Part shown: piece by piece, positions 1 through 64,000 of the stretch
Layout: every line of letters starts with the position of its first letter
Position numbering within the stretch: the first letter of the stretch is position 1
NCBI GenBank assembly: GCA_027486835.1
Contig: JAIXOJ010000104.1
Coordinates: forward strand, 1 to 64,000
DNA: 64,000 nt
Origin: Chitinophagaceae bacterium
GTDB taxonomy: Bacteria > Bacteroidota > Bacteroidia > Chitinophagales > Chitinophagaceae
Reading direction: 5' to 3'
Made by a program: the position numbers and the translations under genes
The notes under the pieces: generated by a model
Seen by the model: only the letters and a program-made list of their open reading frames with translations
Told to the model about the DNA's origin: nothing
Database searches by the model: none

Positions 1-373
1 AAGAATTTATTGTGGCATCCGCACTACTGCGGAAGGTAGTCTAAGAATTTATTGTGGCATCCGCACTACTGCGGAAGGTAGTCTAAGAATTTATTGTGGC
101 ATCCGCACTACTGCGGAAGGCAGTCTAAAAAGTTTTTGTGGCATCCGCACTACTGCGGAAGGCAGTCTAAGAATTTTTTGTGGCATCCGCACTACTGCGG
201 AAGGCAGTCTAAGAATTTATTGTGGTATCTGCACTACTGCGGAAGGCAGTCTAAAATCTTTTTCAATCATCTACACTATTTGAGATGACAGTCCAGAAAG
301 TTTTTCAATGGTCTCCACTAGTTGAGAAAACAGTCCAGAAAGTTTTTCAATCATCTGTCGCAACATCCTAGAA
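1..373. repeat. 42-bp tandem repeat array with a dyad in each unit
   Basis: About nine head-to-tail units of 42 bp. Units at 1, 43, 85, 127, 169 and 211 are nearly identical; units at 253, 295 and 337 have diverged strongly. Each good unit contains CCGCA-ctac-TGCGG, a 5-bp inverted repeat. In the diverged unit at 253 the arms become CATCT/AGATG around the same centre. The array runs off the left edge, so its full size is unknown. A short open frame passes through it only because 42 is divisible by three. It sits just upstream of a glycosidase gene. Confidence 0.95.
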
Positions 374-424
374 CGGCTTATTTCCTAAGTTGGAATAGGT
401 AGAAAATATTAGCATTAAATAATC

Positions 425-3184
425 ATGAAATTAGAAGCGTATAATAAATTGGTTGTACTGGCAAGTTCCCTGGCCATTATTGGTTTGCAAAGCATTTGTG
501 CGCAACCGTTAATCGACTTTCATTTGCAAGCTCTATCAAAAACGCACTCGGTTACTGCGCCTGCTTGGGGGCCTTATTCTAAACGGTATGCGGGCATTTC
601 GCATATTGCAGATAGTAGCACAGGTACTCGTTTAGATGTAAGTGTAGTTACTGGTTTTTATAAAGGGAGGGTAATTGTACCCAATGTAAAATACCAATCT
701 GATTTTTATCCTTGGCACGCTTCTAAGGATCTAGAAAATTATGCTTTTAGGGAAGAAATAGTGTGGAAGGATAAGGTATATAGCGATATTTCTTTCAAAA
801 AACTAAGCGACGATGCTCGTCAAATGACCATTGAATTGGTCAACAAAACCGATGAAAAACAGGGATTGTCCGTGAATATCATGGTGGGTTTACAGTATGA
901 AAACACACCCGTTAAGGTTCAAATGCCGCAAGGAAGGTCTTGGATAAGTGCCATTAATTATTCTACCCTTGCATACAAAAAGCAAAGAGCCGATGATAAT
1001 TTAAGAGCAGATGGATTATTAAAAGGGGAGGTAAGGAATAGCCAATTTACTGGCGGCAGTGGGCTTGGGGATAATTTTGGTTCAGAGGCGGGAGATAAAG
1101 TGGGCTATACAATCAATAACCCATCTGCCATTAAGGATGGATGCTTATTGATACGATATAGAATAGCCCAAAATGCAAAAGCTAGTTTGTTGGCATCAGG
1201 ATTAACCAATCAAACCATTGAATTAGTAGGAACTGGCAATTTGGTAGAACAGCAAATCAATATTGGGACTGTAAAAGCGGGTGTATCTGAATTAGCATTC
1301 ACAGCACAAACCAATACGGCTATTGAATTGGATGGTTTTTGCTTGATAGAAAAATCAGAAGCCGACAGCGTAAAATTTATTGCTTATAGCAAACAGCCTA
1401 AACCTTTAGTTGAAAGGACAATTGGCAAGCAAGGCATCTTATTGAAGTATGAAAATCTTCCAAAGTATTACGGCATTTGCTGGGATGCCGAAGTGGGTAA
1501 TGACATCCGAGAAATTCTTACAGACGAATATGACAACGCCATAAAAGGTGCTACTGATTTTATAAACGAAAACAATTACTCGGTAAAAAAAGATACCTAC
1601 ACTTCCAATATTTGGTTGCGTAGCTTTACTATTAATCCCCAAACATCCAAAAAAATAAATGCCATTTTATGTGTAGGAACTAAAGCAGAAGTGCTATTGC
1701 AAATGCAGTTGTATTTGAAAAACAACATTGCACAATTGAATCAGGAACAACCCATTGAACAGGAAAACATCAATACCGAGGGAAAGCCCTATTTATTTAG
1801 TCAGCAGATTATGAAAGCCACGATGTTGCAAAACATCGTTTATCCGCTTTACACCCAACAAGAGATCATTAAACAATTTGTTCCCGGCAAGCGGTGGAAT
1901 AGTCTATACACTTGGGATGGTGGTTTCATTGGTTTGGGAATGTTGGATGTTGATATTCAAAGAGCCGTTGAGGCATTAAATGGGTACGTAAATGCACCGA
2001 ATACAGCCAATGCGTATATCCATCATGGTTCGCCAGTGCCTGTTCAATTTTTAATTTATCAAGAACTCTGGAATAGAACACAATCCAAAGAACTGTTGCA
2101 ATATTTTTATGAGCGTTTGAGAAATTACTACCTGTTTTATACTGGTCAATGGGGTAGTTCCACCACAGGCAAACTAAAATCTGGATTGCTAAACACGTTC
2201 GATTATTTCTATAACTCTGGTGGTTGGGATGATTATCCAGCCCAAAGTTTTGCTCGGAACAAGAAAATGTATAACACGGTTGCTCCAGTTATCAGTACAT
2301 CAATGGCCATCAGAATTGCAAAGTTGATGCAGGTAGCAGCCACCACGCTAGGCATTGAAGCGGATAGGAATATTTATCAAAAAGACATTGACAAGTTTTC
2401 CAAGGCCATTCAGCAGTATAGTTGGGATGAAGATGCGGGATATTTTGGTTACGTAAAACACGATTCCGTAAGTCTTCTATCCACAGGAATTCTTCGTACC
2501 GATAAGGGTGTAAATTATAATATGGGTCTAGATGGGGTTTATCCGTTAGTGGCGGGAATTTGTACCCAAAATCAAAAAAGTAAAATACTAGCACACTTAT
2601 TCTCCCCCAAACACTGTTGGACAAATTTTGGCATCACAGCAATAGATCAATCTGCACCTTATTACAGCGAAGACGGCTATTGGAACGGAACAGTATGGTT
2701 TCCCCATCAATTTATTTTATGGAAAACCATGCTCGGCATTGGCGAAGGAGTTCGCGCCAATGAAATTGCGTCAACGGCTTTAAAAGTGTATAAAAAGGAA
2801 GTGGATTCCACTTATAATAGTCTTGAATTAATCAGATTAAGCACAGGACATAGTAGCGGATGGCACCAGTTTTCTGGATTGTCAGCACCAGTGCTTAATT
2901 GGTTTGCCGCCTATTACAAGCCAGGTTCTTTAAATGTGGGGTACGATGCATGGGTAATGAAAAAGGTGTTTAATGAAGATAATACCAAGCTAAATGCACA
3001 AATAAAATTCACAGGAACTGAAAAAAATAATGGGGTACTAGTCTGTATGAATAGCTACAAGAAATTCAAATTAACCATCAATGGAAAGCCCCAAAACTTC
3101 GACGAATTTGTGCCAGGCACTTTATCCTTTAATGTAAGTGCAAAGCAAAATGAGTTGGTAAATATTGAAATTACTCCACAATAA
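425..3184 (+). CDS. Secreted six-hairpin glycoside hydrolase, MGH1/GH63-like
   Basis: The 919-residue protein starts with a signal peptide ending near SICAQ, so it is exported. The N-terminal half (about residues 30-450) looks like a beta-sandwich region. The C-terminal half is an (alpha/alpha)6-barrel of the GH63/mannosylglycerate-hydrolase type, with LYTWDGGFIGLGM, then GGWDDYP with Asp602-Asp603, where this clan keeps its general acid, and YWNGTVWFPHQF near the end. The substrate cannot be read from sequence. It is first in a run of plus-strand polysaccharide genes, 18 bp before the next, so co-transcription is likely. GH clan G membership is fairly sure; the exact family is not. Confidence 0.8.
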   Translation: MKLEAYNKLVVLASSLAIIGLQSICAQPLIDFHLQALSKTHSVTAPAWGPYSKRYAGISHIADSSTGTRLDVSVVTGFYKGRVIVPNVKYQSDFYPWHASKDLENYAFREEIVWKDKVYSDISFKKLSDDARQMTIELVNKTDEKQGLSVNIMVGLQYENTPVKVQMPQGRSWISAINYSTLAYKKQRADDNLRADGLLKGEVRNSQFTGGSGLGDNFGSEAGDKVGYTINNPSAIKDGCLLIRYRIAQNAKASLLASGLTNQTIELVGTGNLVEQQINIGTVKAGVSELAFTAQTNTAIELDGFCLIEKSEADSVKFIAYSKQPKPLVERTIGKQGILLKYENLPKYYGICWDAEVGNDIREILTDEYDNAIKGATDFINENNYSVKKDTYTSNIWLRSFTINPQTSKKINAILCVGTKAEVLLQMQLYLKNNIAQLNQEQPIEQENINTEGKPYLFSQQIMKATMLQNIVYPLYTQQEIIKQFVPGKRWNSLYTWDGGFIGLGMLDVDIQRAVEALNGYVNAPNTANAYIHHGSPVPVQFLIYQELWNRTQSKELLQYFYERLRNYYLFYTGQWGSSTTGKLKSGLLNTFDYFYNSGGWDDYPAQSFARNKKMYNTVAPVISTSMAIRIAKLMQVAATTLGIEADRNIYQKDIDKFSKAIQQYSWDEDAGYFGYVKHDSVSLLSTGILRTDKGVNYNMGLDGVYPLVAGICTQNQKSKILAHLFSPKHCWTNFGITAIDQSAPYYSEDGYWNGTVWFPHQFILWKTMLGIGEGVRANEIASTALKVYKKEVDSTYNSLELIRLSTGHSSGWHQFSGLSAPVLNWFAAYYKPGSLNVGYDAWVMKKVFNEDNTKLNAQIKFTGTEKNNGVLVCMNSYKKFKLTINGKPQNFDEFVPGTLSFNVSAKQNELVNIEITPQ

Positions 3185-3202
3185 CAATTTAAACATAGAA
3201 TA

Positions 3203-5581
3203 ATGAGAAAGACGATAATGATTGCTGCCATTGCCCTTTGTGTATCCAATTTGTATGCTCACGAATTAGCCTGCAATGATGTTTCACAAGCAATTGTTGC
3301 ATCAGGGGGTAAAAAAGTGATGACCCATTGCAGAGGACTAGGGTGTTCACCATTAATTGAAAAACAAAATGACAGTGCCATAGGCCATTGGTCTTTTTCA
3401 TCGAAAGGTTTGCCTGTTTATAATTATACGGGCCCAATACCTTTTTATGCGTTGGACAAAGACGGTAAAGATGCTAAACTGCCCGAGGACCCTTTTTTTC
3501 TATTGGGGAATTATAAAATGGCATTGGTTACGCATACCAGTGGGATTTTCCAACTGTTTACTGCACAAAGGGCTTGGGCAAGAATGAATGCTGCCGAACA
3601 ACCCAATTATGGATGGAACGATGCCACCATTGTTTTTAAAAATGATAAAATCATCAATAAAAATCAATTAGTTGGGCTGCATTCATTGGCCACTAACAAT
3701 GCAATCGTGCAACGAAATTTTGGGGTGGGCTTTGCCAGATATACCTATCAGCTAAAGAATAAAATAACCTGTACCCGCATCATTTCCGTAAAACCATCTC
3801 CCAAAATAAACGAAGGCAACTCCTCGTTTATTGTAACCGTGGTGCTAACTAACAATGGTAAAACCACGCAGGAGTTGGCCTATAGCGAGCGGATGTTGGC
3901 AACATTCGATTTGAATGGTTTGCAATACACACCCAAACAAAAACGCCCCATTTTATACATACCCCAAATAGGTATTGATGCCGAAAAAAAAATTGCCCTT
4001 GCCGACATCACCTACAAAACCAACACCTTGCTTCAATTGTCCACAAAGGATGCGCGATTTATCTATGACCTTAATCCTGCTTCGTTATTTATGTATTCCA
4101 GTAATACACAAGGGAAAAATAATTCCGTGGTTACCGCACAAAACGATACGTTGGCCACTGAAATCAATACCCTTTTAAAGCCAGGCGAAACAACCACCTT
4201 CCATATTGTCATTGGGGTAGCAGAAGGCAAAGGGTTTGCTGCTGTACAAAAACAAGTGGATGATTTGTGGAGCGAAGCAGATAATAAAACACTAAACGAG
4301 GGCTTGTTTGCTGATTTATGGAAAAACAAACTGCCCGATTTATCTAAAGAAAAAAATGAAGTTTTAAGAAGGGAAATGTTGTGGAATGCCCACGTGGTGG
4401 AAGCATCTGCCAAGTATAGCGAGTACTACAAGGAAACTTTTATACCACAAGGCACTGTATATAGTTACCATTTTGGTGATAATATTTCCAACCGCGATCA
4501 CCTACAAGCCGCCCTTCCCGCATGTTATACCAATCCTGCATTGGCAAAATCTTGTATCCGCTATGTAATTAAACATTCCGAAGCGGATGGGGAGATAAAA
4601 AGAGGCAATTCTGGTTTTGGCTACTCGCCCCCATCGCTCTACAAGGAAAGCGATGAGCAATTGTTTTTCTTCAATACCATTGCTGAATACTTATTAATCA
4701 CCAAAGATTTTGGCTTTCTCAAAGAAAACGTAACCTATTATCCTGCGGAGAATGGCAAGATGGATTTGCTGTTGAATTTCCTGAAAAAATATTTTGTGTA
4801 CCTACGGGATGAAGTAGGGCGAGGGCCAAACGGCTTAGTAAAAATTTTGAATTCCGATTGGAGTGATAGTTTTTTTGAGGAATATTCCCCCAACCGATAT
4901 TCTTGGTCAGCAGAATCGCACCTTAATTCCGCAATGGTATTGTCGATATTTCCAAAACTAACCGAAGCCCTCAAGCAATCAAAAATGCCCGAAGCGGATG
5001 CATTTGTGGATGCATTGGAAGCTTACAGAAAATCAATGGAACAGTCTTTTATGAAAGACCTTGGCGACCGAAAATTTTCTGCTAGATCTTATTTGAATAG
5101 TAAATTAAGATTTGGGGTTGACAATGTGTGTGTGGAGCCGCAAGGATATTTACTGCAAATTCCCAATTTGCCCAAAGAGCGCAAACAAGAAATGTATGCG
5201 TACATAAAAAGTAAAATTTTAGCGCCTGAACCAATCGGTGCCAGAACAAGGGAAAAAACATTGTGGGGCGGCAAAGCAGAAGGCGAAGATGGGGGCATTT
5301 GGTTTTCATTGGAATATCCGCTATTGCTGGGCGTTGCCACATTTGACAAACAAGAAGCAGAATCCTTGTTAATGAAATTCTCTTTCCAAAACTATGCAAA
5401 GCAATATCCCCAGTATTGGGTAGGCCAATGGACAGCAGCCGATGAAGTAAACTCTACCCTTTATCGGGAGGGGTTATATGCATTTTGGGTGTCCGTACCC
5501 AATTACAGGCAAGTATTTCAAGGCTATTGTTCCCACCCGCATACATGGCCATTGTTTTGTTATTTCAAGTTGAGGGAATAA
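3203..5581 (+). CDS. Secreted GH94/GH36-like glycosidase or phosphorylase
   Basis: 792 residues with an N-terminal signal peptide (ALCVSNLYA). Residues up to about 340 form a beta-sandwich of the GH94/GH65 kind, followed by an (alpha/alpha)6 catalytic region. At residues 552-555 it has DWSD, in the place of the DWND motif of cellobiose-phosphorylase-type enzymes. Further on are SAESHLNSA and VEPQGYLL, also typical of that fold. The export signal argues for a hydrolase or an extracytoplasmic role, because true phosphorylases are usually cytoplasmic. It follows the previous glycosidase after 18 bp. Specificity is unknown. Confidence 0.72.
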   Translation: MRKTIMIAAIALCVSNLYAHELACNDVSQAIVASGGKKVMTHCRGLGCSPLIEKQNDSAIGHWSFSSKGLPVYNYTGPIPFYALDKDGKDAKLPEDPFFLLGNYKMALVTHTSGIFQLFTAQRAWARMNAAEQPNYGWNDATIVFKNDKIINKNQLVGLHSLATNNAIVQRNFGVGFARYTYQLKNKITCTRIISVKPSPKINEGNSSFIVTVVLTNNGKTTQELAYSERMLATFDLNGLQYTPKQKRPILYIPQIGIDAEKKIALADITYKTNTLLQLSTKDARFIYDLNPASLFMYSSNTQGKNNSVVTAQNDTLATEINTLLKPGETTTFHIVIGVAEGKGFAAVQKQVDDLWSEADNKTLNEGLFADLWKNKLPDLSKEKNEVLRREMLWNAHVVEASAKYSEYYKETFIPQGTVYSYHFGDNISNRDHLQAALPACYTNPALAKSCIRYVIKHSEADGEIKRGNSGFGYSPPSLYKESDEQLFFFNTIAEYLLITKDFGFLKENVTYYPAENGKMDLLLNFLKKYFVYLRDEVGRGPNGLVKILNSDWSDSFFEEYSPNRYSWSAESHLNSAMVLSIFPKLTEALKQSKMPEADAFVDALEAYRKSMEQSFMKDLGDRKFSARSYLNSKLRFGVDNVCVEPQGYLLQIPNLPKERKQEMYAYIKSKILAPEPIGARTREKTLWGGKAEGEDGGIWFSLEYPLLLGVATFDKQEAESLLMKFSFQNYAKQYPQYWVGQWTAADEVNSTLYREGLYAFWVSVPNYRQVFQGYCSHPHTWPLFCYFKLRE

Positions 5582-5785
5582 CTATTAGAGACAAACACTG
5601 CATTGTTGTTTGGTAGATATTAAAGAGTTAAACAGGAATTAAAAAGATAAGTAAATAGGTTTTTGGATTTGCAGAATAAAGGACTGACTTCGATTCTTCA
5701 ATTCAAATAACCAATCGACAACCAATTGTAAATCAAAGTTTGGGTAAAGAATTTACCCAAAGAAATAAAAAATAAAAAGAAAAGT

Positions 5786-6898
5786 ATGTTTAGGTCACTC
5801 ATTTTTGTATGCTTATTCCCTGTTTTCGCATTAGGGTGCAGTAAAAAAAGTGCAACAAATAGCAATGTTGCATCAAACACAGTATTAGCCACTAATCCAT
5901 TAATTGAATACAATGGACGATTTGATTTTACAGATCCATTGCAGCCAAAATGTTCTTTTTCAGGTGCTTCTATTCGAATTATGTTTCAAGGCACGAGTAT
6001 TAAGGCAGTACTTAGTGATAATAGTACCTCTAATTATTTCAATGTGATAGTGGATGGATTGGTAACAAAAAGAATCCTCTTGACCGCTGAAAATTCAACT
6101 TACGTTTTAGCCTCTGGTTTATCTGATGCTGTTCACGAAATAGAATTGTATAAACTCACAGAATCGACTTTTGGAATAACAACATTTAATAGTTTTATTT
6201 TGGAGGAGGGGAAAACACTTGTGCCTATTACCACTACAAGAAAATTGTTTTTTGAGTATTATGGCGATTCAATAACCTGTGGGTCAGGTATTGAAGGGTC
6301 ATCTACTTCTAGCCAATCAAACGGTAATCAAAACCACTATCTTTCTTATGCCGCTATCACTTCCCGCAATTTCAAGGCAAGGCATCAAGCAGTAAGTAAA
6401 TCTGGGGTAGGTTTATTTTTAAATTATACCAATACCGCTGTTCCAACTGATGTAGAAAGTGCAAATAGTATGAACAACTATTTTGACAGAATTCATTGGT
6501 CTTCTGCAACACCACTTTATCAATTCCAAAAAACGCCCGATATGATATTCATCAATTTAGGAACAAATGATTTTTCTAAAGGGGTAAACGATGCTAAATA
6601 CGAAGCAACTTATTATGCCTTTATTGACAAATTGCAAGTAAAAAGTCCGGGGGTTGATATAGTGGTTTTATTAGGGCCAATGATTTCCGGCTGGAACTAC
6701 ACACATTTCAAACCAATACTTCAACGAATAGCAACAACTGCAAATGCTAAAAACAAAGGAAAGGTTCATTTTTTTGAAATGTCCCAACAAGGTGCATTGG
6801 GTACGGGTTCGCAAAACCATCCAAATGTGGCACAACATGCTAAAAATGCACAAGAACTCACCGATTTTATAAAGACTATAAAGCCATCTTGGAAATAG
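5786..6898 (+). CDS. CE2-type acetylxylan esterase lipoprotein (SGNH fold)
   Basis: 370 residues. The leader ends in a lipobox (ALGC) at about residue 18, so this should be a lipoprotein. Residues 40-145 fit the jelly-roll N-domain of carbohydrate esterase family 2. The SGNH hydrolase domain follows: GDSIT with nucleophile Ser162, INLGTND (block III) and a C-terminal HPN containing the catalytic His. The family removes acetyl groups from xylan and related polymers. With the GH11 xylanase two genes downstream this suggests acetylated xylan. The 204 bp before it show nothing certain. Confidence 0.82.
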   Translation: MFRSLIFVCLFPVFALGCSKKSATNSNVASNTVLATNPLIEYNGRFDFTDPLQPKCSFSGASIRIMFQGTSIKAVLSDNSTSNYFNVIVDGLVTKRILLTAENSTYVLASGLSDAVHEIELYKLTESTFGITTFNSFILEEGKTLVPITTTRKLFFEYYGDSITCGSGIEGSSTSSQSNGNQNHYLSYAAITSRNFKARHQAVSKSGVGLFLNYTNTAVPTDVESANSMNNYFDRIHWSSATPLYQFQKTPDMIFINLGTNDFSKGVNDAKYEATYYAFIDKLQVKSPGVDIVVLLGPMISGWNYTHFKPILQRIATTANAKNKGKVHFFEMSQQGALGTGSQNHPNVAQHAKNAQELTDFIKTIKPSWK

Positions 6899-6950
6899 TA
6901 AATCAAGAATTTAGTAGAAAAAACGTCTCATAATAATAAAAAATAGAAAA

Positions 6951-8345
6951 ATGAAAAAGTGTTTAATTATCGCTCTCTTAGTTCCTGTATTTGCATTTGC
7001 TTGTACAAAAAAATTCTTTAATGGCAACTCAGTTGTAACGACAAGTACAACAGCTCTGCCTAAAGGACTTCGTTATCTCTATGTTTCTACCTCAGGGAAT
7101 GATGCAAATGATGGCTCTAAAAACCGACCATTTTTAACAGTAAATAAAGCGGCAGAAGTTGCCATTGCAGGTGATGTGGTGGTAGTAAAATCAGGTACTT
7201 ATGTTCCTAGTTCCAAAATTACCCCTGCCAATTCAGGTACATCAACCAATCCAATCATTTACTATTCAGAAGTAAAAAATGAAGCAATTGTTGATGGTAG
7301 CAATTCAGTAGATGGTACAAAGACTGATAGGCGTGGATTATTTGATCTTAAAGATAAAAGCTGGATAATAATTGATGGATTAAAAATTGTCAATGCTAAA
7401 TTCTGGGGTATCATGGGTACTGGCGGCAGTGACATTACGGTGAAAAATTGCAAGACTTACAACACTGGCGCATCAGGCATTTGTATAGCTGGGTCAACAA
7501 AAGTTTCTGTTTTATATAATGATGTAGAAATGGCTTGTATGATAAATGACAAACCAACTAATACAGGCGAGTGTATCAGCTTGCCATCAGTAGTAGGTTT
7601 TGAAATAGCGTATAATACCGTTTCAAACAGGTTGACTGATCCTAACAATGGTGGAGAAGGCATTGATGCTAAAAACGCTTGCTCGAATGGATCAATACAC
7701 CACAATACAGTTTTCGATTTAAAAAGGGTGGGTATATACATAGATGCCTACAAAAAAAACATCAATAACATTGAGGTATATGCCAATAAAGTGTATAAAA
7801 CGGGTGGTGGAATTACCGTTGCTAGCGAAGAAGGAGGTAAGGCTAGTAATGTAAAAGTGCATGATAATCTTGTGTATGATATTGGCACCATCGGAATTAG
7901 AATTGCGGGGTACTTAAATAATGGGCCTCTTGAAAACATAGATGTTTACCACAACACCATTTACAATTGTGGCAATAAAGGAAAATGGGAAAATTGTGGT
8001 TTACTCCTTGAAGCTTCTAATCCTGCAAACTCTGGCTTTAGCATCCGCAACAATATAATCAGTGGCTGCCCCATTCCGATAAAAAGCAATACCTCTCAAA
8101 ACTTTCCAGTCACCGTAGATAACAATTTGTTTTTCGGTTCAATAGGCAAGTTCTCTGCTCAAACTACAGTTACAAATACCATCAATTTAGATCCCCTTTT
8201 TGTAAATCCTTCCACCTTGGATTTTAAATTAAAAGCCAATTCTCCTGCTATCAATAAAGCAGTAGGAATGCCCATGTCAATTAAAGATTTTACCGATTTC
8301 ACAAGAGATGCTAAGCCAGATTTAGGTGCTTTTGAATATAGATAA
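6951..8345 (+). CDS. Parallel beta-helix lipoprotein, likely polysaccharide-active
   Basis: 464 residues with a lipoprotein leader (FAFAC, Cys18). YVSTSGNDANDGS followed by AGDVVVVKSGTY is the standard opening of right-handed beta-helix proteins of the DUF1565/polysaccharide lyase type. Successive coils then carry NxxxNxxxG-like rungs, including GGEGIDAKN and IHHNTVFDLKRVGIYID, and the protein ends with LGAFEYR, the usual end of this group. Such proteins are often lyases or glycosidases on uronate-rich polymers, but no catalytic set can be assigned by eye. It lies 52 bp after the CE2 esterase and shares its type of leader. Confidence 0.75.
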   Translation: MKKCLIIALLVPVFAFACTKKFFNGNSVVTTSTTALPKGLRYLYVSTSGNDANDGSKNRPFLTVNKAAEVAIAGDVVVVKSGTYVPSSKITPANSGTSTNPIIYYSEVKNEAIVDGSNSVDGTKTDRRGLFDLKDKSWIIIDGLKIVNAKFWGIMGTGGSDITVKNCKTYNTGASGICIAGSTKVSVLYNDVEMACMINDKPTNTGECISLPSVVGFEIAYNTVSNRLTDPNNGGEGIDAKNACSNGSIHHNTVFDLKRVGIYIDAYKKNINNIEVYANKVYKTGGGITVASEEGGKASNVKVHDNLVYDIGTIGIRIAGYLNNGPLENIDVYHNTIYNCGNKGKWENCGLLLEASNPANSGFSIRNNIISGCPIPIKSNTSQNFPVTVDNNLFFGSIGKFSAQTTVTNTINLDPLFVNPSTLDFKLKANSPAINKAVGMPMSIKDFTDFTRDAKPDLGAFEYR

Positions 8346-8368
8346 CCTATCAATAATTAAACTGAAAT

Positions 8369-9136
8369 ATGAATCAATATACTTTGAAGAAAAATACCTC
8401 AAAATACCTGTTTGCTTTTTACTTGGTTTTCTGTAGTTGCTTGGGTCTACATACCTACGCGCAAAAATCTGATACGCTCCACAACTACGAAAGCGGGACA
8501 AAAATTAACAAGACTGCATATTGGCAAGTAGGAAAAGATTACCATGCTGAAACTTGGTTTGGAAATATTATAGGTGAGGCAAGCCTAGCCACCTATGGCA
8601 GCAAAAGCTTTCAAATCGATTGGAACCTTACCCAGTATGGTTTTTTGCACGAAGTAGGTTTGTACGAACTCAATGTTCCCGTTGATTCTGTAAACCCCAA
8701 AGCAAAGGGTAAGTACAAACATTCATTTAAAAATATAACGGGTGCAGGTGGCTACACGGGCTTGTACGGTTGGTTTGGAAAACCAGGTACCCCCGAATCA
8801 ATTGAGTTGTATATCAATGAAAATTGGGTAGGCAATCCATCCATCAATACCAATGACTTAGTGAAGAAAGGCACCATAACAGTTGATGGAGCTACCTACG
8901 ATATATACACCCGCCCACGCAATGGGAAAAAATTTGCCCAATGGTGGAGTAATCGAACATCCCCACGCACCAAAGGCACCATTTCTTATGCAAAGCATTT
9001 TCAAGCATGGCGAAAATTGGGATTGCCTGCTATCAATTTAACCCGACTCACTTATGCTTTTGAATGTACCTGGGGTGCTCCTACTGGTGGAAGTTTAAAG
9101 TATCATTATTTTAAAATTGGTAAGCCAACATTGTAA
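8369..9136 (+). CDS. Secreted GH11 endo-1,4-beta-xylanase
   Basis: 255 residues with a signal peptide ending near HTYAQ. The beta-jelly-roll GH11 fold is recognisable: YTGLYGWF leads into ESIELYINE, where Glu146 matches the nucleophile; ATYDIYTRPR is the thumb strand; FAQWWSNR and the AKHFQAW helix follow; YAFECTWG places Glu232 as acid/base. Both catalytic Glu residues are present. It should cut xylan internally outside the cytoplasm. It diverges from classical GH11 at the N-terminus (residues 40-100) and lacks a carbohydrate-binding module. It sits 23 bp after the beta-helix gene. Confidence 0.88.
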   Translation: MNQYTLKKNTSKYLFAFYLVFCSCLGLHTYAQKSDTLHNYESGTKINKTAYWQVGKDYHAETWFGNIIGEASLATYGSKSFQIDWNLTQYGFLHEVGLYELNVPVDSVNPKAKGKYKHSFKNITGAGGYTGLYGWFGKPGTPESIELYINENWVGNPSINTNDLVKKGTITVDGATYDIYTRPRNGKKFAQWWSNRTSPRTKGTISYAKHFQAWRKLGLPAINLTRLTYAFECTWGAPTGGSLKYHYFKIGKPTL

Positions 9137-9236
9137 GAGATTAATCACTATAGTAATATTGATAAAGAATTAAAAATTTTATAGTACGTTTCAATTTACA
9201 TTTCAGTATAAATCTTAAAACTTGCTGATAGCAATT

Positions 9237-11471
9237 ATGAAATTTCAAAAAATAAATCAAGTATGGTTAGCGGCTATTAGCATCACTTGGGTCGCTCCAG
9301 TTAAGAACAAGGTGTTGCAAAAAGCATTCTGCGCAGCAGCCTTTGTATTATGGTCTATAAGTGTATTTGCTGGCAAATCAGATTCCACTAGAATTTTATT
9401 TATCGGCAACAGCTACACCTATGCCGGCATGGGCGAGCAAAACCCCGAAATCCCTTTCCGGTTAAAGGAAATGGGGGCATTGTACAAGAAAAAAATCCAT
9501 ACCAGCTCTGTAGTAAAACCTGGGGCGCAGTTAGAACAGCATTGGAAAGATGGCAAGGCGTTGCAAATGATACAAACAGGGCATTTCAATTTTGTGGTGC
9601 TGCAAGACCAAAGTTCCGCAGCCTTTCTTAGTTTAAATTCATTTAGGGAATATGCCGCAAGGTTCGATTCTGCCATTAAAAAAAGTGGCGCCAAAACCGT
9701 TTTATACATGACTTGGGGCTATGCCGACAGACCCAAAATGGGCGATACCATTGCTTATGAATACAACCGTTTGGGCAAAGATTTAGGTGCATTGGTTGCG
9801 CCTTGTGGGGTGGCTTGGAAATGTTTGCTAGAAAAAAATCCCAACATCGAATTGCACATCTCCGATAAATCACACCCAAGAACAGAAGGTGTTTACATCA
9901 ACACCTGTGTGTTTTACCAAACTTTTTTTGGAAAAATTCCATCAGACATTTTATACACCATCAAAAACAAAAACGTACATATTGAAGGCGATTTAGCCAA
10001 TAAATTACAGTCAGCCGCCAATGACGCAATCGCAATAAATGCAGATTATGGAAAGCTACAACGGCTCAATCAAAACCCCTATTTCCAAAGCCCCTCTGCC
10101 GACATCAACCAGATTATTATTTATGGACAAAGCCTTTCTACAGGCCAGCAAACAGCACCAGTCATTTCTGTAAAAAACTATGCGGGCAACTTAATGTTGG
10201 GGGAACAAGTATGGTCTAACCTTTCTAATAATTTAGATACGGCAAACCTTGTTTTCAAACCACTAATAGGTCGTCCTGCTATTTCTTATAAGAAAACGAA
10301 TAAAGATGTTTATGCAGATACAGCTATCAATGCAGGTAACCAAATCAATTGCGAGCCACCAGTGCTTGGCTTTGTAAATGCCGCTAAGTATCATTTTGAT
10401 CAAACGTTTAAAGGATTCCCCGATAGAAAATTTGCAGCAACGAGCAGTGGCGAAGGTGGCCGCTCCATAGAATTATTGATGAAAGATTGCCCCAACAGAC
10501 CCACCAAGCTGTACAATCATTTTGTAAAAGCAATCCAGAAATCAAAAGAAGCCGCCGACCGAATGAATAAAACCATCAATTGCTCCGCCATTTTGTGGAT
10601 GCAAGGAGAGTATAATTACACCACAGCCGCCAACCAAGGCTGGCTGACCAATACACCAGCTACAAAAGACAAAAACGAGTACAAGAAATATTTTAACACA
10701 TTGGTCACTGATATACTTAGCGATGTCACTTCCACATATCAGCAAACACAAAAGCCTATATTCATCACCTACCAATGCGGCGCACAATACACCCGCGATT
10801 TTGATGTACCCGTAGGTATGGCGCAGCTAGAACTTGCCAATGCAGACCCAAGAATAATTATGGCAGGACCAGTCTATCCAGTCACCGATAGGGGAGGGCA
10901 TCTTTGCCCCAATGGCAGCCGTTGGTATGGCGAAATGATGGCCAAAGTGTATTACAAAACGGTAATCAAAGGCGAAAAATGGAAACCCTTACAACCCAAA
11001 GAAATCACCAAGGGCTCTGATTTTATTGACATTGACTTTTATGTGCCCAAAGCACCCTTGCGCTTAGATACCCTAACCCTTCAAAAGGCAATAAACTATG
11101 GTTTTGAAATAAGGCAGAGTGGTCAAATGAAAACAATAACTGCCGTCACCATGCTTTCACCCACCAAACTTAGAATTACGGTTAGTGAAGCATGGAGTGA
11201 TAGCACTGTAGAAATAAATTATGCCGGCCCCGCCACCAAAGGCAACGGCAATCTATGCGATAGCGATGATTTTAAATCTTTTGAAACCTATCAAGAGTTG
11301 GTGGCAGGCGGCGATACCGAAAAAGAAAGAAACCGATTTAAACCAAGGTATGAACCTGTAGATAAAAATGGAAAAATCATCTACGACCAGCATTACCCAA
11401 TGCAAAATTTTAGCTGTGCTTTTTACTATGCAGTGCCTGCCGGTACCAATACTTTACAATGCAAATGGTAG
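9237..11471 (+). CDS. Two-module SGNH esterase (DUF4886-like plus sialate-esterase-like)
   Basis: The ATG at 9237 is chosen; a TTG 15 bp upstream is the only longer option. The signal anchor ends at SVFAG (about residue 45). The first module is SGNH: FIGNSYT with Ser59, VVLQDQSS, and HPRTEG with the His. The second module has IYGQSLSTGQ with Ser299, ILWMQGEYNY and GGHLCPNGSRW, resembling the sialate O-acetylesterase group. The two probably remove different acyl groups from a decorated polysaccharide. Two catalytically complete SGNH modules in one chain is the notable point. It belongs to the xylan/esterase run. Confidence 0.75.
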   Translation: MKFQKINQVWLAAISITWVAPVKNKVLQKAFCAAAFVLWSISVFAGKSDSTRILFIGNSYTYAGMGEQNPEIPFRLKEMGALYKKKIHTSSVVKPGAQLEQHWKDGKALQMIQTGHFNFVVLQDQSSAAFLSLNSFREYAARFDSAIKKSGAKTVLYMTWGYADRPKMGDTIAYEYNRLGKDLGALVAPCGVAWKCLLEKNPNIELHISDKSHPRTEGVYINTCVFYQTFFGKIPSDILYTIKNKNVHIEGDLANKLQSAANDAIAINADYGKLQRLNQNPYFQSPSADINQIIIYGQSLSTGQQTAPVISVKNYAGNLMLGEQVWSNLSNNLDTANLVFKPLIGRPAISYKKTNKDVYADTAINAGNQINCEPPVLGFVNAAKYHFDQTFKGFPDRKFAATSSGEGGRSIELLMKDCPNRPTKLYNHFVKAIQKSKEAADRMNKTINCSAILWMQGEYNYTTAANQGWLTNTPATKDKNEYKKYFNTLVTDILSDVTSTYQQTQKPIFITYQCGAQYTRDFDVPVGMAQLELANADPRIIMAGPVYPVTDRGGHLCPNGSRWYGEMMAKVYYKTVIKGEKWKPLQPKEITKGSDFIDIDFYVPKAPLRLDTLTLQKAINYGFEIRQSGQMKTITAVTMLSPTKLRITVSEAWSDSTVEINYAGPATKGNGNLCDSDDFKSFETYQELVAGGDTEKERNRFKPRYEPVDKNGKIIYDQHYPMQNFSCAFYYAVPAGTNTLQCKW

Positions 11472-11570
11472 CTATTTCAATTTCCTTATTGGTATTGAAT
11501 AAAATGAATAGTTCAAAAAGAAAAATGATAAACTAAACTTGGTGGATAGGTTGTTAAAAGAAATGTTTTT

Positions 11571-11839
11571 TTAGGAAGAAAGATTGGAGGTTCCTACATC
11601 AATTCCGCTTTATTTGATTTGGAGAATAGGGAAATATTATTACCCCCCGCCAATCTTACAAACAGGGGATGGGTTGACCCAAGTGAATCTGTAGTTAAAA
11701 TATCGCCCAATCCCTAGAAAAGTTTTTGCCACAAACGGTAGAAGTATTATCGAAAAAAGGAATCAAGATAAATATCTTAAAAGCAGTTTTAGGCGAAAAT
11801 GCAGCCATCATTGGGGCTTGTGCTTTTGCTTGGAATTAA
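11571..11839 (+). pseudogene. Remnant of a ROK-family sugar kinase/regulator
   Basis: Two pieces of a ROK protein remain. The first (11580-11708) reads KIGGSYINSALFDLENREIL and continues to an in-frame TAG; it matches the N-terminal GIDIGGS region of ROK proteins. The second (11729-11839), in another frame, reads VLSKKGIKINILKAVLGENA and ends AAIIGACAFAWN-stop, the typical ROK C-terminus. About 250 internal residues, with the catalytic and zinc regions, are missing. This is an internal deletion plus frame loss. The stop codon is 14 bp before the next gene, so the lost gene probably belonged to the same sugar locus. Confidence 0.8.
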
Positions 11840-11853
11840 TAAAAATTAAAACA

Positions 11854-14415
11854 ATGAAGATGAAGAAAATAACAGGGTTAGTATTGGTAGCTTACCTACT
11901 TGTTTTAGGAAACCTATTTGCCCAACCATTAACCATTCAAGGCAATTGGAAAATAAAATTTGAAGACAAAACTGAATTTAGTAAAGCAGATTACAACGAT
12001 GCGGAATGGGAAAATTTACCCGCTTTAAAATGGAGTGATGACCACAAAACCACGGCTAATCGAACCTTGTGGGTTCGCAAGAAGGTGATCATTCCTTCTT
12101 CATTGCAATCGGAATTTGCCAAAACAGGTTTGTTGTGTTTGGCTATGGGCAAAATCCAACAGTCCGATGATACTTATCTCAATGGCAAGCTTGTGGGATC
12201 AACAGGTTCTGGCGATTCTTATCGTAATTATTTAATTACCAAAGAGGATATTTTGTGGGATAAAGAAAATACCATCGCCATCAGAGTAAGCCATTGGGGT
12301 ACATTCAGTATTTCTAAAACTCCCAAGTTTTCAGCAGCAACGCCATCTGTATTTTTTGGGTTTACAGCCACTATCAAAAACGGCAACAGCAAAGAACCTG
12401 TTCATGGTAAACAGTTAGATTACCAATTAAGCATTGCCAATAAAGCCCCCATGAGTTTGGCAGGAATGGTGAAAGCAGATTTCTACAATTTTCAAGGTGA
12501 TAAAGTCAATACGGCTCAAAAAGAAGTAAACCTTTCAATGGGCAATAACTCCTTAGTATTTCCCTACAAATCCTTAACCCCGTTCATAAAAGTGGTTTAT
12601 ACCTTATCCATTCCTGCATACCAATACAACACGGAGTGGAATGCAGAATTCGGGTATGAAAACCTAGTGTATAAAAGTGTAACCCCAGTTGTAGCCTACA
12701 AAGCACCACAACATTTTTTTCCGGCAGAACTAGATAAAATACATATTGACGGCTGGCTAGGCGAGCGGCTAAAGGCCAATACACAACAGCGTTTGGAAAA
12801 AGTGGATGAAGATGCCATCCTGGCAGGTTTTGTCAATCGACCAGGCAATCATTCTTGGATTGGGGAGCATATTGGTAAGTTTTTAGATGCTGCTTGTAAT
12901 GCCTATGCCAACAACGCAGACCCTGCATTGAAAATTCAAATTGACCGAAGCGCACAGCAATTAATTGCAGCACAACTGCCCGATGGCTATTTGGGCACTT
13001 ATGATATGGACAGCCATTGGACAAGTTGGGATGTATGGAGTCACCGCTACGATTTAATGGGGTTATTGCGCTATTACCAACTATCTGGTTTTAAGCCAGC
13101 TTTGAGAGCCTGTGAAAAAATTGGTGATTTGGTCATTCAAACTTTTGGAGACGAAAATGGAAAGAAAGACATTATCAAGTCTGGCCCACATGTGGGCATG
13201 GCAGCAACCCGTATTTTAGAATCAATGACGGAGTTGTACCGCTTTACGGGCAACAAAAAATACCTAGACTATTGCTATTATTTGGTAAAAACGTACGATC
13301 ATAAAGGTGGGCCAAGAATCATTACAACCTTAGATTCTATCGGTAGGGTAGATAAAGTGGCCAATGCAAAAGCTTATGAAATGATGTCTAATTTTTTAGG
13401 CATTATCAAACTCTATCGTCTTACCAACGATGAAGCCTTTTTAAAACCTTTAGAAACAGCATGGAAAGACATTGTTGCAACCAGATTATACATCACCGGC
13501 ACGGCAAGTTCCTTTGAGCATTTTCAAGATGATGCCATTTTACCCGCCACCGATAAAGACAATATGGGGGAAGGATGTGTAACCACCACATGGATACAGT
13601 TTAACTACCAGCTTTTCTGTATCACTGGTCAAATGAAATATTTAGACCAACTAGAGCGTGCGGTATATAACCACCTAACGGGTGCCGAAAATCCACAAAC
13701 AGGCGGCGTTAGTTACTACACACCTTTAATGGGTAAAAAGCCCTACCGCACAGTGATTACTTGCTGCATGAGCAGTGTGCCAAGGGGCATCGCCATGATT
13801 CCATTATTTGCCAATGGCAAGATCAATAGCAATCCTGCCTTTCTTTTTTACCAACCTGGCATCTACACCACTAGTGTAGATAAGAAACCGCTTTCCTTTA
13901 CCACTTCTGGTGATTTTTTAAGTGGACAGGATGTAACCATCACCGTAAACGACAACTGTCCAGCAGCAACTGCCATCACATTTAGGAAGCCTTATTGGGC
14001 AACTGATTTCTCTCTTTTGGTGAATGGACAAAAGCAAACCATAACCAACACCGAAACCATTGACCTTAAAAGATTGTGGAAAAAAGGCGATGTTATCACC
14101 GTCAGTTTTAAACTATTACCAATCGTACTAGATGGTGGCAAAAGCTACCCCAACCAAATTGCCCTCCAACGCGGGCCTCAAGTATTGGCTTTTGACCAAA
14201 GCATCAATGGGGTAGAAGCCAGTGGTGTTAAGATTGATGCCAAAAACATTCAATTGCTCACACCCAATTCCCCACTACCCAGCCAATGGATCGGTGGCAA
14301 GGCTTTTCAGTTAAAAGCAGCCAATAACAATACAGATACCAACATCATACTAGTGCCTTATGCTGATGCCAGCCAAACTGGGGGCGTTATTTCTACATGG
14401 ATAAATAAACAATAA
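11854..14415 (+). CDS. Secreted GH127 (DUF1680) beta-L-arabinofuranosidase-like enzyme
   Basis: The ATG at 11854 gives 853 residues; an upstream TTG is inside the ROK remnant and was rejected. A signal peptide (GNLFAQ) is followed by a GH2-like sugar-binding jelly roll (residues about 30-180, with DDTYLNGKLVG). The DUF1680 (alpha/alpha)6 domain begins at GWLGERLKAN. The zinc-thiolate site of GH127 appears as Glu573-x-Cys575 (EGC) and the Cys637-Cys638 pair (TCC), the latter holding the nucleophile in the family. It likely trims L-arabinofuranose or similar side chains from arabinoxylan or pectin. Confidence 0.85.
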   Translation: MKMKKITGLVLVAYLLVLGNLFAQPLTIQGNWKIKFEDKTEFSKADYNDAEWENLPALKWSDDHKTTANRTLWVRKKVIIPSSLQSEFAKTGLLCLAMGKIQQSDDTYLNGKLVGSTGSGDSYRNYLITKEDILWDKENTIAIRVSHWGTFSISKTPKFSAATPSVFFGFTATIKNGNSKEPVHGKQLDYQLSIANKAPMSLAGMVKADFYNFQGDKVNTAQKEVNLSMGNNSLVFPYKSLTPFIKVVYTLSIPAYQYNTEWNAEFGYENLVYKSVTPVVAYKAPQHFFPAELDKIHIDGWLGERLKANTQQRLEKVDEDAILAGFVNRPGNHSWIGEHIGKFLDAACNAYANNADPALKIQIDRSAQQLIAAQLPDGYLGTYDMDSHWTSWDVWSHRYDLMGLLRYYQLSGFKPALRACEKIGDLVIQTFGDENGKKDIIKSGPHVGMAATRILESMTELYRFTGNKKYLDYCYYLVKTYDHKGGPRIITTLDSIGRVDKVANAKAYEMMSNFLGIIKLYRLTNDEAFLKPLETAWKDIVATRLYITGTASSFEHFQDDAILPATDKDNMGEGCVTTTWIQFNYQLFCITGQMKYLDQLERAVYNHLTGAENPQTGGVSYYTPLMGKKPYRTVITCCMSSVPRGIAMIPLFANGKINSNPAFLFYQPGIYTTSVDKKPLSFTTSGDFLSGQDVTITVNDNCPAATAITFRKPYWATDFSLLVNGQKQTITNTETIDLKRLWKKGDVITVSFKLLPIVLDGGKSYPNQIALQRGPQVLAFDQSINGVEASGVKIDAKNIQLLTPNSPLPSQWIGGKAFQLKAANNNTDTNIILVPYADASQTGGVISTWINKQ

Positions 14416-14449
14416 CAATGCGTAATAAAATAATAGTAGTAGGCAGTAA

Positions 14450-14659
14450 CTGCGCTATTGGTCACTCTATTTTGTAAACCTTCTAAGCCATGCAACTACT
14501 AGCATTTTGCAGTCGGCATTCATCTGCGGCATTGTGTTTAAACTAGCAAGAATATTCTTGGAATTTGCCAATGCCTCCAAAGCCACCTACCGCAATTTGT
14601 ACCTAATGCTTTTGCTTTATGTACTAGGTATTGGGTTGATTATTTTGGCTAAAAACTAG
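14450..14659 (+). pseudogene. Possible C-terminal fragment of a membrane protein
   Basis: An open stretch of 69 codons without a good start encodes two hydrophobic segments: SAFICGIVFKLARIFLEF, and LYLMLLLYVLGIGLIILA just before the stop. The codon pattern resembles real coding sequence, but no ATG precedes it and a stop cuts the upstream side. It may be the tail of a lost transporter, in line with the ROK remnant upstream. It could also be chance. Confidence 0.3.
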
Positions 14660-14696
14660 CGATAGATCATCGTTTCTCATTCAATTCTACCATCCA

Positions 14697-14734
14697 AGCC
14701 CGTCAGGTTTCACCAACTTGACGGGCTTTTTTTT
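14697..14734 (+). terminator. Rho-independent terminator of the glycosidase run
   Basis: AGCCCGTCA and TGACGGGCT form a 9-bp stem with a 13-nt loop, followed by eight T. It closes the long plus-strand polysaccharide cluster. Confidence 0.85.
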
Positions 14735-14995
14735 GCATATAATTGTCTCTTACCTTTTTGTTGCCTAAAAGTTATTCATACAATCCCTCACTTGCGGTAA
14801 ACGATTTTCTCCAGTCGATACTGAAAGTCCGACTCAGCTTTTCTACCTACCCATTCTTGTTTTATTTATTGGGGAAAAAGTGTTTACGTTGAGGAAGAAC
14901 TAAAAGTATCCCAATTAGTATTAGCAAACAATCGTAAGCGGATAATTATGAGCTAAAAAGTGTAAGCAAAGAGTAATATTATCCAAGCAAGTGGA

Positions 14996-15420
14996 ATGCA
15001 CAAGCGTAAGAATAATAACTGCGAGGATGAAAATGCCATCTGTGTGCGTGAAAATGAAAACTGTGAGGCTGCAAATGTCATCTGCGTGCGTAAAAATAAA
15101 AACTGCGAGGCTGCAAATGTCATCTGCGTGAGTGAAAATGAAAATTGCGAGGCTGCAAATGCCATCTGTGAGCGTGAAAATGAAATTTACGAGGCTGCAA
15201 ATGCCATCTGTGTGCGTGAAAATGAAAATTGCGAGGCTGCAAATGTCATCTGCGTGAGTGAAAATGAAAACTGCGTGCGACAAAATGACAACTCTGAGGC
15301 TGCAAATGTTAAGTGTGAGGCTGCAAATGTTAACTCTGAAGCCGCAAATGTTAAGTGTGAGGCAGCAAATGTTAACTCCGAGGCTGCAAATGTTAAGTGT
15401 GAGGCAGCAAATGTTAATTA
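14996..15420. repeat. Second 42-bp (later 21-bp) tandem repeat array
   Basis: Roughly seven 42-bp units of the form gtgcgtgaaaatgaaaac plus a tgcgaggctgcaaatgtc-like half, followed from about 15295 by 21-bp units (gaggctgcaaatgttaagtgt alternating with ..aactct). The sequence is unrelated to the array at position 1 although the period is the same. Long frames are open on both strands because the unit is a multiple of three. The predicted proteins have no signal, no start context and highly biased composition (NENCEAANVIC repeated), so coding is doubtful. Confidence 0.9.
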
Positions 15421-15430
15421 CGCATGGGTA

Positions 15431-15907
15431 AATATAAAATCCACACGACACTATGGCAAAAATGGACTGTTTTTGGGTGTTTTTAATGACTAAGTGGCAT
15501 ATTTTGGGGTGTATTTGTATTTTTATTAAAACGGGTGTCAAGTTGGCAGTGTGTTGTTATGCTTGGGTGTATGGAATTTTTAGTACCCAATAGATAGGTA
15601 TTGCAGCTTATTTTCAGGAGTTGGAAGGTTTGTTTAGGGTTTAGTTTTCTTTGGAAAAAACTAGAATAAAGTTGTTGGAATAAAAAAATAGGGTATTGTG
15701 TGCGTGATATAAACGCAACCAAAAATGGGATGGGAGGAGTATACGGCGGATTAAACATCCAATTTTTTAATTTTTCGCAAACACTAAATAGATTCATTCC
15801 CATAATTGAGGAAGTTTTGACGTAAATCATCATTAGCACTCTGCAATGGGAACATCAGTTTTGTTAGTAATTTTTTTATAGGAGTAGTTAGTTGAAATAT
15901 GAAGTAT
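15431..15907. other. Gene-free stretch downstream of the small-membrane-protein operon
   Basis: No convincing gene, RNA or terminator was seen. A 118-codon open frame on the minus strand has no recognisable features and low-complexity AT-rich codon use. Confidence 0.5.
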
Positions 15908-16096
15908 TTAAGCATTGCTGCAGATTGACCAACCAATCAATATTGCAATAGCAATGTACAACAGGCCAATTTTCATCAGATTTTTTCCGAGTTTTCGTTT
16001 TTTAGGAATGATAAAAAAAATAACCAACCCTAATAAAAAAGTAAGCGGTGGCAAAATCAAAAGAACGATGGTGGTAAATATTTCTATCTCGATCAT
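15908..16096 (-). CDS. Small two-TM membrane protein, copy B
   Basis: 62 residues: an acidic start, a hydrophobic segment at about 8-30, a basic loop (PKKRKLGKN) and a second hydrophobic segment at about 41-60 ending in SICSNA. The stretch GKNLMKIGLLYIAIAILIGW is clearly related to GKLLMKIGLTSLGFEILIGF in the gene upstream, so the two are tandem paralogues. It starts 18 bp after copy A and is the last gene of a four-gene minus-strand operon with an Lgt-like enzyme and a radical-SAM protein. Function unknown; an integral inner-membrane location is likely. Confidence 0.6.
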   Translation of the reverse strand: MIEIEIFTTIVLLILPPLTFLLGLVIFFIIPKKRKLGKNLMKIGLLYIAIAILIGWSICSNA

Positions 16097-16114
16097 TATG
16101 GAATCTTTTAAATT

Positions 16115-16297
16115 TTATCTAGAACAAAGTGCAAAGCCAATCAAAATTTCGAATCCCAACGAGGTTAATCCAATTTTCATTAATAATTTCCCTCTTTTAA
16201 TGTACTTTTCATTACCTAGATTATAAAAAAGAAAACCAAGTATTTGGACTATGATTGGTAAGCATAATAAAAGAATCATAAGATAAACCAGTGCCAT
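16115..16297 (-). CDS. Small two-TM membrane protein, copy A
   Basis: 60 residues with two hydrophobic segments (about 3-25 and 40-58) separated by the basic turn NEKYIKRGK. Its C-terminal half is homologous to the 62-residue protein next to it. It begins 7 bp after the stop of the radical-SAM gene, which implies translation from the same mRNA. Both proteins end in a Cys-Ser pair (ALCSR here, SICSN in the other), the only shared polar signature visible at that end. No known family is recognised. Confidence 0.6.
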   Translation of the reverse strand: MALVYLMILLLCLPIIVQILGFLFYNLGNEKYIKRGKLLMKIGLTSLGFEILIGFALCSR

Positions 16298-16304
16298 TCT
16301 CCTT

Positions 16305-17696
16305 TTATTTTGTTCTTAATTGTTCCAAAACTTTTTCTTGGTGTTCGTCCCTATAAAATAAATTCATGGTTTCAAAAGGGATGATTCGTCCGTCTTTGTG
16401 AACAATGTGTACACAGCTTTTCTTGATGGTGCGCACATCAAAGTCATAGGCATCAATAAATCGCATGATGATTATGCGGAACAAATTGTTGTAGGATAGT
16501 CCTGGCGCTTGTATTTGAGGCAAACAACAGAGCAGAGACTTCATGTCTTCCGTAACCGCATCAACACTAACCCCTGTACTAAATACTTTAATCAATTGCT
16601 CGTGCAATTGCTCGTCTTGTTCATACACAATGGTGTTCTTACTATTATTCAGTAACACCATCGGATCTACATAACGCGTGAGTGGAAATACTTGATTGTT
16701 TAGTTTTAGTACATAACCCATCGCCAATGCATCTGGGTTGCAGGGCACTGGTACAATATCGTTTGGTTGAAACACATTGGTTTGCGACAATATTTTGTTT
16801 CGCACATCCGTCAGCGTAATCCGGTCTGTTGCAGGATCAAAATGTTCTGTTCTGCCAGCAATTTGGGTGGGTTGAAACGTAACTCCACGAATACATTTTT
16901 GTTGCAGGGCATAGTCAATGATGCTGCCAATTTCATCATCATTCACCCCCTTTTGCAGTGTAACCACCAGTGTGGTGGACAAATTGAGTTCGTTGAGTTT
17001 GTCAATTGCTTTTTTGCGAACTTCTGTCAAGTCCTTCCCTCTTAATTGTTCGAGGGCCGATGATTTAAAAGAATCGAATTGCAAGTAAATTTCAAAATCG
17101 GGCTGATAAGTAGCCAATTGCTCGGCAAAGCCAGGATCATTTGCAATGCGTATTCCATTGGTATTCAGCATTAGATGCCTAATAGGTTTGGTTTTGGCAA
17201 TATCCAATATTTCAAAGAATTGAGGATGAATGGTAGGTTCACCTCCGCTTAGCTGCACTACATCAGGTGTTCCCTCGTTAGCAACGATGATATCCAACAT
17301 TCTTTCTACCTCTTCCACCGTTCTATGCCTACCATAATGGGGGCTGCTCATGGCGTAACAGGTGGGGCATGTAAGATTGCATCGGTCGGTTATCTCAATC
17401 ACCGTTAAGCAACTGTGCTGTTCGTGGTCGGTACATAAACCACAATCATAGGGGCAACCATAATGCACTTTTGTATTTGTTTTAAGTGGTGCATCGCTTG
17501 GTTTGTTATAGTTGCGAATGTTTTTATAGTATTCAATATCCGTTGCAATTAAGACCTTCTCCGCCCCATGTTCAGGGCATCTTTTCAGCATATACACGTT
17601 GTCTTCCTGAAAAATGATTTTTGCATCCACTCGTTTGAGGCATTGCGTACAGAGCGACAATGTAAAATCATAATAAGTGTAATCTTTTGTGGACAT
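16305..17696 (-). CDS. Radical-SAM protein of the MJ0619/tetraether-synthase-like group
   Basis: 463 residues. The canonical cluster motif is CNLTCPTC (Cys106, 110, 113), with SGGEPT at 150-155. In front lie extra cysteines: Cys16, Cys19 and Cys40 as a small metal-binding N-domain, and Cys81, 85, 88 and 96 (CPYDCGLC). This layout, with an N-terminal rubredoxin-like knuckle and a second Cys-rich segment just before the radical-SAM motif, is that of the MJ0619-related group, whose archaeal member joins lipid tails. A Cys-rich C-terminal part (LLCCLPQ, near 380) follows. Coupling to an Lgt-like membrane enzyme 12 bp upstream suggests a lipid or lipid-linked substrate; that is inference. Confidence 0.75.
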   Translation of the reverse strand: MSTKDYTYYDFTLSLCTQCLKRVDAKIIFQEDNVYMLKRCPEHGAEKVLIATDIEYYKNIRNYNKPSDAPLKTNTKVHYGCPYDCGLCTDHEQHSCLTVIEITDRCNLTCPTCYAMSSPHYGRHRTVEEVERMLDIIVANEGTPDVVQLSGGEPTIHPQFFEILDIAKTKPIRHLMLNTNGIRIANDPGFAEQLATYQPDFEIYLQFDSFKSSALEQLRGKDLTEVRKKAIDKLNELNLSTTLVVTLQKGVNDDEIGSIIDYALQQKCIRGVTFQPTQIAGRTEHFDPATDRITLTDVRNKILSQTNVFQPNDIVPVPCNPDALAMGYVLKLNNQVFPLTRYVDPMVLLNNSKNTIVYEQDEQLHEQLIKVFSTGVSVDAVTEDMKSLLCCLPQIQAPGLSYNNLFRIIIMRFIDAYDFDVRTIKKSCVHIVHKDGRIIPFETMNLFYRDEHQEKVLEQLRTK

Positions 17697-17708
17697 ACTT
17701 CCTTGGGA

Positions 17709-18476
17709 TTATTTTTTTGAAAATGAAAATAAATGTTTTTTCATTAGGTAAAGCAATAGGTAATATAGTAAACCTAGAAATGCTACAATTTGGATAGTGG
17801 AAAGGGCTAATTGCTGATTATAATTTGGCTTGATAAAGTCAATAAAAAAGCGAAAAATGCAGTAGCTAATCAGGAATATTTTAAATAAAAGGCCATTTTG
17901 TAGTTGGTATTTTGAAGAAAAAAGTATCAAACTGCCCCATAATACTAGCAGATAAGCCATTTCATACAAACTGGTAGGATGCCTAGGAATACCATCTCCC
18001 AAATCCATCCCAGTAAAAAAATGAGTAGGTATTCCATAACATTCTTCATATACCCCCATGCTAAAACAACCCATCCTTCCAATGATTAAACCCAGAATAA
18101 TAGGATATACTAATAAGTCTCCTGTATTCTTTTGCTCGCTGATGATTTTTTTTGCCAACTCCACTCCAAATAGCCCTCCAAGAAAGCCTCCCAAAACTGT
18201 TTTATTGCCAAAAAAATACAATAGTTTATCATTGGAATGCATCATAGCCGCAACATTCTCTAATCCTCCCACCAATCTACTACCTATTATAGCACCAAAA
18301 ATGGCACCTATAATTGTCCACCATCTCGTGTTAGCGTCAATGGGGTCGCCCTTTTTTTTCTTAAGCCAATGAAAATAGCGGTAGCCAATAAAATAAGCCA
18401 ATATTTCGGTGATGGAGTGAAGCGGAATGCTAAGCGTATCATTAATATGGATGGTAACTGGAAAATGTAAGTGCAT
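17709..18476 (-). CDS. Lgt-family (prolipoprotein diacylglyceryl transferase-like) membrane enzyme
   Basis: 255 residues with about seven hydrophobic segments. Family marks are GAIIGSRLVGGLEN (61-74), KTVLGGFLGG (92-101), IGRMGCF (132-138) followed by CYGIPT, and HPTSLYE (166-172). Lgt moves diacylglycerol from phosphatidylglycerol to the lipobox Cys. Several family features are shifted (for example VYEEC between the Gly-Cys-Phe and Tyr-Gly-Ile-Pro blocks), so this may be a paralogue acting on another acceptor. It is the first gene of an operon with a radical-SAM protein and two small TM proteins. Confidence 0.75.
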   Translation of the reverse strand: MHLHFPVTIHINDTLSIPLHSITEILAYFIGYRYFHWLKKKKGDPIDANTRWWTIIGAIFGAIIGSRLVGGLENVAAMMHSNDKLLYFFGNKTVLGGFLGGLFGVELAKKIISEQKNTGDLLVYPIILGLIIGRMGCFSMGVYEECYGIPTHFFTGMDLGDGIPRHPTSLYEMAYLLVLWGSLILFSSKYQLQNGLLFKIFLISYCIFRFFIDFIKPNYNQQLALSTIQIVAFLGLLYYLLLYLMKKHLFSFSKK

Positions 18477-18632
18477 AGTGAAATCTCGCCCAAATGTGGA
18501 TTAATTCTGAAATTGTTGAATTCCAATAATAGGGAAAAAATTGCACCAATAAAGACTTTACTGTAGTATTGATTCATGAGGAAATAAAAGAAAAAACTAG
18601 GGTGCATTTAAAGTTTTCGCAGTAATTCGTTA

Positions 18633-18672
18633 GACCTCACCCCAACCCCTCTCCGAAAGGAGAGGGAACTGG
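18633..18672. repeat. Short hairpin repeat (CCCTCTCC-gaaa-GGAGAGGG)
   Basis: An 8-bp perfect stem with a GAAA loop (18647-18666) preceded by cctcaccccaacc. Elements of this form are scattered between genes in many Bacteroidota. It marks the junction between the lipid-type operon and the restriction scar. Confidence 0.6.
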
Positions 18673-18794
18673 AATGTTCGTCTGGTATTAATTACAAAAT
18701 ATTTTTACACTTTGTTTATTTGCTGCATGTAATTTATTTTTCGGTAGTTAGCATTTATCAAACATCAAAAGCATTGCAGTTTGGCATAGTAAAA

Positions 18795-19463
18795 GCGAAA
18801 AACTTTTATGCACCCGTTTTTCCCGACTTAAAGATTCTGACACCACTGGCTACACAATTGAGCTGGTCGCATTTTATTGAGTTATTCCCCTTGAAATCTT
18901 ACTAAGCCAAAATGTTCTACGCACAAAAAGCAATGCAGGAATCGTTGGGCAAAAGAAAGTTAAAGGAACAAATAAACAAGAAGGCTTACGAACGTACCGC
19001 TATTGCCAACACACAATTTGAGGTCATTGAAGCCACGCCGTTAGCGCGTCAATTTACTACCACACCTACTCGTTTTGCATACAAAGGTGATACTTTATTA
19101 AGTGTTATGGCTCCAGTTGGCACTTTAAATATTGCAAAAGATGATTGTTGTATTGGTCAGGGTCTTGCAGCATTAAATAGTAAAGACAGTTGTATTTCAT
19201 ATCTTTTTGGCGTAATGGTCAATCTCAAGCAGGTATTCGATAGGCGAAATGTTGATGGCAGAACTTTCGGGTCAATTACAAAGGACGATTTGTTTTCTCT
19301 GAAAGTAATGAAACCAGATAAAAGCACTTTAGCAAAGTATCATTCAATTATTAATCCAGCATTTGAGAAACATAATGCAATCAATTTAGAAAATCAAAAG
19401 CTCTCTGAACTGCGAGATTGGTTATTGCCGATATTGATGAACGGGCAGATGAGGGTGAAGTGA
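18795..19463 (+). pseudogene. DUF1016 (YhcG) nuclease fragment joined to HsdS C-terminal fragment
   Basis: From about 18800 the frame reads FYAPVFPDLKILTPLATQLS then WSHFIELFPLKSY, the DUF1016/YhcG N-domain. A TAA at 18903-18905 interrupts it, and the same frame continues AKMFYAQKAMQESLGKRKLK to AYERTAIANTQ. At about residue 36 of the downstream piece it passes into a type I restriction specificity subunit: YKGDTLLSVMAPVGTLNIAK, then CCIGQGLAALN, ending LRDWLLPILMNGQMRVK. Neither part is complete. DUF1016 genes often sit inside type I R-M loci, so a deletion between the two in one ancestral locus is the simplest reading. Likely non-functional. Confidence 0.8.
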
Positions 19464-19585
19464 ATAAACACATACTTTATATGAGACTTTAAATTATTTA
19501 CAATAATGAAATTGTGCAATTGAATCGATAAGTAAGCGATAAAAAAAGTAGCCGCATTTTATTGCGGCTACTGAAAATACTATAC

Positions 19586-20047
19586 TCAATTATTATCAAT
19601 ATTTTTATTCTTATCCCTTTCTGTAATATGAGTAGGTGATTCTTTCCCCAACCATTTCCCACCATTCACCAAATACAATTCGTAAAAAATTATCCATTCG
19701 CTTATCCAAGGTATAGTGTACTTATAAATCATTTTCTGTACTCCCCATTTCATATCTGGAGGGTAATGCAAGCAAAGGCTGTGATCTTTATACATGTGTA
19801 TCTTCACAGAAGGCTCAATTTCGGGTGTCAATATGGTAGTCTTAGGTTCAAGTCCAGCCACACACTCAATTTTCACCTTGTATATTCCAGTGCAATTTTC
19901 AGGTTGAATACTTCCAGTACAGGTTAGAACATTACTTATGACTCGGCAATCCAAAAAATCATACTCTTTTTCTATTAATTCCTTTTGATAGCACAGATGC
20001 GAGTACTTATTGTACGGTCGCTTTGAATTAAAGAATTGGCTACTCAT
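19586..20047 (-). CDS. CBASS-type E2 (ubiquitin-conjugating-like) protein
   Basis: The ATG at 20047 (MSSQFF) overlaps the cyclase stop by 8 bp, giving 153 residues. The pattern CTGSIQP, IYKVKIEC, HMYKDHSLCLHYP, YTIPWISEWIIFYELYL and GGKWLGKE matches the stand-alone E2 proteins of short type II CBASS operons. Cys92 in LCLHYP is the expected conjugating cysteine. In CBASS such E2s attach the nucleotidyltransferase C-terminus to a target. Here the only enzyme available is a cyclase, and no E1 or JAB peptidase gene is adjacent. Translational coupling to the cyclase gene points to the cyclase as partner. The family call is by eye but strong. Confidence 0.8.
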   Translation of the reverse strand: MSSQFFNSKRPYNKYSHLCYQKELIEKEYDFLDCRVISNVLTCTGSIQPENCTGIYKVKIECVAGLEPKTTILTPEIEPSVKIHMYKDHSLCLHYPPDMKWGVQKMIYKYTIPWISEWIIFYELYLVNGGKWLGKESPTHITERDKNKNIDNN

Positions 20048-21146
20048 AATGAAAACGATGGTCTTGATTTTTAATACCTGTTGCAGAAGATGATATATTG
20101 CCACTTCTATCAGTAAAGGCATTGCCAGTATTAATTAGCTGTGCGGTTCCCATCAACTTTTGAATTCTTTCCTTCTCTACTTGCTCTTTGTCTTTTATAA
20201 ACAAGTTACCATCTGCATCTTCAGTTATTTGTGGAAGGCTCTTTAAATACTTTATCCAATTGAAATCCCATTGTTTGTAATAGAAACTCTCATCTGGAAT
20301 TTGAAAAGCATAAGAATCTACCTTGCCAGATGCATCACGAACATGCTCAAAAAATTCTTCCGAAACACTTGAATTTGATTTAATGTTGTTTCCAACCACA
20401 ATTCCATTATTTGAAGCGGCACTTTGCATTTTACTGGCTAAACTAGTGTGTAAACTACAGGTTGTTATTTCGCTACAATCACCCATTCCCGCTTTATACC
20501 AAAGCACATCTTCATCATCGCCTAAATCGATGCCTGTTCTCGCAAATATATTCTCAATTCCTTGTTCATTAAACAACTCTTTCAAATCATTTTTCATAAA
20601 ATAATTTATAAAGCTTGTAGTTGTAAGTGCGTTATCGGTGGCTTCCTTTTTAGAAATACTTTTACCACCAAAATAAGCGAACAATCCATCTCCATGATAC
20701 CGTTGTATATACCCATCAAAATACCATACTGTGTGTACTGCTGCCCTTTGAATAACATTGATAATGTTTGCCACGGTTTCAGGGTTGTATCTCCTAAACA
20801 AGTTTGTAGAATTTTTTACATCAATAAATATTGAAATTATATAGTGATTTTCAAAACTTGTTTCATCTTTCAGGTTGTCAAAATCGGGGTGTGCTCCTGG
20901 CTTTAAATGATAATTCACTTTTTTCCCTGATATGCTATTTAATGGCTGCAAGCTCTCAAATAGCTTTTGGTCTCTTTCAACACTAAGTGCCATTTTCATA
21001 GGTATATTGCTATACGATCTTGTGGCTTCTTTTAATGCATTAGATGCATTAAAAGCATTGGACTTGCTTAATTCGCCTCTTTTTGTTCCGTGTTGAAGAG
21101 TGTTTCTTAACTCATCAACATAACTTTTGTAAAATTCTGTTTGCAT
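20040..21146 (-). CDS. pycC: Class III nucleotidyl cyclase, Pycsar-type (PycC-like)
   Basis: 368 residues, soluble. The cyclase homology domain spans about 100-260. Metal ligands are Asp109 (FIDVKNST) and Asp153 (YHGDGLFAYFGG). Where common class III enzymes have a transition-state Asn and Arg (VNxAARL), this protein seems to read TSLASKM (234-240), i.e. Ser and Lys. Helical sequence precedes the domain, and about 75 residues follow it, ending HRFHYE. The adjacent PycTM-like effector identifies it as a pyrimidine cyclase for antiphage signalling (cCMP or cUMP); the base cannot be read here. It starts 9 bp after the effector gene and overlaps the E2 gene. Confidence 0.82.
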   Translation of the reverse strand: MQTEFYKSYVDELRNTLQHGTKRGELSKSNAFNASNALKEATRSYSNIPMKMALSVERDQKLFESLQPLNSISGKKVNYHLKPGAHPDFDNLKDETSFENHYIISIFIDVKNSTNLFRRYNPETVANIINVIQRAAVHTVWYFDGYIQRYHGDGLFAYFGGKSISKKEATDNALTTTSFINYFMKNDLKELFNEQGIENIFARTGIDLGDDEDVLWYKAGMGDCSEITTCSLHTSLASKMQSAASNNGIVVGNNIKSNSSVSEEFFEHVRDASGKVDSYAFQIPDESFYYKQWDFNWIKYLKSLPQITEDADGNLFIKDKEQVEKERIQKLMGTAQLINTGNAFTDRSGNISSSATGIKNQDHRFHYE

Positions 21147-21155
21147 AGTTTTGAT

Positions 21156-21659
21156 TTAATTGTTAAAAATTATGATACTAATAATAATGATTCCTACAAA
21201 TTGAAGTAAGAGAAATATTGTAGCAGTAGTAATTCTTTGAAACTTTTTCTTTAAGCCAGATGCCAATAAATATCCTTGTTTTTTAAAGTCCAAGTAAACA
21301 TCTGGACCAGTCATCGCGTCATATTTTTTGTCAAATTCTAGCCAGGAATTACTTGCTACATCATTGAAAAATATTAATGAAGTGTCTGCTTTTTTAGTGC
21401 TTTTCAAAAAAGGCATTGTAGCCCATATGGTAAACCCGAACCCCAATAGATTGAATATTAAGGTGACACACAATAAAAAGATTGTAAATGAATCAAAATG
21501 TATTTTGTCTTTCAATGAAAAATATCCTCCAATAATCCCACTCATCAAAAATGAATTCAAAGGGAGGTACAAATTGCCTTTACTATTTACGCTCTCATAA
21601 AATGTATCAAACCTACCGATACAAAATTTTAGTTGCTCTATTTTATCTTTTTGATCCAT
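21156..21659 (-). CDS. Pycsar membrane effector (PycTM-like, DUF5706)
   Basis: 167 residues. Segment order: an N-terminal helix with FDTFYESVNSKGN; TM1 about 31-49; TM2 about 57-81; a cytoplasmic part beginning PFLKSTKKADTSLIFFNDVA; and TM3 about 143-165. This matches Pycsar TM effectors, which are thought to bind the cyclic pyrimidine nucleotide and damage the inner membrane. It lies 9 bp before the cyclase and 9 bp after the LRAT-like gene. Family assignment rests on the SVNSKGN and LIFFNDVA patterns and the gene pair. Confidence 0.8.
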   Translation of the reverse strand: MDQKDKIEQLKFCIGRFDTFYESVNSKGNLYLPLNSFLMSGIIGGYFSLKDKIHFDSFTIFLLCVTLIFNLLGFGFTIWATMPFLKSTKKADTSLIFFNDVASNSWLEFDKKYDAMTGPDVYLDFKKQGYLLASGLKKKFQRITTATIFLLLQFVGIIIISIIIFNN

Positions 21660-21668
21660 GTTTTAATT

Positions 21669-22088
21669 TTAGTCGTTACTAAATATAATACCTAAAAATA
21701 ATCCTGTAATGCCAAGCGCTAATCCTGCTTTTACTTGGTTGCTTTCCTTTATATTGTATTGAACAATGTTGGCATAATGCTCACAATTGAACTGTAACAA
21801 ATCGTAGTTAGTGCCTACCAATGCAATTGCTTTTTCTATTGCATGCCGCCTTTCTCTTTTAGTACCAGTAAACCGTTCTACCCTTGTTACTTCAATTGCT
21901 TGCTCAAAAAAATCAGTAACAGTTACAATACGCACCCCAAAACCAACCATGTTTTCTGCAATCCACTCAATGCCATTTTCATCTAATCCCAAATAGATAG
22001 CATGGTGCTGCACCAGCCTAGCATTGCTTTTTGGCACAACCAGTCTGTCAGCGGGTTGTAAATTCAACTTGTGTAAATTTCTTCTCAT
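21669..22088 (-). CDS. LRAT-like (NlpC/P60-superfamily) protein with C-terminal TM
   Basis: 139 residues. QHHAIYLG (His28/His29) and FNCEHYANIVQ (Cys102, His104) are the LRAT/HRASLS hallmark pieces: catalytic Cys in NCEH and an upstream His. A hydrophobic tail at about 121-136 would anchor it in the membrane. Family members are thiol acyltransferases or phospholipases. The second His usually seen before the Cys block is not obvious; the region reads IEWIAEN. It lies 4 bp after the DUF2188 gene and 9 bp before PycTM, so it belongs to the same transcript. A role as second, lipid-directed effector is inference. Confidence 0.7.
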   Translation of the reverse strand: MRRNLHKLNLQPADRLVVPKSNARLVQHHAIYLGLDENGIEWIAENMVGFGVRIVTVTDFFEQAIEVTRVERFTGTKRERRHAIEKAIALVGTNYDLLQFNCEHYANIVQYNIKESNQVKAGLALGITGLFLGIIFSND

Positions 22089-22092
22089 AAGC

Positions 22093-22314
22093 TTAGCCTT
22101 TAATGTTTTTAGGGTCGTTTCCGTAGCTGTTCTTTTCCCTGAAAGTTCCGTCCTTTCCGTGAATAATTACTTCCGAATGCTGATTAATAGCAATCTCCCT
22201 GGCAATTTTCATTGCATCTTTTTGTGTTTCAACAATTTTTGTTGCTCTTTCATTGCCAGCACCTTTCACTGCCCATTTTTCGCCGTTTGGTACTACATGT
22301 TGATTTTTACCCAT
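22093..22314 (-). CDS. DUF2188 protein
   Basis: 73 residues from the ATG at 22314, the family-typical start (MGKNQHVVPNG). Longer starts at 22326 and 22353 are possible. KWAVKGAGNERATKI, then EVIIHGKDGTFREKNSYGND, are the conserved DUF2188 strands. The family is small, widespread and of unknown biochemistry. First gene of the five-gene cyclase/E2 operon, with 4 bp to the next. Confidence 0.8.
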   Translation of the reverse strand: MGKNQHVVPNGEKWAVKGAGNERATKIVETQKDAMKIAREIAINQHSEVIIHGKDGTFREKNSYGNDPKNIKG

Positions 22315-22404
22315 CGCTTTAATCATTAAATTTTTAGACAATTTTGTTCCCATTAAATAATTTTTTTTAAGTAATACTCGAAGATGAAAAAAGTAACCCT
22401 TTTG

Positions 22405-22412
22405 CAAAAATA
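22405..22412 (-). promoter_or_regulatory. Likely -7 element of the cyclase/E2 operon promoter
   Basis: On the minus strand the bases read TATTTTTG, an exact TAnnTTTG box, about 90 bp before the DUF2188 start. No TTTG is found at the ideal 19-bp distance, so the promoter is incomplete by this rule. Confidence 0.4.
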
Positions 22413-22599
22413 CTTTTTTTATCTTTTAATTCTGTCGATTGGGTGAATGTTTTTAACATAAACAAAGAAAAAACCTGCAAAGCTGTCTTTTCAGTTACCA
22501 CTCTCGTTTCTGATTATTTTTTTGGTACTTAGCGATGGTGTTTGCGTTTTAAAGATATCGCCATCAATTCCCCCCCCACCACCAATATACCCACACCGC

Positions 22600-22607
22600 T
22601 ATATTTG
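22600..22607 (+). promoter_or_regulatory. -7 element (TATATTTG) abutting the gltX start
   Basis: An exact TAnnTTTG box ends 6 bp before the gltX ATG. If used, transcription would begin at or next to the start codon, giving a leaderless or nearly leaderless mRNA. No clear -33 TTTG is present. Confidence 0.45.
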
Positions 22608-22613
22608 CGCCTT

Positions 22614-24149
22614 ATGACAGAAACAGCTTCAAATAAAAAAGTGAGGGTGCGTTTTGCGCCATCCCCCACTGGTGGATTACATCTCGGCGGGGTAAGAACG
22701 GTTTTGTTCAACTACTTGTTTGCCAAACACCACGGTGGTGATTTTATCGTAAGAATTGAAGATACCGACCAAACAAGGTTTGTGGAAGGTGCCGAAGCCT
22801 ATATTTTCAACACCCTCGAATGGTGTGGCTTAGTGCCCGATGAAAGCCCTTTGCACGGTGGCCCTTTTGCGCCTTACCGCCAAAGCGAACGCAAACCCAT
22901 TTACCGCCAATATGCGCAGCAATTAATTGATGCTGGAAAAGCTTATTATGCTTTTGATACCTCGGAAGAATTGGAGGCAAAGCGAAAAGAGATTCCTAAT
23001 TTTCAATACAACCAAACCACAAGAACAGTACTTAAAAACTCTTTAGCACTTAGTAAAGAGGCGGTGGCTGAATTATTGGCTGCAAACACGCCATACGTAG
23101 TAAGAATTTGTATGCCCGAAAATGAAGATCTTGGTTTCACAGATTTAATCAGGGGTGAAGTGCATTTCAATACTTCACAAGTGGATGATAAAGTATTGTT
23201 GAAAGCCGATGGTATGCCTACCTATCATTTAGCCGTGGTGGTGGATGATTACCTCATGCAAATTACCCATGCATTCAGAGGTGAGGAGTGGTTGCCTTCT
23301 GCTCCTGTGCATGTGTTGCTATGGCAGTATTTGTTTGGTTTAGATCAAATGCCACAATGGGCGCATCTTCCCTTGATACTTAAACCCGATGGCAACGGAA
23401 AATTGAGCAAAAGAGATGGCGACAGGCTGGGCTTCCCCACTTTTGCTATGGACTGGACAGACCCTAAAACCAACGAAACCACCATCGGATTTAAAGAAAG
23501 AGGCTTTTTGCCCCAAGCGTTTATCAATTTGTTGGCAGTATTAGGCTGGAACGATGGTACTGATCAAGAATTATTTACCCTGCAAGAATTAATAGAAAAG
23601 TTCAGCATAGAAAGGGTACACAAGGGCGGTGCAAAATTCGATTACGAAAAAGCCAAATGGTACAATCAAGAATGGATTAAAACCCTGCCGGCAACCGCAT
23701 ATAGCCATATTGTTGCGCCTCTTTTTGAAGCAAAAGGAATTGCTCTACCTGATAATGACCAATTTGTAGCCGTACTAGATACCGTAAAAGAACGCTGTGT
23801 TTTTCTGAATGATTTTGTACTGCAAGCGGGTTTCTATTTTCAAACCCCAGCAGTGGTTGATTTGGCGGCCATCCAACCAAAATGGGACGTGAAGAAGCAA
23901 CAGTTTTTTGTTGACCTCATTGCACAATATCAACTGCAAACCGAGTGGAACAGTCAAGTATTAGAGCAGGTGTTTAAAGAATTAGCCACCAGCCAGCAAA
24001 TAAAAGCAGGCGAATTGATGCTTCCTTTTAGAATCATGCTAGTAGGCGGCAAGTTTGGTCCAGCGGTTTTTGACATAGCGGCCTTTATTGGCCAAGCCGA
24101 AACGCTTCATAGAATTCAACAAGTTATTGCCCAGCTTACCATTGCCTAA
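22614..24149 (+). CDS. gltX: Glutamyl-tRNA synthetase
   Basis: The ATG at 22614 gives 511 residues (MTETASNKKVRVRFAPSPTG); an upstream TTG extension is poor sequence and was dropped. The class I HIGH motif appears as PSPTGGLHLGG and the KMSKS motif as KLSKRDG. VRIEDTDQTR is the conserved Rossmann-fold signature. The C-terminal anticodon-binding helices are complete, ending at a stop before a terminator. It charges tRNA-Glu, or tRNA-Glu/Gln in species lacking GlnRS. Divergent from the cyclase/E2 operon, with 300 bp between starts. Confidence 0.97.
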   Translation: MTETASNKKVRVRFAPSPTGGLHLGGVRTVLFNYLFAKHHGGDFIVRIEDTDQTRFVEGAEAYIFNTLEWCGLVPDESPLHGGPFAPYRQSERKPIYRQYAQQLIDAGKAYYAFDTSEELEAKRKEIPNFQYNQTTRTVLKNSLALSKEAVAELLAANTPYVVRICMPENEDLGFTDLIRGEVHFNTSQVDDKVLLKADGMPTYHLAVVVDDYLMQITHAFRGEEWLPSAPVHVLLWQYLFGLDQMPQWAHLPLILKPDGNGKLSKRDGDRLGFPTFAMDWTDPKTNETTIGFKERGFLPQAFINLLAVLGWNDGTDQELFTLQELIEKFSIERVHKGGAKFDYEKAKWYNQEWIKTLPATAYSHIVAPLFEAKGIALPDNDQFVAVLDTVKERCVFLNDFVLQAGFYFQTPAVVDLAAIQPKWDVKKQQFFVDLIAQYQLQTEWNSQVLEQVFKELATSQQIKAGELMLPFRIMLVGGKFGPAVFDIAAFIGQAETLHRIQQVIAQLTIA

Positions 24150-24170
24150 ATGGTGAAATAAACCCAACAA

Positions 24171-24217
24171 AAAAAGCGTGACAGATTGTTTAGTAGCAAA
24201 CTGTCGCGCTTTTTTTA
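24171..24217 (+). terminator. gltX terminator
   Basis: Stem AAAAAAGCGtGACAG against CTGTCgCGCTTTTTT with one G-T pair, loop attgtttagtagcaaa, and a T run. It begins 22 bp after the gltX stop and could work in both directions. Confidence 0.75.
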
Positions 24218-24380
24218 TGCCGCAAACAAAAAATTATGGCGGGCAAAACTTTATTATCACTAACAACTTATCAATGTCATTAAGTTAAACAGGTTTAAGT
24301 TTCCACATTTTGAATGGATGTCTGCTTCAGCGAGGTTCACCTAATACACCCAAAGGCTTTAGCCAAATAAATTTTATAGG

Positions 24381-24433
24381 TTAAGCATCAATCGGATGGT
24401 TTCGACAGGCTCAACCACCCGATTGATGCTTAA
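24381..24433. repeat. Long inverted repeat with internal GACAGGCTCA loop
   Basis: TTAAGCATCAATCGG (24381-24395) pairs perfectly with the 15 bases ending at 24433. After one mismatch, TGGTT pairs with AACCA around a loop tcgacaggctc. The inner ggtttcgacaggctcaacc is a known mobile-looking intergenic motif in many bacteria. It lies between converging genes and may serve as a bidirectional terminator or be a small repetitive element. Confidence 0.75.
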
Positions 24434-24472
24434 CTTAATTTCATTGAATCACTAACCACTAATCACTAACAA

Positions 24473-25222
24473 CTATCCATACAATTCCAAGTGAATATCC
24501 TTCTTATCATACCCTAGTTGCAGAATGCGTTCTTTCGCATCGTCCACCATGTTTTTCCAGCCACATAGGTAGAAATGGGCGGGTTTTAATTGTCCCTCAT
24601 TTAATGCTTTAGACTCTAGAATCAACGATTCATAAACGCTGTGTACGTATCCTTTATTGCATCCCTCGGGCAATATGTCTTCTCTTGAAAATGTGGGATG
24701 GAAAAAATAGTTGTGCTCGTTTTGCATGAGGCTTTGCAATTCATTGAAATAAAGTTTGTCATCCCATCTTCTGCAACCCACTATTAAATGAATCTGCTCA
24801 TGGGGCAAACGGTGGTTGTGGATATAATGAACCATAGAGCGGAAAGGAGCAATGCCTGTGCCAGTGCAGATTAAATATAGGTCACGGTCTAGGGTAGGCG
24901 GCATCACAAATTTGCCCAAGGGCCCACGAAGCGTTACCTCCATGCCCACCACACCTTCTTTAAACAAGTAGCTCGTGCCAGCCCCACCCTCTAGTTTTAC
25001 AATCACCAACTCAATTACGTTAGTGCCATCGGGTGCAGAGGCAATGGAATAACTACGCCATCGCTTATTTTTCTGTTCATGAATGGGTAAGTCAAGGGTT
25101 ACAAACTGACCGGGTTCAAAGTCAAATGCTGCAACCCCATCTACAGCAATCCAAAATCGTTTAGTAGTGGCTGTTTCGTTTTCTATGCGAATCATTTTTC
25201 CAATACGCCAAGGTTCAAGCAT
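24473..25222 (-). CDS. Ferredoxin/flavodoxin-NADP reductase family oxidoreductase
   Basis: 249 residues. The FAD-binding barrel has RSYSIAS, followed by GGAGTSYLF. The NADP domain has CTGTGIAPFRSM and ends FYLCGWKNMVDDAKERIL with C-terminal ELYG, as in bacterial ferredoxin-NADP reductases. No iron-sulfur domain is fused. It should shuttle electrons between NADPH and a small carrier. It stands alone, convergent with gltX. Confidence 0.85.
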   Translation of the reverse strand: MLEPWRIGKMIRIENETATTKRFWIAVDGVAAFDFEPGQFVTLDLPIHEQKNKRWRSYSIASAPDGTNVIELVIVKLEGGAGTSYLFKEGVVGMEVTLRGPLGKFVMPPTLDRDLYLICTGTGIAPFRSMVHYIHNHRLPHEQIHLIVGCRRWDDKLYFNELQSLMQNEHNYFFHPTFSREDILPEGCNKGYVHSVYESLILESKALNEGQLKPAHFYLCGWKNMVDDAKERILQLGYDKKDIHLELYG

Positions 25223-25617
25223 AACAATCGTTTCGGCTAATGTAATAGTTTAAATGGTATTAAAAGATTCGCAAGGAATACGCAGCGGTTAAACATCCCT
25301 AAAGTTGAAAACTTTCGAGAAGTAGATGCTAAATTTTTCTGTAAAGACACTCAGATTGGGTGACTATTCCCTAATAAAATAAGTCCCCTTTATAAGGGTG
25401 TAGAAAGTAAAATCGGGATTACCATATCAATCTTACATCTTTGCAACCCTTTTGGCCATACTTTTCCTTAGCCTTCTCTATATTAAAAGCTAACGATTGG
25501 TACAGTTTTTTTTGATGATGTAGTTATAAGTTGGCAGAGGTAGACTGTTAGCAATGAAGCAACAGCTAAGTATGTGGCACTTGAAACAAAGAATGGCCAC
25601 TATAATTTATTCAGTTT
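25223..25617. other. Intergenic region between reductase and era
   Basis: Divergent promoter region with no gene. TACATCTTTGCAACC near 25433 resembles a weak -7 element directed at era. Nothing else was seen. Confidence 0.4.
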
Positions 25618-26490
25618 ATGAAAGCAGGTTTTGTAAATATTTTTGGTAAGCCCAATGCGGGCAAAAGCACGTTGATGAATGCATTAATGGGCGAAAAAAT
25701 GGCCATTGTATCCCCTAAAGTGCAAACGACTAGGCATCGCATTAAAGCATTTTTGAACAAACCGGGTGAGTACCAAATTATATTTTCAGATACACCAGGC
25801 ATCATTGAGGCGAAATACAAGCTACACCAAAAGATGATGAATGCGGTGAAATCGGCCTTGGAAGATGCAGACATTGCCTTGCTTATCTTGGATGTAAACG
25901 ACGATTTTGATGAATGTGATGCTATGTTTCAATCATTAAAATTGAATGTACCCGCCATATTGGTACTCAATAAAATAGATGTGGCAGCCAATGGAAAAAT
26001 TGCTGCTGCGGAAGCTTATTTTAAAGACAAGCCTTATTGCAAGCAAATTGTAAAGATTTCTGCTTTGCAAAAAAGCCATATCCAGAAATTGTTGGCAGCC
26101 ATTCTGCTAGCATTGCCCGAAGGCCAACCTTTTTACAGCGACGAAGACTTGAGCGACATGCCCACTCGGTTTTTTGTAAGTGAAATCATTCGGGAAAAGA
26201 TTTACGAACTCTTTGGCGATGAAATACCGTACCATACCGCCGTGTTAATTAATGAATTCAAAGAAAAAGAAGGCATTACCAAGATACAAGCCGACATTAT
26301 CGTAAATCGTGAAACCCAAAAAGTGATCATCATTGGCGAAAAGGGAAGCATGATTAAGAAGATTGGCACCCTTGCCCGAATTGACATAGAAGCGTTCATA
26401 CAACAAAAAGTGTTTTTGGAGTTGTTTGTAAAGGTGAAACCAAAGTGGCGCGATAACGAACTGAAACTAAAAGAATATGGCTACCATTAA
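25618..26490 (+). CDS. era: GTPase Era
   Basis: 290 residues, normal family length. G1 is GKPNAGKST, G3 DTPG and G4 NKID. The effector region follows G1 with the TTRHRIKAFL helix. The C-terminal KH RNA-binding domain includes IIGEKGSMIKKIG. Era binds the 3' end of 16S rRNA and helps mature the small ribosomal subunit. It is followed 114 bp later by the related GTPase der in the same direction, a usual pairing in this phylum. Confidence 0.97.
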   Translation: MKAGFVNIFGKPNAGKSTLMNALMGEKMAIVSPKVQTTRHRIKAFLNKPGEYQIIFSDTPGIIEAKYKLHQKMMNAVKSALEDADIALLILDVNDDFDECDAMFQSLKLNVPAILVLNKIDVAANGKIAAAEAYFKDKPYCKQIVKISALQKSHIQKLLAAILLALPEGQPFYSDEDLSDMPTRFFVSEIIREKIYELFGDEIPYHTAVLINEFKEKEGITKIQADIIVNRETQKVIIIGEKGSMIKKIGTLARIDIEAFIQQKVFLELFVKVKPKWRDNELKLKEYGYH

Positions 26491-26604
26491 GTAGCTAAAT
26501 GCACCTACCAGCTAACCCCGTTTTTAAATAGGAAAGGGTAGGAGCGAAGCATAGATTAATAAATAGAAAAACGAATAACCGCTGGTGCGGGTGAAAAGAA
26601 AATT

Positions 26605-27921
26605 ATGGGTGGATATACAATAGCAATTACAGGCAGGCCCAATGTGGGCAAGAGTACCTTGTTTAACCGATTATTAGAACAACGCAAGGCAATAGTTGAC
26701 GACATCAGCGGTGTGACCCGCGACCGTCAATATGGTGTGGCCGATTGGAATGGTAAACTGTTTAACTTGATAGACACAGGCGGTTTTGTAGCCAATAGCG
26801 ACGATGTGTTTGAAACAGAAATACGCAAGCAGGTAAAAATTGCCATTGAGGAGGCCAATGCCATCATCTTTATGGTGGACGTAACCACGGGCATCACAGA
26901 GCTGGACGACAGCATGGCCGATTTGCTACGCCGAAGCACCAAACCTGTTTACCTAGTAGTAAACAAGGTGGACAATGGACAGCGCGAAATGGACGCAACC
27001 GAGTTTTACAGCCTTGGGTTTGAAGTGTACTACACCGTTAGCTGCTTGAGCGGCACTGGTACGGGTGAATTATTAGATGCATTAGTAGAACCCATTACCC
27101 AAGAAGATGTGGACGCTACCCTGCCCACTACCGAGATACCCAAGTTTGCCATCATTGGTCAACCCAATGTGGGCAAGTCTTCGCTCTTAAATGCCTTGGT
27201 AGGGGAGGAACGCACCATCGTTAGTAATATAGCTGGTACTACAAGAGACACCATCCATACCTATTATAACCTTTACCAAAAAGAGTTTATCCTCATAGAT
27301 ACAGCAGGGCTACGCAAAAAGAATAAAGAGAAAGAAGACCTAGAGTTTTACTCGGTTATCCGTGCCATTCGTGCTATGGATGAAGCCGATATCTGTATGT
27401 TAGTGATTGATGCCGTTAATGGCATTACAGCACAAGATGTCAATATTTTTAGTTTGGCTACCCGTAAGGGCAAAGGCATTGTGGTAGTGGTAAACAAATG
27501 GGATTTGGTATCCAAAGAAACCAACACCGCCCGCGACTACGAGAAGTTATTAAAGGAAAGGCTTGCTCCTTTCACCGATATACCTGTCATTTTCATTTCG
27601 GCCAAAGACAAGCTGCGGATTTTTAAAGTAATTGAAACGGCGATTGAAGTATATGAAAGCAAGAAACGACGCATTGCCACCTCCGTGTTGAATGAAGTGA
27701 TGCTCAAAGCCATTGCGGCATATCAATCACCAGTGGTAAGGGGTAATTTGGTGAAGATTAAGTACGTAACGCAAATTCCTACCCACGTACCCTCTTTTGC
27801 TTTCTTTACCAACTATCCTGATGACATTAAAATGGCGTACAAGAATTACCTAGAAAACCAATTGCGCAAGAATTTCAACTTTAAAGGCGTGCCCATAAGA
27901 ATATTTTTCAGAAAAAAGTAG
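26605..27921 (+). CDS. der: Ribosome-associated double GTPase Der (EngA)
   Basis: 438 residues with two tandem GTPase domains. First: GRPNVGKSTL, DTGG and NKVD. Second: GQPNVGKSSL, DTAG and NKWD. A C-terminal KH-like domain follows, ending GVPIRIFFRKK. Der is needed for assembly of the large ribosomal subunit. No truncation is seen. Confidence 0.97.
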   Translation: MGGYTIAITGRPNVGKSTLFNRLLEQRKAIVDDISGVTRDRQYGVADWNGKLFNLIDTGGFVANSDDVFETEIRKQVKIAIEEANAIIFMVDVTTGITELDDSMADLLRRSTKPVYLVVNKVDNGQREMDATEFYSLGFEVYYTVSCLSGTGTGELLDALVEPITQEDVDATLPTTEIPKFAIIGQPNVGKSSLLNALVGEERTIVSNIAGTTRDTIHTYYNLYQKEFILIDTAGLRKKNKEKEDLEFYSVIRAIRAMDEADICMLVIDAVNGITAQDVNIFSLATRKGKGIVVVVNKWDLVSKETNTARDYEKLLKERLAPFTDIPVIFISAKDKLRIFKVIETAIEVYESKKRRIATSVLNEVMLKAIAAYQSPVVRGNLVKIKYVTQIPTHVPSFAFFTNYPDDIKMAYKNYLENQLRKNFNFKGVPIRIFFRKK

Positions 27922-27948
27922 TAGGTTGAATGAAATGTGGATAAAAGA

Positions 27949-27979
27949 TTTGGTGGTTACAAACCGACTTATATATTTG
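27949..27979 (+). promoter_or_regulatory. Strong Bacteroidota promoter for the small lipoprotein gene
   Basis: TTTG (27949-27952), a 19-bp spacer, then TATATTTG (27972-27979), a complete match to TTTG-N19-TAnnTTTG. Expected start about 27986, leaving a leader of about 25 nt before the ATG at 28012. Confidence 0.8.
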
Positions 27980-28011
27980 CGCCTATTATTAAAAAATTAA
28001 GGTAATTAAAA

Positions 28012-28221
28012 ATGAAAAAATTAGTTTCAATTCTTTCTTTGGCAGTTGTATTTGCTGCATGTGGTAACGGTGAGACAAAAGCACCAGAAGTAGATTCTTT
28101 GAAAATTCAAGATTCTATCAAAACTGCTGATTCTCTTGCTAAAGCTGCTGCTGCCAGCGACACTACTAAAAAAGCTAGTGACAGTACCGCTCCTAAAGCT
28201 GATTCTGCTGCTAAAAAATAA
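28012..28221 (+). CDS. Small Ala/Lys/Ser-rich lipoprotein
   Basis: 69 residues. The leader ends with a lipobox (VFAAC), so the mature chain is about 52 residues anchored by lipid. It is almost wholly low complexity: repeats of DS, AK and TKK around LKIQDSIKTADSLAKAAAAS. No domain is visible. A strong promoter and its own terminator make it a monocistronic, probably abundant, envelope lipoprotein of unknown role. Confidence 0.75.
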   Translation: MKKLVSILSLAVVFAACGNGETKAPEVDSLKIQDSIKTADSLAKAAAASDTTKKASDSTAPKADSAAKK

Positions 28222-28250
28222 TTTTCAGGTTTAATTTCCTGTTAAGGCAC

Positions 28251-28289
28251 AAAGGCCACTTGGTTATCATTACCGAGTGGCTTTTTTTA
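28251..28289 (+). terminator. Terminator after the small lipoprotein gene
   Basis: GCCACT-t-GGT pairs with ACC-g-AGTGGC around tatcatt, followed by seven T. It lies between converging genes. Confidence 0.8.
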
Positions 28290-28292
28290 TGT

Positions 28293-28886
28293 TCATCGTT
28301 GAACGGCAGCAATTATTCGCGTGTCTAGCGGCGAAACGCTGGAGTCAGCAAATAGTACCAAACGGCCTTCTTCATCCAATAAATACTTACAAAAATTCCA
28401 AGTAGGGGCTTGGCTGCACCAGCCATTCTGCAAAGGCTGCGTTAACCATTCATACACGGGGTGCTGCGCCTCGGTTTTTAATACCGGTGTCTTTTGCGCC
28501 AGCGGAAAAGTTACCCCATAGTTGATTCGGCAAAAACTGGCAATGGCAGCATCGTCTGCAGGTTCTTGTTGCCTAAATTCATTACAAGGAAAACCAATTA
28601 CCATCAACTGTTGGCCATAGGTTTTATACAGTGTTTCCAATTCTTCGTACTGTCCTGTAAAGCCACAATTGCTCGCTGTGTTCACCAGCAGAAGCTTTTT
28701 GCCTTTGTAAGCAGCTAAGGTGGTTTTCACCCCACTGTTGAGCGTAACGGGTAAATCAAACACAGACTTTGTAGGAAGCTGCTGGCGCTCATTGATAAGA
28801 AATTGAGCCTTTTTGGGTAGGAGATTGGCAAAAAACATGATTACTTGGTAGGCCTGCTTGAGTATGCGTTGTTGAATGGTTAGCAT
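28293..28886 (-). CDS. Glutathione peroxidase-like thiol peroxidase
   Basis: The start at 28886 (MLTIQQRIL) is preferred; an ATG at 28949 would add 21 residues. The protein has SNCGFTGQYEEL, with the peroxidatic Cys in place of selenocysteine, then VIGFPCNEF with the family Cys, and APTWNFCKYLLD, whose WNF supplies the catalytic Trp and Asn. It reduces hydroperoxides, probably with thioredoxin rather than glutathione in this phylum. Residues 1-40 are a hydrophobic/basic extension, so a membrane-tethered form is possible. Confidence 0.9.
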   Translation of the reverse strand: MLTIQQRILKQAYQVIMFFANLLPKKAQFLINERQQLPTKSVFDLPVTLNSGVKTTLAAYKGKKLLLVNTASNCGFTGQYEELETLYKTYGQQLMVIGFPCNEFRQQEPADDAAIASFCRINYGVTFPLAQKTPVLKTEAQHPVYEWLTQPLQNGWCSQAPTWNFCKYLLDEEGRLVLFADSSVSPLDTRIIAAVQR

Positions 28887-29112
28887 AATTGGGGGTTTAG
28901 TGAAGCTGAAAATGATACAAGAGCAAAGAAAGATACCTTGTTTATGCACAAAATGTGAATAAAAGAGAATCCAATAGTGTTAAATCTACACAATAGCAAC
29001 GAGGCTTTCAATAATAAATTCCAAATACGTAAATGATAACAATTTGTTCATAATTCCTTAACGAAGCGATAATATACATACACAACTTTTGGAAAAATTT
29101 AAACCCGCCCTA

Positions 29113-29988
29113 ATGGAACGAAGAAAGGTAGAAGTTGTGGTGATAAGTGACCTACACCTAGGCACTTACGGTTGCAACGCCCCAGAAATTGTGAACTATT
29201 TGAAGAGCATTGCTCCAGAATTGTTAATCTTAAATGGTGATATTATTGACGGATGGCAATTTAGCAAACGCTATTTTCCCGTAAGTCACATGCAGGTAAT
29301 AAAAGAAATTATCAACCTCATTAGCCGAGGTACTAGGGTTATTTATATTACTGGCAACCACGACGAAGCCATGCGCCGCTACTCTGATTTGCAGATTGGT
29401 AATTTTCAACTCACTGACAAGCTGGTGATGGAGATTGACGGCAAAATGACTTGGATTTTCCACGGCGATGTGTTTGACGCTACCACTAAAGGAAGCGCCA
29501 AAATGCTGGCAAAGCTTGGGGGGCATGGGTACGACCTGCTTATCCTTATTAATAGTTGTATCAACTGGGGCTTGAAGCTTTTTGGAAAAGAAAAAATGAG
29601 CTTGAGCAAAAAAGTAAAGAACGGCGTGAAAAAAGCAGTGGCCTTCATTGGCGATTTTGAACAAACAGCCGCCGAACTAGCCATTGAAAAAAAATACGAC
29701 ACGGTTATTTGTGGTCACATCCACCAACCGCAGAAAAAAACCATAACTACAGATAAAGGCAGCGTTACTTACCTCAACAGTGGCGATTGGATAGAGCACC
29801 TTTCCGCCCTAGAATACAACCATAAAAGTTGGTCTATTTATATGTACGACCCGCATCATTACGAGTCTCGGGCAACCCCTGTGGTGGCTTTGGAAAAGAA
29901 ACTACCCAAGCTAAACGTGGTGCCAGATGAGGTGTTGCTCTTTAACACGCTCAGGTCAGTAGAGAATATTATGAAAGTAAGTGTATAA
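29113..29988 (+). CDS. LpxH-like UDP-2,3-diacylglucosamine diphosphatase family phosphoesterase
   Basis: The ATG at 29113 (MERRKVEVV) gives 291 residues; a TTG 24 bp upstream is less likely. Metallophosphoesterase motifs: SDLHLG, NGDIIDGW, ITGNHDE, FHGDVFD and CGHIHQP. Members hydrolyse UDP-diacylglucosamine in lipid A synthesis or a related sugar-nucleotide bond. The downstream glycosyltransferase begins 18 bp later; this pair recurs in Bacteroidota, so a shared envelope-glycolipid role is probable. Confidence 0.85.
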   Translation: MERRKVEVVVISDLHLGTYGCNAPEIVNYLKSIAPELLILNGDIIDGWQFSKRYFPVSHMQVIKEIINLISRGTRVIYITGNHDEAMRRYSDLQIGNFQLTDKLVMEIDGKMTWIFHGDVFDATTKGSAKMLAKLGGHGYDLLILINSCINWGLKLFGKEKMSLSKKVKNGVKKAVAFIGDFEQTAAELAIEKKYDTVICGHIHQPQKKTITTDKGSVTYLNSGDWIEHLSALEYNHKSWSIYMYDPHHYESRATPVVALEKKLPKLNVVPDEVLLFNTLRSVENIMKVSV

Positions 29989-30006
29989 TTCACAAAAGTT
30001 TTTCTT

Positions 30007-31062
30007 ATGAAAATACTATATGCGGTACAAGCAACAGGTAATGGCCACATTGCGCGAGCCATAGAATTGATGCCCTTTTTGAAGCAATATGGGGAGGTGG
30101 ATGTGTTTTTAAGTGGCAGCAACAGCCATTTATCCCCCGCCCTGCCCATCAAATACCGCAGCGAAGGGCTTAGTTTGTTTTATGGCAACAGTGGCAGCTT
30201 AGATTATTATAAGATTTGGCAGCAGCTAAAAATAACCCGTGTGTGGCAAACCGCCCGCCAACTGCCCGTGGAGCAGTACGACCTTGTTATCAACGATTTT
30301 GAGTGCATCACTGCCCTTGCTTGCAAGTTGAAAGGGGTTAAAAGCATTCAATTTGGCCACCAAGCCAGTTTTCAATCGGCACAAACGCCCCGGCCTGCCG
30401 TAAAAGACACCATGGGCGAATGGATTTTAAAACATTATGCACCTGCTACCCAATATGTGGGTTTGCACTTTCAGCCCTACGATTCTTTTATTTATTCACC
30501 TATTTTAAAAGAGACCGTTTTGCAGGCCACTCCCGAAAACCACGGTCATGTGACCGTTTACCTCGCCCATTACAGCGACCAAGTAGTGCTAAAAACCCTG
30601 CAACAATGCGCCGATGTGCGCTTTGAAGTGTTTAGCAAAAAGGCAAAAACCATTGAGCAGTTCGGGAATGTGACCCTAATGCCCATTGGCAATGAAGCTT
30701 TTACCCAAAGCATGATTAACAGTATGGGCGTAATTACAGGGGCTGGTTTTGAAACCCCCGCCGAAGCCCTCTACCTTGGAAAAAAACTATTGTGTTTACC
30801 CATCAGGGGTCAATATGAGCAATTGTGCAATGCTGCTGCACTCGAAAGTTTCCGTGTGCCAGTGGTCAAACAAATTACCCCACACATGAGCGGTATGATT
30901 TACGGATGGCTAGCCAGCCTACCACCCAAAAAACTCACCCTTACCCACCAGACCAGCGAAGTAATATCTATAATGATGAAACAAGGGATGAACCAACGGA
31001 ACAAACCCCGTTTTTCCTCCAAAACTTACCAGCACGATGCCCAAATGCCCGCTTTTGGGTAG
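30007..31062 (+). CDS. Glycosyltransferase family protein (MurG-like fold)
   Basis: 351 residues. GNGHIARAIEL at the N-terminus and GAGFETPAEALYLGKKLLCL in the C-terminal half are the donor-binding marks of MurG/GT28-like transferases. QYEQLCNAAAL follows, as in the COG1819-type group. Cytoplasmic, with no TM. It pairs with the LpxH-like phosphoesterase upstream (18 bp). Acceptor and donor are unknown. Confidence 0.75.
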   Translation: MKILYAVQATGNGHIARAIELMPFLKQYGEVDVFLSGSNSHLSPALPIKYRSEGLSLFYGNSGSLDYYKIWQQLKITRVWQTARQLPVEQYDLVINDFECITALACKLKGVKSIQFGHQASFQSAQTPRPAVKDTMGEWILKHYAPATQYVGLHFQPYDSFIYSPILKETVLQATPENHGHVTVYLAHYSDQVVLKTLQQCADVRFEVFSKKAKTIEQFGNVTLMPIGNEAFTQSMINSMGVITGAGFETPAEALYLGKKLLCLPIRGQYEQLCNAAALESFRVPVVKQITPHMSGMIYGWLASLPPKKLTLTHQTSEVISIMMKQGMNQRNKPRFSSKTYQHDAQMPAFG

Positions 31063-31270
31063 GTTGTTCACATCTTTTCCACATTTATACCATCCTAGTC
31101 TAATAATTTCTTTATTCTTTTCTAAAAATTATATACACGTTTAAAGGTTTTCATTATTTTGCACCCATTCCAGTATAGCAAGTAAGTAATGATGATGTAG
31201 CAGACTCGCAATACAGGCTTTTAGTAGATTTAAAATATTTTTTGGTATTCATTTTTAATGCTTATTCTTT

Positions 31271-31972
31271 ATGACAGTCGAGTACTCTTTATCGGCCAAT
31301 CATCTAACGGCTGACCCAAATGACCAAAAGGCTACGGTCATTCCCAAAGAAACCATCACTTACGAAGGTTTGAAGGAAAACATAGCCAAGCGAGGAAACA
31401 CGCTTACCCCTATTGATATCGAAGCTGTACTGGCGGCTTATCATGAAGAAGTGGGCAGTCTTGTTGCAAATGGTTATGCCGTAATTACCCCATTAGTAAA
31501 CATTAAACCCAGTATCCAGGGGGTATTTTCTGACCCATCAGATACTTTTGATAGTAAAAGGCACATCATTGTGGCTACTCTTTCTCCAGGAGTTGATTTA
31601 AATGAAAAAATGGCTTCTGCTTCCCCAGTAAAGAAATCTGGTAGCAGCAATCCTACTCCAGATATTATCACATTTATAGACGCTAATACAAACACTTATA
31701 CCATTGCAACGCCAGGGAAAATTGGCACTATCATAGGTACTGAATTAAAATTTAATCCTAATAATCCTGCTGAGGGCGTCTTTTTCAAAGACTTGAAATC
31801 GGGCAATTTGACCCAAGTAACTGATTTTGCGCAGCTTGCTCCCACAAAACTAATTTTTATCATCCCCTCCAGACTTGCACCTTCCAATTATTCACTCATG
31901 GTAATTAAGGGTTACACAAAAAATGTAGAACTCCGTTCTGATGTTTACCAACAAACCATCACTGTAAAATAG
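31271..31972 (+). CDS. HU-like DNA-binding domain / DUF4469 protein
   Basis: 233 residues. Residues 1-120 resemble the divergent HU-like domain of Bacteroidota (YEGLKENIAKRGNTLTPIDI, then VANGYAVITPLVNIKPSIQG). Residues 130-233 are an immunoglobulin-like DUF4469 domain (GTELKFNPNNPAEGVFF, LIFIIPSRLAPSNYSLMV). Such proteins are common, often as chromosome- or nucleoid-associated factors; the exact role is unknown. Ends before a terminator. Confidence 0.8.
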   Translation: MTVEYSLSANHLTADPNDQKATVIPKETITYEGLKENIAKRGNTLTPIDIEAVLAAYHEEVGSLVANGYAVITPLVNIKPSIQGVFSDPSDTFDSKRHIIVATLSPGVDLNEKMASASPVKKSGSSNPTPDIITFIDANTNTYTIATPGKIGTIIGTELKFNPNNPAEGVFFKDLKSGNLTQVTDFAQLAPTKLIFIIPSRLAPSNYSLMVIKGYTKNVELRSDVYQQTITVK

Positions 31973-32000
31973 CTGCTGTATTTACCCCCAATTATAGTTT

Positions 32001-32038
32001 ACCACCCTTGTTCCTATACAAGCGGTGGTTTTTTTTTG
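32001..32038 (+). terminator. Terminator after the HU-like gene
   Basis: ACCACC-CTTGT pairs with ACAAG-c-GGTGGT around tcctat, followed by a run of T. Confidence 0.8.
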
Positions 32039-32258
32039 ACCATGTTTTCCATCTTTTTCTAATCGTATTTGGTTGCTTCGCCAATGAAAAAAGTGGTGAC
32101 AAGAGTTTGTAATTTTTGCTATCGCAAATGATTCAGCTTGCGATTAGCCATTAAATCATCAACAAGGTTTGATTTTTTTTTAGATAAATTGAATGCTATT
32201 AAAGGTCAACTAAAAGGTATTTAGAACATAATGATATCCAATCTTATAAAAAAGAGAA

Positions 32259-32440
32259 AGCTAAGTTTAATGAATGGATAGGCTACGCTTAGTGAATGGA
32301 TAGGCTACGTTTAGTGAACGGATAGGCTACGTTTAGTGAACGGATAGGCTACGTTTAGTGGATGGATAGGCTAAGTTTAGTGAATGGGTAGGCTACGTTT
32401 AGTGAATGGGTAGGCTACGTTTAGTGAATGGATAGGCTTA
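32259..32440. repeat. 22-bp tandem repeat array
   Basis: About eight copies of gaatggataggctacgttt plus agt, starting in full at 32272 and ending in a partial unit. Variation is limited to single bases. No dyad of note. No gene covers it. Confidence 0.93.
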
Positions 32441-32448
32441 TCAAGTGC

Positions 32449-32616
32449 GAAAGTGCTAGCATAGGGTTTGCGCCAATTGCTAGCTTACCAATTGCGCAAG
32501 CCCTAGCATAGGAATCGCGCACGCCCTAGCATAGGAATCGCGCACGCCCTAGCATAGGAACCGTGCAAGCCCTAGCATAGGAATCGTGCAAGTCTCAGTA
32601 TAAGAACGGTTCAAAA
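32449..32616. repeat. 23-bp tandem repeat array, directly after the 22-bp array
   Basis: About seven units of the form gccctagcataggaatcgcg plus cac, decaying at both ends. Each unit holds the small dyad CCTA-gca-TAGG. Sequence is unrelated to the neighbouring 22-bp array except for similar length. Confidence 0.9.
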
Positions 32617-32742
32617 ATTATTTTTGGAGAAACTGCTTTTATGAAGCTGTCATTTGAATGACAACAGAAAGTAAAAGCGAGTAATGTCTTTGCCTTAAAA
32701 GCACTTCATACTGCACAAACCAGGATGATTGAGTTGAGATGT

Positions 32743-33087
32743 TTATTTTACCAATGCCTTAAAATGCCCCCTTAATACAATAAAAGAAAGACCAAGAACA
32801 TTAAGTGTGGTGGTACCCAAAAGGGTGATGAGTACGGTATCGCTCAATTGAAGATGCCAGATTCCTTGGAAAATTAAGATAACCAAAACCGCCATTAACC
32901 ATACAGATACCAATATGGCCGTCCAAATGGCTAACCATTTGCGGTCTGTTGTGTCCGATTTGTAGCGGACAGCTTCTAGCCGCTTCAATAATTGTTGGAT
33001 GGCCAAATCATTTGTATCTGTATTAGTTTCTTCTAATACTGATTTTTCTTCCTCAAAGAGATTGAATAAATCTTGATTGCTAGACAT
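32743..33087 (-). CDS. Two-TM membrane protein, candidate toxin of a Panacea TA pair
   Basis: 114 residues: an acidic coiled N-part (1-48), TM1 about 51-73, TM2 about 83-105 and a basic tail (RGHFKALVK). It overlaps the 3' end of a Panacea-domain gene by 8 bp. Panacea antitoxins are known to neutralise many toxin types, including small membrane-active ones, so this is the candidate toxin. No sequence motif proves toxicity. Confidence 0.65.
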   Translation of the reverse strand: MSSNQDLFNLFEEEKSVLEETNTDTNDLAIQQLLKRLEAVRYKSDTTDRKWLAIWTAILVSVWLMAVLVILIFQGIWHLQLSDTVLITLLGTTTLNVLGLSFIVLRGHFKALVK

Positions 33088-33526
33088 CTATATGACTAAA
33101 GTAGTTTTTAATAAAAGCATCTGGTATCGCTTGATCCCAATCGAAACCCTTTTGTTGCGTTGTTAAATCCCATGGACTTCCTGGCTTGTAAGACCAACTG
33201 GAGAATTGAGAACTACTAAACTGAGCGTATTTGTCAACTAGCCTATTGAACAAGTTAGTAAGTTCCAAATCTTGACGGATAGTAGCAAAAGCTTCATCAG
33301 TCAAATCTAATGGTTTGGTATAATCCACTTTTATGCGGGTATTTGGAAATACTGGTCCATAAGGCCAAGCCTTGGGTTGCTCGTTAAAAATGCTACTGTG
33401 GCGGTGTGCAAGAAAATAGCCATAGGCAATGTATAGCATCTTTTGCACCTTGGTTATGTTAAGCGTCACCTGCTTTGAACCAGCAATGGCCAACAAATAC
33501 TTAGCAGCTAATACACTATCGTACAT
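33080..33526 (-). CDS. Panacea (DUF4065, SocA-like) domain antitoxin
   Basis: 148 residues. The Panacea signature is clear: LTNITKVQKMLYIAYG-like (here LNITKVQKMLYIAYGYFLA), then KAWPYGPVFPNTR, and YSSSQFSSW-like ending with SPWDLT. These proteins act as antitoxins in two-gene modules. It is upstream of, and overlaps, a two-TM protein gene, the usual antitoxin-first order. Confidence 0.85.
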   Translation of the reverse strand: MYDSVLAAKYLLAIAGSKQVTLNITKVQKMLYIAYGYFLAHRHSSIFNEQPKAWPYGPVFPNTRIKVDYTKPLDLTDEAFATIRQDLELTNLFNRLVDKYAQFSSSQFSSWSYKPGSPWDLTTQQKGFDWDQAIPDAFIKNYFSHIDV

Positions 33527-33632
33527 AGTTTCTTTTTTTTAAAAATTGACTGGCTGACAAATATAAATGGAATGGGTAATTATGGAATGTAGTTGGGGGT
33601 TTATGTATGAATTGTATTTTTTGCTGTAGCTT

Positions 33633-33908
33633 CTAGCTTAAAAGGTGATTCACACGCCTTAAAGAAGGTAATTGGCGAAGCTTTTGATAACGAAACTTAA
33701 AAGAACCTGTATAGATTAAAGTTATTTTGTCAAAGTTTGATATCTTGTCCCTGCCTTTATAACAGACTTCTTTTTTGTCTTTGCTATGGTATAATGGAAT
33801 ACCCGCTAGTACGTCCATATCGCTATCGTCCATCACGGGGTTGCCAATCAAAACCCATTCATCTGGATAAAGGGCATTTATTTCTACGATATTTATTAAT
33901 TGTTCCAT
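33633..33908 (-). CDS. Small conserved-looking protein of unknown function
   Basis: 91 residues from the ATG at 33908 (MEQLIN). Features: YPDEWVLIGNPVMDD, AGIPLYHSKDKKEVCYKGRD and DKITLIYTGSFKF. It has the compact pattern of a small globular beta-rich protein, and I recall similar short proteins in other bacteria, but I cannot name a function. No signal or TM. 106 bp from the Panacea antitoxin gene on the same strand. Confidence 0.55.
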   Translation of the reverse strand: MEQLINIVEINALYPDEWVLIGNPVMDDSDMDVLAGIPLYHSKDKKEVCYKGRDKISNFDKITLIYTGSFKFRYQKLRQLPSLRRVNHLLS

Positions 33909-33995
33909 GTTATTGTACGTTAAAGACACGAATTTAAGGAGTTGTCATTTACCATTTATGGTGGTGGTGGTTGGTGGCCTTAAAGCTGGTCAACA

Positions 33996-35903
33996 CTAAG
34001 GTAATTGTCCAAAACAAATATTTAATCCTATAGTAACCGTAAGGGGAGTAGTGTTGAATCCTATTATGTCTGTGTAACGGTTATTGGTAAGGTTTTGCGC
34101 CAGCAAAAACACTTTTGCATGAGTATTGGGGCAGTAAGCGGCATAGAGTTCTGCCACGGCATAAGCAGGTACTGGACGGTCGTCAATGCCATAACCCACA
34201 TCCTTATAACTGCCCACGAATTTGCCACTCAATAGTACCTGCCATCGACTGTTTTGAAACTGCAAACCCAGATTGGCCACATGCTTTGGTCGGCGAATGA
34301 GGTAAGGGTAAGCAACGGTATCTATATATGTGACCCTGCTAATGGTGGTTTCTTCTCCGGCCAAAAAGCTGTAATTGCCTTGTAGGGTAAAAAGCGGGTG
34401 TAGGGGTAATGAACCGCTGTAACCCAATCCCCATACATTCAATTGACTAAAGTTGCTGTAGGTACTGGTGTTGCCGTCAAAGTCTATCACCGAGCTAATG
34501 TTCCGCTTAAACAATCGTACTTGTTGCTGCCATCTGCCCTTGCCATATTGCACCCCCAATTGATAGCTCACACTTCGTTCGGGTTGTAGCTGATGATTGC
34601 CCAATCCGAAGGCGTACAATTGATACATGCAAGGGGTAACAAATGCCTGAGCTACCATTGCCGTTATGCGAAATGCGCCCAGCCGATAGCCGAATTGGTA
34701 AGCACCCACATCGGTAATTCCTGCTACAGAATGCACATTCCGCCTAAAAGAAAAGCGTTGGTACACTTGGCTGTCGAGGCTTATGTATTGTGCAAAACCC
34801 ATCAAACCATGCTGTGCTACGGAGGGATAATAGAGGTGTTCTGTACCAGCAGTAACCTCAAATTGGGTATGGGTAATGGCACTAGCTCGGTAATCTACGC
34901 CAAGCCCTATGCGCCATCTTTTGGTAAGAGAAGTCCAGCCTTGCAGGTTGGCAAAATGGGTTTTGCTGCCTAAGGTTTCCTCTGCATCGGGGTCGTAAGC
35001 ATACTGGCGTTTGTTATTGCCGTATTTGTATTGCGCCAGCCAATGCCAGCGATGGTTGTCAAAGCTTGTTTTGAAACCAAGGGCAAGATGGGAGTGGGTG
35101 TAATAATAGTTATCATCATCGTTAAAATCGTTATTGTCAGACCAAGCCCTGTATCGGCTGTACAAGCCAAAAACCTGCAAGCGCAATTGCGGGGTTAGTC
35201 GGTATTCCAGTTGAGCAAAGCCACTGCCTGTGTGCCATCCATCTTTATCAAATGGTTTTTTAGGAGTAGTGTCCAGCACATTAATACGGTTGCTATCGGC
35301 GGCATCGGAAAAACCATCGGTGCGGGCCAGCGACCCACCAAACTGATAATGTAGCTTTTTGGTACTACCACTACCCACCAACTGTGCACTGCCACTCTTG
35401 AAATTGCCAGTGGTGAGCATTGCCTCGCAGCGAAAGCCTTTACTGGCCAATGCTTTTCGGGTAATGATATTGATAACCCCAGCAACAGCCCCGGCACCCA
35501 AAAAGGTAGATTGGCCTCCGTGGTAAATGTCAATTTGTTCAATTAAGTAAATGGGAATAAAGTTGAGGTCGAAATTTTCGGGAATACTGGCCGCATCCCA
35601 AAGTGGCATCCCATCTAGCAGCACGAGTGTTTTGCCATCTTTAGCCCCCTCCATATATATAGACACCATTGATCCCGCAGGTTGGTTAGCCCCGCTAATT
35701 ACCAAACCCGCTTGGGTGTTGAGTACCTGAGCAAGGGTTTTGCCATAGTGTACAGCCAGTTGTTCACGGGTAATGTGTTCCACCATAGCATCACCAGCCC
35801 CTGTTTGCAACAACAACGAATCGGCCAAACCACCCTTTTGAGCCATCCCACCTTTGGGCAACCACCAAAGCATTACCGCCATCCACCAAAACCATTTACC
35901 CAT
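33996..35903 (-). CDS. TonB-dependent outer-membrane receptor, BtuB-like
   Basis: 635 residues with a signal peptide (PKGGMAQ). The plug domain has LVLLDGMPLWDA and IEQIDIYHGGQSTFLGAGAV, then GVINIITRK, the plug-to-barrel boundary of BtuB-type receptors. The remaining 480 residues form the beta-barrel and end LNICFGQLP. There is no carboxypeptidase-like N-domain and no SusD partner, so it differs from SusC glycan importers. Cobalamin or a siderophore-like ligand is possible. Confidence 0.85.
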   Translation of the reverse strand: MGKWFWWMAVMLWWLPKGGMAQKGGLADSLLLQTGAGDAMVEHITREQLAVHYGKTLAQVLNTQAGLVISGANQPAGSMVSIYMEGAKDGKTLVLLDGMPLWDAASIPENFDLNFIPIYLIEQIDIYHGGQSTFLGAGAVAGVINIITRKALASKGFRCEAMLTTGNFKSGSAQLVGSGSTKKLHYQFGGSLARTDGFSDAADSNRINVLDTTPKKPFDKDGWHTGSGFAQLEYRLTPQLRLQVFGLYSRYRAWSDNNDFNDDDNYYYTHSHLALGFKTSFDNHRWHWLAQYKYGNNKRQYAYDPDAEETLGSKTHFANLQGWTSLTKRWRIGLGVDYRASAITHTQFEVTAGTEHLYYPSVAQHGLMGFAQYISLDSQVYQRFSFRRNVHSVAGITDVGAYQFGYRLGAFRITAMVAQAFVTPCMYQLYAFGLGNHQLQPERSVSYQLGVQYGKGRWQQQVRLFKRNISSVIDFDGNTSTYSNFSQLNVWGLGYSGSLPLHPLFTLQGNYSFLAGEETTISRVTYIDTVAYPYLIRRPKHVANLGLQFQNSRWQVLLSGKFVGSYKDVGYGIDDRPVPAYAVAELYAAYCPNTHAKVFLLAQNLTNNRYTDIIGFNTTPLTVTIGLNICFGQLP

Positions 35904-36014
35904 ACCTATATATATATTATAGCCCTCAAAGCTGGGGAAAGTAAGTAGAGAAATGAAAGAAAAAAGCTTGCAGTTGCTTGCATTAAACTAGTTTAAGAGA
36001 GCCAAGTAAGGAAT

Positions 36015-36077
36015 CCACACCCAAAAAGGGTTTTATCGAGGAGCTGGGAACCTCAAAACGTTGCCCAAGCTGTGTGG
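36015..36077. other. Possible structured RNA or regulatory element upstream of the TonB receptor
   Basis: CCACAC (36015-36020) pairs with GTGTGG (36072-36077), enclosing two small hairpins: CCC-aaaaa-GGG, and GAGG...CCTC. It lies about 110 bp before the receptor start when read on the minus strand. It does not show the conserved cobalamin-riboswitch core that I know, so the class is open. Confidence 0.35.
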
Positions 36078-36532
36078 AAAGTATTTGTAGTATAATCGCC
36101 ACAAGGGTTAAACAAAAGTGCGGGCATCAATGCAATTGCGAATAGATGCTGAAAATGGTTGATTGTATTAACATTTACATGCTATAAATGCGGTGAAAGT
36201 GGCTCTAGGCAATTGCTTAATCATCTGTTGGAATAATTATTTCAAACTGATGTGTAATTAAATGCCATGAGAATAATACCTTTTATGCTTGGTTTTGTTG
36301 CTCATTTACGGAGTTAACAGGCCTTATAACTAAACAAAAAGGCTGATTTTGCTACTACATTTCTTTACAAAAAGTTAATGGAAAAAGAAAAAATTGGCTT
36401 TTTCAAAAGGTGATGGTATTATGTTTGTTAAATGTAGTTAACAATGATTCCCACTACAACGGATACATTGGCTATTGGCTTTCATTTTTCAAAAACTAAC
36501 TCATCATTTTATTATCACCAAAACTTTACAAA
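36078..36532. other. Intergenic region between divergent receptor and T9SS protein
   Basis: No gene or clear promoter could be assigned. AT-rich, with a short GCATC/GATGC inverted repeat near 36123-36148. Confidence 0.4.
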
Positions 36533-39160
36533 ATGAAAAGGCTTTTTTTACAATCAATGGTTATGCTTACTGTATGCTTCTATTCATTATTGCATGCACA
36601 AAGCAGTTTTTTAACTTTTTCTGCTAATAGGGCAGAGGGCGGCGGTATAGCTGGCTACTGTTTGGGTCATGAAACTACCCATAAACAAATCAAATGTGGA
36701 AATGTGGGCAATAACAGAACATGGGCACACCTTCATTTGGCAAGTTCGGATACTGTAACAGGCATTGCCGCTGATTATGGACTAAAGTTGACAGGGGCAA
36801 CAGGATTTCAAAATTTTTCCAATGCCCTGATAGCAGCAGGATTCAATTGGGGCGATGTAAAAGTTCGTTTTTCAGAATCTTCTTTATTAAACGACATACA
36901 AGGTGTTGATTATTTTTATACAGGAACCAGAGAAACCCGATTTTACAAGGGGGGTACCTACCGCATTTATGTGGGTAATGTAGAAATAGCAAATGGTAAT
37001 ATGCCAGTATTGCAGGACAAGATAAATTATAATGATCGAGTTTCTTGCATGGATGATGCTATTCGTTTAATTTCTGGATATACCCAAGCACCTACTCCGG
37101 TTGCGGGTAATTTATTGGGAGAGACTTTATGGCAGGAAATTGGCAATAGAGGCATTGCATTTGATTTTCCAGTAACTGGTTTTAATGCCATAAGGGGGGA
37201 CTTTAACCGCAACTGCGTTGATTCTGCACCTCAAGTTCCTGAAAAAGGTGCTTTTTTTGAATGCAACGCTGGAAAAATATTAGTGAGCGATTATCCTTAT
37301 AACAATAAGAACTTTGTCATTGCTGTTAATCCCGATGGCAATTGTGTTAATGCTGTTAATATAGTTTCTAACAATTCTAGACAATGGTTGCATGTTAGAA
37401 ATGGTGCTGGTGCTGTTATCTGCTCCATTTTAGATGATGCAAACATGGGAACTATAAGAACGAGTTACCAAATAATTTCAGGAAGTCCAGTTAGATTTAC
37501 TGTTAGTCGAGATTATTGGTTAGATAGGGAATTAACGATTACTCCACAAGTTCAACCAGCAAAACCTATAAGGGTGCGATTTTATTTTACTAGTAACGAA
37601 TGGAATAGATATATTGCTGCAACCCTCTCAGACAATTTGGAGAGGAACAATGCTGGGTATATAGGTGATCTAATAGCCACAAGAGTATGTAAACCAGCAG
37701 GCTGTAATGAATTATTTAACGGTGATCTGGGTACGTTTATAAATGCAGTAGACGCAGGTATGTATAATAACGATGGATATTATATTGACATACTTACCAA
37801 CTACTTATCCTATTTCACATTTAGTACAACCAAAGTGTTGAATAACGCCGCAAATACAGTAGGCTTTATTACCTCATTCCCAAGTGTGCCAGACATGGTT
37901 AATTGTGGTCTTGGAATTAACCAGCAATTGAATGTTAGCCTTGCTGGTGGTACTTGGAGTAGTAGTAACGTTGCGGTAGCTACAGTAAACGCAAACTCTG
38001 GAATAATACGTTCCGTTGGAAACGGCACTACCAATATTACCTATGCCTACCCAACCCCTGGAATGACTTGTAAGGCAGAATCTTTCGGGGTTTATACCGT
38101 AGCAAAGGAAGCGAGTCCTATAATTAGAGCGGCTGCAAATTTTTCTTGTACAATCGGTGGGTTAGTAAATGTCACTACCAATGTAGGTAATGGTGTTTGG
38201 TCTAGTTCAAACAATGCAGCAGCAAGAATTGCAAACATAAACGGATTATCGGCTAATATTCAATCCATAGCCACAGGGGTTTCGAATATCAATTATACCA
38301 TTTCCAGTGCTTTAGGATGTTCTTTCCCTTCTAACACTATAGTATTTAATGTTGCCCCTATTGCCCAACCGCCAGCTATTGTAGGTGCTAATGCTGTTTG
38401 TGCCAATCGTACTACATTATTTACCAATGCCACGGCTGGAGGTACTTGGACTTCGGGCAATGTTGCTTTGGCCACTGTAAATGCTAATGGCTTGGTAAGC
38501 GGAGTGGCTGCAGGCAATAATGTTGCAATAACTTATACAGTGCGCAATCAATTTTGCAGCAACAATCGCGTAAAAAATATCAACGTATTGGCAATTCCTG
38601 CTGTGCCGGTTATTCAAACTCTTGTGCCCGTAAACCTTTTGTCAATTTGCAGTCAGGATAGAATACCGTTGAAGGTGATTCCTGCCGGCGGTGTATGGAC
38701 TAGTGTAAATCCCGCTCAAGTTTCCGTAGATCATTGGTTAAGTTTTAAAAACAATGGAGTTGGATTGGGCTCAATTACCTACACCACAGCACCCAATGCA
38801 AACGGATGTACAAATTCTAGAGCAATGGTTGTGAATAGCATTCAGTGTGGGCCAGTTGCACCATTTAAGACTGCTAATAATAATGCTAACAATAATGCTG
38901 ATGCTCAATTAGGTACACAAGCTGTTGGGGTATATCCAAATCCTGTTACAAAAAATGGAATGGTAAAGATTAGCTGGCCTTCCATAGAAGATGCCGTACA
39001 AATAATCATCACCACCAACCGAGGAAAGGAAATAGCTAAGCAGTTTGTGTATCGGTCAAATTCATGCAATTTCCAATTACCACAATTACCGGCAGGTGTT
39101 TACATCGTATCCATTTTAACCAATGAGTCAAAGGTTGTTAAGAAACTAGTAGTTGAATAA
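36533..39160 (+). CDS. Large secreted Ig-like repeat protein with T9SS sorting domain
   Basis: 875 residues. A signal peptide (SLLHAQ) starts the chain. Residues about 30-430 are a unique extracellular domain with many Cys. From about 460 to 780 lie four BIG2-like Ig repeats, recognised by GGTWSSSNVAVATVNANSG and GGTWTSGNVALATVNANG. The C-terminus (about 795-875) is a type A T9SS sorting domain: VGVYPNPV, then LPAGVYIVSI and VVKKLVVE. It should be carried over the outer membrane and attached or released. The function of the N-domain is unknown; adhesion is possible. Confidence 0.85.
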   Translation: MKRLFLQSMVMLTVCFYSLLHAQSSFLTFSANRAEGGGIAGYCLGHETTHKQIKCGNVGNNRTWAHLHLASSDTVTGIAADYGLKLTGATGFQNFSNALIAAGFNWGDVKVRFSESSLLNDIQGVDYFYTGTRETRFYKGGTYRIYVGNVEIANGNMPVLQDKINYNDRVSCMDDAIRLISGYTQAPTPVAGNLLGETLWQEIGNRGIAFDFPVTGFNAIRGDFNRNCVDSAPQVPEKGAFFECNAGKILVSDYPYNNKNFVIAVNPDGNCVNAVNIVSNNSRQWLHVRNGAGAVICSILDDANMGTIRTSYQIISGSPVRFTVSRDYWLDRELTITPQVQPAKPIRVRFYFTSNEWNRYIAATLSDNLERNNAGYIGDLIATRVCKPAGCNELFNGDLGTFINAVDAGMYNNDGYYIDILTNYLSYFTFSTTKVLNNAANTVGFITSFPSVPDMVNCGLGINQQLNVSLAGGTWSSSNVAVATVNANSGIIRSVGNGTTNITYAYPTPGMTCKAESFGVYTVAKEASPIIRAAANFSCTIGGLVNVTTNVGNGVWSSSNNAAARIANINGLSANIQSIATGVSNINYTISSALGCSFPSNTIVFNVAPIAQPPAIVGANAVCANRTTLFTNATAGGTWTSGNVALATVNANGLVSGVAAGNNVAITYTVRNQFCSNNRVKNINVLAIPAVPVIQTLVPVNLLSICSQDRIPLKVIPAGGVWTSVNPAQVSVDHWLSFKNNGVGLGSITYTTAPNANGCTNSRAMVVNSIQCGPVAPFKTANNNANNNADAQLGTQAVGVYPNPVTKNGMVKISWPSIEDAVQIIITTNRGKEIAKQFVYRSNSCNFQLPQLPAGVYIVSILTNESKVVKKLVVE

Positions 39161-39183
39161 ACAGAAAGCTAATCACTTGAAGT

Positions 39184-39220
39184 ACAGTCCGGCAATCATT
39201 TTTGCCGGACTGTTTTGTTT
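39184..39220 (+). terminator. Strong terminator after the T9SS protein
   Basis: A 12-bp perfect stem ACAGTCCGGCAA/TTGCCGGACTGT with a six-base loop, followed by TTTGTTTT. Confidence 0.85.
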
Positions 39221-39377
39221 TAGAATGTGAGCAGGCTTAATGCTTTGCAATTAGTACATACTTACAGTTATTTATGAAGGAAATAAGGCAACATTGTTGG
39301 TTACTGCAGTTTAAAGTTTGATGATTGACAATCATCAAACTTTCACTTTATTCCCACTGTTACCTTTAGTCACTTCA

Positions 39378-39797
39378 ATGCAACAAATGATACCATATAG
39401 CCAGCTTCAGATTATCCTTTTCGATGGGCATTGCAACTTATGCAATGGCAGTGTGCAGTTTGTCATCAAGCACGACTCAGCAGCCAGATTCAAGTTCGCC
39501 TCTTTGCAAAGCGATACGGGCAAGCGATTATTGGCGCAATACCACCTCAACTCAGAAAGTCTGCAATCTTTTGTTTTTATAGATAAAGGCAAGTTGTACA
39601 CCCGATCAACTGCAGCACTACAGGTAAGCCGATACCTCGATGGATTTTGGAAACTTTTTTCTGTATTTATCATCGTACCTCCTTTTATGCGAAATGGCGT
39701 TTACCGCTTGGTGGCCAACAACCGCTACCGTTGGTTTGGCAAAGCAGATGCTTGTTGTTTGCCAACACCAGATTTGGCACAACGCTTTGTGCTATAA
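39378..39797 (+). CDS. DCC-family thiol-disulfide oxidoreductase (DUF393)
   Basis: The ATG at 39378 gives 139 residues (MQQMIPYSQ); a longer ATG start at 39321 adds unlikely sequence. The redox motif is FDGHCNLCNGSVQF, giving the DxxCxxC pattern of the DCC family. RFKFASLQSDTGKRLL and the conserved YRWFGK near the end complete it. Substrate unknown; a cytoplasmic thiol reductase role is assumed. Confidence 0.85.
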   Translation: MQQMIPYSQLQIILFDGHCNLCNGSVQFVIKHDSAARFKFASLQSDTGKRLLAQYHLNSESLQSFVFIDKGKLYTRSTAALQVSRYLDGFWKLFSVFIIVPPFMRNGVYRLVANNRYRWFGKADACCLPTPDLAQRFVL

Positions 39798-40196
39798 GTT
39801 GCTAGAATTAAAGAAAAGAAGCAGGTACAGCAACATCCCCAAAAAGCAAAGAACCATATTATAAGCAATGACATCGTTTGCAAATTATTTATTGGTGTCA
39901 GTTATTGGATGAATAAAAAAAATGTCCAAAAAAAATACTGGTGAATTGTGAAATGGTTTGTCTTTCTCAATAAGTTTGCACGCTATTGTAAATTTATTTT
40001 CAATGCACGCTTGTTTGCTAACGACTAATTTTTGCCCCGCAAATTCAACCATAAAAATGAGCTATACCGTATTAGCAAACGCGGTTAGAAGCATTACCCA
40101 CCTTTTATTTTCGGCATTGCCACCCATGTATTTCACCAAAGCCACATTGGCTCACGATGGTGTTATTGTTTCATTTCCTTACCTTTTTAATCATAT
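39798..40196. other. Upstream region of the uronate operon
   Basis: No gene. ACTAATTTTTGCCC near 40025 resembles a -7 box with one extra base, a weak promoter candidate for kduD. An 80-codon open frame ending at the kduD start is not credible. Confidence 0.4.
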
Positions 40197-40973
40197 ATGA
40201 GCATGAATGTTAAAAACAGTTTTGACCTTTCAGGAAAAGTAGCCATTGTTACCGGTTGCAGTAGTGGCATTGGCAAATCGATGGCAGTAGGCTTAGCAGA
40301 GGCAGGTGCGCGCATCATTGGTGTATCCAGCAGACTGTCGCCCGAAGGCAGTGATGTGGAAAGAGAAGTATTGGCTGTTGGTGGTCAATTCTCTGCTTAT
40401 CAGGCCGATTTGGGTAATCGTGATTCTATTTACGCCTTCATTAAAAAAGTAAAAGAAGAAGAGCCAGTAATTGACATTTTAATTAACAATGCAGGCACCA
40501 TCCTAAGAACCCCAGTAGCCGAACATCCCGATGATATGTGGGATAAAGTAATCAACATCAATTTGGATGCGCAGTTTATCTTAACTCGTGAATTTGGTAA
40601 AGACATGATTGCTCGTGGTAGTGGTAAAGTCGTATTCACTTGTTCGCTGCTTACTTTCCAAGGAGGTATCAATGTGCCTGGTTACACTGCAAGCAAATCT
40701 GCAGTAGGTGGTTTAGTAAAAGCATTTGCTAACGAATGGGCCAGCAAAGGGGTAAACGTAAATGGTATTGCACCAGGGTATATTACTACCGATAACACGC
40801 AAGCTTTGAGAGAAGATCCAGAAAGAAGCAAATCAATTTTAAGCAGAATTCCCGCAGGACGTTGGGGCGAGGCTGATGATTTTAAAGGCCCTGTGGTATT
40901 CCTTAGTTCTGAAGCTGCTCACTATGTACATGGAACTATCTTAACGGTAGATGGTGGATGGATGGGCAGATAA
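40197..40973 (+). CDS. kduD: 2-dehydro-3-deoxy-D-gluconate 5-dehydrogenase
   Basis: 258-residue short-chain dehydrogenase. The cofactor motif is TGCSSGIGKSM; NNAG follows; the active site is in YTASKSAVG with Tyr and Lys; the C-terminus is TVDGGWMGR. The match to KduD is strong because kduI and kdgK follow. KduD reduces 3-deoxy-D-glycero-2,5-hexodiulosonate to 2-keto-3-deoxygluconate, a step in breakdown of unsaturated uronates from pectin or other uronic polymers. First gene of the operon. Confidence 0.93.
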   Translation: MSMNVKNSFDLSGKVAIVTGCSSGIGKSMAVGLAEAGARIIGVSSRLSPEGSDVEREVLAVGGQFSAYQADLGNRDSIYAFIKKVKEEEPVIDILINNAGTILRTPVAEHPDDMWDKVININLDAQFILTREFGKDMIARGSGKVVFTCSLLTFQGGINVPGYTASKSAVGGLVKAFANEWASKGVNVNGIAPGYITTDNTQALREDPERSKSILSRIPAGRWGEADDFKGPVVFLSSEAAHYVHGTILTVDGGWMGR

Positions 40974-41067
40974 TCCACTTTATGATAGCAGGGTAGTAAA
41001 GCCTATCACTAGAAAGTAGTTACTATCGGATTTAATGTAAAATTTTAATTAAAACAGAATAAAAATG

Positions 41068-41095
41068 CTCCGTTACACCCCACTTGGGGACGGAG
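41068..41095 (+). repeat. Hairpin just before the kduI start
   Basis: CTCCG (41068-41072) pairs with CGGAG (41091-41095), enclosing CCCC-acttg-type-GGGG. It sits 8 bp before the preferred ATG and overlaps an upstream in-frame ATG, so it may shape translation initiation or be a small intergenic repeat. Confidence 0.6.
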
Positions 41096-41103
41096 GCCAA
41101 CTC

Positions 41104-41934
41104 ATGGAAGTAAGATTTCAAAATAGTCCTAAAGAGACTAGCACAATGACCACTAAAGAATTAAGAGATAATTTTTTAGTACAAGGTATTTTACAAAACG
41201 ATGAATTGAAACTCGTTTATTCTCATTACGATAGGGTAATTATTGGAGGTGCAAAGCCAGTAAATACAACCCTAGAACTACCCAATGAACCTGAATTGAA
41301 AGCCAATTTCTTCTTAGAAAGAAGGGAAATTGGTATCATCAATGTTGGTGGTAAAGGTTCGGTAATTGCAGATGGCGCTAGTTATGAATTGGACAAATTA
41401 GAAGCTATCTATGTAGGTAGAGGTACCAAATCAGTAAGCTTTACCTCTGCTGATGCAGCCGCTCCAGCGCATTTCTTTTTAATTTCTACTCCAGCACACC
41501 AAGCTTATCCTACCACAAAATCTACCAAAGAACAAGCAGCACCAGTTAATTTAGGTGATATTTCCACCTCTAATAAAAGAACTATTTATAAATACATCCA
41601 CAATGATGGCATACAAAGTTGTCAATTGGTAATGGGCTTAACCGTACTTGAGCCAGGAAGCGTGTGGAATTCTGTACCACCACATACCCACACTCGCCGT
41701 ATGGAAGTGTACTTTTATTTTGATGTGGCTGAACAACACCGAGTATTCCACATGATGGGCGAACCTCAAGAAACAAGACACCTGATTATGGCCAATCATG
41801 AAGCAGTTATTTCTGCACCATGGTCTGTACACTTCGGTAGCGGTACTTCTAACTACGGTTTCATCTGGGCTATGGCTGGAGAAAACAAAGAATTTACTGA
41901 TATGGATCCTACTCCAATCAGTACTTTAAAATAA
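41104..41934 (+). CDS. kduI: 5-keto-4-deoxyuronate isomerase
   Basis: The ATG at 41104 (MEVRFQNSPKE) gives 276 residues, close to the 278 of the E. coli enzyme; an in-frame ATG at 41065 would add 13 residues encoded by a hairpin. The cupin zinc site appears as PPHTHTRRMEVYFYF (two His and Glu), with a distal His in the C-terminal strand. KduI isomerises 4-deoxy-L-threo-5-hexosulose uronate to the KduD substrate. It lies 130 bp after kduD. Confidence 0.95.
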   Translation: MEVRFQNSPKETSTMTTKELRDNFLVQGILQNDELKLVYSHYDRVIIGGAKPVNTTLELPNEPELKANFFLERREIGIINVGGKGSVIADGASYELDKLEAIYVGRGTKSVSFTSADAAAPAHFFLISTPAHQAYPTTKSTKEQAAPVNLGDISTSNKRTIYKYIHNDGIQSCQLVMGLTVLEPGSVWNSVPPHTHTRRMEVYFYFDVAEQHRVFHMMGEPQETRHLIMANHEAVISAPWSVHFGSGTSNYGFIWAMAGENKEFTDMDPTPISTLK

Positions 41935-42024
41935 AAACAGACCAACGGCATCATTTGCTGTGGGAACTTATAAAAACAAATAATTCGTAAATATTTTTTT
42001 TCATTTCACAACAATTTAAATACA

Positions 42025-43050
42025 ATGAGTAAGAAAGTAGTAACACTGGGTGAGATCATGATGAGGTTATCCACCCCAGGTTTTCAACGTTTTGAACAGT
42101 CAACTAGCTTTGATGTAACTTATGGTGGTGGCGAAGCAAACGTAGCAGCCGCTATCTGTAACTATGGTTTAGAAGGTCGTTTTGTAACGAAAGTTCCTAA
42201 AGATTCTTTAGGCCAAGCTGCTATAAACCATTTGCGCAGATACGGAGTAGATACTCAATTTATAGCAAGAGGTGGTGACCGTATTGGTATCTACTTTTTA
42301 GAAACTGGTGCATCTATGCGTGCTAGTAAAGTAATTTACGACCGTGCTGGTGCTGCTATTGCTGATGCAGATGTATCTGAATTTGATTTCGATAAAATAT
42401 TTGAAGGAGCTGATTGGTTCCATACCACTGGTATCACTCCTGCTCTAAGCGATAAAGCTGCTGCACTTACCCTAGCTGCATTGAAAGCTGCAAAAGCAAA
42501 AGGTATTACTACCAGCATTGACTTAAACTACCGTAAGAAATTATGGAGTAAAGAAAAAGCACGTCAAGTAATGACTGAATTGTGCGAATACGTAGATGTA
42601 TGTATTGGTAACGAAGAAGATGCAGATACTTCATTAGGTTTCAAATCTGAAGGAACTGACGTAACCAAAGGTGAATTGAATTTGGATGGATACAAGAGTG
42701 TATTCAAACAAATGAAAGAGAAATTTGGCTTCAAATACATCGCTTCTACCCTTCGTGAAAGCCATAGCGCTTCTGACAATGGATGGAGTGCATTGGTATA
42801 TGATGGCACTGAATTCTATCACACTAAGCAATATGAAGTGCGTATTGTGGACAGAGTAGGAAGTGGTGACAGCTTTGCAAGTGGCTTTATCTACGGATTG
42901 GTAAGTGGCAAAACAATGGCTGATGCAGCTGAATTTGGTGTTGCAGCTAGTGCTTTGAAACATACCATCCATGGTGACTTGAACCAAGTGACTGTAGAAG
43001 AAGTAATGGGAATTGTAAAAGGAGACGGCAGCGGTCGTGTACAACGTTAA
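42025..43050 (+). CDS. kdgK: 2-keto-3-deoxygluconate kinase (PfkB family)
   Basis: 341 residues. Sugar-binding N-part: TYGGGEANVAAAICNYG. The PfkB signature at the C-terminal end is DRVGSGDSFASGFIYGL, with catalytic Asp in GSGD. It phosphorylates 2-keto-3-deoxygluconate to KDPG, the substrate of the aldolase two genes later. Its place between kduI and the aldolase fixes the substrate well. A terminator-like hairpin follows. Confidence 0.92.
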   Translation: MSKKVVTLGEIMMRLSTPGFQRFEQSTSFDVTYGGGEANVAAAICNYGLEGRFVTKVPKDSLGQAAINHLRRYGVDTQFIARGGDRIGIYFLETGASMRASKVIYDRAGAAIADADVSEFDFDKIFEGADWFHTTGITPALSDKAAALTLAALKAAKAKGITTSIDLNYRKKLWSKEKARQVMTELCEYVDVCIGNEEDADTSLGFKSEGTDVTKGELNLDGYKSVFKQMKEKFGFKYIASTLRESHSASDNGWSALVYDGTEFYHTKQYEVRIVDRVGSGDSFASGFIYGLVSGKTMADAAEFGVAASALKHTIHGDLNQVTVEEVMGIVKGDGSGRVQR

Positions 43051-43058
43051 TTCAATTT

Positions 43059-43092
43059 AAAACCGTCGGAAGGGTTTCTTTCTGACGGTTTT
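43059..43092 (+). terminator. Hairpin terminator after kdgK
   Basis: AAAACCGTC pairs with GACGGTTTT around a 16-base loop. It may be partial termination, since the next uronate genes continue in the same direction. Confidence 0.7.
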
Positions 43093-43106
43093 GCAAATAA
43101 TAGGTT

Positions 43107-43559
43107 ATGATAATAGATACTATTGCTAACGCACACAAATATTTTGGCGTGCACCCCTTGTTTGAAAAAGCATTTGCTTATATCACTTCCACCGACTTGG
43201 CAAATGCCGAAGTGGGTAAAACAGATATTGAAGGCGACAATTTAAAAGCAATCATTTCTAGTAAAGTGGGCGTTACTGCTGCTGAATCTGTTGCAAAATT
43301 TGAGTGTCACAATAAGAACATCGATATTCAATTATGCATCAAAGGCGTAGAGCAATTTGGCTGGAAACCACGTGAAAAATGTGTTGACCCCAAAGGCGAA
43401 TATAATGCCGAGAAAGATGTGTTGTTTTTTAACGATGCGCCAGATATGTATTTCCAATTAACAGATGGGCAGTTTGTTATTTTCTATCCAGAAGATGTAC
43501 ACGCCCCTATGATTGGCGATGCGGAAATAAAAAAACTAGTGGTTAAAGTTAAGATTTAA
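43107..43559 (+). CDS. YhcH/YjgK/YiaL family protein
   Basis: 150 residues. ECHNKNIDIQLCIKGVEQFGW and FVIFYPEDVHAPM are the DUF386 cupin motifs, with a likely metal site of His and Glu. Family members sit in sialic acid, uronate and other sugar operons and are thought to act as anomerases or epimerases on acidic sugars. Here it is between kdgK and the KDPG aldolase. Confidence 0.88.
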   Translation: MIIDTIANAHKYFGVHPLFEKAFAYITSTDLANAEVGKTDIEGDNLKAIISSKVGVTAAESVAKFECHNKNIDIQLCIKGVEQFGWKPREKCVDPKGEYNAEKDVLFFNDAPDMYFQLTDGQFVIFYPEDVHAPMIGDAEIKKLVVKVKI

Positions 43560-43589
43560 GGGAATCTACATTTTACCTTTTTCCCCCTT

Positions 43590-43617
43590 CAAGGTGTGCA
43601 ATCCGTTGCACACCTTG
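43590..43617 (+). other. Perfect 12-bp hairpin between YhcH gene and aldolase
   Basis: CAAGGTGTGCAA-tccg-TTGCACACCTTG. There is no T run after it, so it is more likely an mRNA processing or stability element than a classical terminator. Confidence 0.6.
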
Positions 43618-43663
43618 ATTCATTTGATAAACAATATTTCATCAACAAAAAATTAAACTAATT

Positions 43664-44329
43664 ATGAGTAGAAAAATAGAAATCAGCAACCTAATTGTTG
43701 AACAAGGAATTTTACCACTTTACTTCAATGCAGACGAAACAGTAAGTGTGGAAGTATTAAAAGCCATCTACAAAGCTGGAATTCGTGCGGTGGAATACAC
43801 CAATCGTGGTGAAGCGGCTTTAAGAAATTTCAAAGTGTTAGTAGCACTACGTAATAGTGAATTGCCTGGGTTGCAACTAGGTATTGGTACCATTAAAAAT
43901 CTAGAGCAAGCCCAAGCATACGCTGAAGCAGGTGCAGATTTCATGGTAAGCCCTGGATTTGTGAAGGAAGTAGCTGAATTTACCGATACCATCGATTTAT
44001 TGTATGCACCAGGTTGTATGACCCCTACAGAAATTATCACAGCAGAAAATGCAGGTGTTAAGTTTATTAAATTGTTTCCAGGCAATATGCTAGGTCCAGA
44101 GTTTTTGAGCGGTATCAAAGACATTTTCCCTAATCTATTGTTTATGCCAACTGGCGGTGTGGATACCACTTTAGAAAGTATTGCATCATGGTACAAAGCT
44201 GGAGTAGTAGCCGTAGGAATGGGCAGCAAACTCATCAGCAAAAAATTGATGGAGCAAAAAGATTATGCTACTATCGAAAAAGCTACTGCTGATGTGCTAG
44301 CCATCATCAAGCAGGTTCAAGGAAAATAA
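43664..44329 (+). CDS. eda: KDPG/KHG aldolase
   Basis: 221 residues of the KDPG aldolase TIM barrel: GIRAVEYTNRGEAAL with the catalytic Glu in VEYTNR, GIGTIKNLEQA, GADFMVSPGF, and VKFIKLFPGN containing the Schiff-base Lys. It splits KDPG into pyruvate and glyceraldehyde 3-phosphate. Last metabolic enzyme of the uronate operon; the transporter follows after 51 bp. Confidence 0.93.
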   Translation: MSRKIEISNLIVEQGILPLYFNADETVSVEVLKAIYKAGIRAVEYTNRGEAALRNFKVLVALRNSELPGLQLGIGTIKNLEQAQAYAEAGADFMVSPGFVKEVAEFTDTIDLLYAPGCMTPTEIITAENAGVKFIKLFPGNMLGPEFLSGIKDIFPNLLFMPTGGVDTTLESIASWYKAGVVAVGMGSKLISKKLMEQKDYATIEKATADVLAIIKQVQGK

Positions 44330-44380
44330 TTAGATTGATATTTCACACACGCTAACGCTTTAGTACAAACCGAATAATAT

Positions 44381-45900
44381 ATGACGAAAGAGCAGGTTGG
44401 AAAATATAGGTGGACGATTGTTACCCTGTTGTTGTTTTCTACAACAATCAATTACATGGATAGAAATGTTATTGGTTATCTAAAAGATTATTTCTGTACG
44501 GCACAGCCGAACGGATTTGGATGGTCTTCCAAAGAATTTTCTTATCTCACGTCTATTTTCACAGGGTTTTATGCAGTTTCACTTTGTTTGCTGGTTTTAT
44601 CATTGATAAAATTGGTACCAAAAAAGGACTTGCAGGATCACTCATTATATGGTCAGTAGCGGGCATTTCGAGTGCATTTATGGGTATCGGGTTATGGGCT
44701 CACAATATTGCTAGGGCCATCTTTGGTGCTGGTGAAGGTGGAAATTTTCCAGCTTCAATTAAAACTGTAGCTGAATGGTTTCCTAAAAAAGAACGTGCCC
44801 TAGCCACAGGAATCTTTAACTCTGGATCTAATCTTGGGGCAATGATTTGTGCACTGATTATACCTGTAATCCTTTCCGAATGGAATCCTTCCGAAGGTCA
44901 TGGGCTTTTCTTGGGTATTTTTCATGGATGGCAAATGGCTTTTATTATCACAGGTTTTGTTGGGTTTATTTGGTTATTATTTTGGAGTAGATTATATGGA
45001 ACTCCAAAAGAATTACTGGCTAAAGGGAAAATTAAACAAGCTGAGTACGACTACATCCACAGTGGCGATGAGGCGGAAGTGGTAACCGAAGTGATAAAAG
45101 TAAAAGTGCCATGGTACAAAATGCTTACTTATCGTCAAACTTGGGCGTTTGTGTTCGGAAAGTTTATGACTGATGGCATTTGGTGGTTCTTGTTGTTTTG
45201 GTTGCCTACTTACATCAAACAACAGTTTTGTGTGGGAATGAGTCCCATTGAAACCAAACATACCGTAATGATTTCTACTTTCATCGTTTATGGGGTAGCC
45301 ATTGTGGGTTCAATTTACGGTGGTTCTATTCCAATGACCTTTATGAACAAAGGTTGGGAAACCTATAAAGCTCGTATGACGGCTTTATTGATCATCGCTT
45401 TTGTTCCTTTATTATTGCTAGGTACACAATATGCCGCCAGTTTGGGTATTGTAGCCGCTATCATTGTAATTAGTATAGGTGGTGCTTCACACCAAGCATG
45501 GAGTGCCAATTTGTTTACAACTGTTTCTGACATGTTCCCTAAGAAAGCAGTAGGTTCAGTAACGGGTATTGGTGCTGCGGCAGGTGGTTTAGGTGGCGTA
45601 TTGGTTCAATTATTAGCTGGTGGTCTTGAAGATAAGTACCGAATAAAAGGGGTAATGGAAGCCGCACAAGCTGGTTTGATTAAAGCTACCGATGCTATTC
45701 CTTTGGATAAAGTAAAAATGGATAACCTGAAAAGTGTTTTAACGAATGAGCAATCTTTGGAAGCTGCACGTCATTTTCTTTCAACCAATGTTTCAGTGGC
45801 TTATGGTATTATGTTTACGGTTTGCGCTTTAGCTTATTTAACAGCTTGGGGCATTATGAAAGCATTTGTACCTAAGTTTAGCCCAATTACAGATTTATAA
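44381..45900 (+). pseudogene. Hexuronate-type MFS transporter with a frameshift
   Basis: The first 65 or so codons read MTKEQVGKYRWTIVTLLLF to YLTSIFTGFYAV. Then one base is missing in the T run at 44577-44579, and the protein continues in the next frame as TLFAGFIIDKIGTKKGLAGS to the stop at 45900. Together they give a normal MFS of about 505 residues of the ExuT/anion:cation symporter type (NYMDRNVIGYL, FGAGEGGNFPASIKTVAEWF). It would import galacturonate or glucuronate for the operon. Either a real inactivating change or a sequencing error in a homopolymer; the rest looks fully conserved, which favours error or a very recent mutation. Confidence 0.85.
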
Positions 45901-45921
45901 TGTTTGGGGTTAATACTTCAC

Positions 45922-45960
45922 AAAAAAAAAGGGATGCCGATTTGCTATCCCTTTTTTTTT
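45922..45960. terminator. Bidirectional terminator between transporter and hemL
   Basis: Nine A, GGGAT, loop gccgatttgct, ATCCC, nine T. It can serve both converging genes. Confidence 0.88.
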
Positions 45961-45978
45961 GCGTGCGGTTTTGTAATC

Positions 45979-47271
45979 TTATAGTATTTCTTTCAGGCTA
46001 TCCTTTGCTGCGGCAATGGTGTTATCTAAGTCTTGGTAACTCAAGGCATTATTCAAAAACCAGCTTTCAAATGCACTGGGCGGTAAATAAATGCCTCTTT
46101 TGAGCATGGCGTGAAAGAATTGTTTAAATAAATCATTATTAGCAGCAGCAGCACTGGCAAAATCAGTAACAGGGTGTTCACTAAAATGAATACTAATCAT
46201 AGAACCTAGGTGGTTAATCACATATGGTGTACCCGATGCCTTCAAAACTTCGTCGAGTCCTTGTTTTAGGTAAAGGGATTTGGCATCCAATTCTGCTAAA
46301 AGGTTGGGTTGTTCTTTTAAAATAGAAAGCAAAGTGTAGCCTGCAATCATCGCCACTGGGTTACCACTAAGTGTACCCGCTTGATACACATTACCTAACG
46401 GCGAAACCACTTCCATTATGTGACGTTTTCCACCAAAAGCCCCTACTGGCATACCTGCACCAATTACTTTTCCATAGGTTACCAAATCAGCATTAACCCC
46501 CAATTTCTCTTGTACGCCTCCTAGGGCTAGTCTAAACCCAGTCATTACTTCATCAAAAATGAGTACGATTTGATGGTCGTCGCATATCTGCCGAAGTCCT
46601 TCCAAAAATCCTTCCTTGGGTAAGATGCAGCCCATATTACCCGCAACTGGTTCCACAATGATTGCAGCTATTTCATCATGGTTGGTAGCTACTAATTGTT
46701 GTACTGCGGCTAAATCGTTGTAAGCACAAGTGAGGGTATCGTTGGCAACACCCGCTGTTACACCAGGCACTGACTGAATATTAAATGTGGCTACACCGCT
46801 ACCCGCTTTCACTAAAAAACTATCGGCATGGCCATGATAGCATCCCTCAAACTTGATGATTTTATTTCTGCCAGTATAGCCTCTTGCCACTCTTACGGCA
46901 CTCATGCAAGCTTCGGTTCCACTACTTACCATGCGAATTAAATCCACATTAGGCGCCATGCTTTTAATCAATTCAGCCATTTTTACCTCAAGTAGGGTAG
47001 GGGCGCCGTAAGAGGTAGAATAAACAGCTTGCGCTTGAATGGCTTTTACCACAGGTTCGTAAGCATGACCAAGGATCATTGGCCCCCATGAGGCGATATA
47101 ATCAATGTATTGGTTATTGTCTTCGTCAAAAAGATAGGCGCCTTTTGCCTTGTTGATGAATAAAGGGGTACCACCTACGCTTTTAAATGCTCTTACTGGT
47201 GAATTAACCCCTCCTGGAATGGACGCTTGTGCACGGGCAAATAAAGCAGTACTGTTGTGAATGGGATTCAT
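45979..47271 (-). CDS. hemL: Glutamate-1-semialdehyde 2,1-aminomutase
   Basis: 430 residues, class III aminotransferase fold. [13 protein letters not shown] at the N-terminus, [29 protein letters not shown], and the PLP Lys in [11 protein letters not shown]. It makes 5-aminolevulinate for heme from glutamyl-tRNA-derived semialdehyde. It stands alone on the minus strand. Confidence 0.96.
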
Positions 47272-47443
47272 GAAATGCTCAATTATTTTTGAATTAATAA
47301 ACTACTGTAGCCAATCCATTTCCTTACAAATGAAGTGGAGGATGGTTAGCCAAAGCCAACGAAACTAGGGCATTCCATTTTTTTCTTGAAAGAAGAGGTG
47401 CTAAAAAATTGGATTAACCCAACAATAAAAAAATGCTTGCTTT

Positions 47444-47473
47444 TTTGAAGTTCAATGTATAAACGTATTTTTG
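47444..47473 (+). promoter_or_regulatory. Promoter of the PIN toxin-antitoxin operon
   Basis: TTTG (47444-47447), an 18-bp spacer, TATTTTTG (47466-47473). Predicted start about 47480, leader about 15 nt before the ATG at 47495. Confidence 0.7.
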
Positions 47474-47494
47474 GTTGAAATAAATATTCGTGCT

Positions 47495-47797
47495 ATGTTT
47501 AAAGAGGTGGTAGTTCCCAGTGCACAAAACCCTGTTTATCAATTTCCCAAAGAAGCCTACGGAAAAAAGGTAGTTGTTTCAATAGAATATGAAGAAAACG
47601 AAGCAAACCAATCAAGCGAGGCGTTACTAAACACTTCTGATTCTCCTGTTAATGAATTTCCTTTCAACAAAGTAGCAGCCAATGATAATCGTTCATTTGA
47701 TGAAAAATATCAAGAAGCAGTGGCTTTTTTTAAAGCGCATAGTATCGAATTCGATAGTAATGAGAAATGGAGCAGGGATGATCTTTACGATGAATAG
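47495..47797 (+). CDS. Antitoxin of a PIN-domain TA pair
   Basis: The ATG at 47495 gives 100 residues; an upstream TTG overlaps the promoter and was rejected. The N-part (MFKEVVVPSAQNPVYQFPKE, AYGKKVVVSIEY) looks like a short DNA-binding beta-arm. The acidic C-part, ending SNEKWSRDDLYDE, is a likely toxin-wrapping tail. It overlaps the toxin gene by 8 bp. Confidence 0.75.
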   Translation: MFKEVVVPSAQNPVYQFPKEAYGKKVVVSIEYEENEANQSSEALLNTSDSPVNEFPFNKVAANDNRSFDEKYQEAVAFFKAHSIEFDSNEKWSRDDLYDE

Positions 47798-48188
47798 TTT
47801 TGTGGACTCAAACATTTGTATTTATGCTCTAAATAAAACCGATTTGCGTAAACAACAAATTGCTTATGACATTCTTAGCACCCGCCCTATTATCACTTCA
47901 CAAGTTTGTATTGAAACCATGTTGGTATTGAGTAGGAAATTCAAAATTCCAATACCCATCTGTGAAGCTTCCATAAAGCAATTGTTATCAGCTACTCATT
48001 TCATGCCTATCACATTGTCTAGTATTGAGTTTGCATTAGCAATTATACCCAAATACAATTTTTCCTTTTTAGATTCAATAATTGTGAGTAGTGCATTGCA
48101 TAGCGATTGCGAAATACTTTACTCTGAAGACATGCACCATGGACTAATAGTTGAAAAACAGTTGACTATTGTAAACCCATTCTTATAA
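47790..48188 (+). CDS. PIN-domain ribonuclease toxin (VapC-like)
   Basis: The ATG at 47790, inside the antitoxin stop region, gives 132 residues. PIN acidic residues: Asp6 (FVDSNICIYAL), Glu42 (VCIETMLVL), Asp95 (FLDSIIVSSA) and Asp114 (YSEDMHHG). This set coordinates Mg for RNA cleavage. Order and overlap with the upstream small protein fit a VapBC-type module. Confidence 0.85.
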   Translation: MNSFVDSNICIYALNKTDLRKQQIAYDILSTRPIITSQVCIETMLVLSRKFKIPIPICEASIKQLLSATHFMPITLSSIEFALAIIPKYNFSFLDSIIVSSALHSDCEILYSEDMHHGLIVEKQLTIVNPFL

Positions 48189-48640
48189 ACTGAACCATTA
48201 CCATTTTAATAACAAGCCCACAACAATATAATTACCACTAATGCACTAAAGTTTTCGTGTCCAATTCACCCATTTAAGCACTTTTGTAAAGGCCATTAAA
48301 TCATACTCCATAACTACTTCCCCCCCAACTAATTTATTTTGAAAAGCGCCCCTTTTTGAATCCTATCCAATTGCTTATAGATAAATAATGGTGTTTCTAC
48401 AAAGATGTCATCACTTTGGGATTGGCATTTTTATTATATTGAACATGGGATAAATCCTTCTTCAACTTCCGAAAGTTCAAAACTTTTGGGAAGCTGTACT
48501 GCTGCTTATTTCTAACGTGTGCTTTTCCCTTCTTAAATGTATGATTCCAGAAAAGGTAACAGTTCTTGCAACAATTGTTTACCCATACAAATGGATACTC
48601 CAAAAACCGTCTTGGCAATTTTTTTTCTTTTCAAAATATT
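48189..48640. other. Gene-free DNA after the PIN toxin
   Basis: No gene or RNA seen. Open frames on both strands are short and have no features. Confidence 0.45.
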
Positions 48641-48643
48641 TAA

Positions 48644-48787
48644 TTGCCACTATTGGCAATTTTTAAAAATTGCCAACTTATTTTTTGCCATTGTTGGCAA
48701 TTTTCAGTTGGCATATTTTACAAATTGCCAAAACGTTTTTTGCCATAAATGGCAATTCTTTAAAAAAATAAAGAAAATTATTGCCAA
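48644..48787. repeat. Cluster of TTGCCA/TGGCAA inverted repeats
   Basis: At least five alternating dyads. A 24-bp perfect palindrome spans 48653-48676, flanked by ATTGCCA-cta-TTGGCAAT, TTGCCA-ttgt-TGGCAA and TTGCCA-taaa-TGGCAA. Spacings between like elements are 41 and 55 bp. All hairpins share the same arm, so many alternative foldings are possible. Confidence 0.85.
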
Positions 48788-48916
48788 CCTCTTTTTTATT
48801 GTCTATCAACCCACAACAGGTATACGCTTTCAGTAAGTTTTCCCGCAGATGATTCCGATGATTTACAGCTTAGTACTATATAACTTCTTTGCAGAAAAGT
48901 CGGTTTCTAAATGCTT

Positions 48917-49040
48917 GGTGGACAATTCCCCTTTTCAGGGGCGGTAGAACGCCGAGGTGGACAATTCCCCTCTTGAGGGGTGGCGGGACGCCGGGGTGGA
49001 CAATTCCCCTTTTGAGGGCGGAACGCCGGGGTGGTATTTC
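48917..49040. repeat. Three copies of a CCCC-CTTTTGA-GGGG type repeat
   Basis: Units of about 36-40 bp beginning ggtggacaattccccttttg, each with a C4/G4 hairpin (CCCCTTTTcaGGGG, CCCCTCTTgaGGGG) and a gaacgccg end. Intergenic elements of this style are frequent in the phylum. The 300 bp after it, to 49341, show no dependable gene; open frames on either strand there include repeat sequence. Confidence 0.8.
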
Positions 49041-49341
49041 GCACAAGTTATACAACTAGGAAACTTTGGCCGCCCCAAACCATTATTCCTTATAAAGAAC
49101 TGCGGGGTAGCGTTGTGCGATTCATTTGCCGTAGGCGCAAACAAACTTTTTTTAATAGACAGTATCTTGTTCAAATTAGAGAATGACGGGTTATTCAATT
49201 GTTATCGGCTGCGTTTGCCTCTGCCGAATAGCCCTTTTAGTGGTGTGGATGTTGCAAAGGGTGGAGCTTGAATAAACCTTATTGGGTTGGTAACTAACAC
49301 AATTTGCTTTGCTCTACATTATTAAAGGTTATTTGCTGATT

Positions 49342-52300
49342 ATGAGATTGCTGTTGCTGATTGTTTTGTGTTTGCCATGTCAACTTTTTGCCCAAAATAG
49401 GTCTGCTGGAAGGGCTTCTGTAACGCCCCGCAAAGAGGTATGCCTGAATGGTCTTTGGGATTTTACCCCCAATGGATCTGTGAAACAGAAAACACAAATT
49501 CGGGTACCCGGTGCTTACACCAATGTGTGGGATGGTAAATGGGGCAAGCCTTATTGGGATGCTTTTGGCTATCCACGTCAATGGAACAAAGGGGCTATCT
49601 ATGAAAAGCAAATCAATGTTTCTGATAGTCTATTAAATAAGCATTTGCGCCTAAGAGTAGAAGGTTGTTGGCAGAATTATACGGTTATTTGGGACAATCA
49701 CATTTTTGATACTATCCATGATGGCTACAGTGTGCGCTATTTTGATTTGGGGAAATACACCACCACAGGATTGCATCAATTAGTAATTAGGGTGGAGGAT
49801 GAAGCCACGAGGTTGAGTGGTGGCGAGAGCATGAAATCAAGGGGTATTTGGGATGATATTGCTTTGGAAGCCCTGCCCGATGCGTATGTGGATAAAGGGT
49901 TGGTGATTCGTACCTCTGTTGCCAAACAATCTATCACCTGTGTTGCACCACTGCATAATGCGACTGATAAAGATGCCAAAGTGCTGTTGAAATTTTTGGT
50001 AACCGATGCAAAAGGACAAGTAGTAAAATCCTTTGATGGAGGATGGCAGTCGGTGTCGGCCAATGCTACCAAAACTGTGGACATGGAATTTAACTGGGAA
50101 GACGCACGGCAGTGGTTTCCCCATGATCCTTATTTATACCATTTACAAACAGAACTGTATGCCGAAGATGGTAAAACACTGATAGATAGGCACAAAGTGC
50201 GATTTGGGTTTAGAGAAATTACTTGGAGTGGCCATCGTATGTATTTAAATGGTAGGGAATTGCTTTTGCGGGGGCATGGAGAACATTATTTAGGGGATAT
50301 ACAGGCTTCAAGGGCTTATTTCACTGCTTGGTTTACTGAATTGATGAAAATGGGGGTCAATTTTATGCGCCTGCATATTTATCCCCGCCATAAAATACTG
50401 TACGAAGTGGCAGATGAACTGGGCTTTTTGTTAGAAGCAGAACCAGCTTTTCATTTTAAAGTACCTGAAAACCAAGCATTTGCCAAGCAGCATTTGGGCG
50501 ATATGATGCAAAATTTAATCAACCATCCTTCCATTTTTACGTGGAGTGTGTCCAACGAATTGAGGTGGCAGGGAGGGGGCGAAAAGCCTTGGCTGATTGA
50601 CCATGCCCGAAAAATAGATCCCACCCGCCCTGCATTTGCCTCAGACTTTAGTGCTTTTTCAGTACATGGCGATTTGATTGGCCATCATTACAATACTGAT
50701 TCTGTATTTAGAGAATGGGAGCAATTTGGACCTAATAAACCTATGGTGTGGGATGAGTGTGGCGAAGTGTGGCAGCCCAACCGCCCTTTGGGTAACGGCA
50801 CTGCTGGCTATGAAGTGGTGGCGCAAGATTATGCCACAGGTATATATCGCGATGGCAACAATGAAATTAAAGCCGCATTCGATTTGGTGCGGGAAGGAAA
50901 GGAATTCAACGGCTCTTTACACCGCATCAATGCCATTAGCCCCTGGGATTTTGGCTGTGTATTTTTCAGATGGCAGCCTTATAACCGCTTTAAGGGCATC
51001 AAACCAACGTACAACAATTTGAATACTTGGGGGGTGAAACCAATTCAAATATTGCCCTGCACCACTCCCGTGAATATTTGGGACAGCACCCTCCCTGTGT
51101 ATGAACCCAACCCAGGCTACTACCTATTTGCAGAGGATATGAAATGGGTGCGTATTCCTTATGATAGTAAAAACTTTACATTCTTCGGCGGTGAAACAAC
51201 AACGGTAAAAACACCCTTGCTTCAGTACGACGATTTAAGATGGACGGATGAGGTACACTGCAAAGTGGAATCAATTGATGGGAAATTGTTAACAGAAAAG
51301 ATTCAGCCATTGGTGTTGAAACCAGGCGACATGCTGCGTAATATCAACTGGTCGTTTACACTACCAACAGTTAGTGCTGCTATGCCGGTGCGGTTGGTAC
51401 GTGAATTTTGGTACCAAGGAAAATCCGGTTACCGAGACGAAAGAGAAGGAAATATTTTTCCAAGATTAACCGCAAGTAGTCTGCGATTGAAACAAAACAA
51501 GATTGGTGTTTTAGCCAGCGACACAGCAGTGGTGAACATGCTCAAATGGTTGCAGTTACCCTATTGGGCAGTTGCAAAAGCAGACACAGCAGCCCTACAC
51601 GATATTGCTGACAAGTGCGCTGTTTTATTAGTCCAAGATGGAATACAAGGAAAGGAAAGCTGGCTTCAAAAGGTTTTGAAAAAGGACATTTCTGTGGTTC
51701 AATTCATTACCCAACCTACCAAAGCTGCTAGCTCAGCTCGGTTGCTTGCCAATGGTGCACCCTATCAATTGCTAAAAGGCATCGACCAAGCCTCACTTAG
51801 TTATTGGAGAGGGGGCAATGCCTACGGCGGAATGCAATGGCCCAAAGGCGCATCAAGGGTACTATTGGCTGGGGATAAGGATGGAAAAACATCGGCCTTG
51901 CACGAAATGTATGTAGGCAAAGCATGCCATTGGGTAACTTCCTTGCGCTTGGTAGCTGCTGTTCGTGAAGAACCTACTGCACAACTTTTACTCCAACGTT
52001 TAATACAATCAGCTATAGATTACCAACCAACTTTAGTTACGAAAAAAACGGCGGTTTTTGGGTCAACTGATTTTATCCAATGGGTTCAGAAAGCAAATGC
52101 TAACATAAAGCCAATAACCTCTTTGACAGATCCAGTGTTGCAACAAGTGCAGGTATTACTATTGGATGCCCGCACATCATTACCAAACAATCAAGCTGCC
52201 ATAAAGCCATTACAATCTTTTGTTAGCAATGGGGGCAAGCTGGTGGTGTATCAAATGAATGATCAGACCATACCATTTTATCAACAATTAATCAGCGATA

Positions 52301-53511
52301 GCCTCACTTTGAGCAACCCATTCATTGGGGAGAAAACAGGTTGTGTGAAAGCTGCAACCAGTTGGACCCTGCGTAATTCTCCGAAAACTGGTATTGAATA
52401 TTATGATAGTGTGGTAATACCCCAACCTTTTGAACCCAACTTCCACCCTTTTTTATCTGGATTGTCTAACATCACCCTCAATTGGAATGGTGTACCCATG
52501 TTTGAAAAAGGCATTAAGATGAAAGGTATTTCACCAGTAGGCGTTTCCAACCGGTTCCAGATGTTGGTGAGTAATTGGCGGAATGATTGGAGTGTTCCAC
52601 CGTTTGGTGCAGAATATATAAATGAGGGTAAGGATATGCGCCAAGCATTATGGTATCTCAACCGTGATCCAGTGTTGGCAACCATGCAGCAAGGAAAAGG
52701 AGAAATAATACTTTGTCAACTCGATTTACTGAGGGGAGGGGAGAAGGGCCAAACCATTTTTCAGCATTTGCTTAATTATTATGAAGCTGGGCAGAATACC
52801 TTCTATCCCACAAGAGGAAAAATTTTCAGCATAGCCGAAGCCATTGACCAGCATAAAAGGTTAGCAGTGGTAGTAAAACAACTCGCTGCACTAACCCCCT
52901 TAGATAGTGTTCCTTCCGTAATATATAACATGGGCGGTAATTCAGATGGCAAGCAACGCCGCATATTGCTATTGCCCGACAGTAGGTTCTTACAAATTGC
53001 GCCGGACATCATTAAGAAGATGAGCGGTTTTGGTCAAGTGGCTTATTCAGGTGTTACGGTTAATGCGCCCAAAGATTTTCTACAAAACACAGAAAGTGCC
53101 TTGGGAGGTGCCAAATGGGATGTGGTGTATATGTCTATCGGGTATGAAGGCATCACTGTTTTTTCAGAAGCTGGATTGCAACAATTAGATGCCGACATCT
53201 TGAAAATCATTACCACTTTAAAAAACACAGGTGCCAAGCTCATGTGGGGTAGCCAACCACCTTTGCCTACAGCTTGGTTTGGGGTGCTGGATAATGAAAA
53301 AATCAACTTACTCAACCAACGGGTTAAGAAAATAATGGAGGCAAACAGTGTATTGGTGAATGATACCTATAGTTTTATGATGGAAAAAACTCCAGAATAT
53401 ATAGCTCAAGATAAAAAAGAATTGACGTTAATTAATTCTGACTTCTTCAAAGCCTTTAGTCCCAAATTGGTCAAAACCATAGTGGAGGCATTGCAGTTCT
53501 TTGGAAATTAG
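49342..53511 (+). CDS. Giant secreted GH2-family glycosidase with C-terminal SGNH-like domain
   Basis: The ATG at 49342 gives 1389 residues with a signal peptide (QLFAQ). Order: jelly-roll (40-190), Ig-like (195-290), GH2 TIM barrel. Acid/base Glu406 (SVSNELRW) and nucleophile Glu472 (WDECGEVW) are both present. A glutaminase/GATase-like region follows (about 690-1130, VLLDARTSL, GGKLVVYQMND). Residues 1180-1389 resemble an SGNH domain (LLLPDSRF, DVVYMSIGYEG, LMWGSQPPLPTAW, LVNDTYSFM) with the usual GxND/H residues apparently altered. Beta-galactosidase, glucuronidase or similar activity on plant polymer is likely. A downstream SGNH esterase and a LacI regulator follow. Confidence 0.8.
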   Translation: MRLLLLIVLCLPCQLFAQNRSAGRASVTPRKEVCLNGLWDFTPNGSVKQKTQIRVPGAYTNVWDGKWGKPYWDAFGYPRQWNKGAIYEKQINVSDSLLNKHLRLRVEGCWQNYTVIWDNHIFDTIHDGYSVRYFDLGKYTTTGLHQLVIRVEDEATRLSGGESMKSRGIWDDIALEALPDAYVDKGLVIRTSVAKQSITCVAPLHNATDKDAKVLLKFLVTDAKGQVVKSFDGGWQSVSANATKTVDMEFNWEDARQWFPHDPYLYHLQTELYAEDGKTLIDRHKVRFGFREITWSGHRMYLNGRELLLRGHGEHYLGDIQASRAYFTAWFTELMKMGVNFMRLHIYPRHKILYEVADELGFLLEAEPAFHFKVPENQAFAKQHLGDMMQNLINHPSIFTWSVSNELRWQGGGEKPWLIDHARKIDPTRPAFASDFSAFSVHGDLIGHHYNTDSVFREWEQFGPNKPMVWDECGEVWQPNRPLGNGTAGYEVVAQDYATGIYRDGNNEIKAAFDLVREGKEFNGSLHRINAISPWDFGCVFFRWQPYNRFKGIKPTYNNLNTWGVKPIQILPCTTPVNIWDSTLPVYEPNPGYYLFAEDMKWVRIPYDSKNFTFFGGETTTVKTPLLQYDDLRWTDEVHCKVESIDGKLLTEKIQPLVLKPGDMLRNINWSFTLPTVSAAMPVRLVREFWYQGKSGYRDEREGNIFPRLTASSLRLKQNKIGVLASDTAVVNMLKWLQLPYWAVAKADTAALHDIADKCAVLLVQDGIQGKESWLQKVLKKDISVVQFITQPTKAASSARLLANGAPYQLLKGIDQASLSYWRGGNAYGGMQWPKGASRVLLAGDKDGKTSALHEMYVGKACHWVTSLRLVAAVREEPTAQLLLQRLIQSAIDYQPTLVTKKTAVFGSTDFIQWVQKANANIKPITSLTDPVLQQVQVLLLDARTSLPNNQAAIKPLQSFVSNGGKLVVYQMNDQTIPFYQQLISDSLTLSNPFIGEKTGCVKAATSWTLRNSPKTGIEYYDSVVIPQPFEPNFHPFLSGLSNITLNWNGVPMFEKGIKMKGISPVGVSNRFQMLVSNWRNDWSVPPFGAEYINEGKDMRQALWYLNRDPVLATMQQGKGEIILCQLDLLRGGEKGQTIFQHLLNYYEAGQNTFYPTRGKIFSIAEAIDQHKRLAVVVKQLAALTPLDSVPSVIYNMGGNSDGKQRRILLLPDSRFLQIAPDIIKKMSGFGQVAYSGVTVNAPKDFLQNTESALGGAKWDVVYMSIGYEGITVFSEAGLQQLDADILKIITTLKNTGAKLMWGSQPPLPTAWFGVLDNEKINLLNQRVKKIMEANSVLVNDTYSFMMEKTPEYIAQDKKELTLINSDFFKAFSPKLVKTIVEALQFFGN

Positions 53512-53807
53512 TGGAGGTTTATCTTGTAGATACCACAGGACTGGATGAATACTCCAGTTTTATTTCATTTCTTAGTTTTTTTGTTTCATTGGCGAAAATC
53601 TTTTTGGGTAGTGAACAAAAAATTTTAACCAATGATGCAGGAAAGGGTTATTTTGATAATTAAAAAGGGGAAAGAATGGATTAATGCTTTGATATCATTA
53701 ATTATGCAGCCCTTAAAGTTTTTTTTAAATAAAAATGTTGCTTGAACAGCCTGGAATTGATACCCTAATTTTTTTACTTTTTTTGCCATAATTACTTTAA
53801 TTCTTTA

Positions 53808-55346
53808 ATGAAAATGATGAAACAGTTAAGTATGATTTTGTGTGCATTGTGCCTGTATGTGGGTGCTTATGCAGATGTGAAACCCAATAGTTTATTCACC
53901 AACAATATGGTGTTGCAGCGGGGCGTTACCGTCCCTATTTGGGGTACTGCGAACGATGGGGAGGCCGTTACGGTGGAGTTTTTAGGCCAAAAAGTAACCA
54001 CCACTACCGCTAATGGCAAATGGATGTTACAACTAAAACCCTTGAAAGAAGGAGGTCCTTTTGTCATGACCATCAAAGGCAACAATACTGTAACCATTCA
54101 AAACATCTTGGTTGGCGAAGTGTGGTTATGCAGTGGTCAGAGCAATATGGGCTTTCCCGTTCGTTCGGTGAAAGCTATCGGCAGTTATCCAAAAATTGCT
54201 GAAGTTGTAGCAGATGCAGCCAACTATAGCCTCATTCATCAATACAAAGTGCCGCTTAAAAAGAGTACCGATATCCCAGCACCAATAGCAGATGCCGGGG
54301 GCAAATGGTTTGTTTGTGATACCACAACAGTAAAAGACTATTCTGCGGTAGCTTATTTCTTTGCTAAAGAGTTGTACAATAAATTGAAGATTCCAATAGG
54401 CATCATCAATTCTTCCTATGGTGGAACACAATGCGAAAACTGGATTAGTAAAGAAGTGCTAGATAGCTACCCAGAATTGAAAAGCATTTTCGATAATTAT
54501 AATAAAGCACTAGCTGATTTTCCTAATAAGTTGGCAAAGTTTCAACAGGACGAGCCAAAGCTGTGGGAGAAATATCGGATAGATTCAGCCAAAGCGGTAG
54601 CGGATAAAAAGGAATTGCCTCGAAAGCCCACTGCACCACTTACTCCAGCGGAAAGGGGAGGTCCTAGTGGTTTGTACAACACCATGATTCAGCCATTAAT
54701 GCCGTATGCTATGAAAGGTGCGGTATGGTATCAAGGAGAGGCAAATGGAGGAAGAGGTATACAATACAGAACCTTGTTGCCAGCATTAATTAATAATTGG
54801 AGAAACAAATGGGGCATCGGATCATTCCCCTTCTTGGTGGTACAAATTCCAGGATGGAAAGCCCATTACCCTGAACTTAGGGAAGCACAATTACTTACCA
54901 TTCAAAAAACGCCCAATTGCGCAATGGCAGTTATCAACGATTGTGATGATACCCTAGATGTACATCCGGGCAACAAGCAACCAGTTGGCGAACGGTTGTC
55001 TTATGCAGCAAGGGCAATTGCCTATGGGGAGAAGATTGAATTCTCAGGGCCCATTTATGAATCTATGAAAGTAGAAGGGGACAAAGCAATTTTAAGCTTT
55101 ACGCATATTGGCAAAGGGTTGGTGGCCAAAGATGGTGATTTGAAAGATTTTGAAATTGCTGGGGATGACAATAAATATGTACCAGCGAAAGCCGTGATTA
55201 AAAAAGATAAAATAGTGGTATCTGCCGATGGAGTTGGAAAACCCAAAGCAGTCCGACTAGGCTGGCGCTTATGTCCACAAGTTAATTTGTACAATGTGGA
55301 AGGGCTTCCAGCTACTCCATTTAGAACGGAGATTTTGGATAAATAA
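53808..55346 (+). CDS. Secreted sialate O-acetylesterase-like enzyme (SASA/SGNH)
   Basis: 512 residues with a signal peptide (YVGAYA). LFTNNMVLQRG and VWLCSGQSNMGFPV (nucleophile Ser) are the sialate-esterase signatures; INSSYGGTQCENWIS and WYQGEANGG follow; DVHPGNK carries the catalytic Asp-x-x-His. Bacteroidota homologues remove O-acetyl groups from sialic acid or plant polysaccharides. It follows the GH2 enzyme after about 300 bp. Confidence 0.87.
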   Translation: MKMMKQLSMILCALCLYVGAYADVKPNSLFTNNMVLQRGVTVPIWGTANDGEAVTVEFLGQKVTTTTANGKWMLQLKPLKEGGPFVMTIKGNNTVTIQNILVGEVWLCSGQSNMGFPVRSVKAIGSYPKIAEVVADAANYSLIHQYKVPLKKSTDIPAPIADAGGKWFVCDTTTVKDYSAVAYFFAKELYNKLKIPIGIINSSYGGTQCENWISKEVLDSYPELKSIFDNYNKALADFPNKLAKFQQDEPKLWEKYRIDSAKAVADKKELPRKPTAPLTPAERGGPSGLYNTMIQPLMPYAMKGAVWYQGEANGGRGIQYRTLLPALINNWRNKWGIGSFPFLVVQIPGWKAHYPELREAQLLTIQKTPNCAMAVINDCDDTLDVHPGNKQPVGERLSYAARAIAYGEKIEFSGPIYESMKVEGDKAILSFTHIGKGLVAKDGDLKDFEIAGDDNKYVPAKAVIKKDKIVVSADGVGKPKAVRLGWRLCPQVNLYNVEGLPATPFRTEILDK

Positions 55347-55789
55347 GAACTGAAAATACACTCGATGATATATCCAATTGGTGCGAGGTAGGGTAAAACT
55401 TGCTTTGCACCTTTTGACTTTAGTTGGAAGTTCGCTGATAGTTGATTTTTTTCAGGCGAATCTATAGAAGGAAATTTTTTTAGTTTTTTGATCCAAAGTG
55501 GTTTGGATTAATCGTTAATAAGCCTACTGGTAACAGGGGGTATTTTTTTGAATTTATTAGTTAATTCACAAATAATAACTTCTCCTAAAACGAAGGATGA
55601 ACAAAAAAAGTGTTCAGATCAAAATACTTTGTTTTTCGTATTAATGAAACCCAGCTATAATTGCACGTGATAAATCTACAAGGGTCAATATTTAAGTCTT
55701 AATTGTTCACCCCCTAATTGGGTGTTCTTATACTTTACAGTTATGTTTGGTTTCCAAGTTTAATTTTTTTATACCCAAAACCCACCGCG
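55347..55789. other. Upstream region of the LacI regulator
   Basis: No gene. AATACTTTG near 55630 is a weak -7 candidate. Nothing else supported. Confidence 0.4.
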
Positions 55790-56818
55790 ATGAAAAAAAT
55801 GTCTATTAAAGAATTGGCCAGTGCATTACAAATTTCCACTGCCACTGTTTCTTATATTCTCAACGGCAAAGCCAAAGAGAAACGCATAAGTGAAGAGTTG
55901 GAAAAAAAAGTAAAGGCTTTTGCTTTAGAAAATAATTACAAGCCGAATCAATTGGCCAAAAGCTTACGTTCAGGTAAATCAAAAATCATCTGCTTAATGG
56001 TAGAAGATATTGCGGACATTTTTTTTGCAGGAGTGGCGGGGTACATTGAGGAAATTGCCTACAACAAAGGGTATAAAATAATCTACTGTAGCACCAAAAA
56101 TGAAACCGAAAAAACCCAAGAATTAATCTCCACTTTTCGAAATAGAAATGTGGATGGTTATATAATAACCCCGCCGAATGGAATTGAAAAAGACATCGAG
56201 TCCCTGCTAAGCGAGGGTATCCCAGTGGTACTTTTCGACCGTTATCTTCCTAACCTAGCGGTAAGTTATGTAGGGATGGACAATCGAAATAGATCCTATG
56301 AAGCAACCAAACATTTAATTGGAAATGGATTCAAGCATATAGCTTTTATTACACTAGTATCCGAACAATCGCAGATGAACGACAGGTTGTTAGGTTATCA
56401 ACAAGCAATGGAGGAAAATGAGTTAACAACGATTGTAAATCGTATCGCGTATTCAAATAAGAACCAACAAGTGGTTGTGGAACAAATTGTCGATTTGGTC
56501 AAGAACAATCCCCAAATAGACAGCCTATATTTTGCAACTAACTATTTAGCCGTAAGTGGATTGGTTGCCATTAATCAACTTGGTCTTAAACTAAGTGCCG
56601 ACATAGGTATGATTGTGTTTGATGACAGTGATTTGTTTAGGGTACACCAACCAACAATTAGTGCCATTGCACAGCCCGTAGCAGAAATGTCCGTTCAAAT
56701 AATCAATACTCTTTTAGGTCATTTGCAGCCTGAGCAGATATATACTCCAGACACTAATATTTTGCCTGGCACAATCTTTATACGTGAATCGTCTGTAAAA
56801 AAAGAGTACATTGACTAA
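55790..56818 (+). CDS. LacI-family transcription regulator
   Basis: The ATG at 55790 (MKKMSIKELA) gives 342 residues. The helix-turn-helix is SIKELASALQISTATVSYIL, followed by the hinge KPNQLAKSLRSGKS. The sugar-binding periplasmic-type domain has IPVVLFDRYL, VGMDNRN and VFDDSDLFRV. It probably controls the polysaccharide genes beside it, with a sugar or uronate as inducer; the operator is not known. Confidence 0.9.
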   Translation: MKKMSIKELASALQISTATVSYILNGKAKEKRISEELEKKVKAFALENNYKPNQLAKSLRSGKSKIICLMVEDIADIFFAGVAGYIEEIAYNKGYKIIYCSTKNETEKTQELISTFRNRNVDGYIITPPNGIEKDIESLLSEGIPVVLFDRYLPNLAVSYVGMDNRNRSYEATKHLIGNGFKHIAFITLVSEQSQMNDRLLGYQQAMEENELTTIVNRIAYSNKNQQVVVEQIVDLVKNNPQIDSLYFATNYLAVSGLVAINQLGLKLSADIGMIVFDDSDLFRVHQPTISAIAQPVAEMSVQIINTLLGHLQPEQIYTPDTNILPGTIFIRESSVKKEYID

Positions 56819-57093
56819 TCAAAGCCTTGTCTTTTTTTACCTAAACTAGTAAGGTTCAAACTAACAAATACCTAAACAAATACAAAGGCTAATTCTCTGG
56901 ATTATTCAAAAAAGAAGACCTTCTCCTTTTCTTTTTATTGATGCGGCATTGATTGGTTCAGGGATTTGGCAAATATTACGTAATGACAATGGGTGCAAAA
57001 AAGTTTTTCGCCTCTTCACAAACCCTTATCGTGTTTCAAACACTGTAAAGTTTGTAACAAAGATTTGTAGGAAAAAACATCTATGCATTCTCC

Positions 57094-57235
57094 GGGGTAC
57101 ATGTACCCCAACTCAAATTAAGCTGCGAGAAGTCGGGGTACATGTACCTCAACTCAAATTAACTTGCGATAAGCCTGGGTACATGTACCCCAACTCAAAT
57201 TAACTTGTGAGAAGTCGGGGTCCACGGACCCCAAC
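57094..57235. repeat. 41-bp tandem repeat with a 16-bp palindrome per unit
   Basis: Four units. The palindrome GGGGTACATGTACCCC is perfect in unit 1. Unit 2 ends CCTC, unit 3 begins TGGG, and unit 4 reads GGGGTCC-ac-GGACCCC, in which both arms have changed together. The linkers read aactcaaattaacttgcgag plus aagtc. Intergenic, before a secreted-protein gene. Confidence 0.93.
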
Positions 57236-57365
57236 CCAAAAAAAATTAGAATAAAATTAGCTCTGTCGTTTTCGATTGGGCGATGCAATTTTATATATAC
57301 GTATGCCCATTTTATCATAGAAACAAAAATTAAAGTGGATAGATTACGGTGCGGCTTCATCCATA

Positions 57366-57373
57366 TATATTTG
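57366..57373 (+). promoter_or_regulatory. -7 element (TATATTTG) abutting the next start codon
   Basis: Exact TAnnTTTG ending 5 bp before the ATG at 57379, like the arrangement at gltX. If active it would give a leaderless mRNA. No good -33 box. Confidence 0.4.
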
Positions 57374-57378
57374 CCTCG

Positions 57379-58230
57379 ATGAAAAAAAGCGTTGCCATTG
57401 TTGTTTTAATATTACTCTCGAGTAGATTACTTGCTCAAGACACCCTACCTCAGTTTAATATTAGAGACATCAATACCAAAAAGATATTGATAACTTGGAT
57501 AAATCCGTTTGGTGATAAGTGTATTCAACTATCGGTACAACGTTCTTATGATAGCCTACGTTTTTTTTCTACTTTTTATTCTGCGCCCTCTCCTGAATTG
57601 CCACAAAATGGCGTGGTGGAGCTGAAGCAACCAAAAGGAATTAAAATTTATTACCGAATTTTTTATGTTTTAGATGGAGGGGCTTACTTTTTTTCAGCTT
57701 CACAAAGGGGGGATATTTTTATGGAAGCTCAGCAGACAAAGCCTATTGGGTACAATACAACTGGATCAAAAGATACGCTCACTACCCTTATAGAAAAACC
57801 GGTAGAGGAAGTTACCTGGATAAGTGTTTATAAAAATAGCAAAGACAGCCTAGTGCAAATGATAAACCAGCATTCATTCAAACGGTTTAGAGATTCAATT
57901 TTGTATCGAACCAAAGACACGGTTTTGTCCATTGGCAACAACCAAGTTATTTTAAAAACGTATATACCTAAGCCTGTTTGGAGAGCTTCGCCATATGTGT
58001 TCACCAATCATGAAAGTGAAATTGCCATCAATATTCCTCAAGTGAAATTTCACCATTATAGGTTAGAGGTTTTGGATGAAAATGGCTTGGCGTTTTTTGA
58101 AATAAAACAGTTGAGAGAAGGAAATTTAATTCTGGATAAAAGCAATTTCCTTCACGAAGGGTGGTTTTCATTTAATTTATACGAAGATGAAAAACTAAAA
58201 GAGCATAACAAATTTTATGTACCCAAATAA
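57379..58230 (+). CDS. Secreted protein of unknown function
   Basis: The ATG at 57379 (MKKSVAIVV) gives 283 residues with a signal peptide cut near SRLLAQ. The rest is hydrophilic and beta-rich: NTKKILITWINPFGDKCIQL, LRFFSTFYSAP, KIYYRIFYVLDGGAYFF, suggesting fibronectin-type strands at about 20-110, and then a less clear second half. No catalytic motif. It faces recJ at the 3' end. Confidence 0.65.
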   Translation: MKKSVAIVVLILLSSRLLAQDTLPQFNIRDINTKKILITWINPFGDKCIQLSVQRSYDSLRFFSTFYSAPSPELPQNGVVELKQPKGIKIYYRIFYVLDGGAYFFSASQRGDIFMEAQQTKPIGYNTTGSKDTLTTLIEKPVEEVTWISVYKNSKDSLVQMINQHSFKRFRDSILYRTKDTVLSIGNNQVILKTYIPKPVWRASPYVFTNHESEIAINIPQVKFHHYRLEVLDENGLAFFEIKQLREGNLILDKSNFLHEGWFSFNLYEDEKLKEHNKFYVPK

Positions 58231-58301
58231 ACAATCTCAAAAATTGAAAATCGCTAGTATTTAGGAACTACCTACTTATGGAACTAAAGTCCTCAATTTA
58301 T

Positions 58302-60002
58302 TTAATCGAAACTCAATTTAAGATCAATTACTCTAATTTGAATTTGGGTTTCGTTATTCCATTCGTTTAGATCAATGGTATAAACAATGTCAACTGGTTC
58401 ATTCATTTCTAGTAGATGGAACTTATGCGCTAGATTAAATCCAATGCCATTTACAATCACGTTTTCTTGTTGAACAACAAAACGGACATGTACTTCCTTC
58501 AAAACTTTACAAAAACCAGTATTACTCACTTTTCTTGTAATAAATACTGGCCGCATATTATCAGGTCCAAAGGGTTCCATTTGATGAATAATATTGTAGA
58601 AGGGTTTAGTAATGTCCTTCAATTTTATTTCGGCGTCAATAATAATTTCAGGCATCAAGGAATCTTCTGTAATGGTAGCAGCCACTTCTTTTTCGAAAGC
58701 ATTGGCAAATGCCTCTACATTTTCAGGAAGCAAAGTCATTCCAGCAGCAGCAAAATGGCCACCGTAACCAATGAGATATTGCCTACAGGCATGCACGGCT
58801 TCATACAAGTTAAAACCCACCACGCTTCTTGCACTACCAGAAACTATATCTCCACTTCTGGTTAATACTATGGTAGGTTTATAATGGTTTTCAATAAGTC
58901 TGCTAGCAACAATGCCCACTACCCCTTTATGCCAATGAGGTTGATATACCACAGTTGCTTTTTTGTCTTTACACAATTGATCAGCAGCAAGCATAGCTAC
59001 AGCTTCCTCAGTAATATTGGCATCGGTTTCTTTTCTGTCTGTATTATCACTATGAAGCAGCGCAGCAATTTTCAAAGCTTGTTCATAGTCTTTTTCTATA
59101 AATAATTGTACTGCTTTTCTAGCATCATCCATCCTGCCGGCAGCATTTATTCTTGGTGCAATTACAAATACCAAACTAGAAACCTGTAATTGTTTTGATG
59201 CCCCTGACAATTCGAGTAATGCTTTAATCCCAGCGCAAGGTGATTCGTTTATTTTTTTGATACCATAAAATGCTAAAACCCGATTCTCCCCAGTAATTGG
59301 AACAATATCGGCGGCAATGGCCGTGGCAACTAAGTCTAAATATTGCAAGTAACTTTCGGAAGGTAGATGGAGCTGCTCAGCCAGTGCAGTCATCAGCTTG
59401 AATCCCACTCCGCAGCCGCATAACTCCTTGTAGGGGTAATTGCAATCCGTTTGTTTAGGATTTAGAATTGCAACAGCATCAGGAACTATGGTGTCAGGTA
59501 AATGATGGTCGCAAACAATGAAATCAATGCCAATCTCCTTTGCATAAGCGATCAATTCTACGCTTTTAATTCCGCAGTCTAGGGATACTATTAAAGTATA
59601 ACCCTGTTTTTTTGCGTATTCAATTCCTAGCTTGCTTACGCCATATCCTTCTTTATATCGGTGAGGAATATAGTAACCAACTTTGTTGTGAATAGCAGCT
59701 AAAAACTGATACATACTAGCTACGCTTGTTGTACCATCAACGTCATAATCACCATAAACCATGATGAATTCATTGTTATTGATGGCAATGAGCAAACGTT
59801 CCACAGCCTTCTTCATGTCTTTCATTTTCCATGGACTATGTAAATGGCCTAGTTGCGGTCTAAAATAATCCTTGGCTTTCTCGAAGTTGTCAATATTTCT
59901 ATTTGCCAAAATAGCGCATAGATGCCGGTTAATTTTTAGCGATTCAAATAATATGTCAGTTTTTACGGAATCAATAGCTTGTAAATTCCATTTTTTCTGC
60001 AT
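58302..60002 (-). CDS. recJ: Single-stranded-DNA exonuclease RecJ
   Basis: 566 residues, a usual length. DHH motifs: YGDYDVDGTTS (metal-binding Asp), VSLDCGIKS, CDHHLPD, and the DHHA1 domain with GYGGHFAAAGMT. The C-terminal OB-like part ends VIDLKLSFD. It degrades ssDNA 5' to 3' in repair and recombination. The polyprenyl synthase lies upstream on the same strand. Confidence 0.96.
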   Translation of the reverse strand: MQKKWNLQAIDSVKTDILFESLKINRHLCAILANRNIDNFEKAKDYFRPQLGHLHSPWKMKDMKKAVERLLIAINNNEFIMVYGDYDVDGTTSVASMYQFLAAIHNKVGYYIPHRYKEGYGVSKLGIEYAKKQGYTLIVSLDCGIKSVELIAYAKEIGIDFIVCDHHLPDTIVPDAVAILNPKQTDCNYPYKELCGCGVGFKLMTALAEQLHLPSESYLQYLDLVATAIAADIVPITGENRVLAFYGIKKINESPCAGIKALLELSGASKQLQVSSLVFVIAPRINAAGRMDDARKAVQLFIEKDYEQALKIAALLHSDNTDRKETDANITEEAVAMLAADQLCKDKKATVVYQPHWHKGVVGIVASRLIENHYKPTIVLTRSGDIVSGSARSVVGFNLYEAVHACRQYLIGYGGHFAAAGMTLLPENVEAFANAFEKEVAATITEDSLMPEIIIDAEIKLKDITKPFYNIIHQMEPFGPDNMRPVFITRKVSNTGFCKVLKEVHVRFVVQQENVIVNGIGFNLAHKFHLLEMNEPVDIVYTIDLNEWNNETQIQIRVIDLKLSFD

Positions 60003-60075
60003 TGTTAGTGGAGAATTATTGATGATTTGAGGGGTTTAGTATTTGGTATAGTTAGTTCCTAAGATGAACTCTAGA

Positions 60076-61038
60076 TTAGTATGCTCGATCAGTTGTGTAA
60101 CGTACAAGTTCCTCTAAAGCCTGTCTAACTTCAGAATCTTCAAATTGGTAAAGGATTTTCAAAGCTTCATCTCTAAAGTCAAACATTTTAGTAGTAGCAT
60201 ATTCTATTCCTCCGGTTGCCTTCACTTGACTAATAACGTATGCTACACTCTCCTTGTCGGTGTTCTCATTTTTTATGATGTAGATTATTTTCTTTTTTGT
60301 AGCTGCATCGCAAGAATTGAGGGTATAGATTAAGGGAAGTGTGAGTTTTTTTTCTTTGATGTCATTGCCTGTAGGTTTTCCAATATCAGAATTTCCATAG
60401 TCAAATAAGTCATCTTTAATTTGAAATGCCATCCCTACTTTTTCCCCAAATAGGCGCATCATTTCTATTTTTTTGGGGTCTTCAAATGTGCTGCAAGCAC
60501 CCGCAGCGCAAGCAGATGCTAAAAGAGAGGCTGTTTTTCCGTTAATTATTTCATAATAAACCTCCTCAACTAAATTCAATTTTCTTGCCTTTTCTATTTG
60601 AAGAAGTTCACCTTCGCTCATCAGTTTTACGGCTTCGGATAAAATTTGTAGTATCTGATGATCTTTGTATGAGAGGGACAATAGCAATCCTTTTGATAGC
60701 AAGTAATCTCCCACTAAAACGGCTATTTTGTTTTTCCAAAGCGCATTTATACTGAAAAAACCTCTTCTTTCATCAGCTTCATCTACAACGTCATCATGAA
60801 CAAGCGTTGCAGTATGCAAAAGCTCTACTAATGATGCGGCTCTATAGCTAGATTCCGAAATTTCACCACCAAGTCGAGCAGATAAAAGCACAAACATGGG
60901 TCTTATTTGTTTTCCTTTTCGCTTTACAATATATTCCATTATTCTGTCAAGAAGCGCAACCCGGCTTCTAACGGCATCTCTAAAATGATGCTCGAACTCC
61001 ACTAACTCCTTCGATAATATTTTCCTTGCCAGATTCAT
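60076..61038 (-). CDS. Polyprenyl diphosphate synthase (IspB-like)
   Basis: The ATG at 61038 (MNLARKILSKEL) gives 320 residues; the longer frame begins with TTG. The first Asp-rich motif is VHDDVVDEAD, the second KDDLFDYGN. QIRPMFVLLSARL and GKPTGNDIKEKKLTLPLIY are also standard. It makes long-chain prenyl diphosphate for menaquinone or the cell wall carrier; chain length is not readable. A -7-like TAATTTTG lies upstream at 61063-61070 on the minus strand. Confidence 0.93.
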   Translation of the reverse strand: MNLARKILSKELVEFEHHFRDAVRSRVALLDRIMEYIVKRKGKQIRPMFVLLSARLGGEISESSYRAASLVELLHTATLVHDDVVDEADERRGFFSINALWKNKIAVLVGDYLLSKGLLLSLSYKDHQILQILSEAVKLMSEGELLQIEKARKLNLVEEVYYEIINGKTASLLASACAAGACSTFEDPKKIEMMRLFGEKVGMAFQIKDDLFDYGNSDIGKPTGNDIKEKKLTLPLIYTLNSCDAATKKKIIYIIKNENTDKESVAYVISQVKATGGIEYATTKMFDFRDEALKILYQFEDSEVRQALEELVRYTTDRAY

Positions 61039-61133
61039 AATAACGGATGCAATATAGCTTTCCAAAATTATAGTTGGGGCTATGCAGCATTTTTCAACAG
61101 CAGATTGTCATAATTATAAATGTTGGATAAAAA

Positions 61134-61164
61134 TTTGGTATTTCAGTACGAATCTATATTTTTG
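61134..61164 (+). promoter_or_regulatory. Consensus promoter of the outer-membrane protein operon
   Basis: TTTG (61134-61137), 19-bp spacer, TATTTTTG (61157-61164). Predicted start about 61171, with a 40-nt leader before 61211. Confidence 0.8.
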
Positions 61165-61210
61165 ACCCGTTTCGATAAGTATTTATCAATTCAAATTTTA
61201 AACGATAATT

Positions 61211-62014
61211 ATGGTAAACAAAAAGTACACGTTTTTTTTAGTGATGCTCCTAGCTTCAGGATTAGCTAGCAAAGCACAGTCTAAATTATGGGACTGGAAT
61301 GACAAAGCAGTAGTTAGTGAAAAAGATGAATCTCAGTTTAATGATTTTGCATCTAATAAAAATCCTTTTCCTGTAAAGCCGCGAAATGCTTGGGAATTAA
61401 GTTTAGGTGGTGGTCTTTCCTTTATTAAAGGGGATGTGGGTGTGAAATCTGGATTTGGTGGTTCTATCACTCTAAGGAAAGCAATCAACAATATATTCTC
61501 ATATAGGTTAGGTTATTTAGGGGCTTATAGTAATGGAGTTGGTAGTAAATACGACTACAGTGCATTTGGCGGAGGAAATTTTGTAAATTATGATTACCAG
61601 AATCAAACACACAGCGGCATATTTGATTTAATAGCTTCAGTAAACACCTTTTCGAATTATAGAGGTGATCCGAAAGCAAACATTTATGTTTTAGCTGGTC
61701 TTAACATAATCAGCTCAAAAGTAAAAATTAAAAGCCCAATTGATAACCAATTTCATTGGCTTTACAACTATATGAGGAATGATTTAGTAGTTCCTAATAA
61801 GGGTAACAAAACCGCTTGGCTTCTTGGATACAGTTATGGTGTTGGTTTCGCTTATAAAATAAATAGCAAGTTTAATATTGGTATAGAAGAGAGAATAACC
61901 CAGCCATTTGGTAACTTCGACTATCTTGATGGGTACAGAAATACAATAATAAGAACGGGGAGAGACACTTATTATTTTACTGCTATTAAGTTGAACTACA
62001 ACTTGATGAAATAA
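61211..62014 (+). CDS. Outer-membrane beta-barrel protein
   Basis: 267 residues. A signal peptide (GLASKAQ) is followed by a 40-residue linker and then alternating beta strands: WELSLGGGLSFIKGDVG, YRLGYLGAYSNG, ANIYVLAGLNIISS, WLLGYSYGVGFAYKI, ending YYFTAIKLNYNLMK. The aromatic last strand fits barrel insertion by BAM. Followed by an OmpA-like gene after 29 bp, probably in one operon. Confidence 0.78.
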   Translation: MVNKKYTFFLVMLLASGLASKAQSKLWDWNDKAVVSEKDESQFNDFASNKNPFPVKPRNAWELSLGGGLSFIKGDVGVKSGFGGSITLRKAINNIFSYRLGYLGAYSNGVGSKYDYSAFGGGNFVNYDYQNQTHSGIFDLIASVNTFSNYRGDPKANIYVLAGLNIISSKVKIKSPIDNQFHWLYNYMRNDLVVPNKGNKTAWLLGYSYGVGFAYKINSKFNIGIEERITQPFGNFDYLDGYRNTIIRTGRDTYYFTAIKLNYNLMK

Positions 62015-62043
62015 ACAATCTTTTAAACTCTAAATTTTTTTGT

Positions 62044-62847
62044 ATGATGAAAAGTAAATTACTTTACACACTTATATTGTCTGCTTTAGTATTTTCTAAT
62101 GTCTCTTTTGCACAGAAGAAATCCACAGAACCTCTTTGGTGGATTAACCCTAATAACTATGTTTACAGTGAACTAAATGAGCCATCTCATGGTAAGGCTA
62201 AAAAAGTAACATTGCCAGATGCAGACGGTGATGGTATTCCTGATCAATTTGACCTAGAGCCAAATACTCCTGCAGGAGTACCAACAGACTCTAGAGGTGT
62301 TTCAAAAGATACAGACGGTGATGGTGTTCCTGATTTCAAAGACAAGGAATTGCTTACACCATCAAGATGTTTTCCAGTAAACTCTGACGGTATTGGAAAA
62401 TGTAAAGATCCAGATGCTGCTGTTTCTGTTCTAGAAAAAAGGATTGCTGAATTAGAAAAGAAAATTGGTACATGTTGTGGTAATCGTCCAGAAGGTGATT
62501 GCGGAATTGCAAATCTTCCAAGTGTACAATTTAAAGCTGGTAATAAAATTTCTAAGGAAGCAGAAGCAATCTTAGCGTCTATTGCTTCTCAGTTGAAAGG
62601 TAGCCCTACTTGTAAGGTAAAAGTTATTGGTTATGGTTCTAACAATAAAACTGCACAGCAATTAAGTTATGAAAAGGTTAGTGCTGTTATCAAGTATTTG
62701 GTTGATAGGTTAGGAATTGCAGAAAAAAGAATCATCTTCGTATATGGTCAAGATGGTGATTCAAGCACTGTTGATTTCCAACCTACTACCGAAGATGGTC
62801 CTAATTCAGTTCCAGCACCACATCCAAGTTTGAAATCTAAAAAATAG
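62044..62847 (+). CDS. OmpA-like protein with thrombospondin type 3 calcium repeats
   Basis: 267 residues. A signal peptide (SNVSFAQ) is followed by two Asp-rich repeats, DADGDGIPDQFD and DTDGDGVPDFKD (about 60-100), which bind Ca2+. A short coiled coil (VLEKRIAELEKKIG) is next. The C-terminal OmpA-like peptidoglycan domain spans about 158-240 (SVQFKAGNKISKEA, VKVIGYGSNN, LSYEKVSAVIKYLV). It has no beta-barrel of its own, so it likely couples the upstream barrel to the wall. Confidence 0.82.
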   Translation: MMKSKLLYTLILSALVFSNVSFAQKKSTEPLWWINPNNYVYSELNEPSHGKAKKVTLPDADGDGIPDQFDLEPNTPAGVPTDSRGVSKDTDGDGVPDFKDKELLTPSRCFPVNSDGIGKCKDPDAAVSVLEKRIAELEKKIGTCCGNRPEGDCGIANLPSVQFKAGNKISKEAEAILASIASQLKGSPTCKVKVIGYGSNNKTAQQLSYEKVSAVIKYLVDRLGIAEKRIIFVYGQDGDSSTVDFQPTTEDGPNSVPAPHPSLKSKK

Positions 62848-62868
62848 ACTTTTTCTTAATTATTCCGA

Positions 62869-62899
62869 GGGCTGTTTCATTTTTTGAAACAGCCCTTTT
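62869..62899 (+). terminator. Terminator after the OmpA-like gene
   Basis: GGGCTGTTTCA-ttttt-TGAAACAGCCC, 11-bp perfect stem, followed by TTTTATTG. Confidence 0.85.
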
Positions 62900-62992
62900 A
62901 TTGTATTCATAAGCGATTGGAAAAATTCTGTTAAAAAAAACTTACTTGCTTGCAGAACTGATAGATAGTTCATCTTTGCTCCAATAAATAAT

Positions 62993-63790
62993 ATGTTGAG
63001 AATCTTATTTTGTATAATTGTTTCTTTGGGTTTGTTTGCATGTTCGTCTAAATTTACAAAGATTCAGAAGAGTAAGGATGCTGATTACAAGTTTCTAAAG
63101 GCGGAAGAATATTTTGCATCAAAGAGATACATTTTCGCTCAACAGCTTTATGAGGAATTGATACCATTTATAAAAGGTACCTCAAAATACGAGGAACTCT
63201 TTTACAAATTAGCATATAGCTATTACTATCAAGGTGATTATGTAAATGCTGAAAACTTGTTCAAAACATTTACAGAAACATTTCCATCCAGTAATAGAAC
63301 CGAGGAATGTGAATACATGCGTGCCTTTGTTTATTTTAAGCAATCCCCCAAAATTGATTTAGATCAAACAAATACTAGCAAGGCTGCTGGTCTGTTACAA
63401 GCATTTATTAATACACATCCTACTTCCTCTCGAGTAAAAGAAGCTAATAGTTTAATTGACCAATGTAGAGAGAAGCTAGAGATCAAAGATTTTAAAGCGG
63501 CAGAGCTATACTACAATTTAGGATTTCACCGAGCTGCTGCAATATCCTTCACTACATTATTAGAAAATTATCCCGATACAAAAAGTGGTGAAGCTTATAA
63601 ACTCTATGCAATAAAAGCATATTATAAATATGCAGAGTTAAGTTTTGAGGAAAAACAAAAGGAACGGTTTGATAAAGTGCTTTCAGAATGTTCTGATTTC
63701 AAGGAACGTTTTCCAGAGAGCAAATTATTAAATAGTGTTAATGAATATAAATCTTTAGCTAACAATAATTTAAAAAGTATAAAACGATGA
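62993..63790 (+). CDS. bamD: Outer-membrane assembly lipoprotein BamD
   Basis: 265 residues. Lipobox LFAC with Cys17. Successive TPR-like helices follow: FLKAEEYFASKRYIFAQQLY, YYQGDYVNAENLFKTF, AAELYYNLGFHRAAAISF. Length and pattern match BamD, the lipoprotein of the BAM complex that inserts barrels. Its stop overlaps the rpoZ-like start (ATGA). Confidence 0.9.
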   Translation: MLRILFCIIVSLGLFACSSKFTKIQKSKDADYKFLKAEEYFASKRYIFAQQLYEELIPFIKGTSKYEELFYKLAYSYYYQGDYVNAENLFKTFTETFPSSNRTEECEYMRAFVYFKQSPKIDLDQTNTSKAAGLLQAFINTHPTSSRVKEANSLIDQCREKLEIKDFKAAELYYNLGFHRAAAISFTTLLENYPDTKSGEAYKLYAIKAYYKYAELSFEEKQKERFDKVLSECSDFKERFPESKLLNSVNEYKSLANNNLKSIKR

Positions 63791-64000
63791 GCAAGTCAAA
63801 GAAGGCTTTCAATGTTAATAGTATCCCCGCAGTTGTTGAAACAAAAAGTCTAATTGATATTAAGGCTAAAACTGGGAATTTGTATGAGTCTATTGTTATT
63901 ACAGCTAGAAGGGCTAATCAAATTAACATAACATTGAGGGAGGAGCTTCATAATAGGTTAGAAGAATTTGCAAACCATGCAGATAGTTTAGAGGAAGTTC
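63787..64000 (+). CDS. rpoZ: RNA polymerase omega-like subunit (partial)
   Basis: The first 71 residues are seen; the gene runs off the right edge. TGNLYESIVITARRANQI is the conserved Rpb6/omega helix region. ATG overlaps the bamD stop. Bacteroidota omega proteins lack strong similarity to E. coli but keep this segment. Coupling of bamD and rpoZ is usual in the phylum. Confidence 0.88.
   Translation, partial: MSKSKKAFNVNSIPAVVETKSLIDIKAKTGNLYESIVITARRANQINITLREELHNRLEEFANHADSLEEV

Follow-up and report, generated by a model that had tools for sequence, protein, structure and literature searches.

What could bring a relative of the prolipoprotein-modifying enzyme Lgt, a radical-SAM protein related to tetraether synthase (Tes), and a pair of very small membrane proteins together in one bacterial operon? 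The question is raised by a locus in the 64,000-nucleotide stretch of Chitinophagaceae DNA analyzed here, which we call the window. Below, we describe the gene set and its spread, consider each of its products in turn, and propose a tentative role for the whole.

A four-gene operon on the minus strand

ORF calls in the window place four genes on the minus strand, separated by gaps of 12, 7, and 18 bp, which confirms the operon described in a first-pass annotation of this DNA. The first gene (17709..18476) encodes LgtL, a divergent 7-TM protein of the Lgt family (255 aa) and the proposed diacylglyceryl transferase for the small proteins. It is followed by the gene for a Tes/TrsS-like radical-SAM protein of 463 aa, here called rSAM (16305..17696), and then by the genes for TM2 (16115..16297; 60 aa, ending in ...EILIGFALCSR) and TM1 (15908..16096; 62 aa, ending in ...AILIGWSICSNA). 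TM2 and TM1 are both small 2-TM proteins with a Cys motif at the C terminus, and both are proposed substrates for lipidation. Overlaps of 8 to 29 bp between lgtL and the rSAM gene are seen in many other genomes and suggest translational coupling. A promoter and terminator scan of the locus returned nothing scoring above shuffled sequences. We also weighed a lipoprotein-like gene lying upstream at 11 loci as an additional member of the set, but it is not a general feature.

The gene set recurs across Bacteroidota and in some actinobacteria

A scan using one genome per species yielded 547 candidate relatives, of which the best 80, all Bacteroidota by record title, were kept. LgtL was encoded in the flank of rSAM at 76 of these 80 loci. 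In an even sample of the phylum (395 Bacteroidota genomes, with LgtL matches accepted at E below 1e-25), rSAM was present in 31 genomes and LgtL in the same 31 (hypergeometric p about 3e-45), while only one further genome had LgtL without rSAM. The two genes lay close together on one contig in 29 of the 31 and on different contigs in the other 2. Among 61 genomes comprising the source genome and its relatives, 7 were positive, each with LgtL beside rSAM. Chance neighborhood was rejected on the counts of 76/80 (best 80 of 547) and 31/31. The first-pass annotation would have abandoned its reading had the genes failed to co-occur elsewhere; in all 31 genomes with rSAM, LgtL is encoded as well. 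Tree distances of LgtL and rSAM were also correlated (r 0.74, Mantel p 0.0005, 77 loci), a relationship that partly reflects shared species history.

The set changes in composition with distance. Farther out in the phylum sample, at loci whose rSAM is ~40% identical, it brings together rSAM, LgtL, and a small protein with an ICMT/PEMT-family methyltransferase and a DUF4395-like protein, and the small proteins of distant Bacteroidota loci finish with LFGAC or IFGSC and a tail. Other phyla were sampled through plasmid records. On plasmids of M. avium and M. branderi, two small-protein genes lie between those for LgtL and rSAM, with the LgtL gene first, and Nonomuraea has one small protein followed by LgtL and rSAM. 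All five actinobacterial small proteins have a hydrophobic stretch, then CTG[LI]NP and a short tail. As the actinobacterial rSAM is only ~34% identical and lacks the N-terminal cluster motif, the set has been kept together across a large distance. When plasmids were searched with the distant LgtL from locus L140, no match was obtained at E 1e-25. Tes/TrsS-like genes on Mycolicibacterium (M. vanbaalenii) and haloarchaeal plasmids have a methyltransferase alongside and no LgtL.

Literature searches pairing Lgt with Tes or radical SAM, with subscription papers and preprints outside their reach, found no description of the set. The earlier remark that no such bacterial four-gene set was known thus agrees with the literature searched, although in genomes the set is widespread. 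The cassette is so far undescribed, and it is present in many Bacteroidota and in a few mycobacterial relatives.

LgtL keeps the donor site of Lgt and changes the proposed acceptor site

LgtL is a member of the Lgt superfamily, matching PF01790 (LGT) at E 8e-26 with 91 bits (cutoff, 24.9), and scores 50.3 bits against NCBIfam TIGR00544, below the cutoff of 118.9. Its AlphaFold model is a 7-TM fold (pLDDT 92), and comparison with PDB folds gave a single significant match, to E. coli Lgt (5azb, E 1.3e-6).

E. coli Lgt has an absolute requirement for six residues, namely, Y26, H103, R143, N146, G154, and R239 (PMC13251419). Three of the six are replaced in LgtL, which sets it apart from bona fide prolipoprotein transferases. 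Among the 76 LgtL homologues from the best 80 of 547 loci, the equivalents of R143, G154, and R239 are kept in all 76 and Y235 is also invariant, while Y26 is replaced by His in 74/76, N146 by Cys in 76/76, and H103 by Leu in 65/76 and otherwise by an aliphatic residue, in an alignment that is less certain at residues 98 to 106 than elsewhere. The actinobacterial LgtL proteins show the same pattern of kept and lost residues, and R143, R239, Y235, and G154 are kept in every lineage tested. Tyr is retained at position 26 in the ICMT-bearing lineage, and the housekeeping Lgt of the source genome likewise has Cys at N146.

In Lgt, the lining of the phospholipid pocket includes R143, E202, Y235, and R239, and binding of the lipobox peptide has been proposed for H103GGL (PMC4728403). 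A donor site that is kept and an acceptor site that is changed form the pattern expected if an Lgt has come to recognize another Cys motif. Diacylglyceryl transfer by LgtL is nonetheless a putative and unproven activity, since three of the six required residues are replaced.

LgtL is a second Lgt. The source genome encodes another Lgt of ~430 aa on a different contig, so that the case in which LgtL is the only Lgt of the genome, which would have counted against the first-pass reading, was rejected. An Lgt-family protein, typically ~430 aa, was found in all 53 near-complete genomes of relatives, and for this reason we take the ~430-aa type to be the housekeeping enzyme. A long Lgt is also present in the positives among the 61 genomes, with the exception of the incomplete genome G053.

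rSAM is a relative of tetraether synthase in a subfamily of its own

rSAM matches PF04055 and an HMPTM N-terminal zinc ribbon. Its best solved relative by sequence is MJ0619 (7tol/7tom; E 3e-68, identity about 30%), and 7tom is also its best match in a fold search made with a weak query model (pLDDT 63.5); given that value, only the fold match was used and no conclusion was drawn on a lipid tunnel. MJ0619 acts on lipid tails, and the Tes metal-ligand motifs that we used for comparison come from the same work (PMC9433317). The earlier description of rSAM as an MJ0619 relative with extra Cys ligands holds up at the level of single residues. Invariant in rSAM are a rubredoxin-like site (C16/C19/C40/H43), an [Fe4S4]N motif (C81/C85/C88, with a nearby His), the RS cluster (C106/C110/C113), and, further along, C319, C390, C391, C428, and M411. 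These positions supply the ligand motifs for three [Fe4S4] sites in addition to the rubredoxin-like site; of these, we infer the C-terminal site from C319, C390/C391, C428, and M411.

Against the Tes model NF045702, rSAM scores 286.8 bits, below the equivalog cutoff of 450. Its best NCBIfam model is TrsS, NF045646, at 329.4 bits over nearly the full length, again below the cutoff (490). The literature searches turned up one paper that lists TrsS as a selenoprotein and goes no further.

Met439 and Tyr459 are strictly conserved across 1,000 archaeal Tes homologues. In our alignments, Met439 corresponds to M411 of rSAM and is kept, but Tyr459 corresponds to an invariant Ile (I431), so that rSAM has only one residue of the pair. 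Y459 variants of MJ0619 stay active, and the Ile is therefore better read as a family marker than as proof of lost activity. Judged by these scores and residues, rSAM is a separate subfamily, related to Tes but under the cutoffs of both Tes and TrsS.

The small proteins share a C-terminal cysteine motif

TM1 and TM2 are paralogues with 41% identity. Across all the loci collected, proteins of this kind are highly hydrophobic, mostly 53 to ~110 aa in length, with 2 or 3 TM segments, and their genes usually lie directly downstream of rSAM and sometimes between LgtL and rSAM. Under a strict filter, 51 loci had one copy, 14 had two, 5 had three, and 1 had four; one seemingly spurious entry each at L075 and L087 was excluded from later counts. 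The median pairwise identity of the small proteins was 25%, versus 58% for LgtL and 77% for rSAM. They had no match above the cutoff in Pfam or NCBIfam, and assignment to a known family was rejected on that basis.

What these divergent proteins share is a C-terminal motif, [GS]-x-x-x-C-[SGT], followed by a short tail. In nearly all of them, the motif reads G (79%) or S (21%), mostly F/L, S/T, and V/T/L/I, then Cys and S/G/T, and the tail is usually 3 to 14 residues long and often ends in His. TM1 and TM2 fit this pattern with ...IPKKRKLGKNLMKIGLLYIAIAILIGWSICSNA and ...NEKYIKRGKLLMKIGLTSLGFEILIGFALCSR. Cys is the only invariant residue of the short-form alignment, and, counted from the translations, it is residue 59 of TM1 (codon 15920..15922, minus strand) and residue 58 of TM2 (codon 16124..16126, minus strand). 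Invariance in the collected set arises partly by selection, because the filter demanded a Cys; a fair test of the motif is the comparison between ORFs downstream of rSAM and those elsewhere. Among hydrophobic small ORFs, [GS]xxxC was found in 93/109 downstream of rSAM versus 7/103 elsewhere at the same loci (Fisher p 5e-34).

A small hydrophobic ORF with [GS]xxxC near the C terminus was present at 71 of 79 loci. In a second set of loci, such a protein was found in 22/29 within the 1.5 kb examined, and several of the misses are explained by contig ends, by an unlinked LgtL, or by a motif that deviates slightly. In the source genome, a profile built from the short forms matched TM1 and TM2 and nothing else. 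In relatives, this profile, which passes over most of the longer proteins with 3 TM segments, gave two convincing matches (G026 and G060), both at the cassette.

The canonical lipobox is [LVI][ASTVI][GAS]C and follows an N-terminal signal peptide. The motif of the small proteins differs, being located near the C terminus and having mostly V/T/L/I at the -1 position, with GAC or GSC in distant homologues. The bulky -1 residue and the lack of a cleavable mature domain indicate that these are not normal lipoproteins.

These features bear on the reading that the first-pass annotation favored and that ranks as the main rival to ours. In this membrane-lipid pathway, rSAM would join or methylate the tails of bulk phospholipids and LgtL would move glyceryl groups, with the small proteins as subunits or scaffolds. 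The kinship of rSAM with Tes, by sequence and by the fold match of a weak model, fits such a pathway, as does the near-constant presence of small proteins at the locus, and membrane-spanning lipids have been tentatively assigned to bacterial Tes homologues (PMC8941075, PMC11868695). However, one to four copies, shifts between 2 and 3 TM segments, Pro-rich N termini, and a sole kept Cys are unexpected of subunits. Moreover, established Lgt chemistry targets a Cys thiol, and the cassette provides small proteins that bear one. With copy number variable, conservation very low, and a single Cys invariant near the C terminus, the paralogues first taken for membrane subunits fit better as substrates, and we consider the membrane-lipid pathway doubtful, though a real contender.

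The conserved cysteine is predicted to face the periplasm

The 12 residues ahead of the last helix contain a mean of 2.4 Lys/Arg, versus 0.4 in the tail; of the two regions, the flank is the more basic in 90 small proteins and the less basic in 1. By the positive-inside rule, this would place the Cys where the helix reaches the periplasm. Lgt catalysis also takes place on the periplasmic side (PMC4728403), and the predicted position of the Cys is therefore on the side where Lgt works.

The predicted topology also bears on two further explanations. The small proteins could be RiPP-like precursors, with rSAM modifying the conserved C-terminal G-F-S-x-C-S before they enter the membrane, for example, by a crosslink of the thioether or C-C type, and LgtL having a later or a different task. 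RiPP loci are usually laid out in this way, with several small and divergent precursors that have one C-terminal motif in common next to a radical-SAM gene, and the maturases SkfB and SuiB are among the next fold matches of rSAM, mainly through the shared core barrel. Yet rSAM is of the Tes/TrsS type and keeps Tes-type clusters, not those of rSAM-SPASM or Twitch proteins, and the Cys end of the motif helix faces the periplasm, whereas radical-SAM enzymes are cytoplasmic. We regard RiPP-like maturation as improbable.

Alternatively, the small proteins could be redox or structural partners. The Cys would then be a redox or thiol-carrier residue working with the iron-sulfur protein rSAM, and LgtL would be a membrane platform without transferase activity. 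The Cys is indeed the one invariant residue of the small proteins, and LgtL has lost three of the residues that E. coli Lgt requires, but invariance of both catalytic arginines, Y235, and G154 in all LgtL lineages is unexpected of an inactive platform, and a periplasmic Cys is distant from cytoplasmic clusters. This explanation seems to us the least likely of those considered, and very improbable.

A proposed lipidation pathway

Several features can be read from sequence: the operon, the co-occurrence of its genes, the shared Cys of the small proteins, the topology signal around their last helix, and the pattern of Lgt residues that LgtL retains or lacks. Taken together, they suggest that the locus may be a cassette devoted to the maturation of small integral membrane proteins, which would act as its substrates rather than as its subunits. 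The last helix of each would run from a Lys/Arg-rich cytoplasmic loop to the conserved Cys and short tail at the periplasmic face. LgtL is paralogous to the housekeeping Lgt; it retains the arginines for glycerolipid binding and catalysis, has lost the histidine of the proposed lipobox-reading motif H103GGL, and would transfer a glycerolipid moiety onto the Cys thiol. rSAM would modify the alkyl tail of that lipid, by C-C coupling, methyl addition, or a similar reaction, and this step might either precede the transfer or act on the protein-bound lipid. Lipidation of the Cys, LgtL as its enzyme, the nature of the donor lipid, and a reaction of rSAM on the lipid are what we infer here. We favor this reading, in which LgtL adds a glycerolipid to the C-terminal Cys of the small proteins and rSAM alters its tail, as plausible, if somewhat short of probable.

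Modification of a lipid, or of the lipid of a lipoprotein, as first suggested for this locus, thus stands as the leading reading, but rSAM cannot be called a tetraether synthase (287 bits against a cutoff of 450, and Tyr459 replaced by Ile). A bolder form of the proposal holds that this is an undescribed second kind of bacterial protein lipidation, in which a repurposed Lgt places an rSAM-modified glycerolipid on a C-terminal periplasmic Cys of small TM proteins without any cleavage of a signal peptide; this is possible but rather unlikely. If it were true, the glycerolipid might be membrane spanning or cross-linked, and the lipidated product could serve as a covalent membrane staple.

The cassette ties the Lgt and tetraether synthase families, both well studied, to an uncharacterized protein family through one conserved cysteine, and the proposal makes a concrete prediction, namely, a lipid mass on that cysteine. 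It also bears on the role of bacterial Tes homologues in hosts that are not known for tetraether lipids. It offers an explanation different from the assignment to membrane-spanning lipids for Tes relatives of one large group at least, and it speaks against taking matches to Tes homologues in Bacteroidota or Actinobacteria as evidence of branched GDGT production. Furthermore, the second Lgt with an altered acceptor-binding motif that some genomes carry is a natural experiment in Lgt substrate choice.

Comparison with known systems

LgtL resembles Lgt (PF01790; E. coli 5azb) in its 7-TM fold, its GRxG signature, and the equivalents of R143, G154, Y235, R239, and E202. If LgtL acts, as proposed, on a helix-end Cys from the periplasmic side, this would be a further likeness, and a periplasmic Cys at the end of a helix is the geometry of the lipoprotein signal helix. 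Unlike Lgt, LgtL is a second copy beside a housekeeping Lgt, has the changes Y26H, H103L, and N146C, and is tied to rSAM, and its small TM partners, unlike Lgt substrates, have neither a canonical lipobox nor a mature domain. The second mycobacterial Lgt homologue, MSMEG_5408, is like LgtL in showing the Y26H and N146C pattern (PMC13251419).

Similarly, rSAM shares with Tes/GDGT-MAS (MJ0619) the rubredoxin CxxC..CxxH, the [Fe4S4]N CxxxCxxC plus His, and the RS CxxxCxxC, as well as the C-terminal cluster region with its labile Met. It differs from Tes in its Bacteroidota hosts, in its partners (LgtL and the small TM proteins), and in the change of Tyr459 to Ile. Relative to TrsS, rSAM scores below the cutoff, and the neighborhood differs, as plasmid-borne Tes/TrsS-like genes adjoin a methyltransferase, whereas rSAM adjoins LgtL.

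Genomic surroundings of the cassette

The immediate downstream side of the operon is occupied by a tandem array (14996-15493) that can be described with a 21-bp unit (about 19 copies, 66% matches) or a 42-bp unit (88% matches). The in-frame reading of this array is open on both strands and gives EAANVxCxxENENC repeats. Upstream, the product of 20040-21146 (minus strand; IDVKNSTNLFRRY...) reads by eye like a class III nucleotide-cyclase-type protein. Together with its minus-strand neighbors, a small protein (19586-20122) and a protein with two transmembrane segments (21156-21659), it may form a putative nucleotide-signaling or defense set. Elsewhere in the window, KduD-like, KduI-like, KdgK-like, and MFS transporter genes (40197-45900, plus strand) are likely involved in pectin or uronate catabolism, as judged by eye, and the genes at 425-14415 and 49309-55346 look like polysaccharide utilization genes.

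Variant and partial cassettes

In distant versions of the cassette, the interval between the radical-SAM and LgtL genes holds an additional ICMT (isoprenylcysteine carboxyl methyltransferase)/PEMT protein and a DUF4395-like protein (locus L138, 7386-8405; L140, 4784-5858). Directly upstream of LgtL, 11 of the 80 loci retained as the best of 547 candidate relatives (L028, L029, L030, L091, and 7 others) encode a secreted, lipoprotein-like protein of ~205 aa without a Pfam match, often separated from LgtL by a gap of 1-18 bp. An orphan LgtL of the same family (36% identical) was found at locus L149 of genome G076 (6653-7498); neither the radical-SAM protein nor the small Cys protein occurs near it, and it is perhaps a cassette remnant. 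Finally, a Mycolicibacterium vanbaalenii plasmid (L144, 4315-8345) pairs a Tes (tetraether synthase)/TrsS-like radical-SAM protein with a methyltransferase, adjoined by CcdA and a disulfide oxidoreductase.
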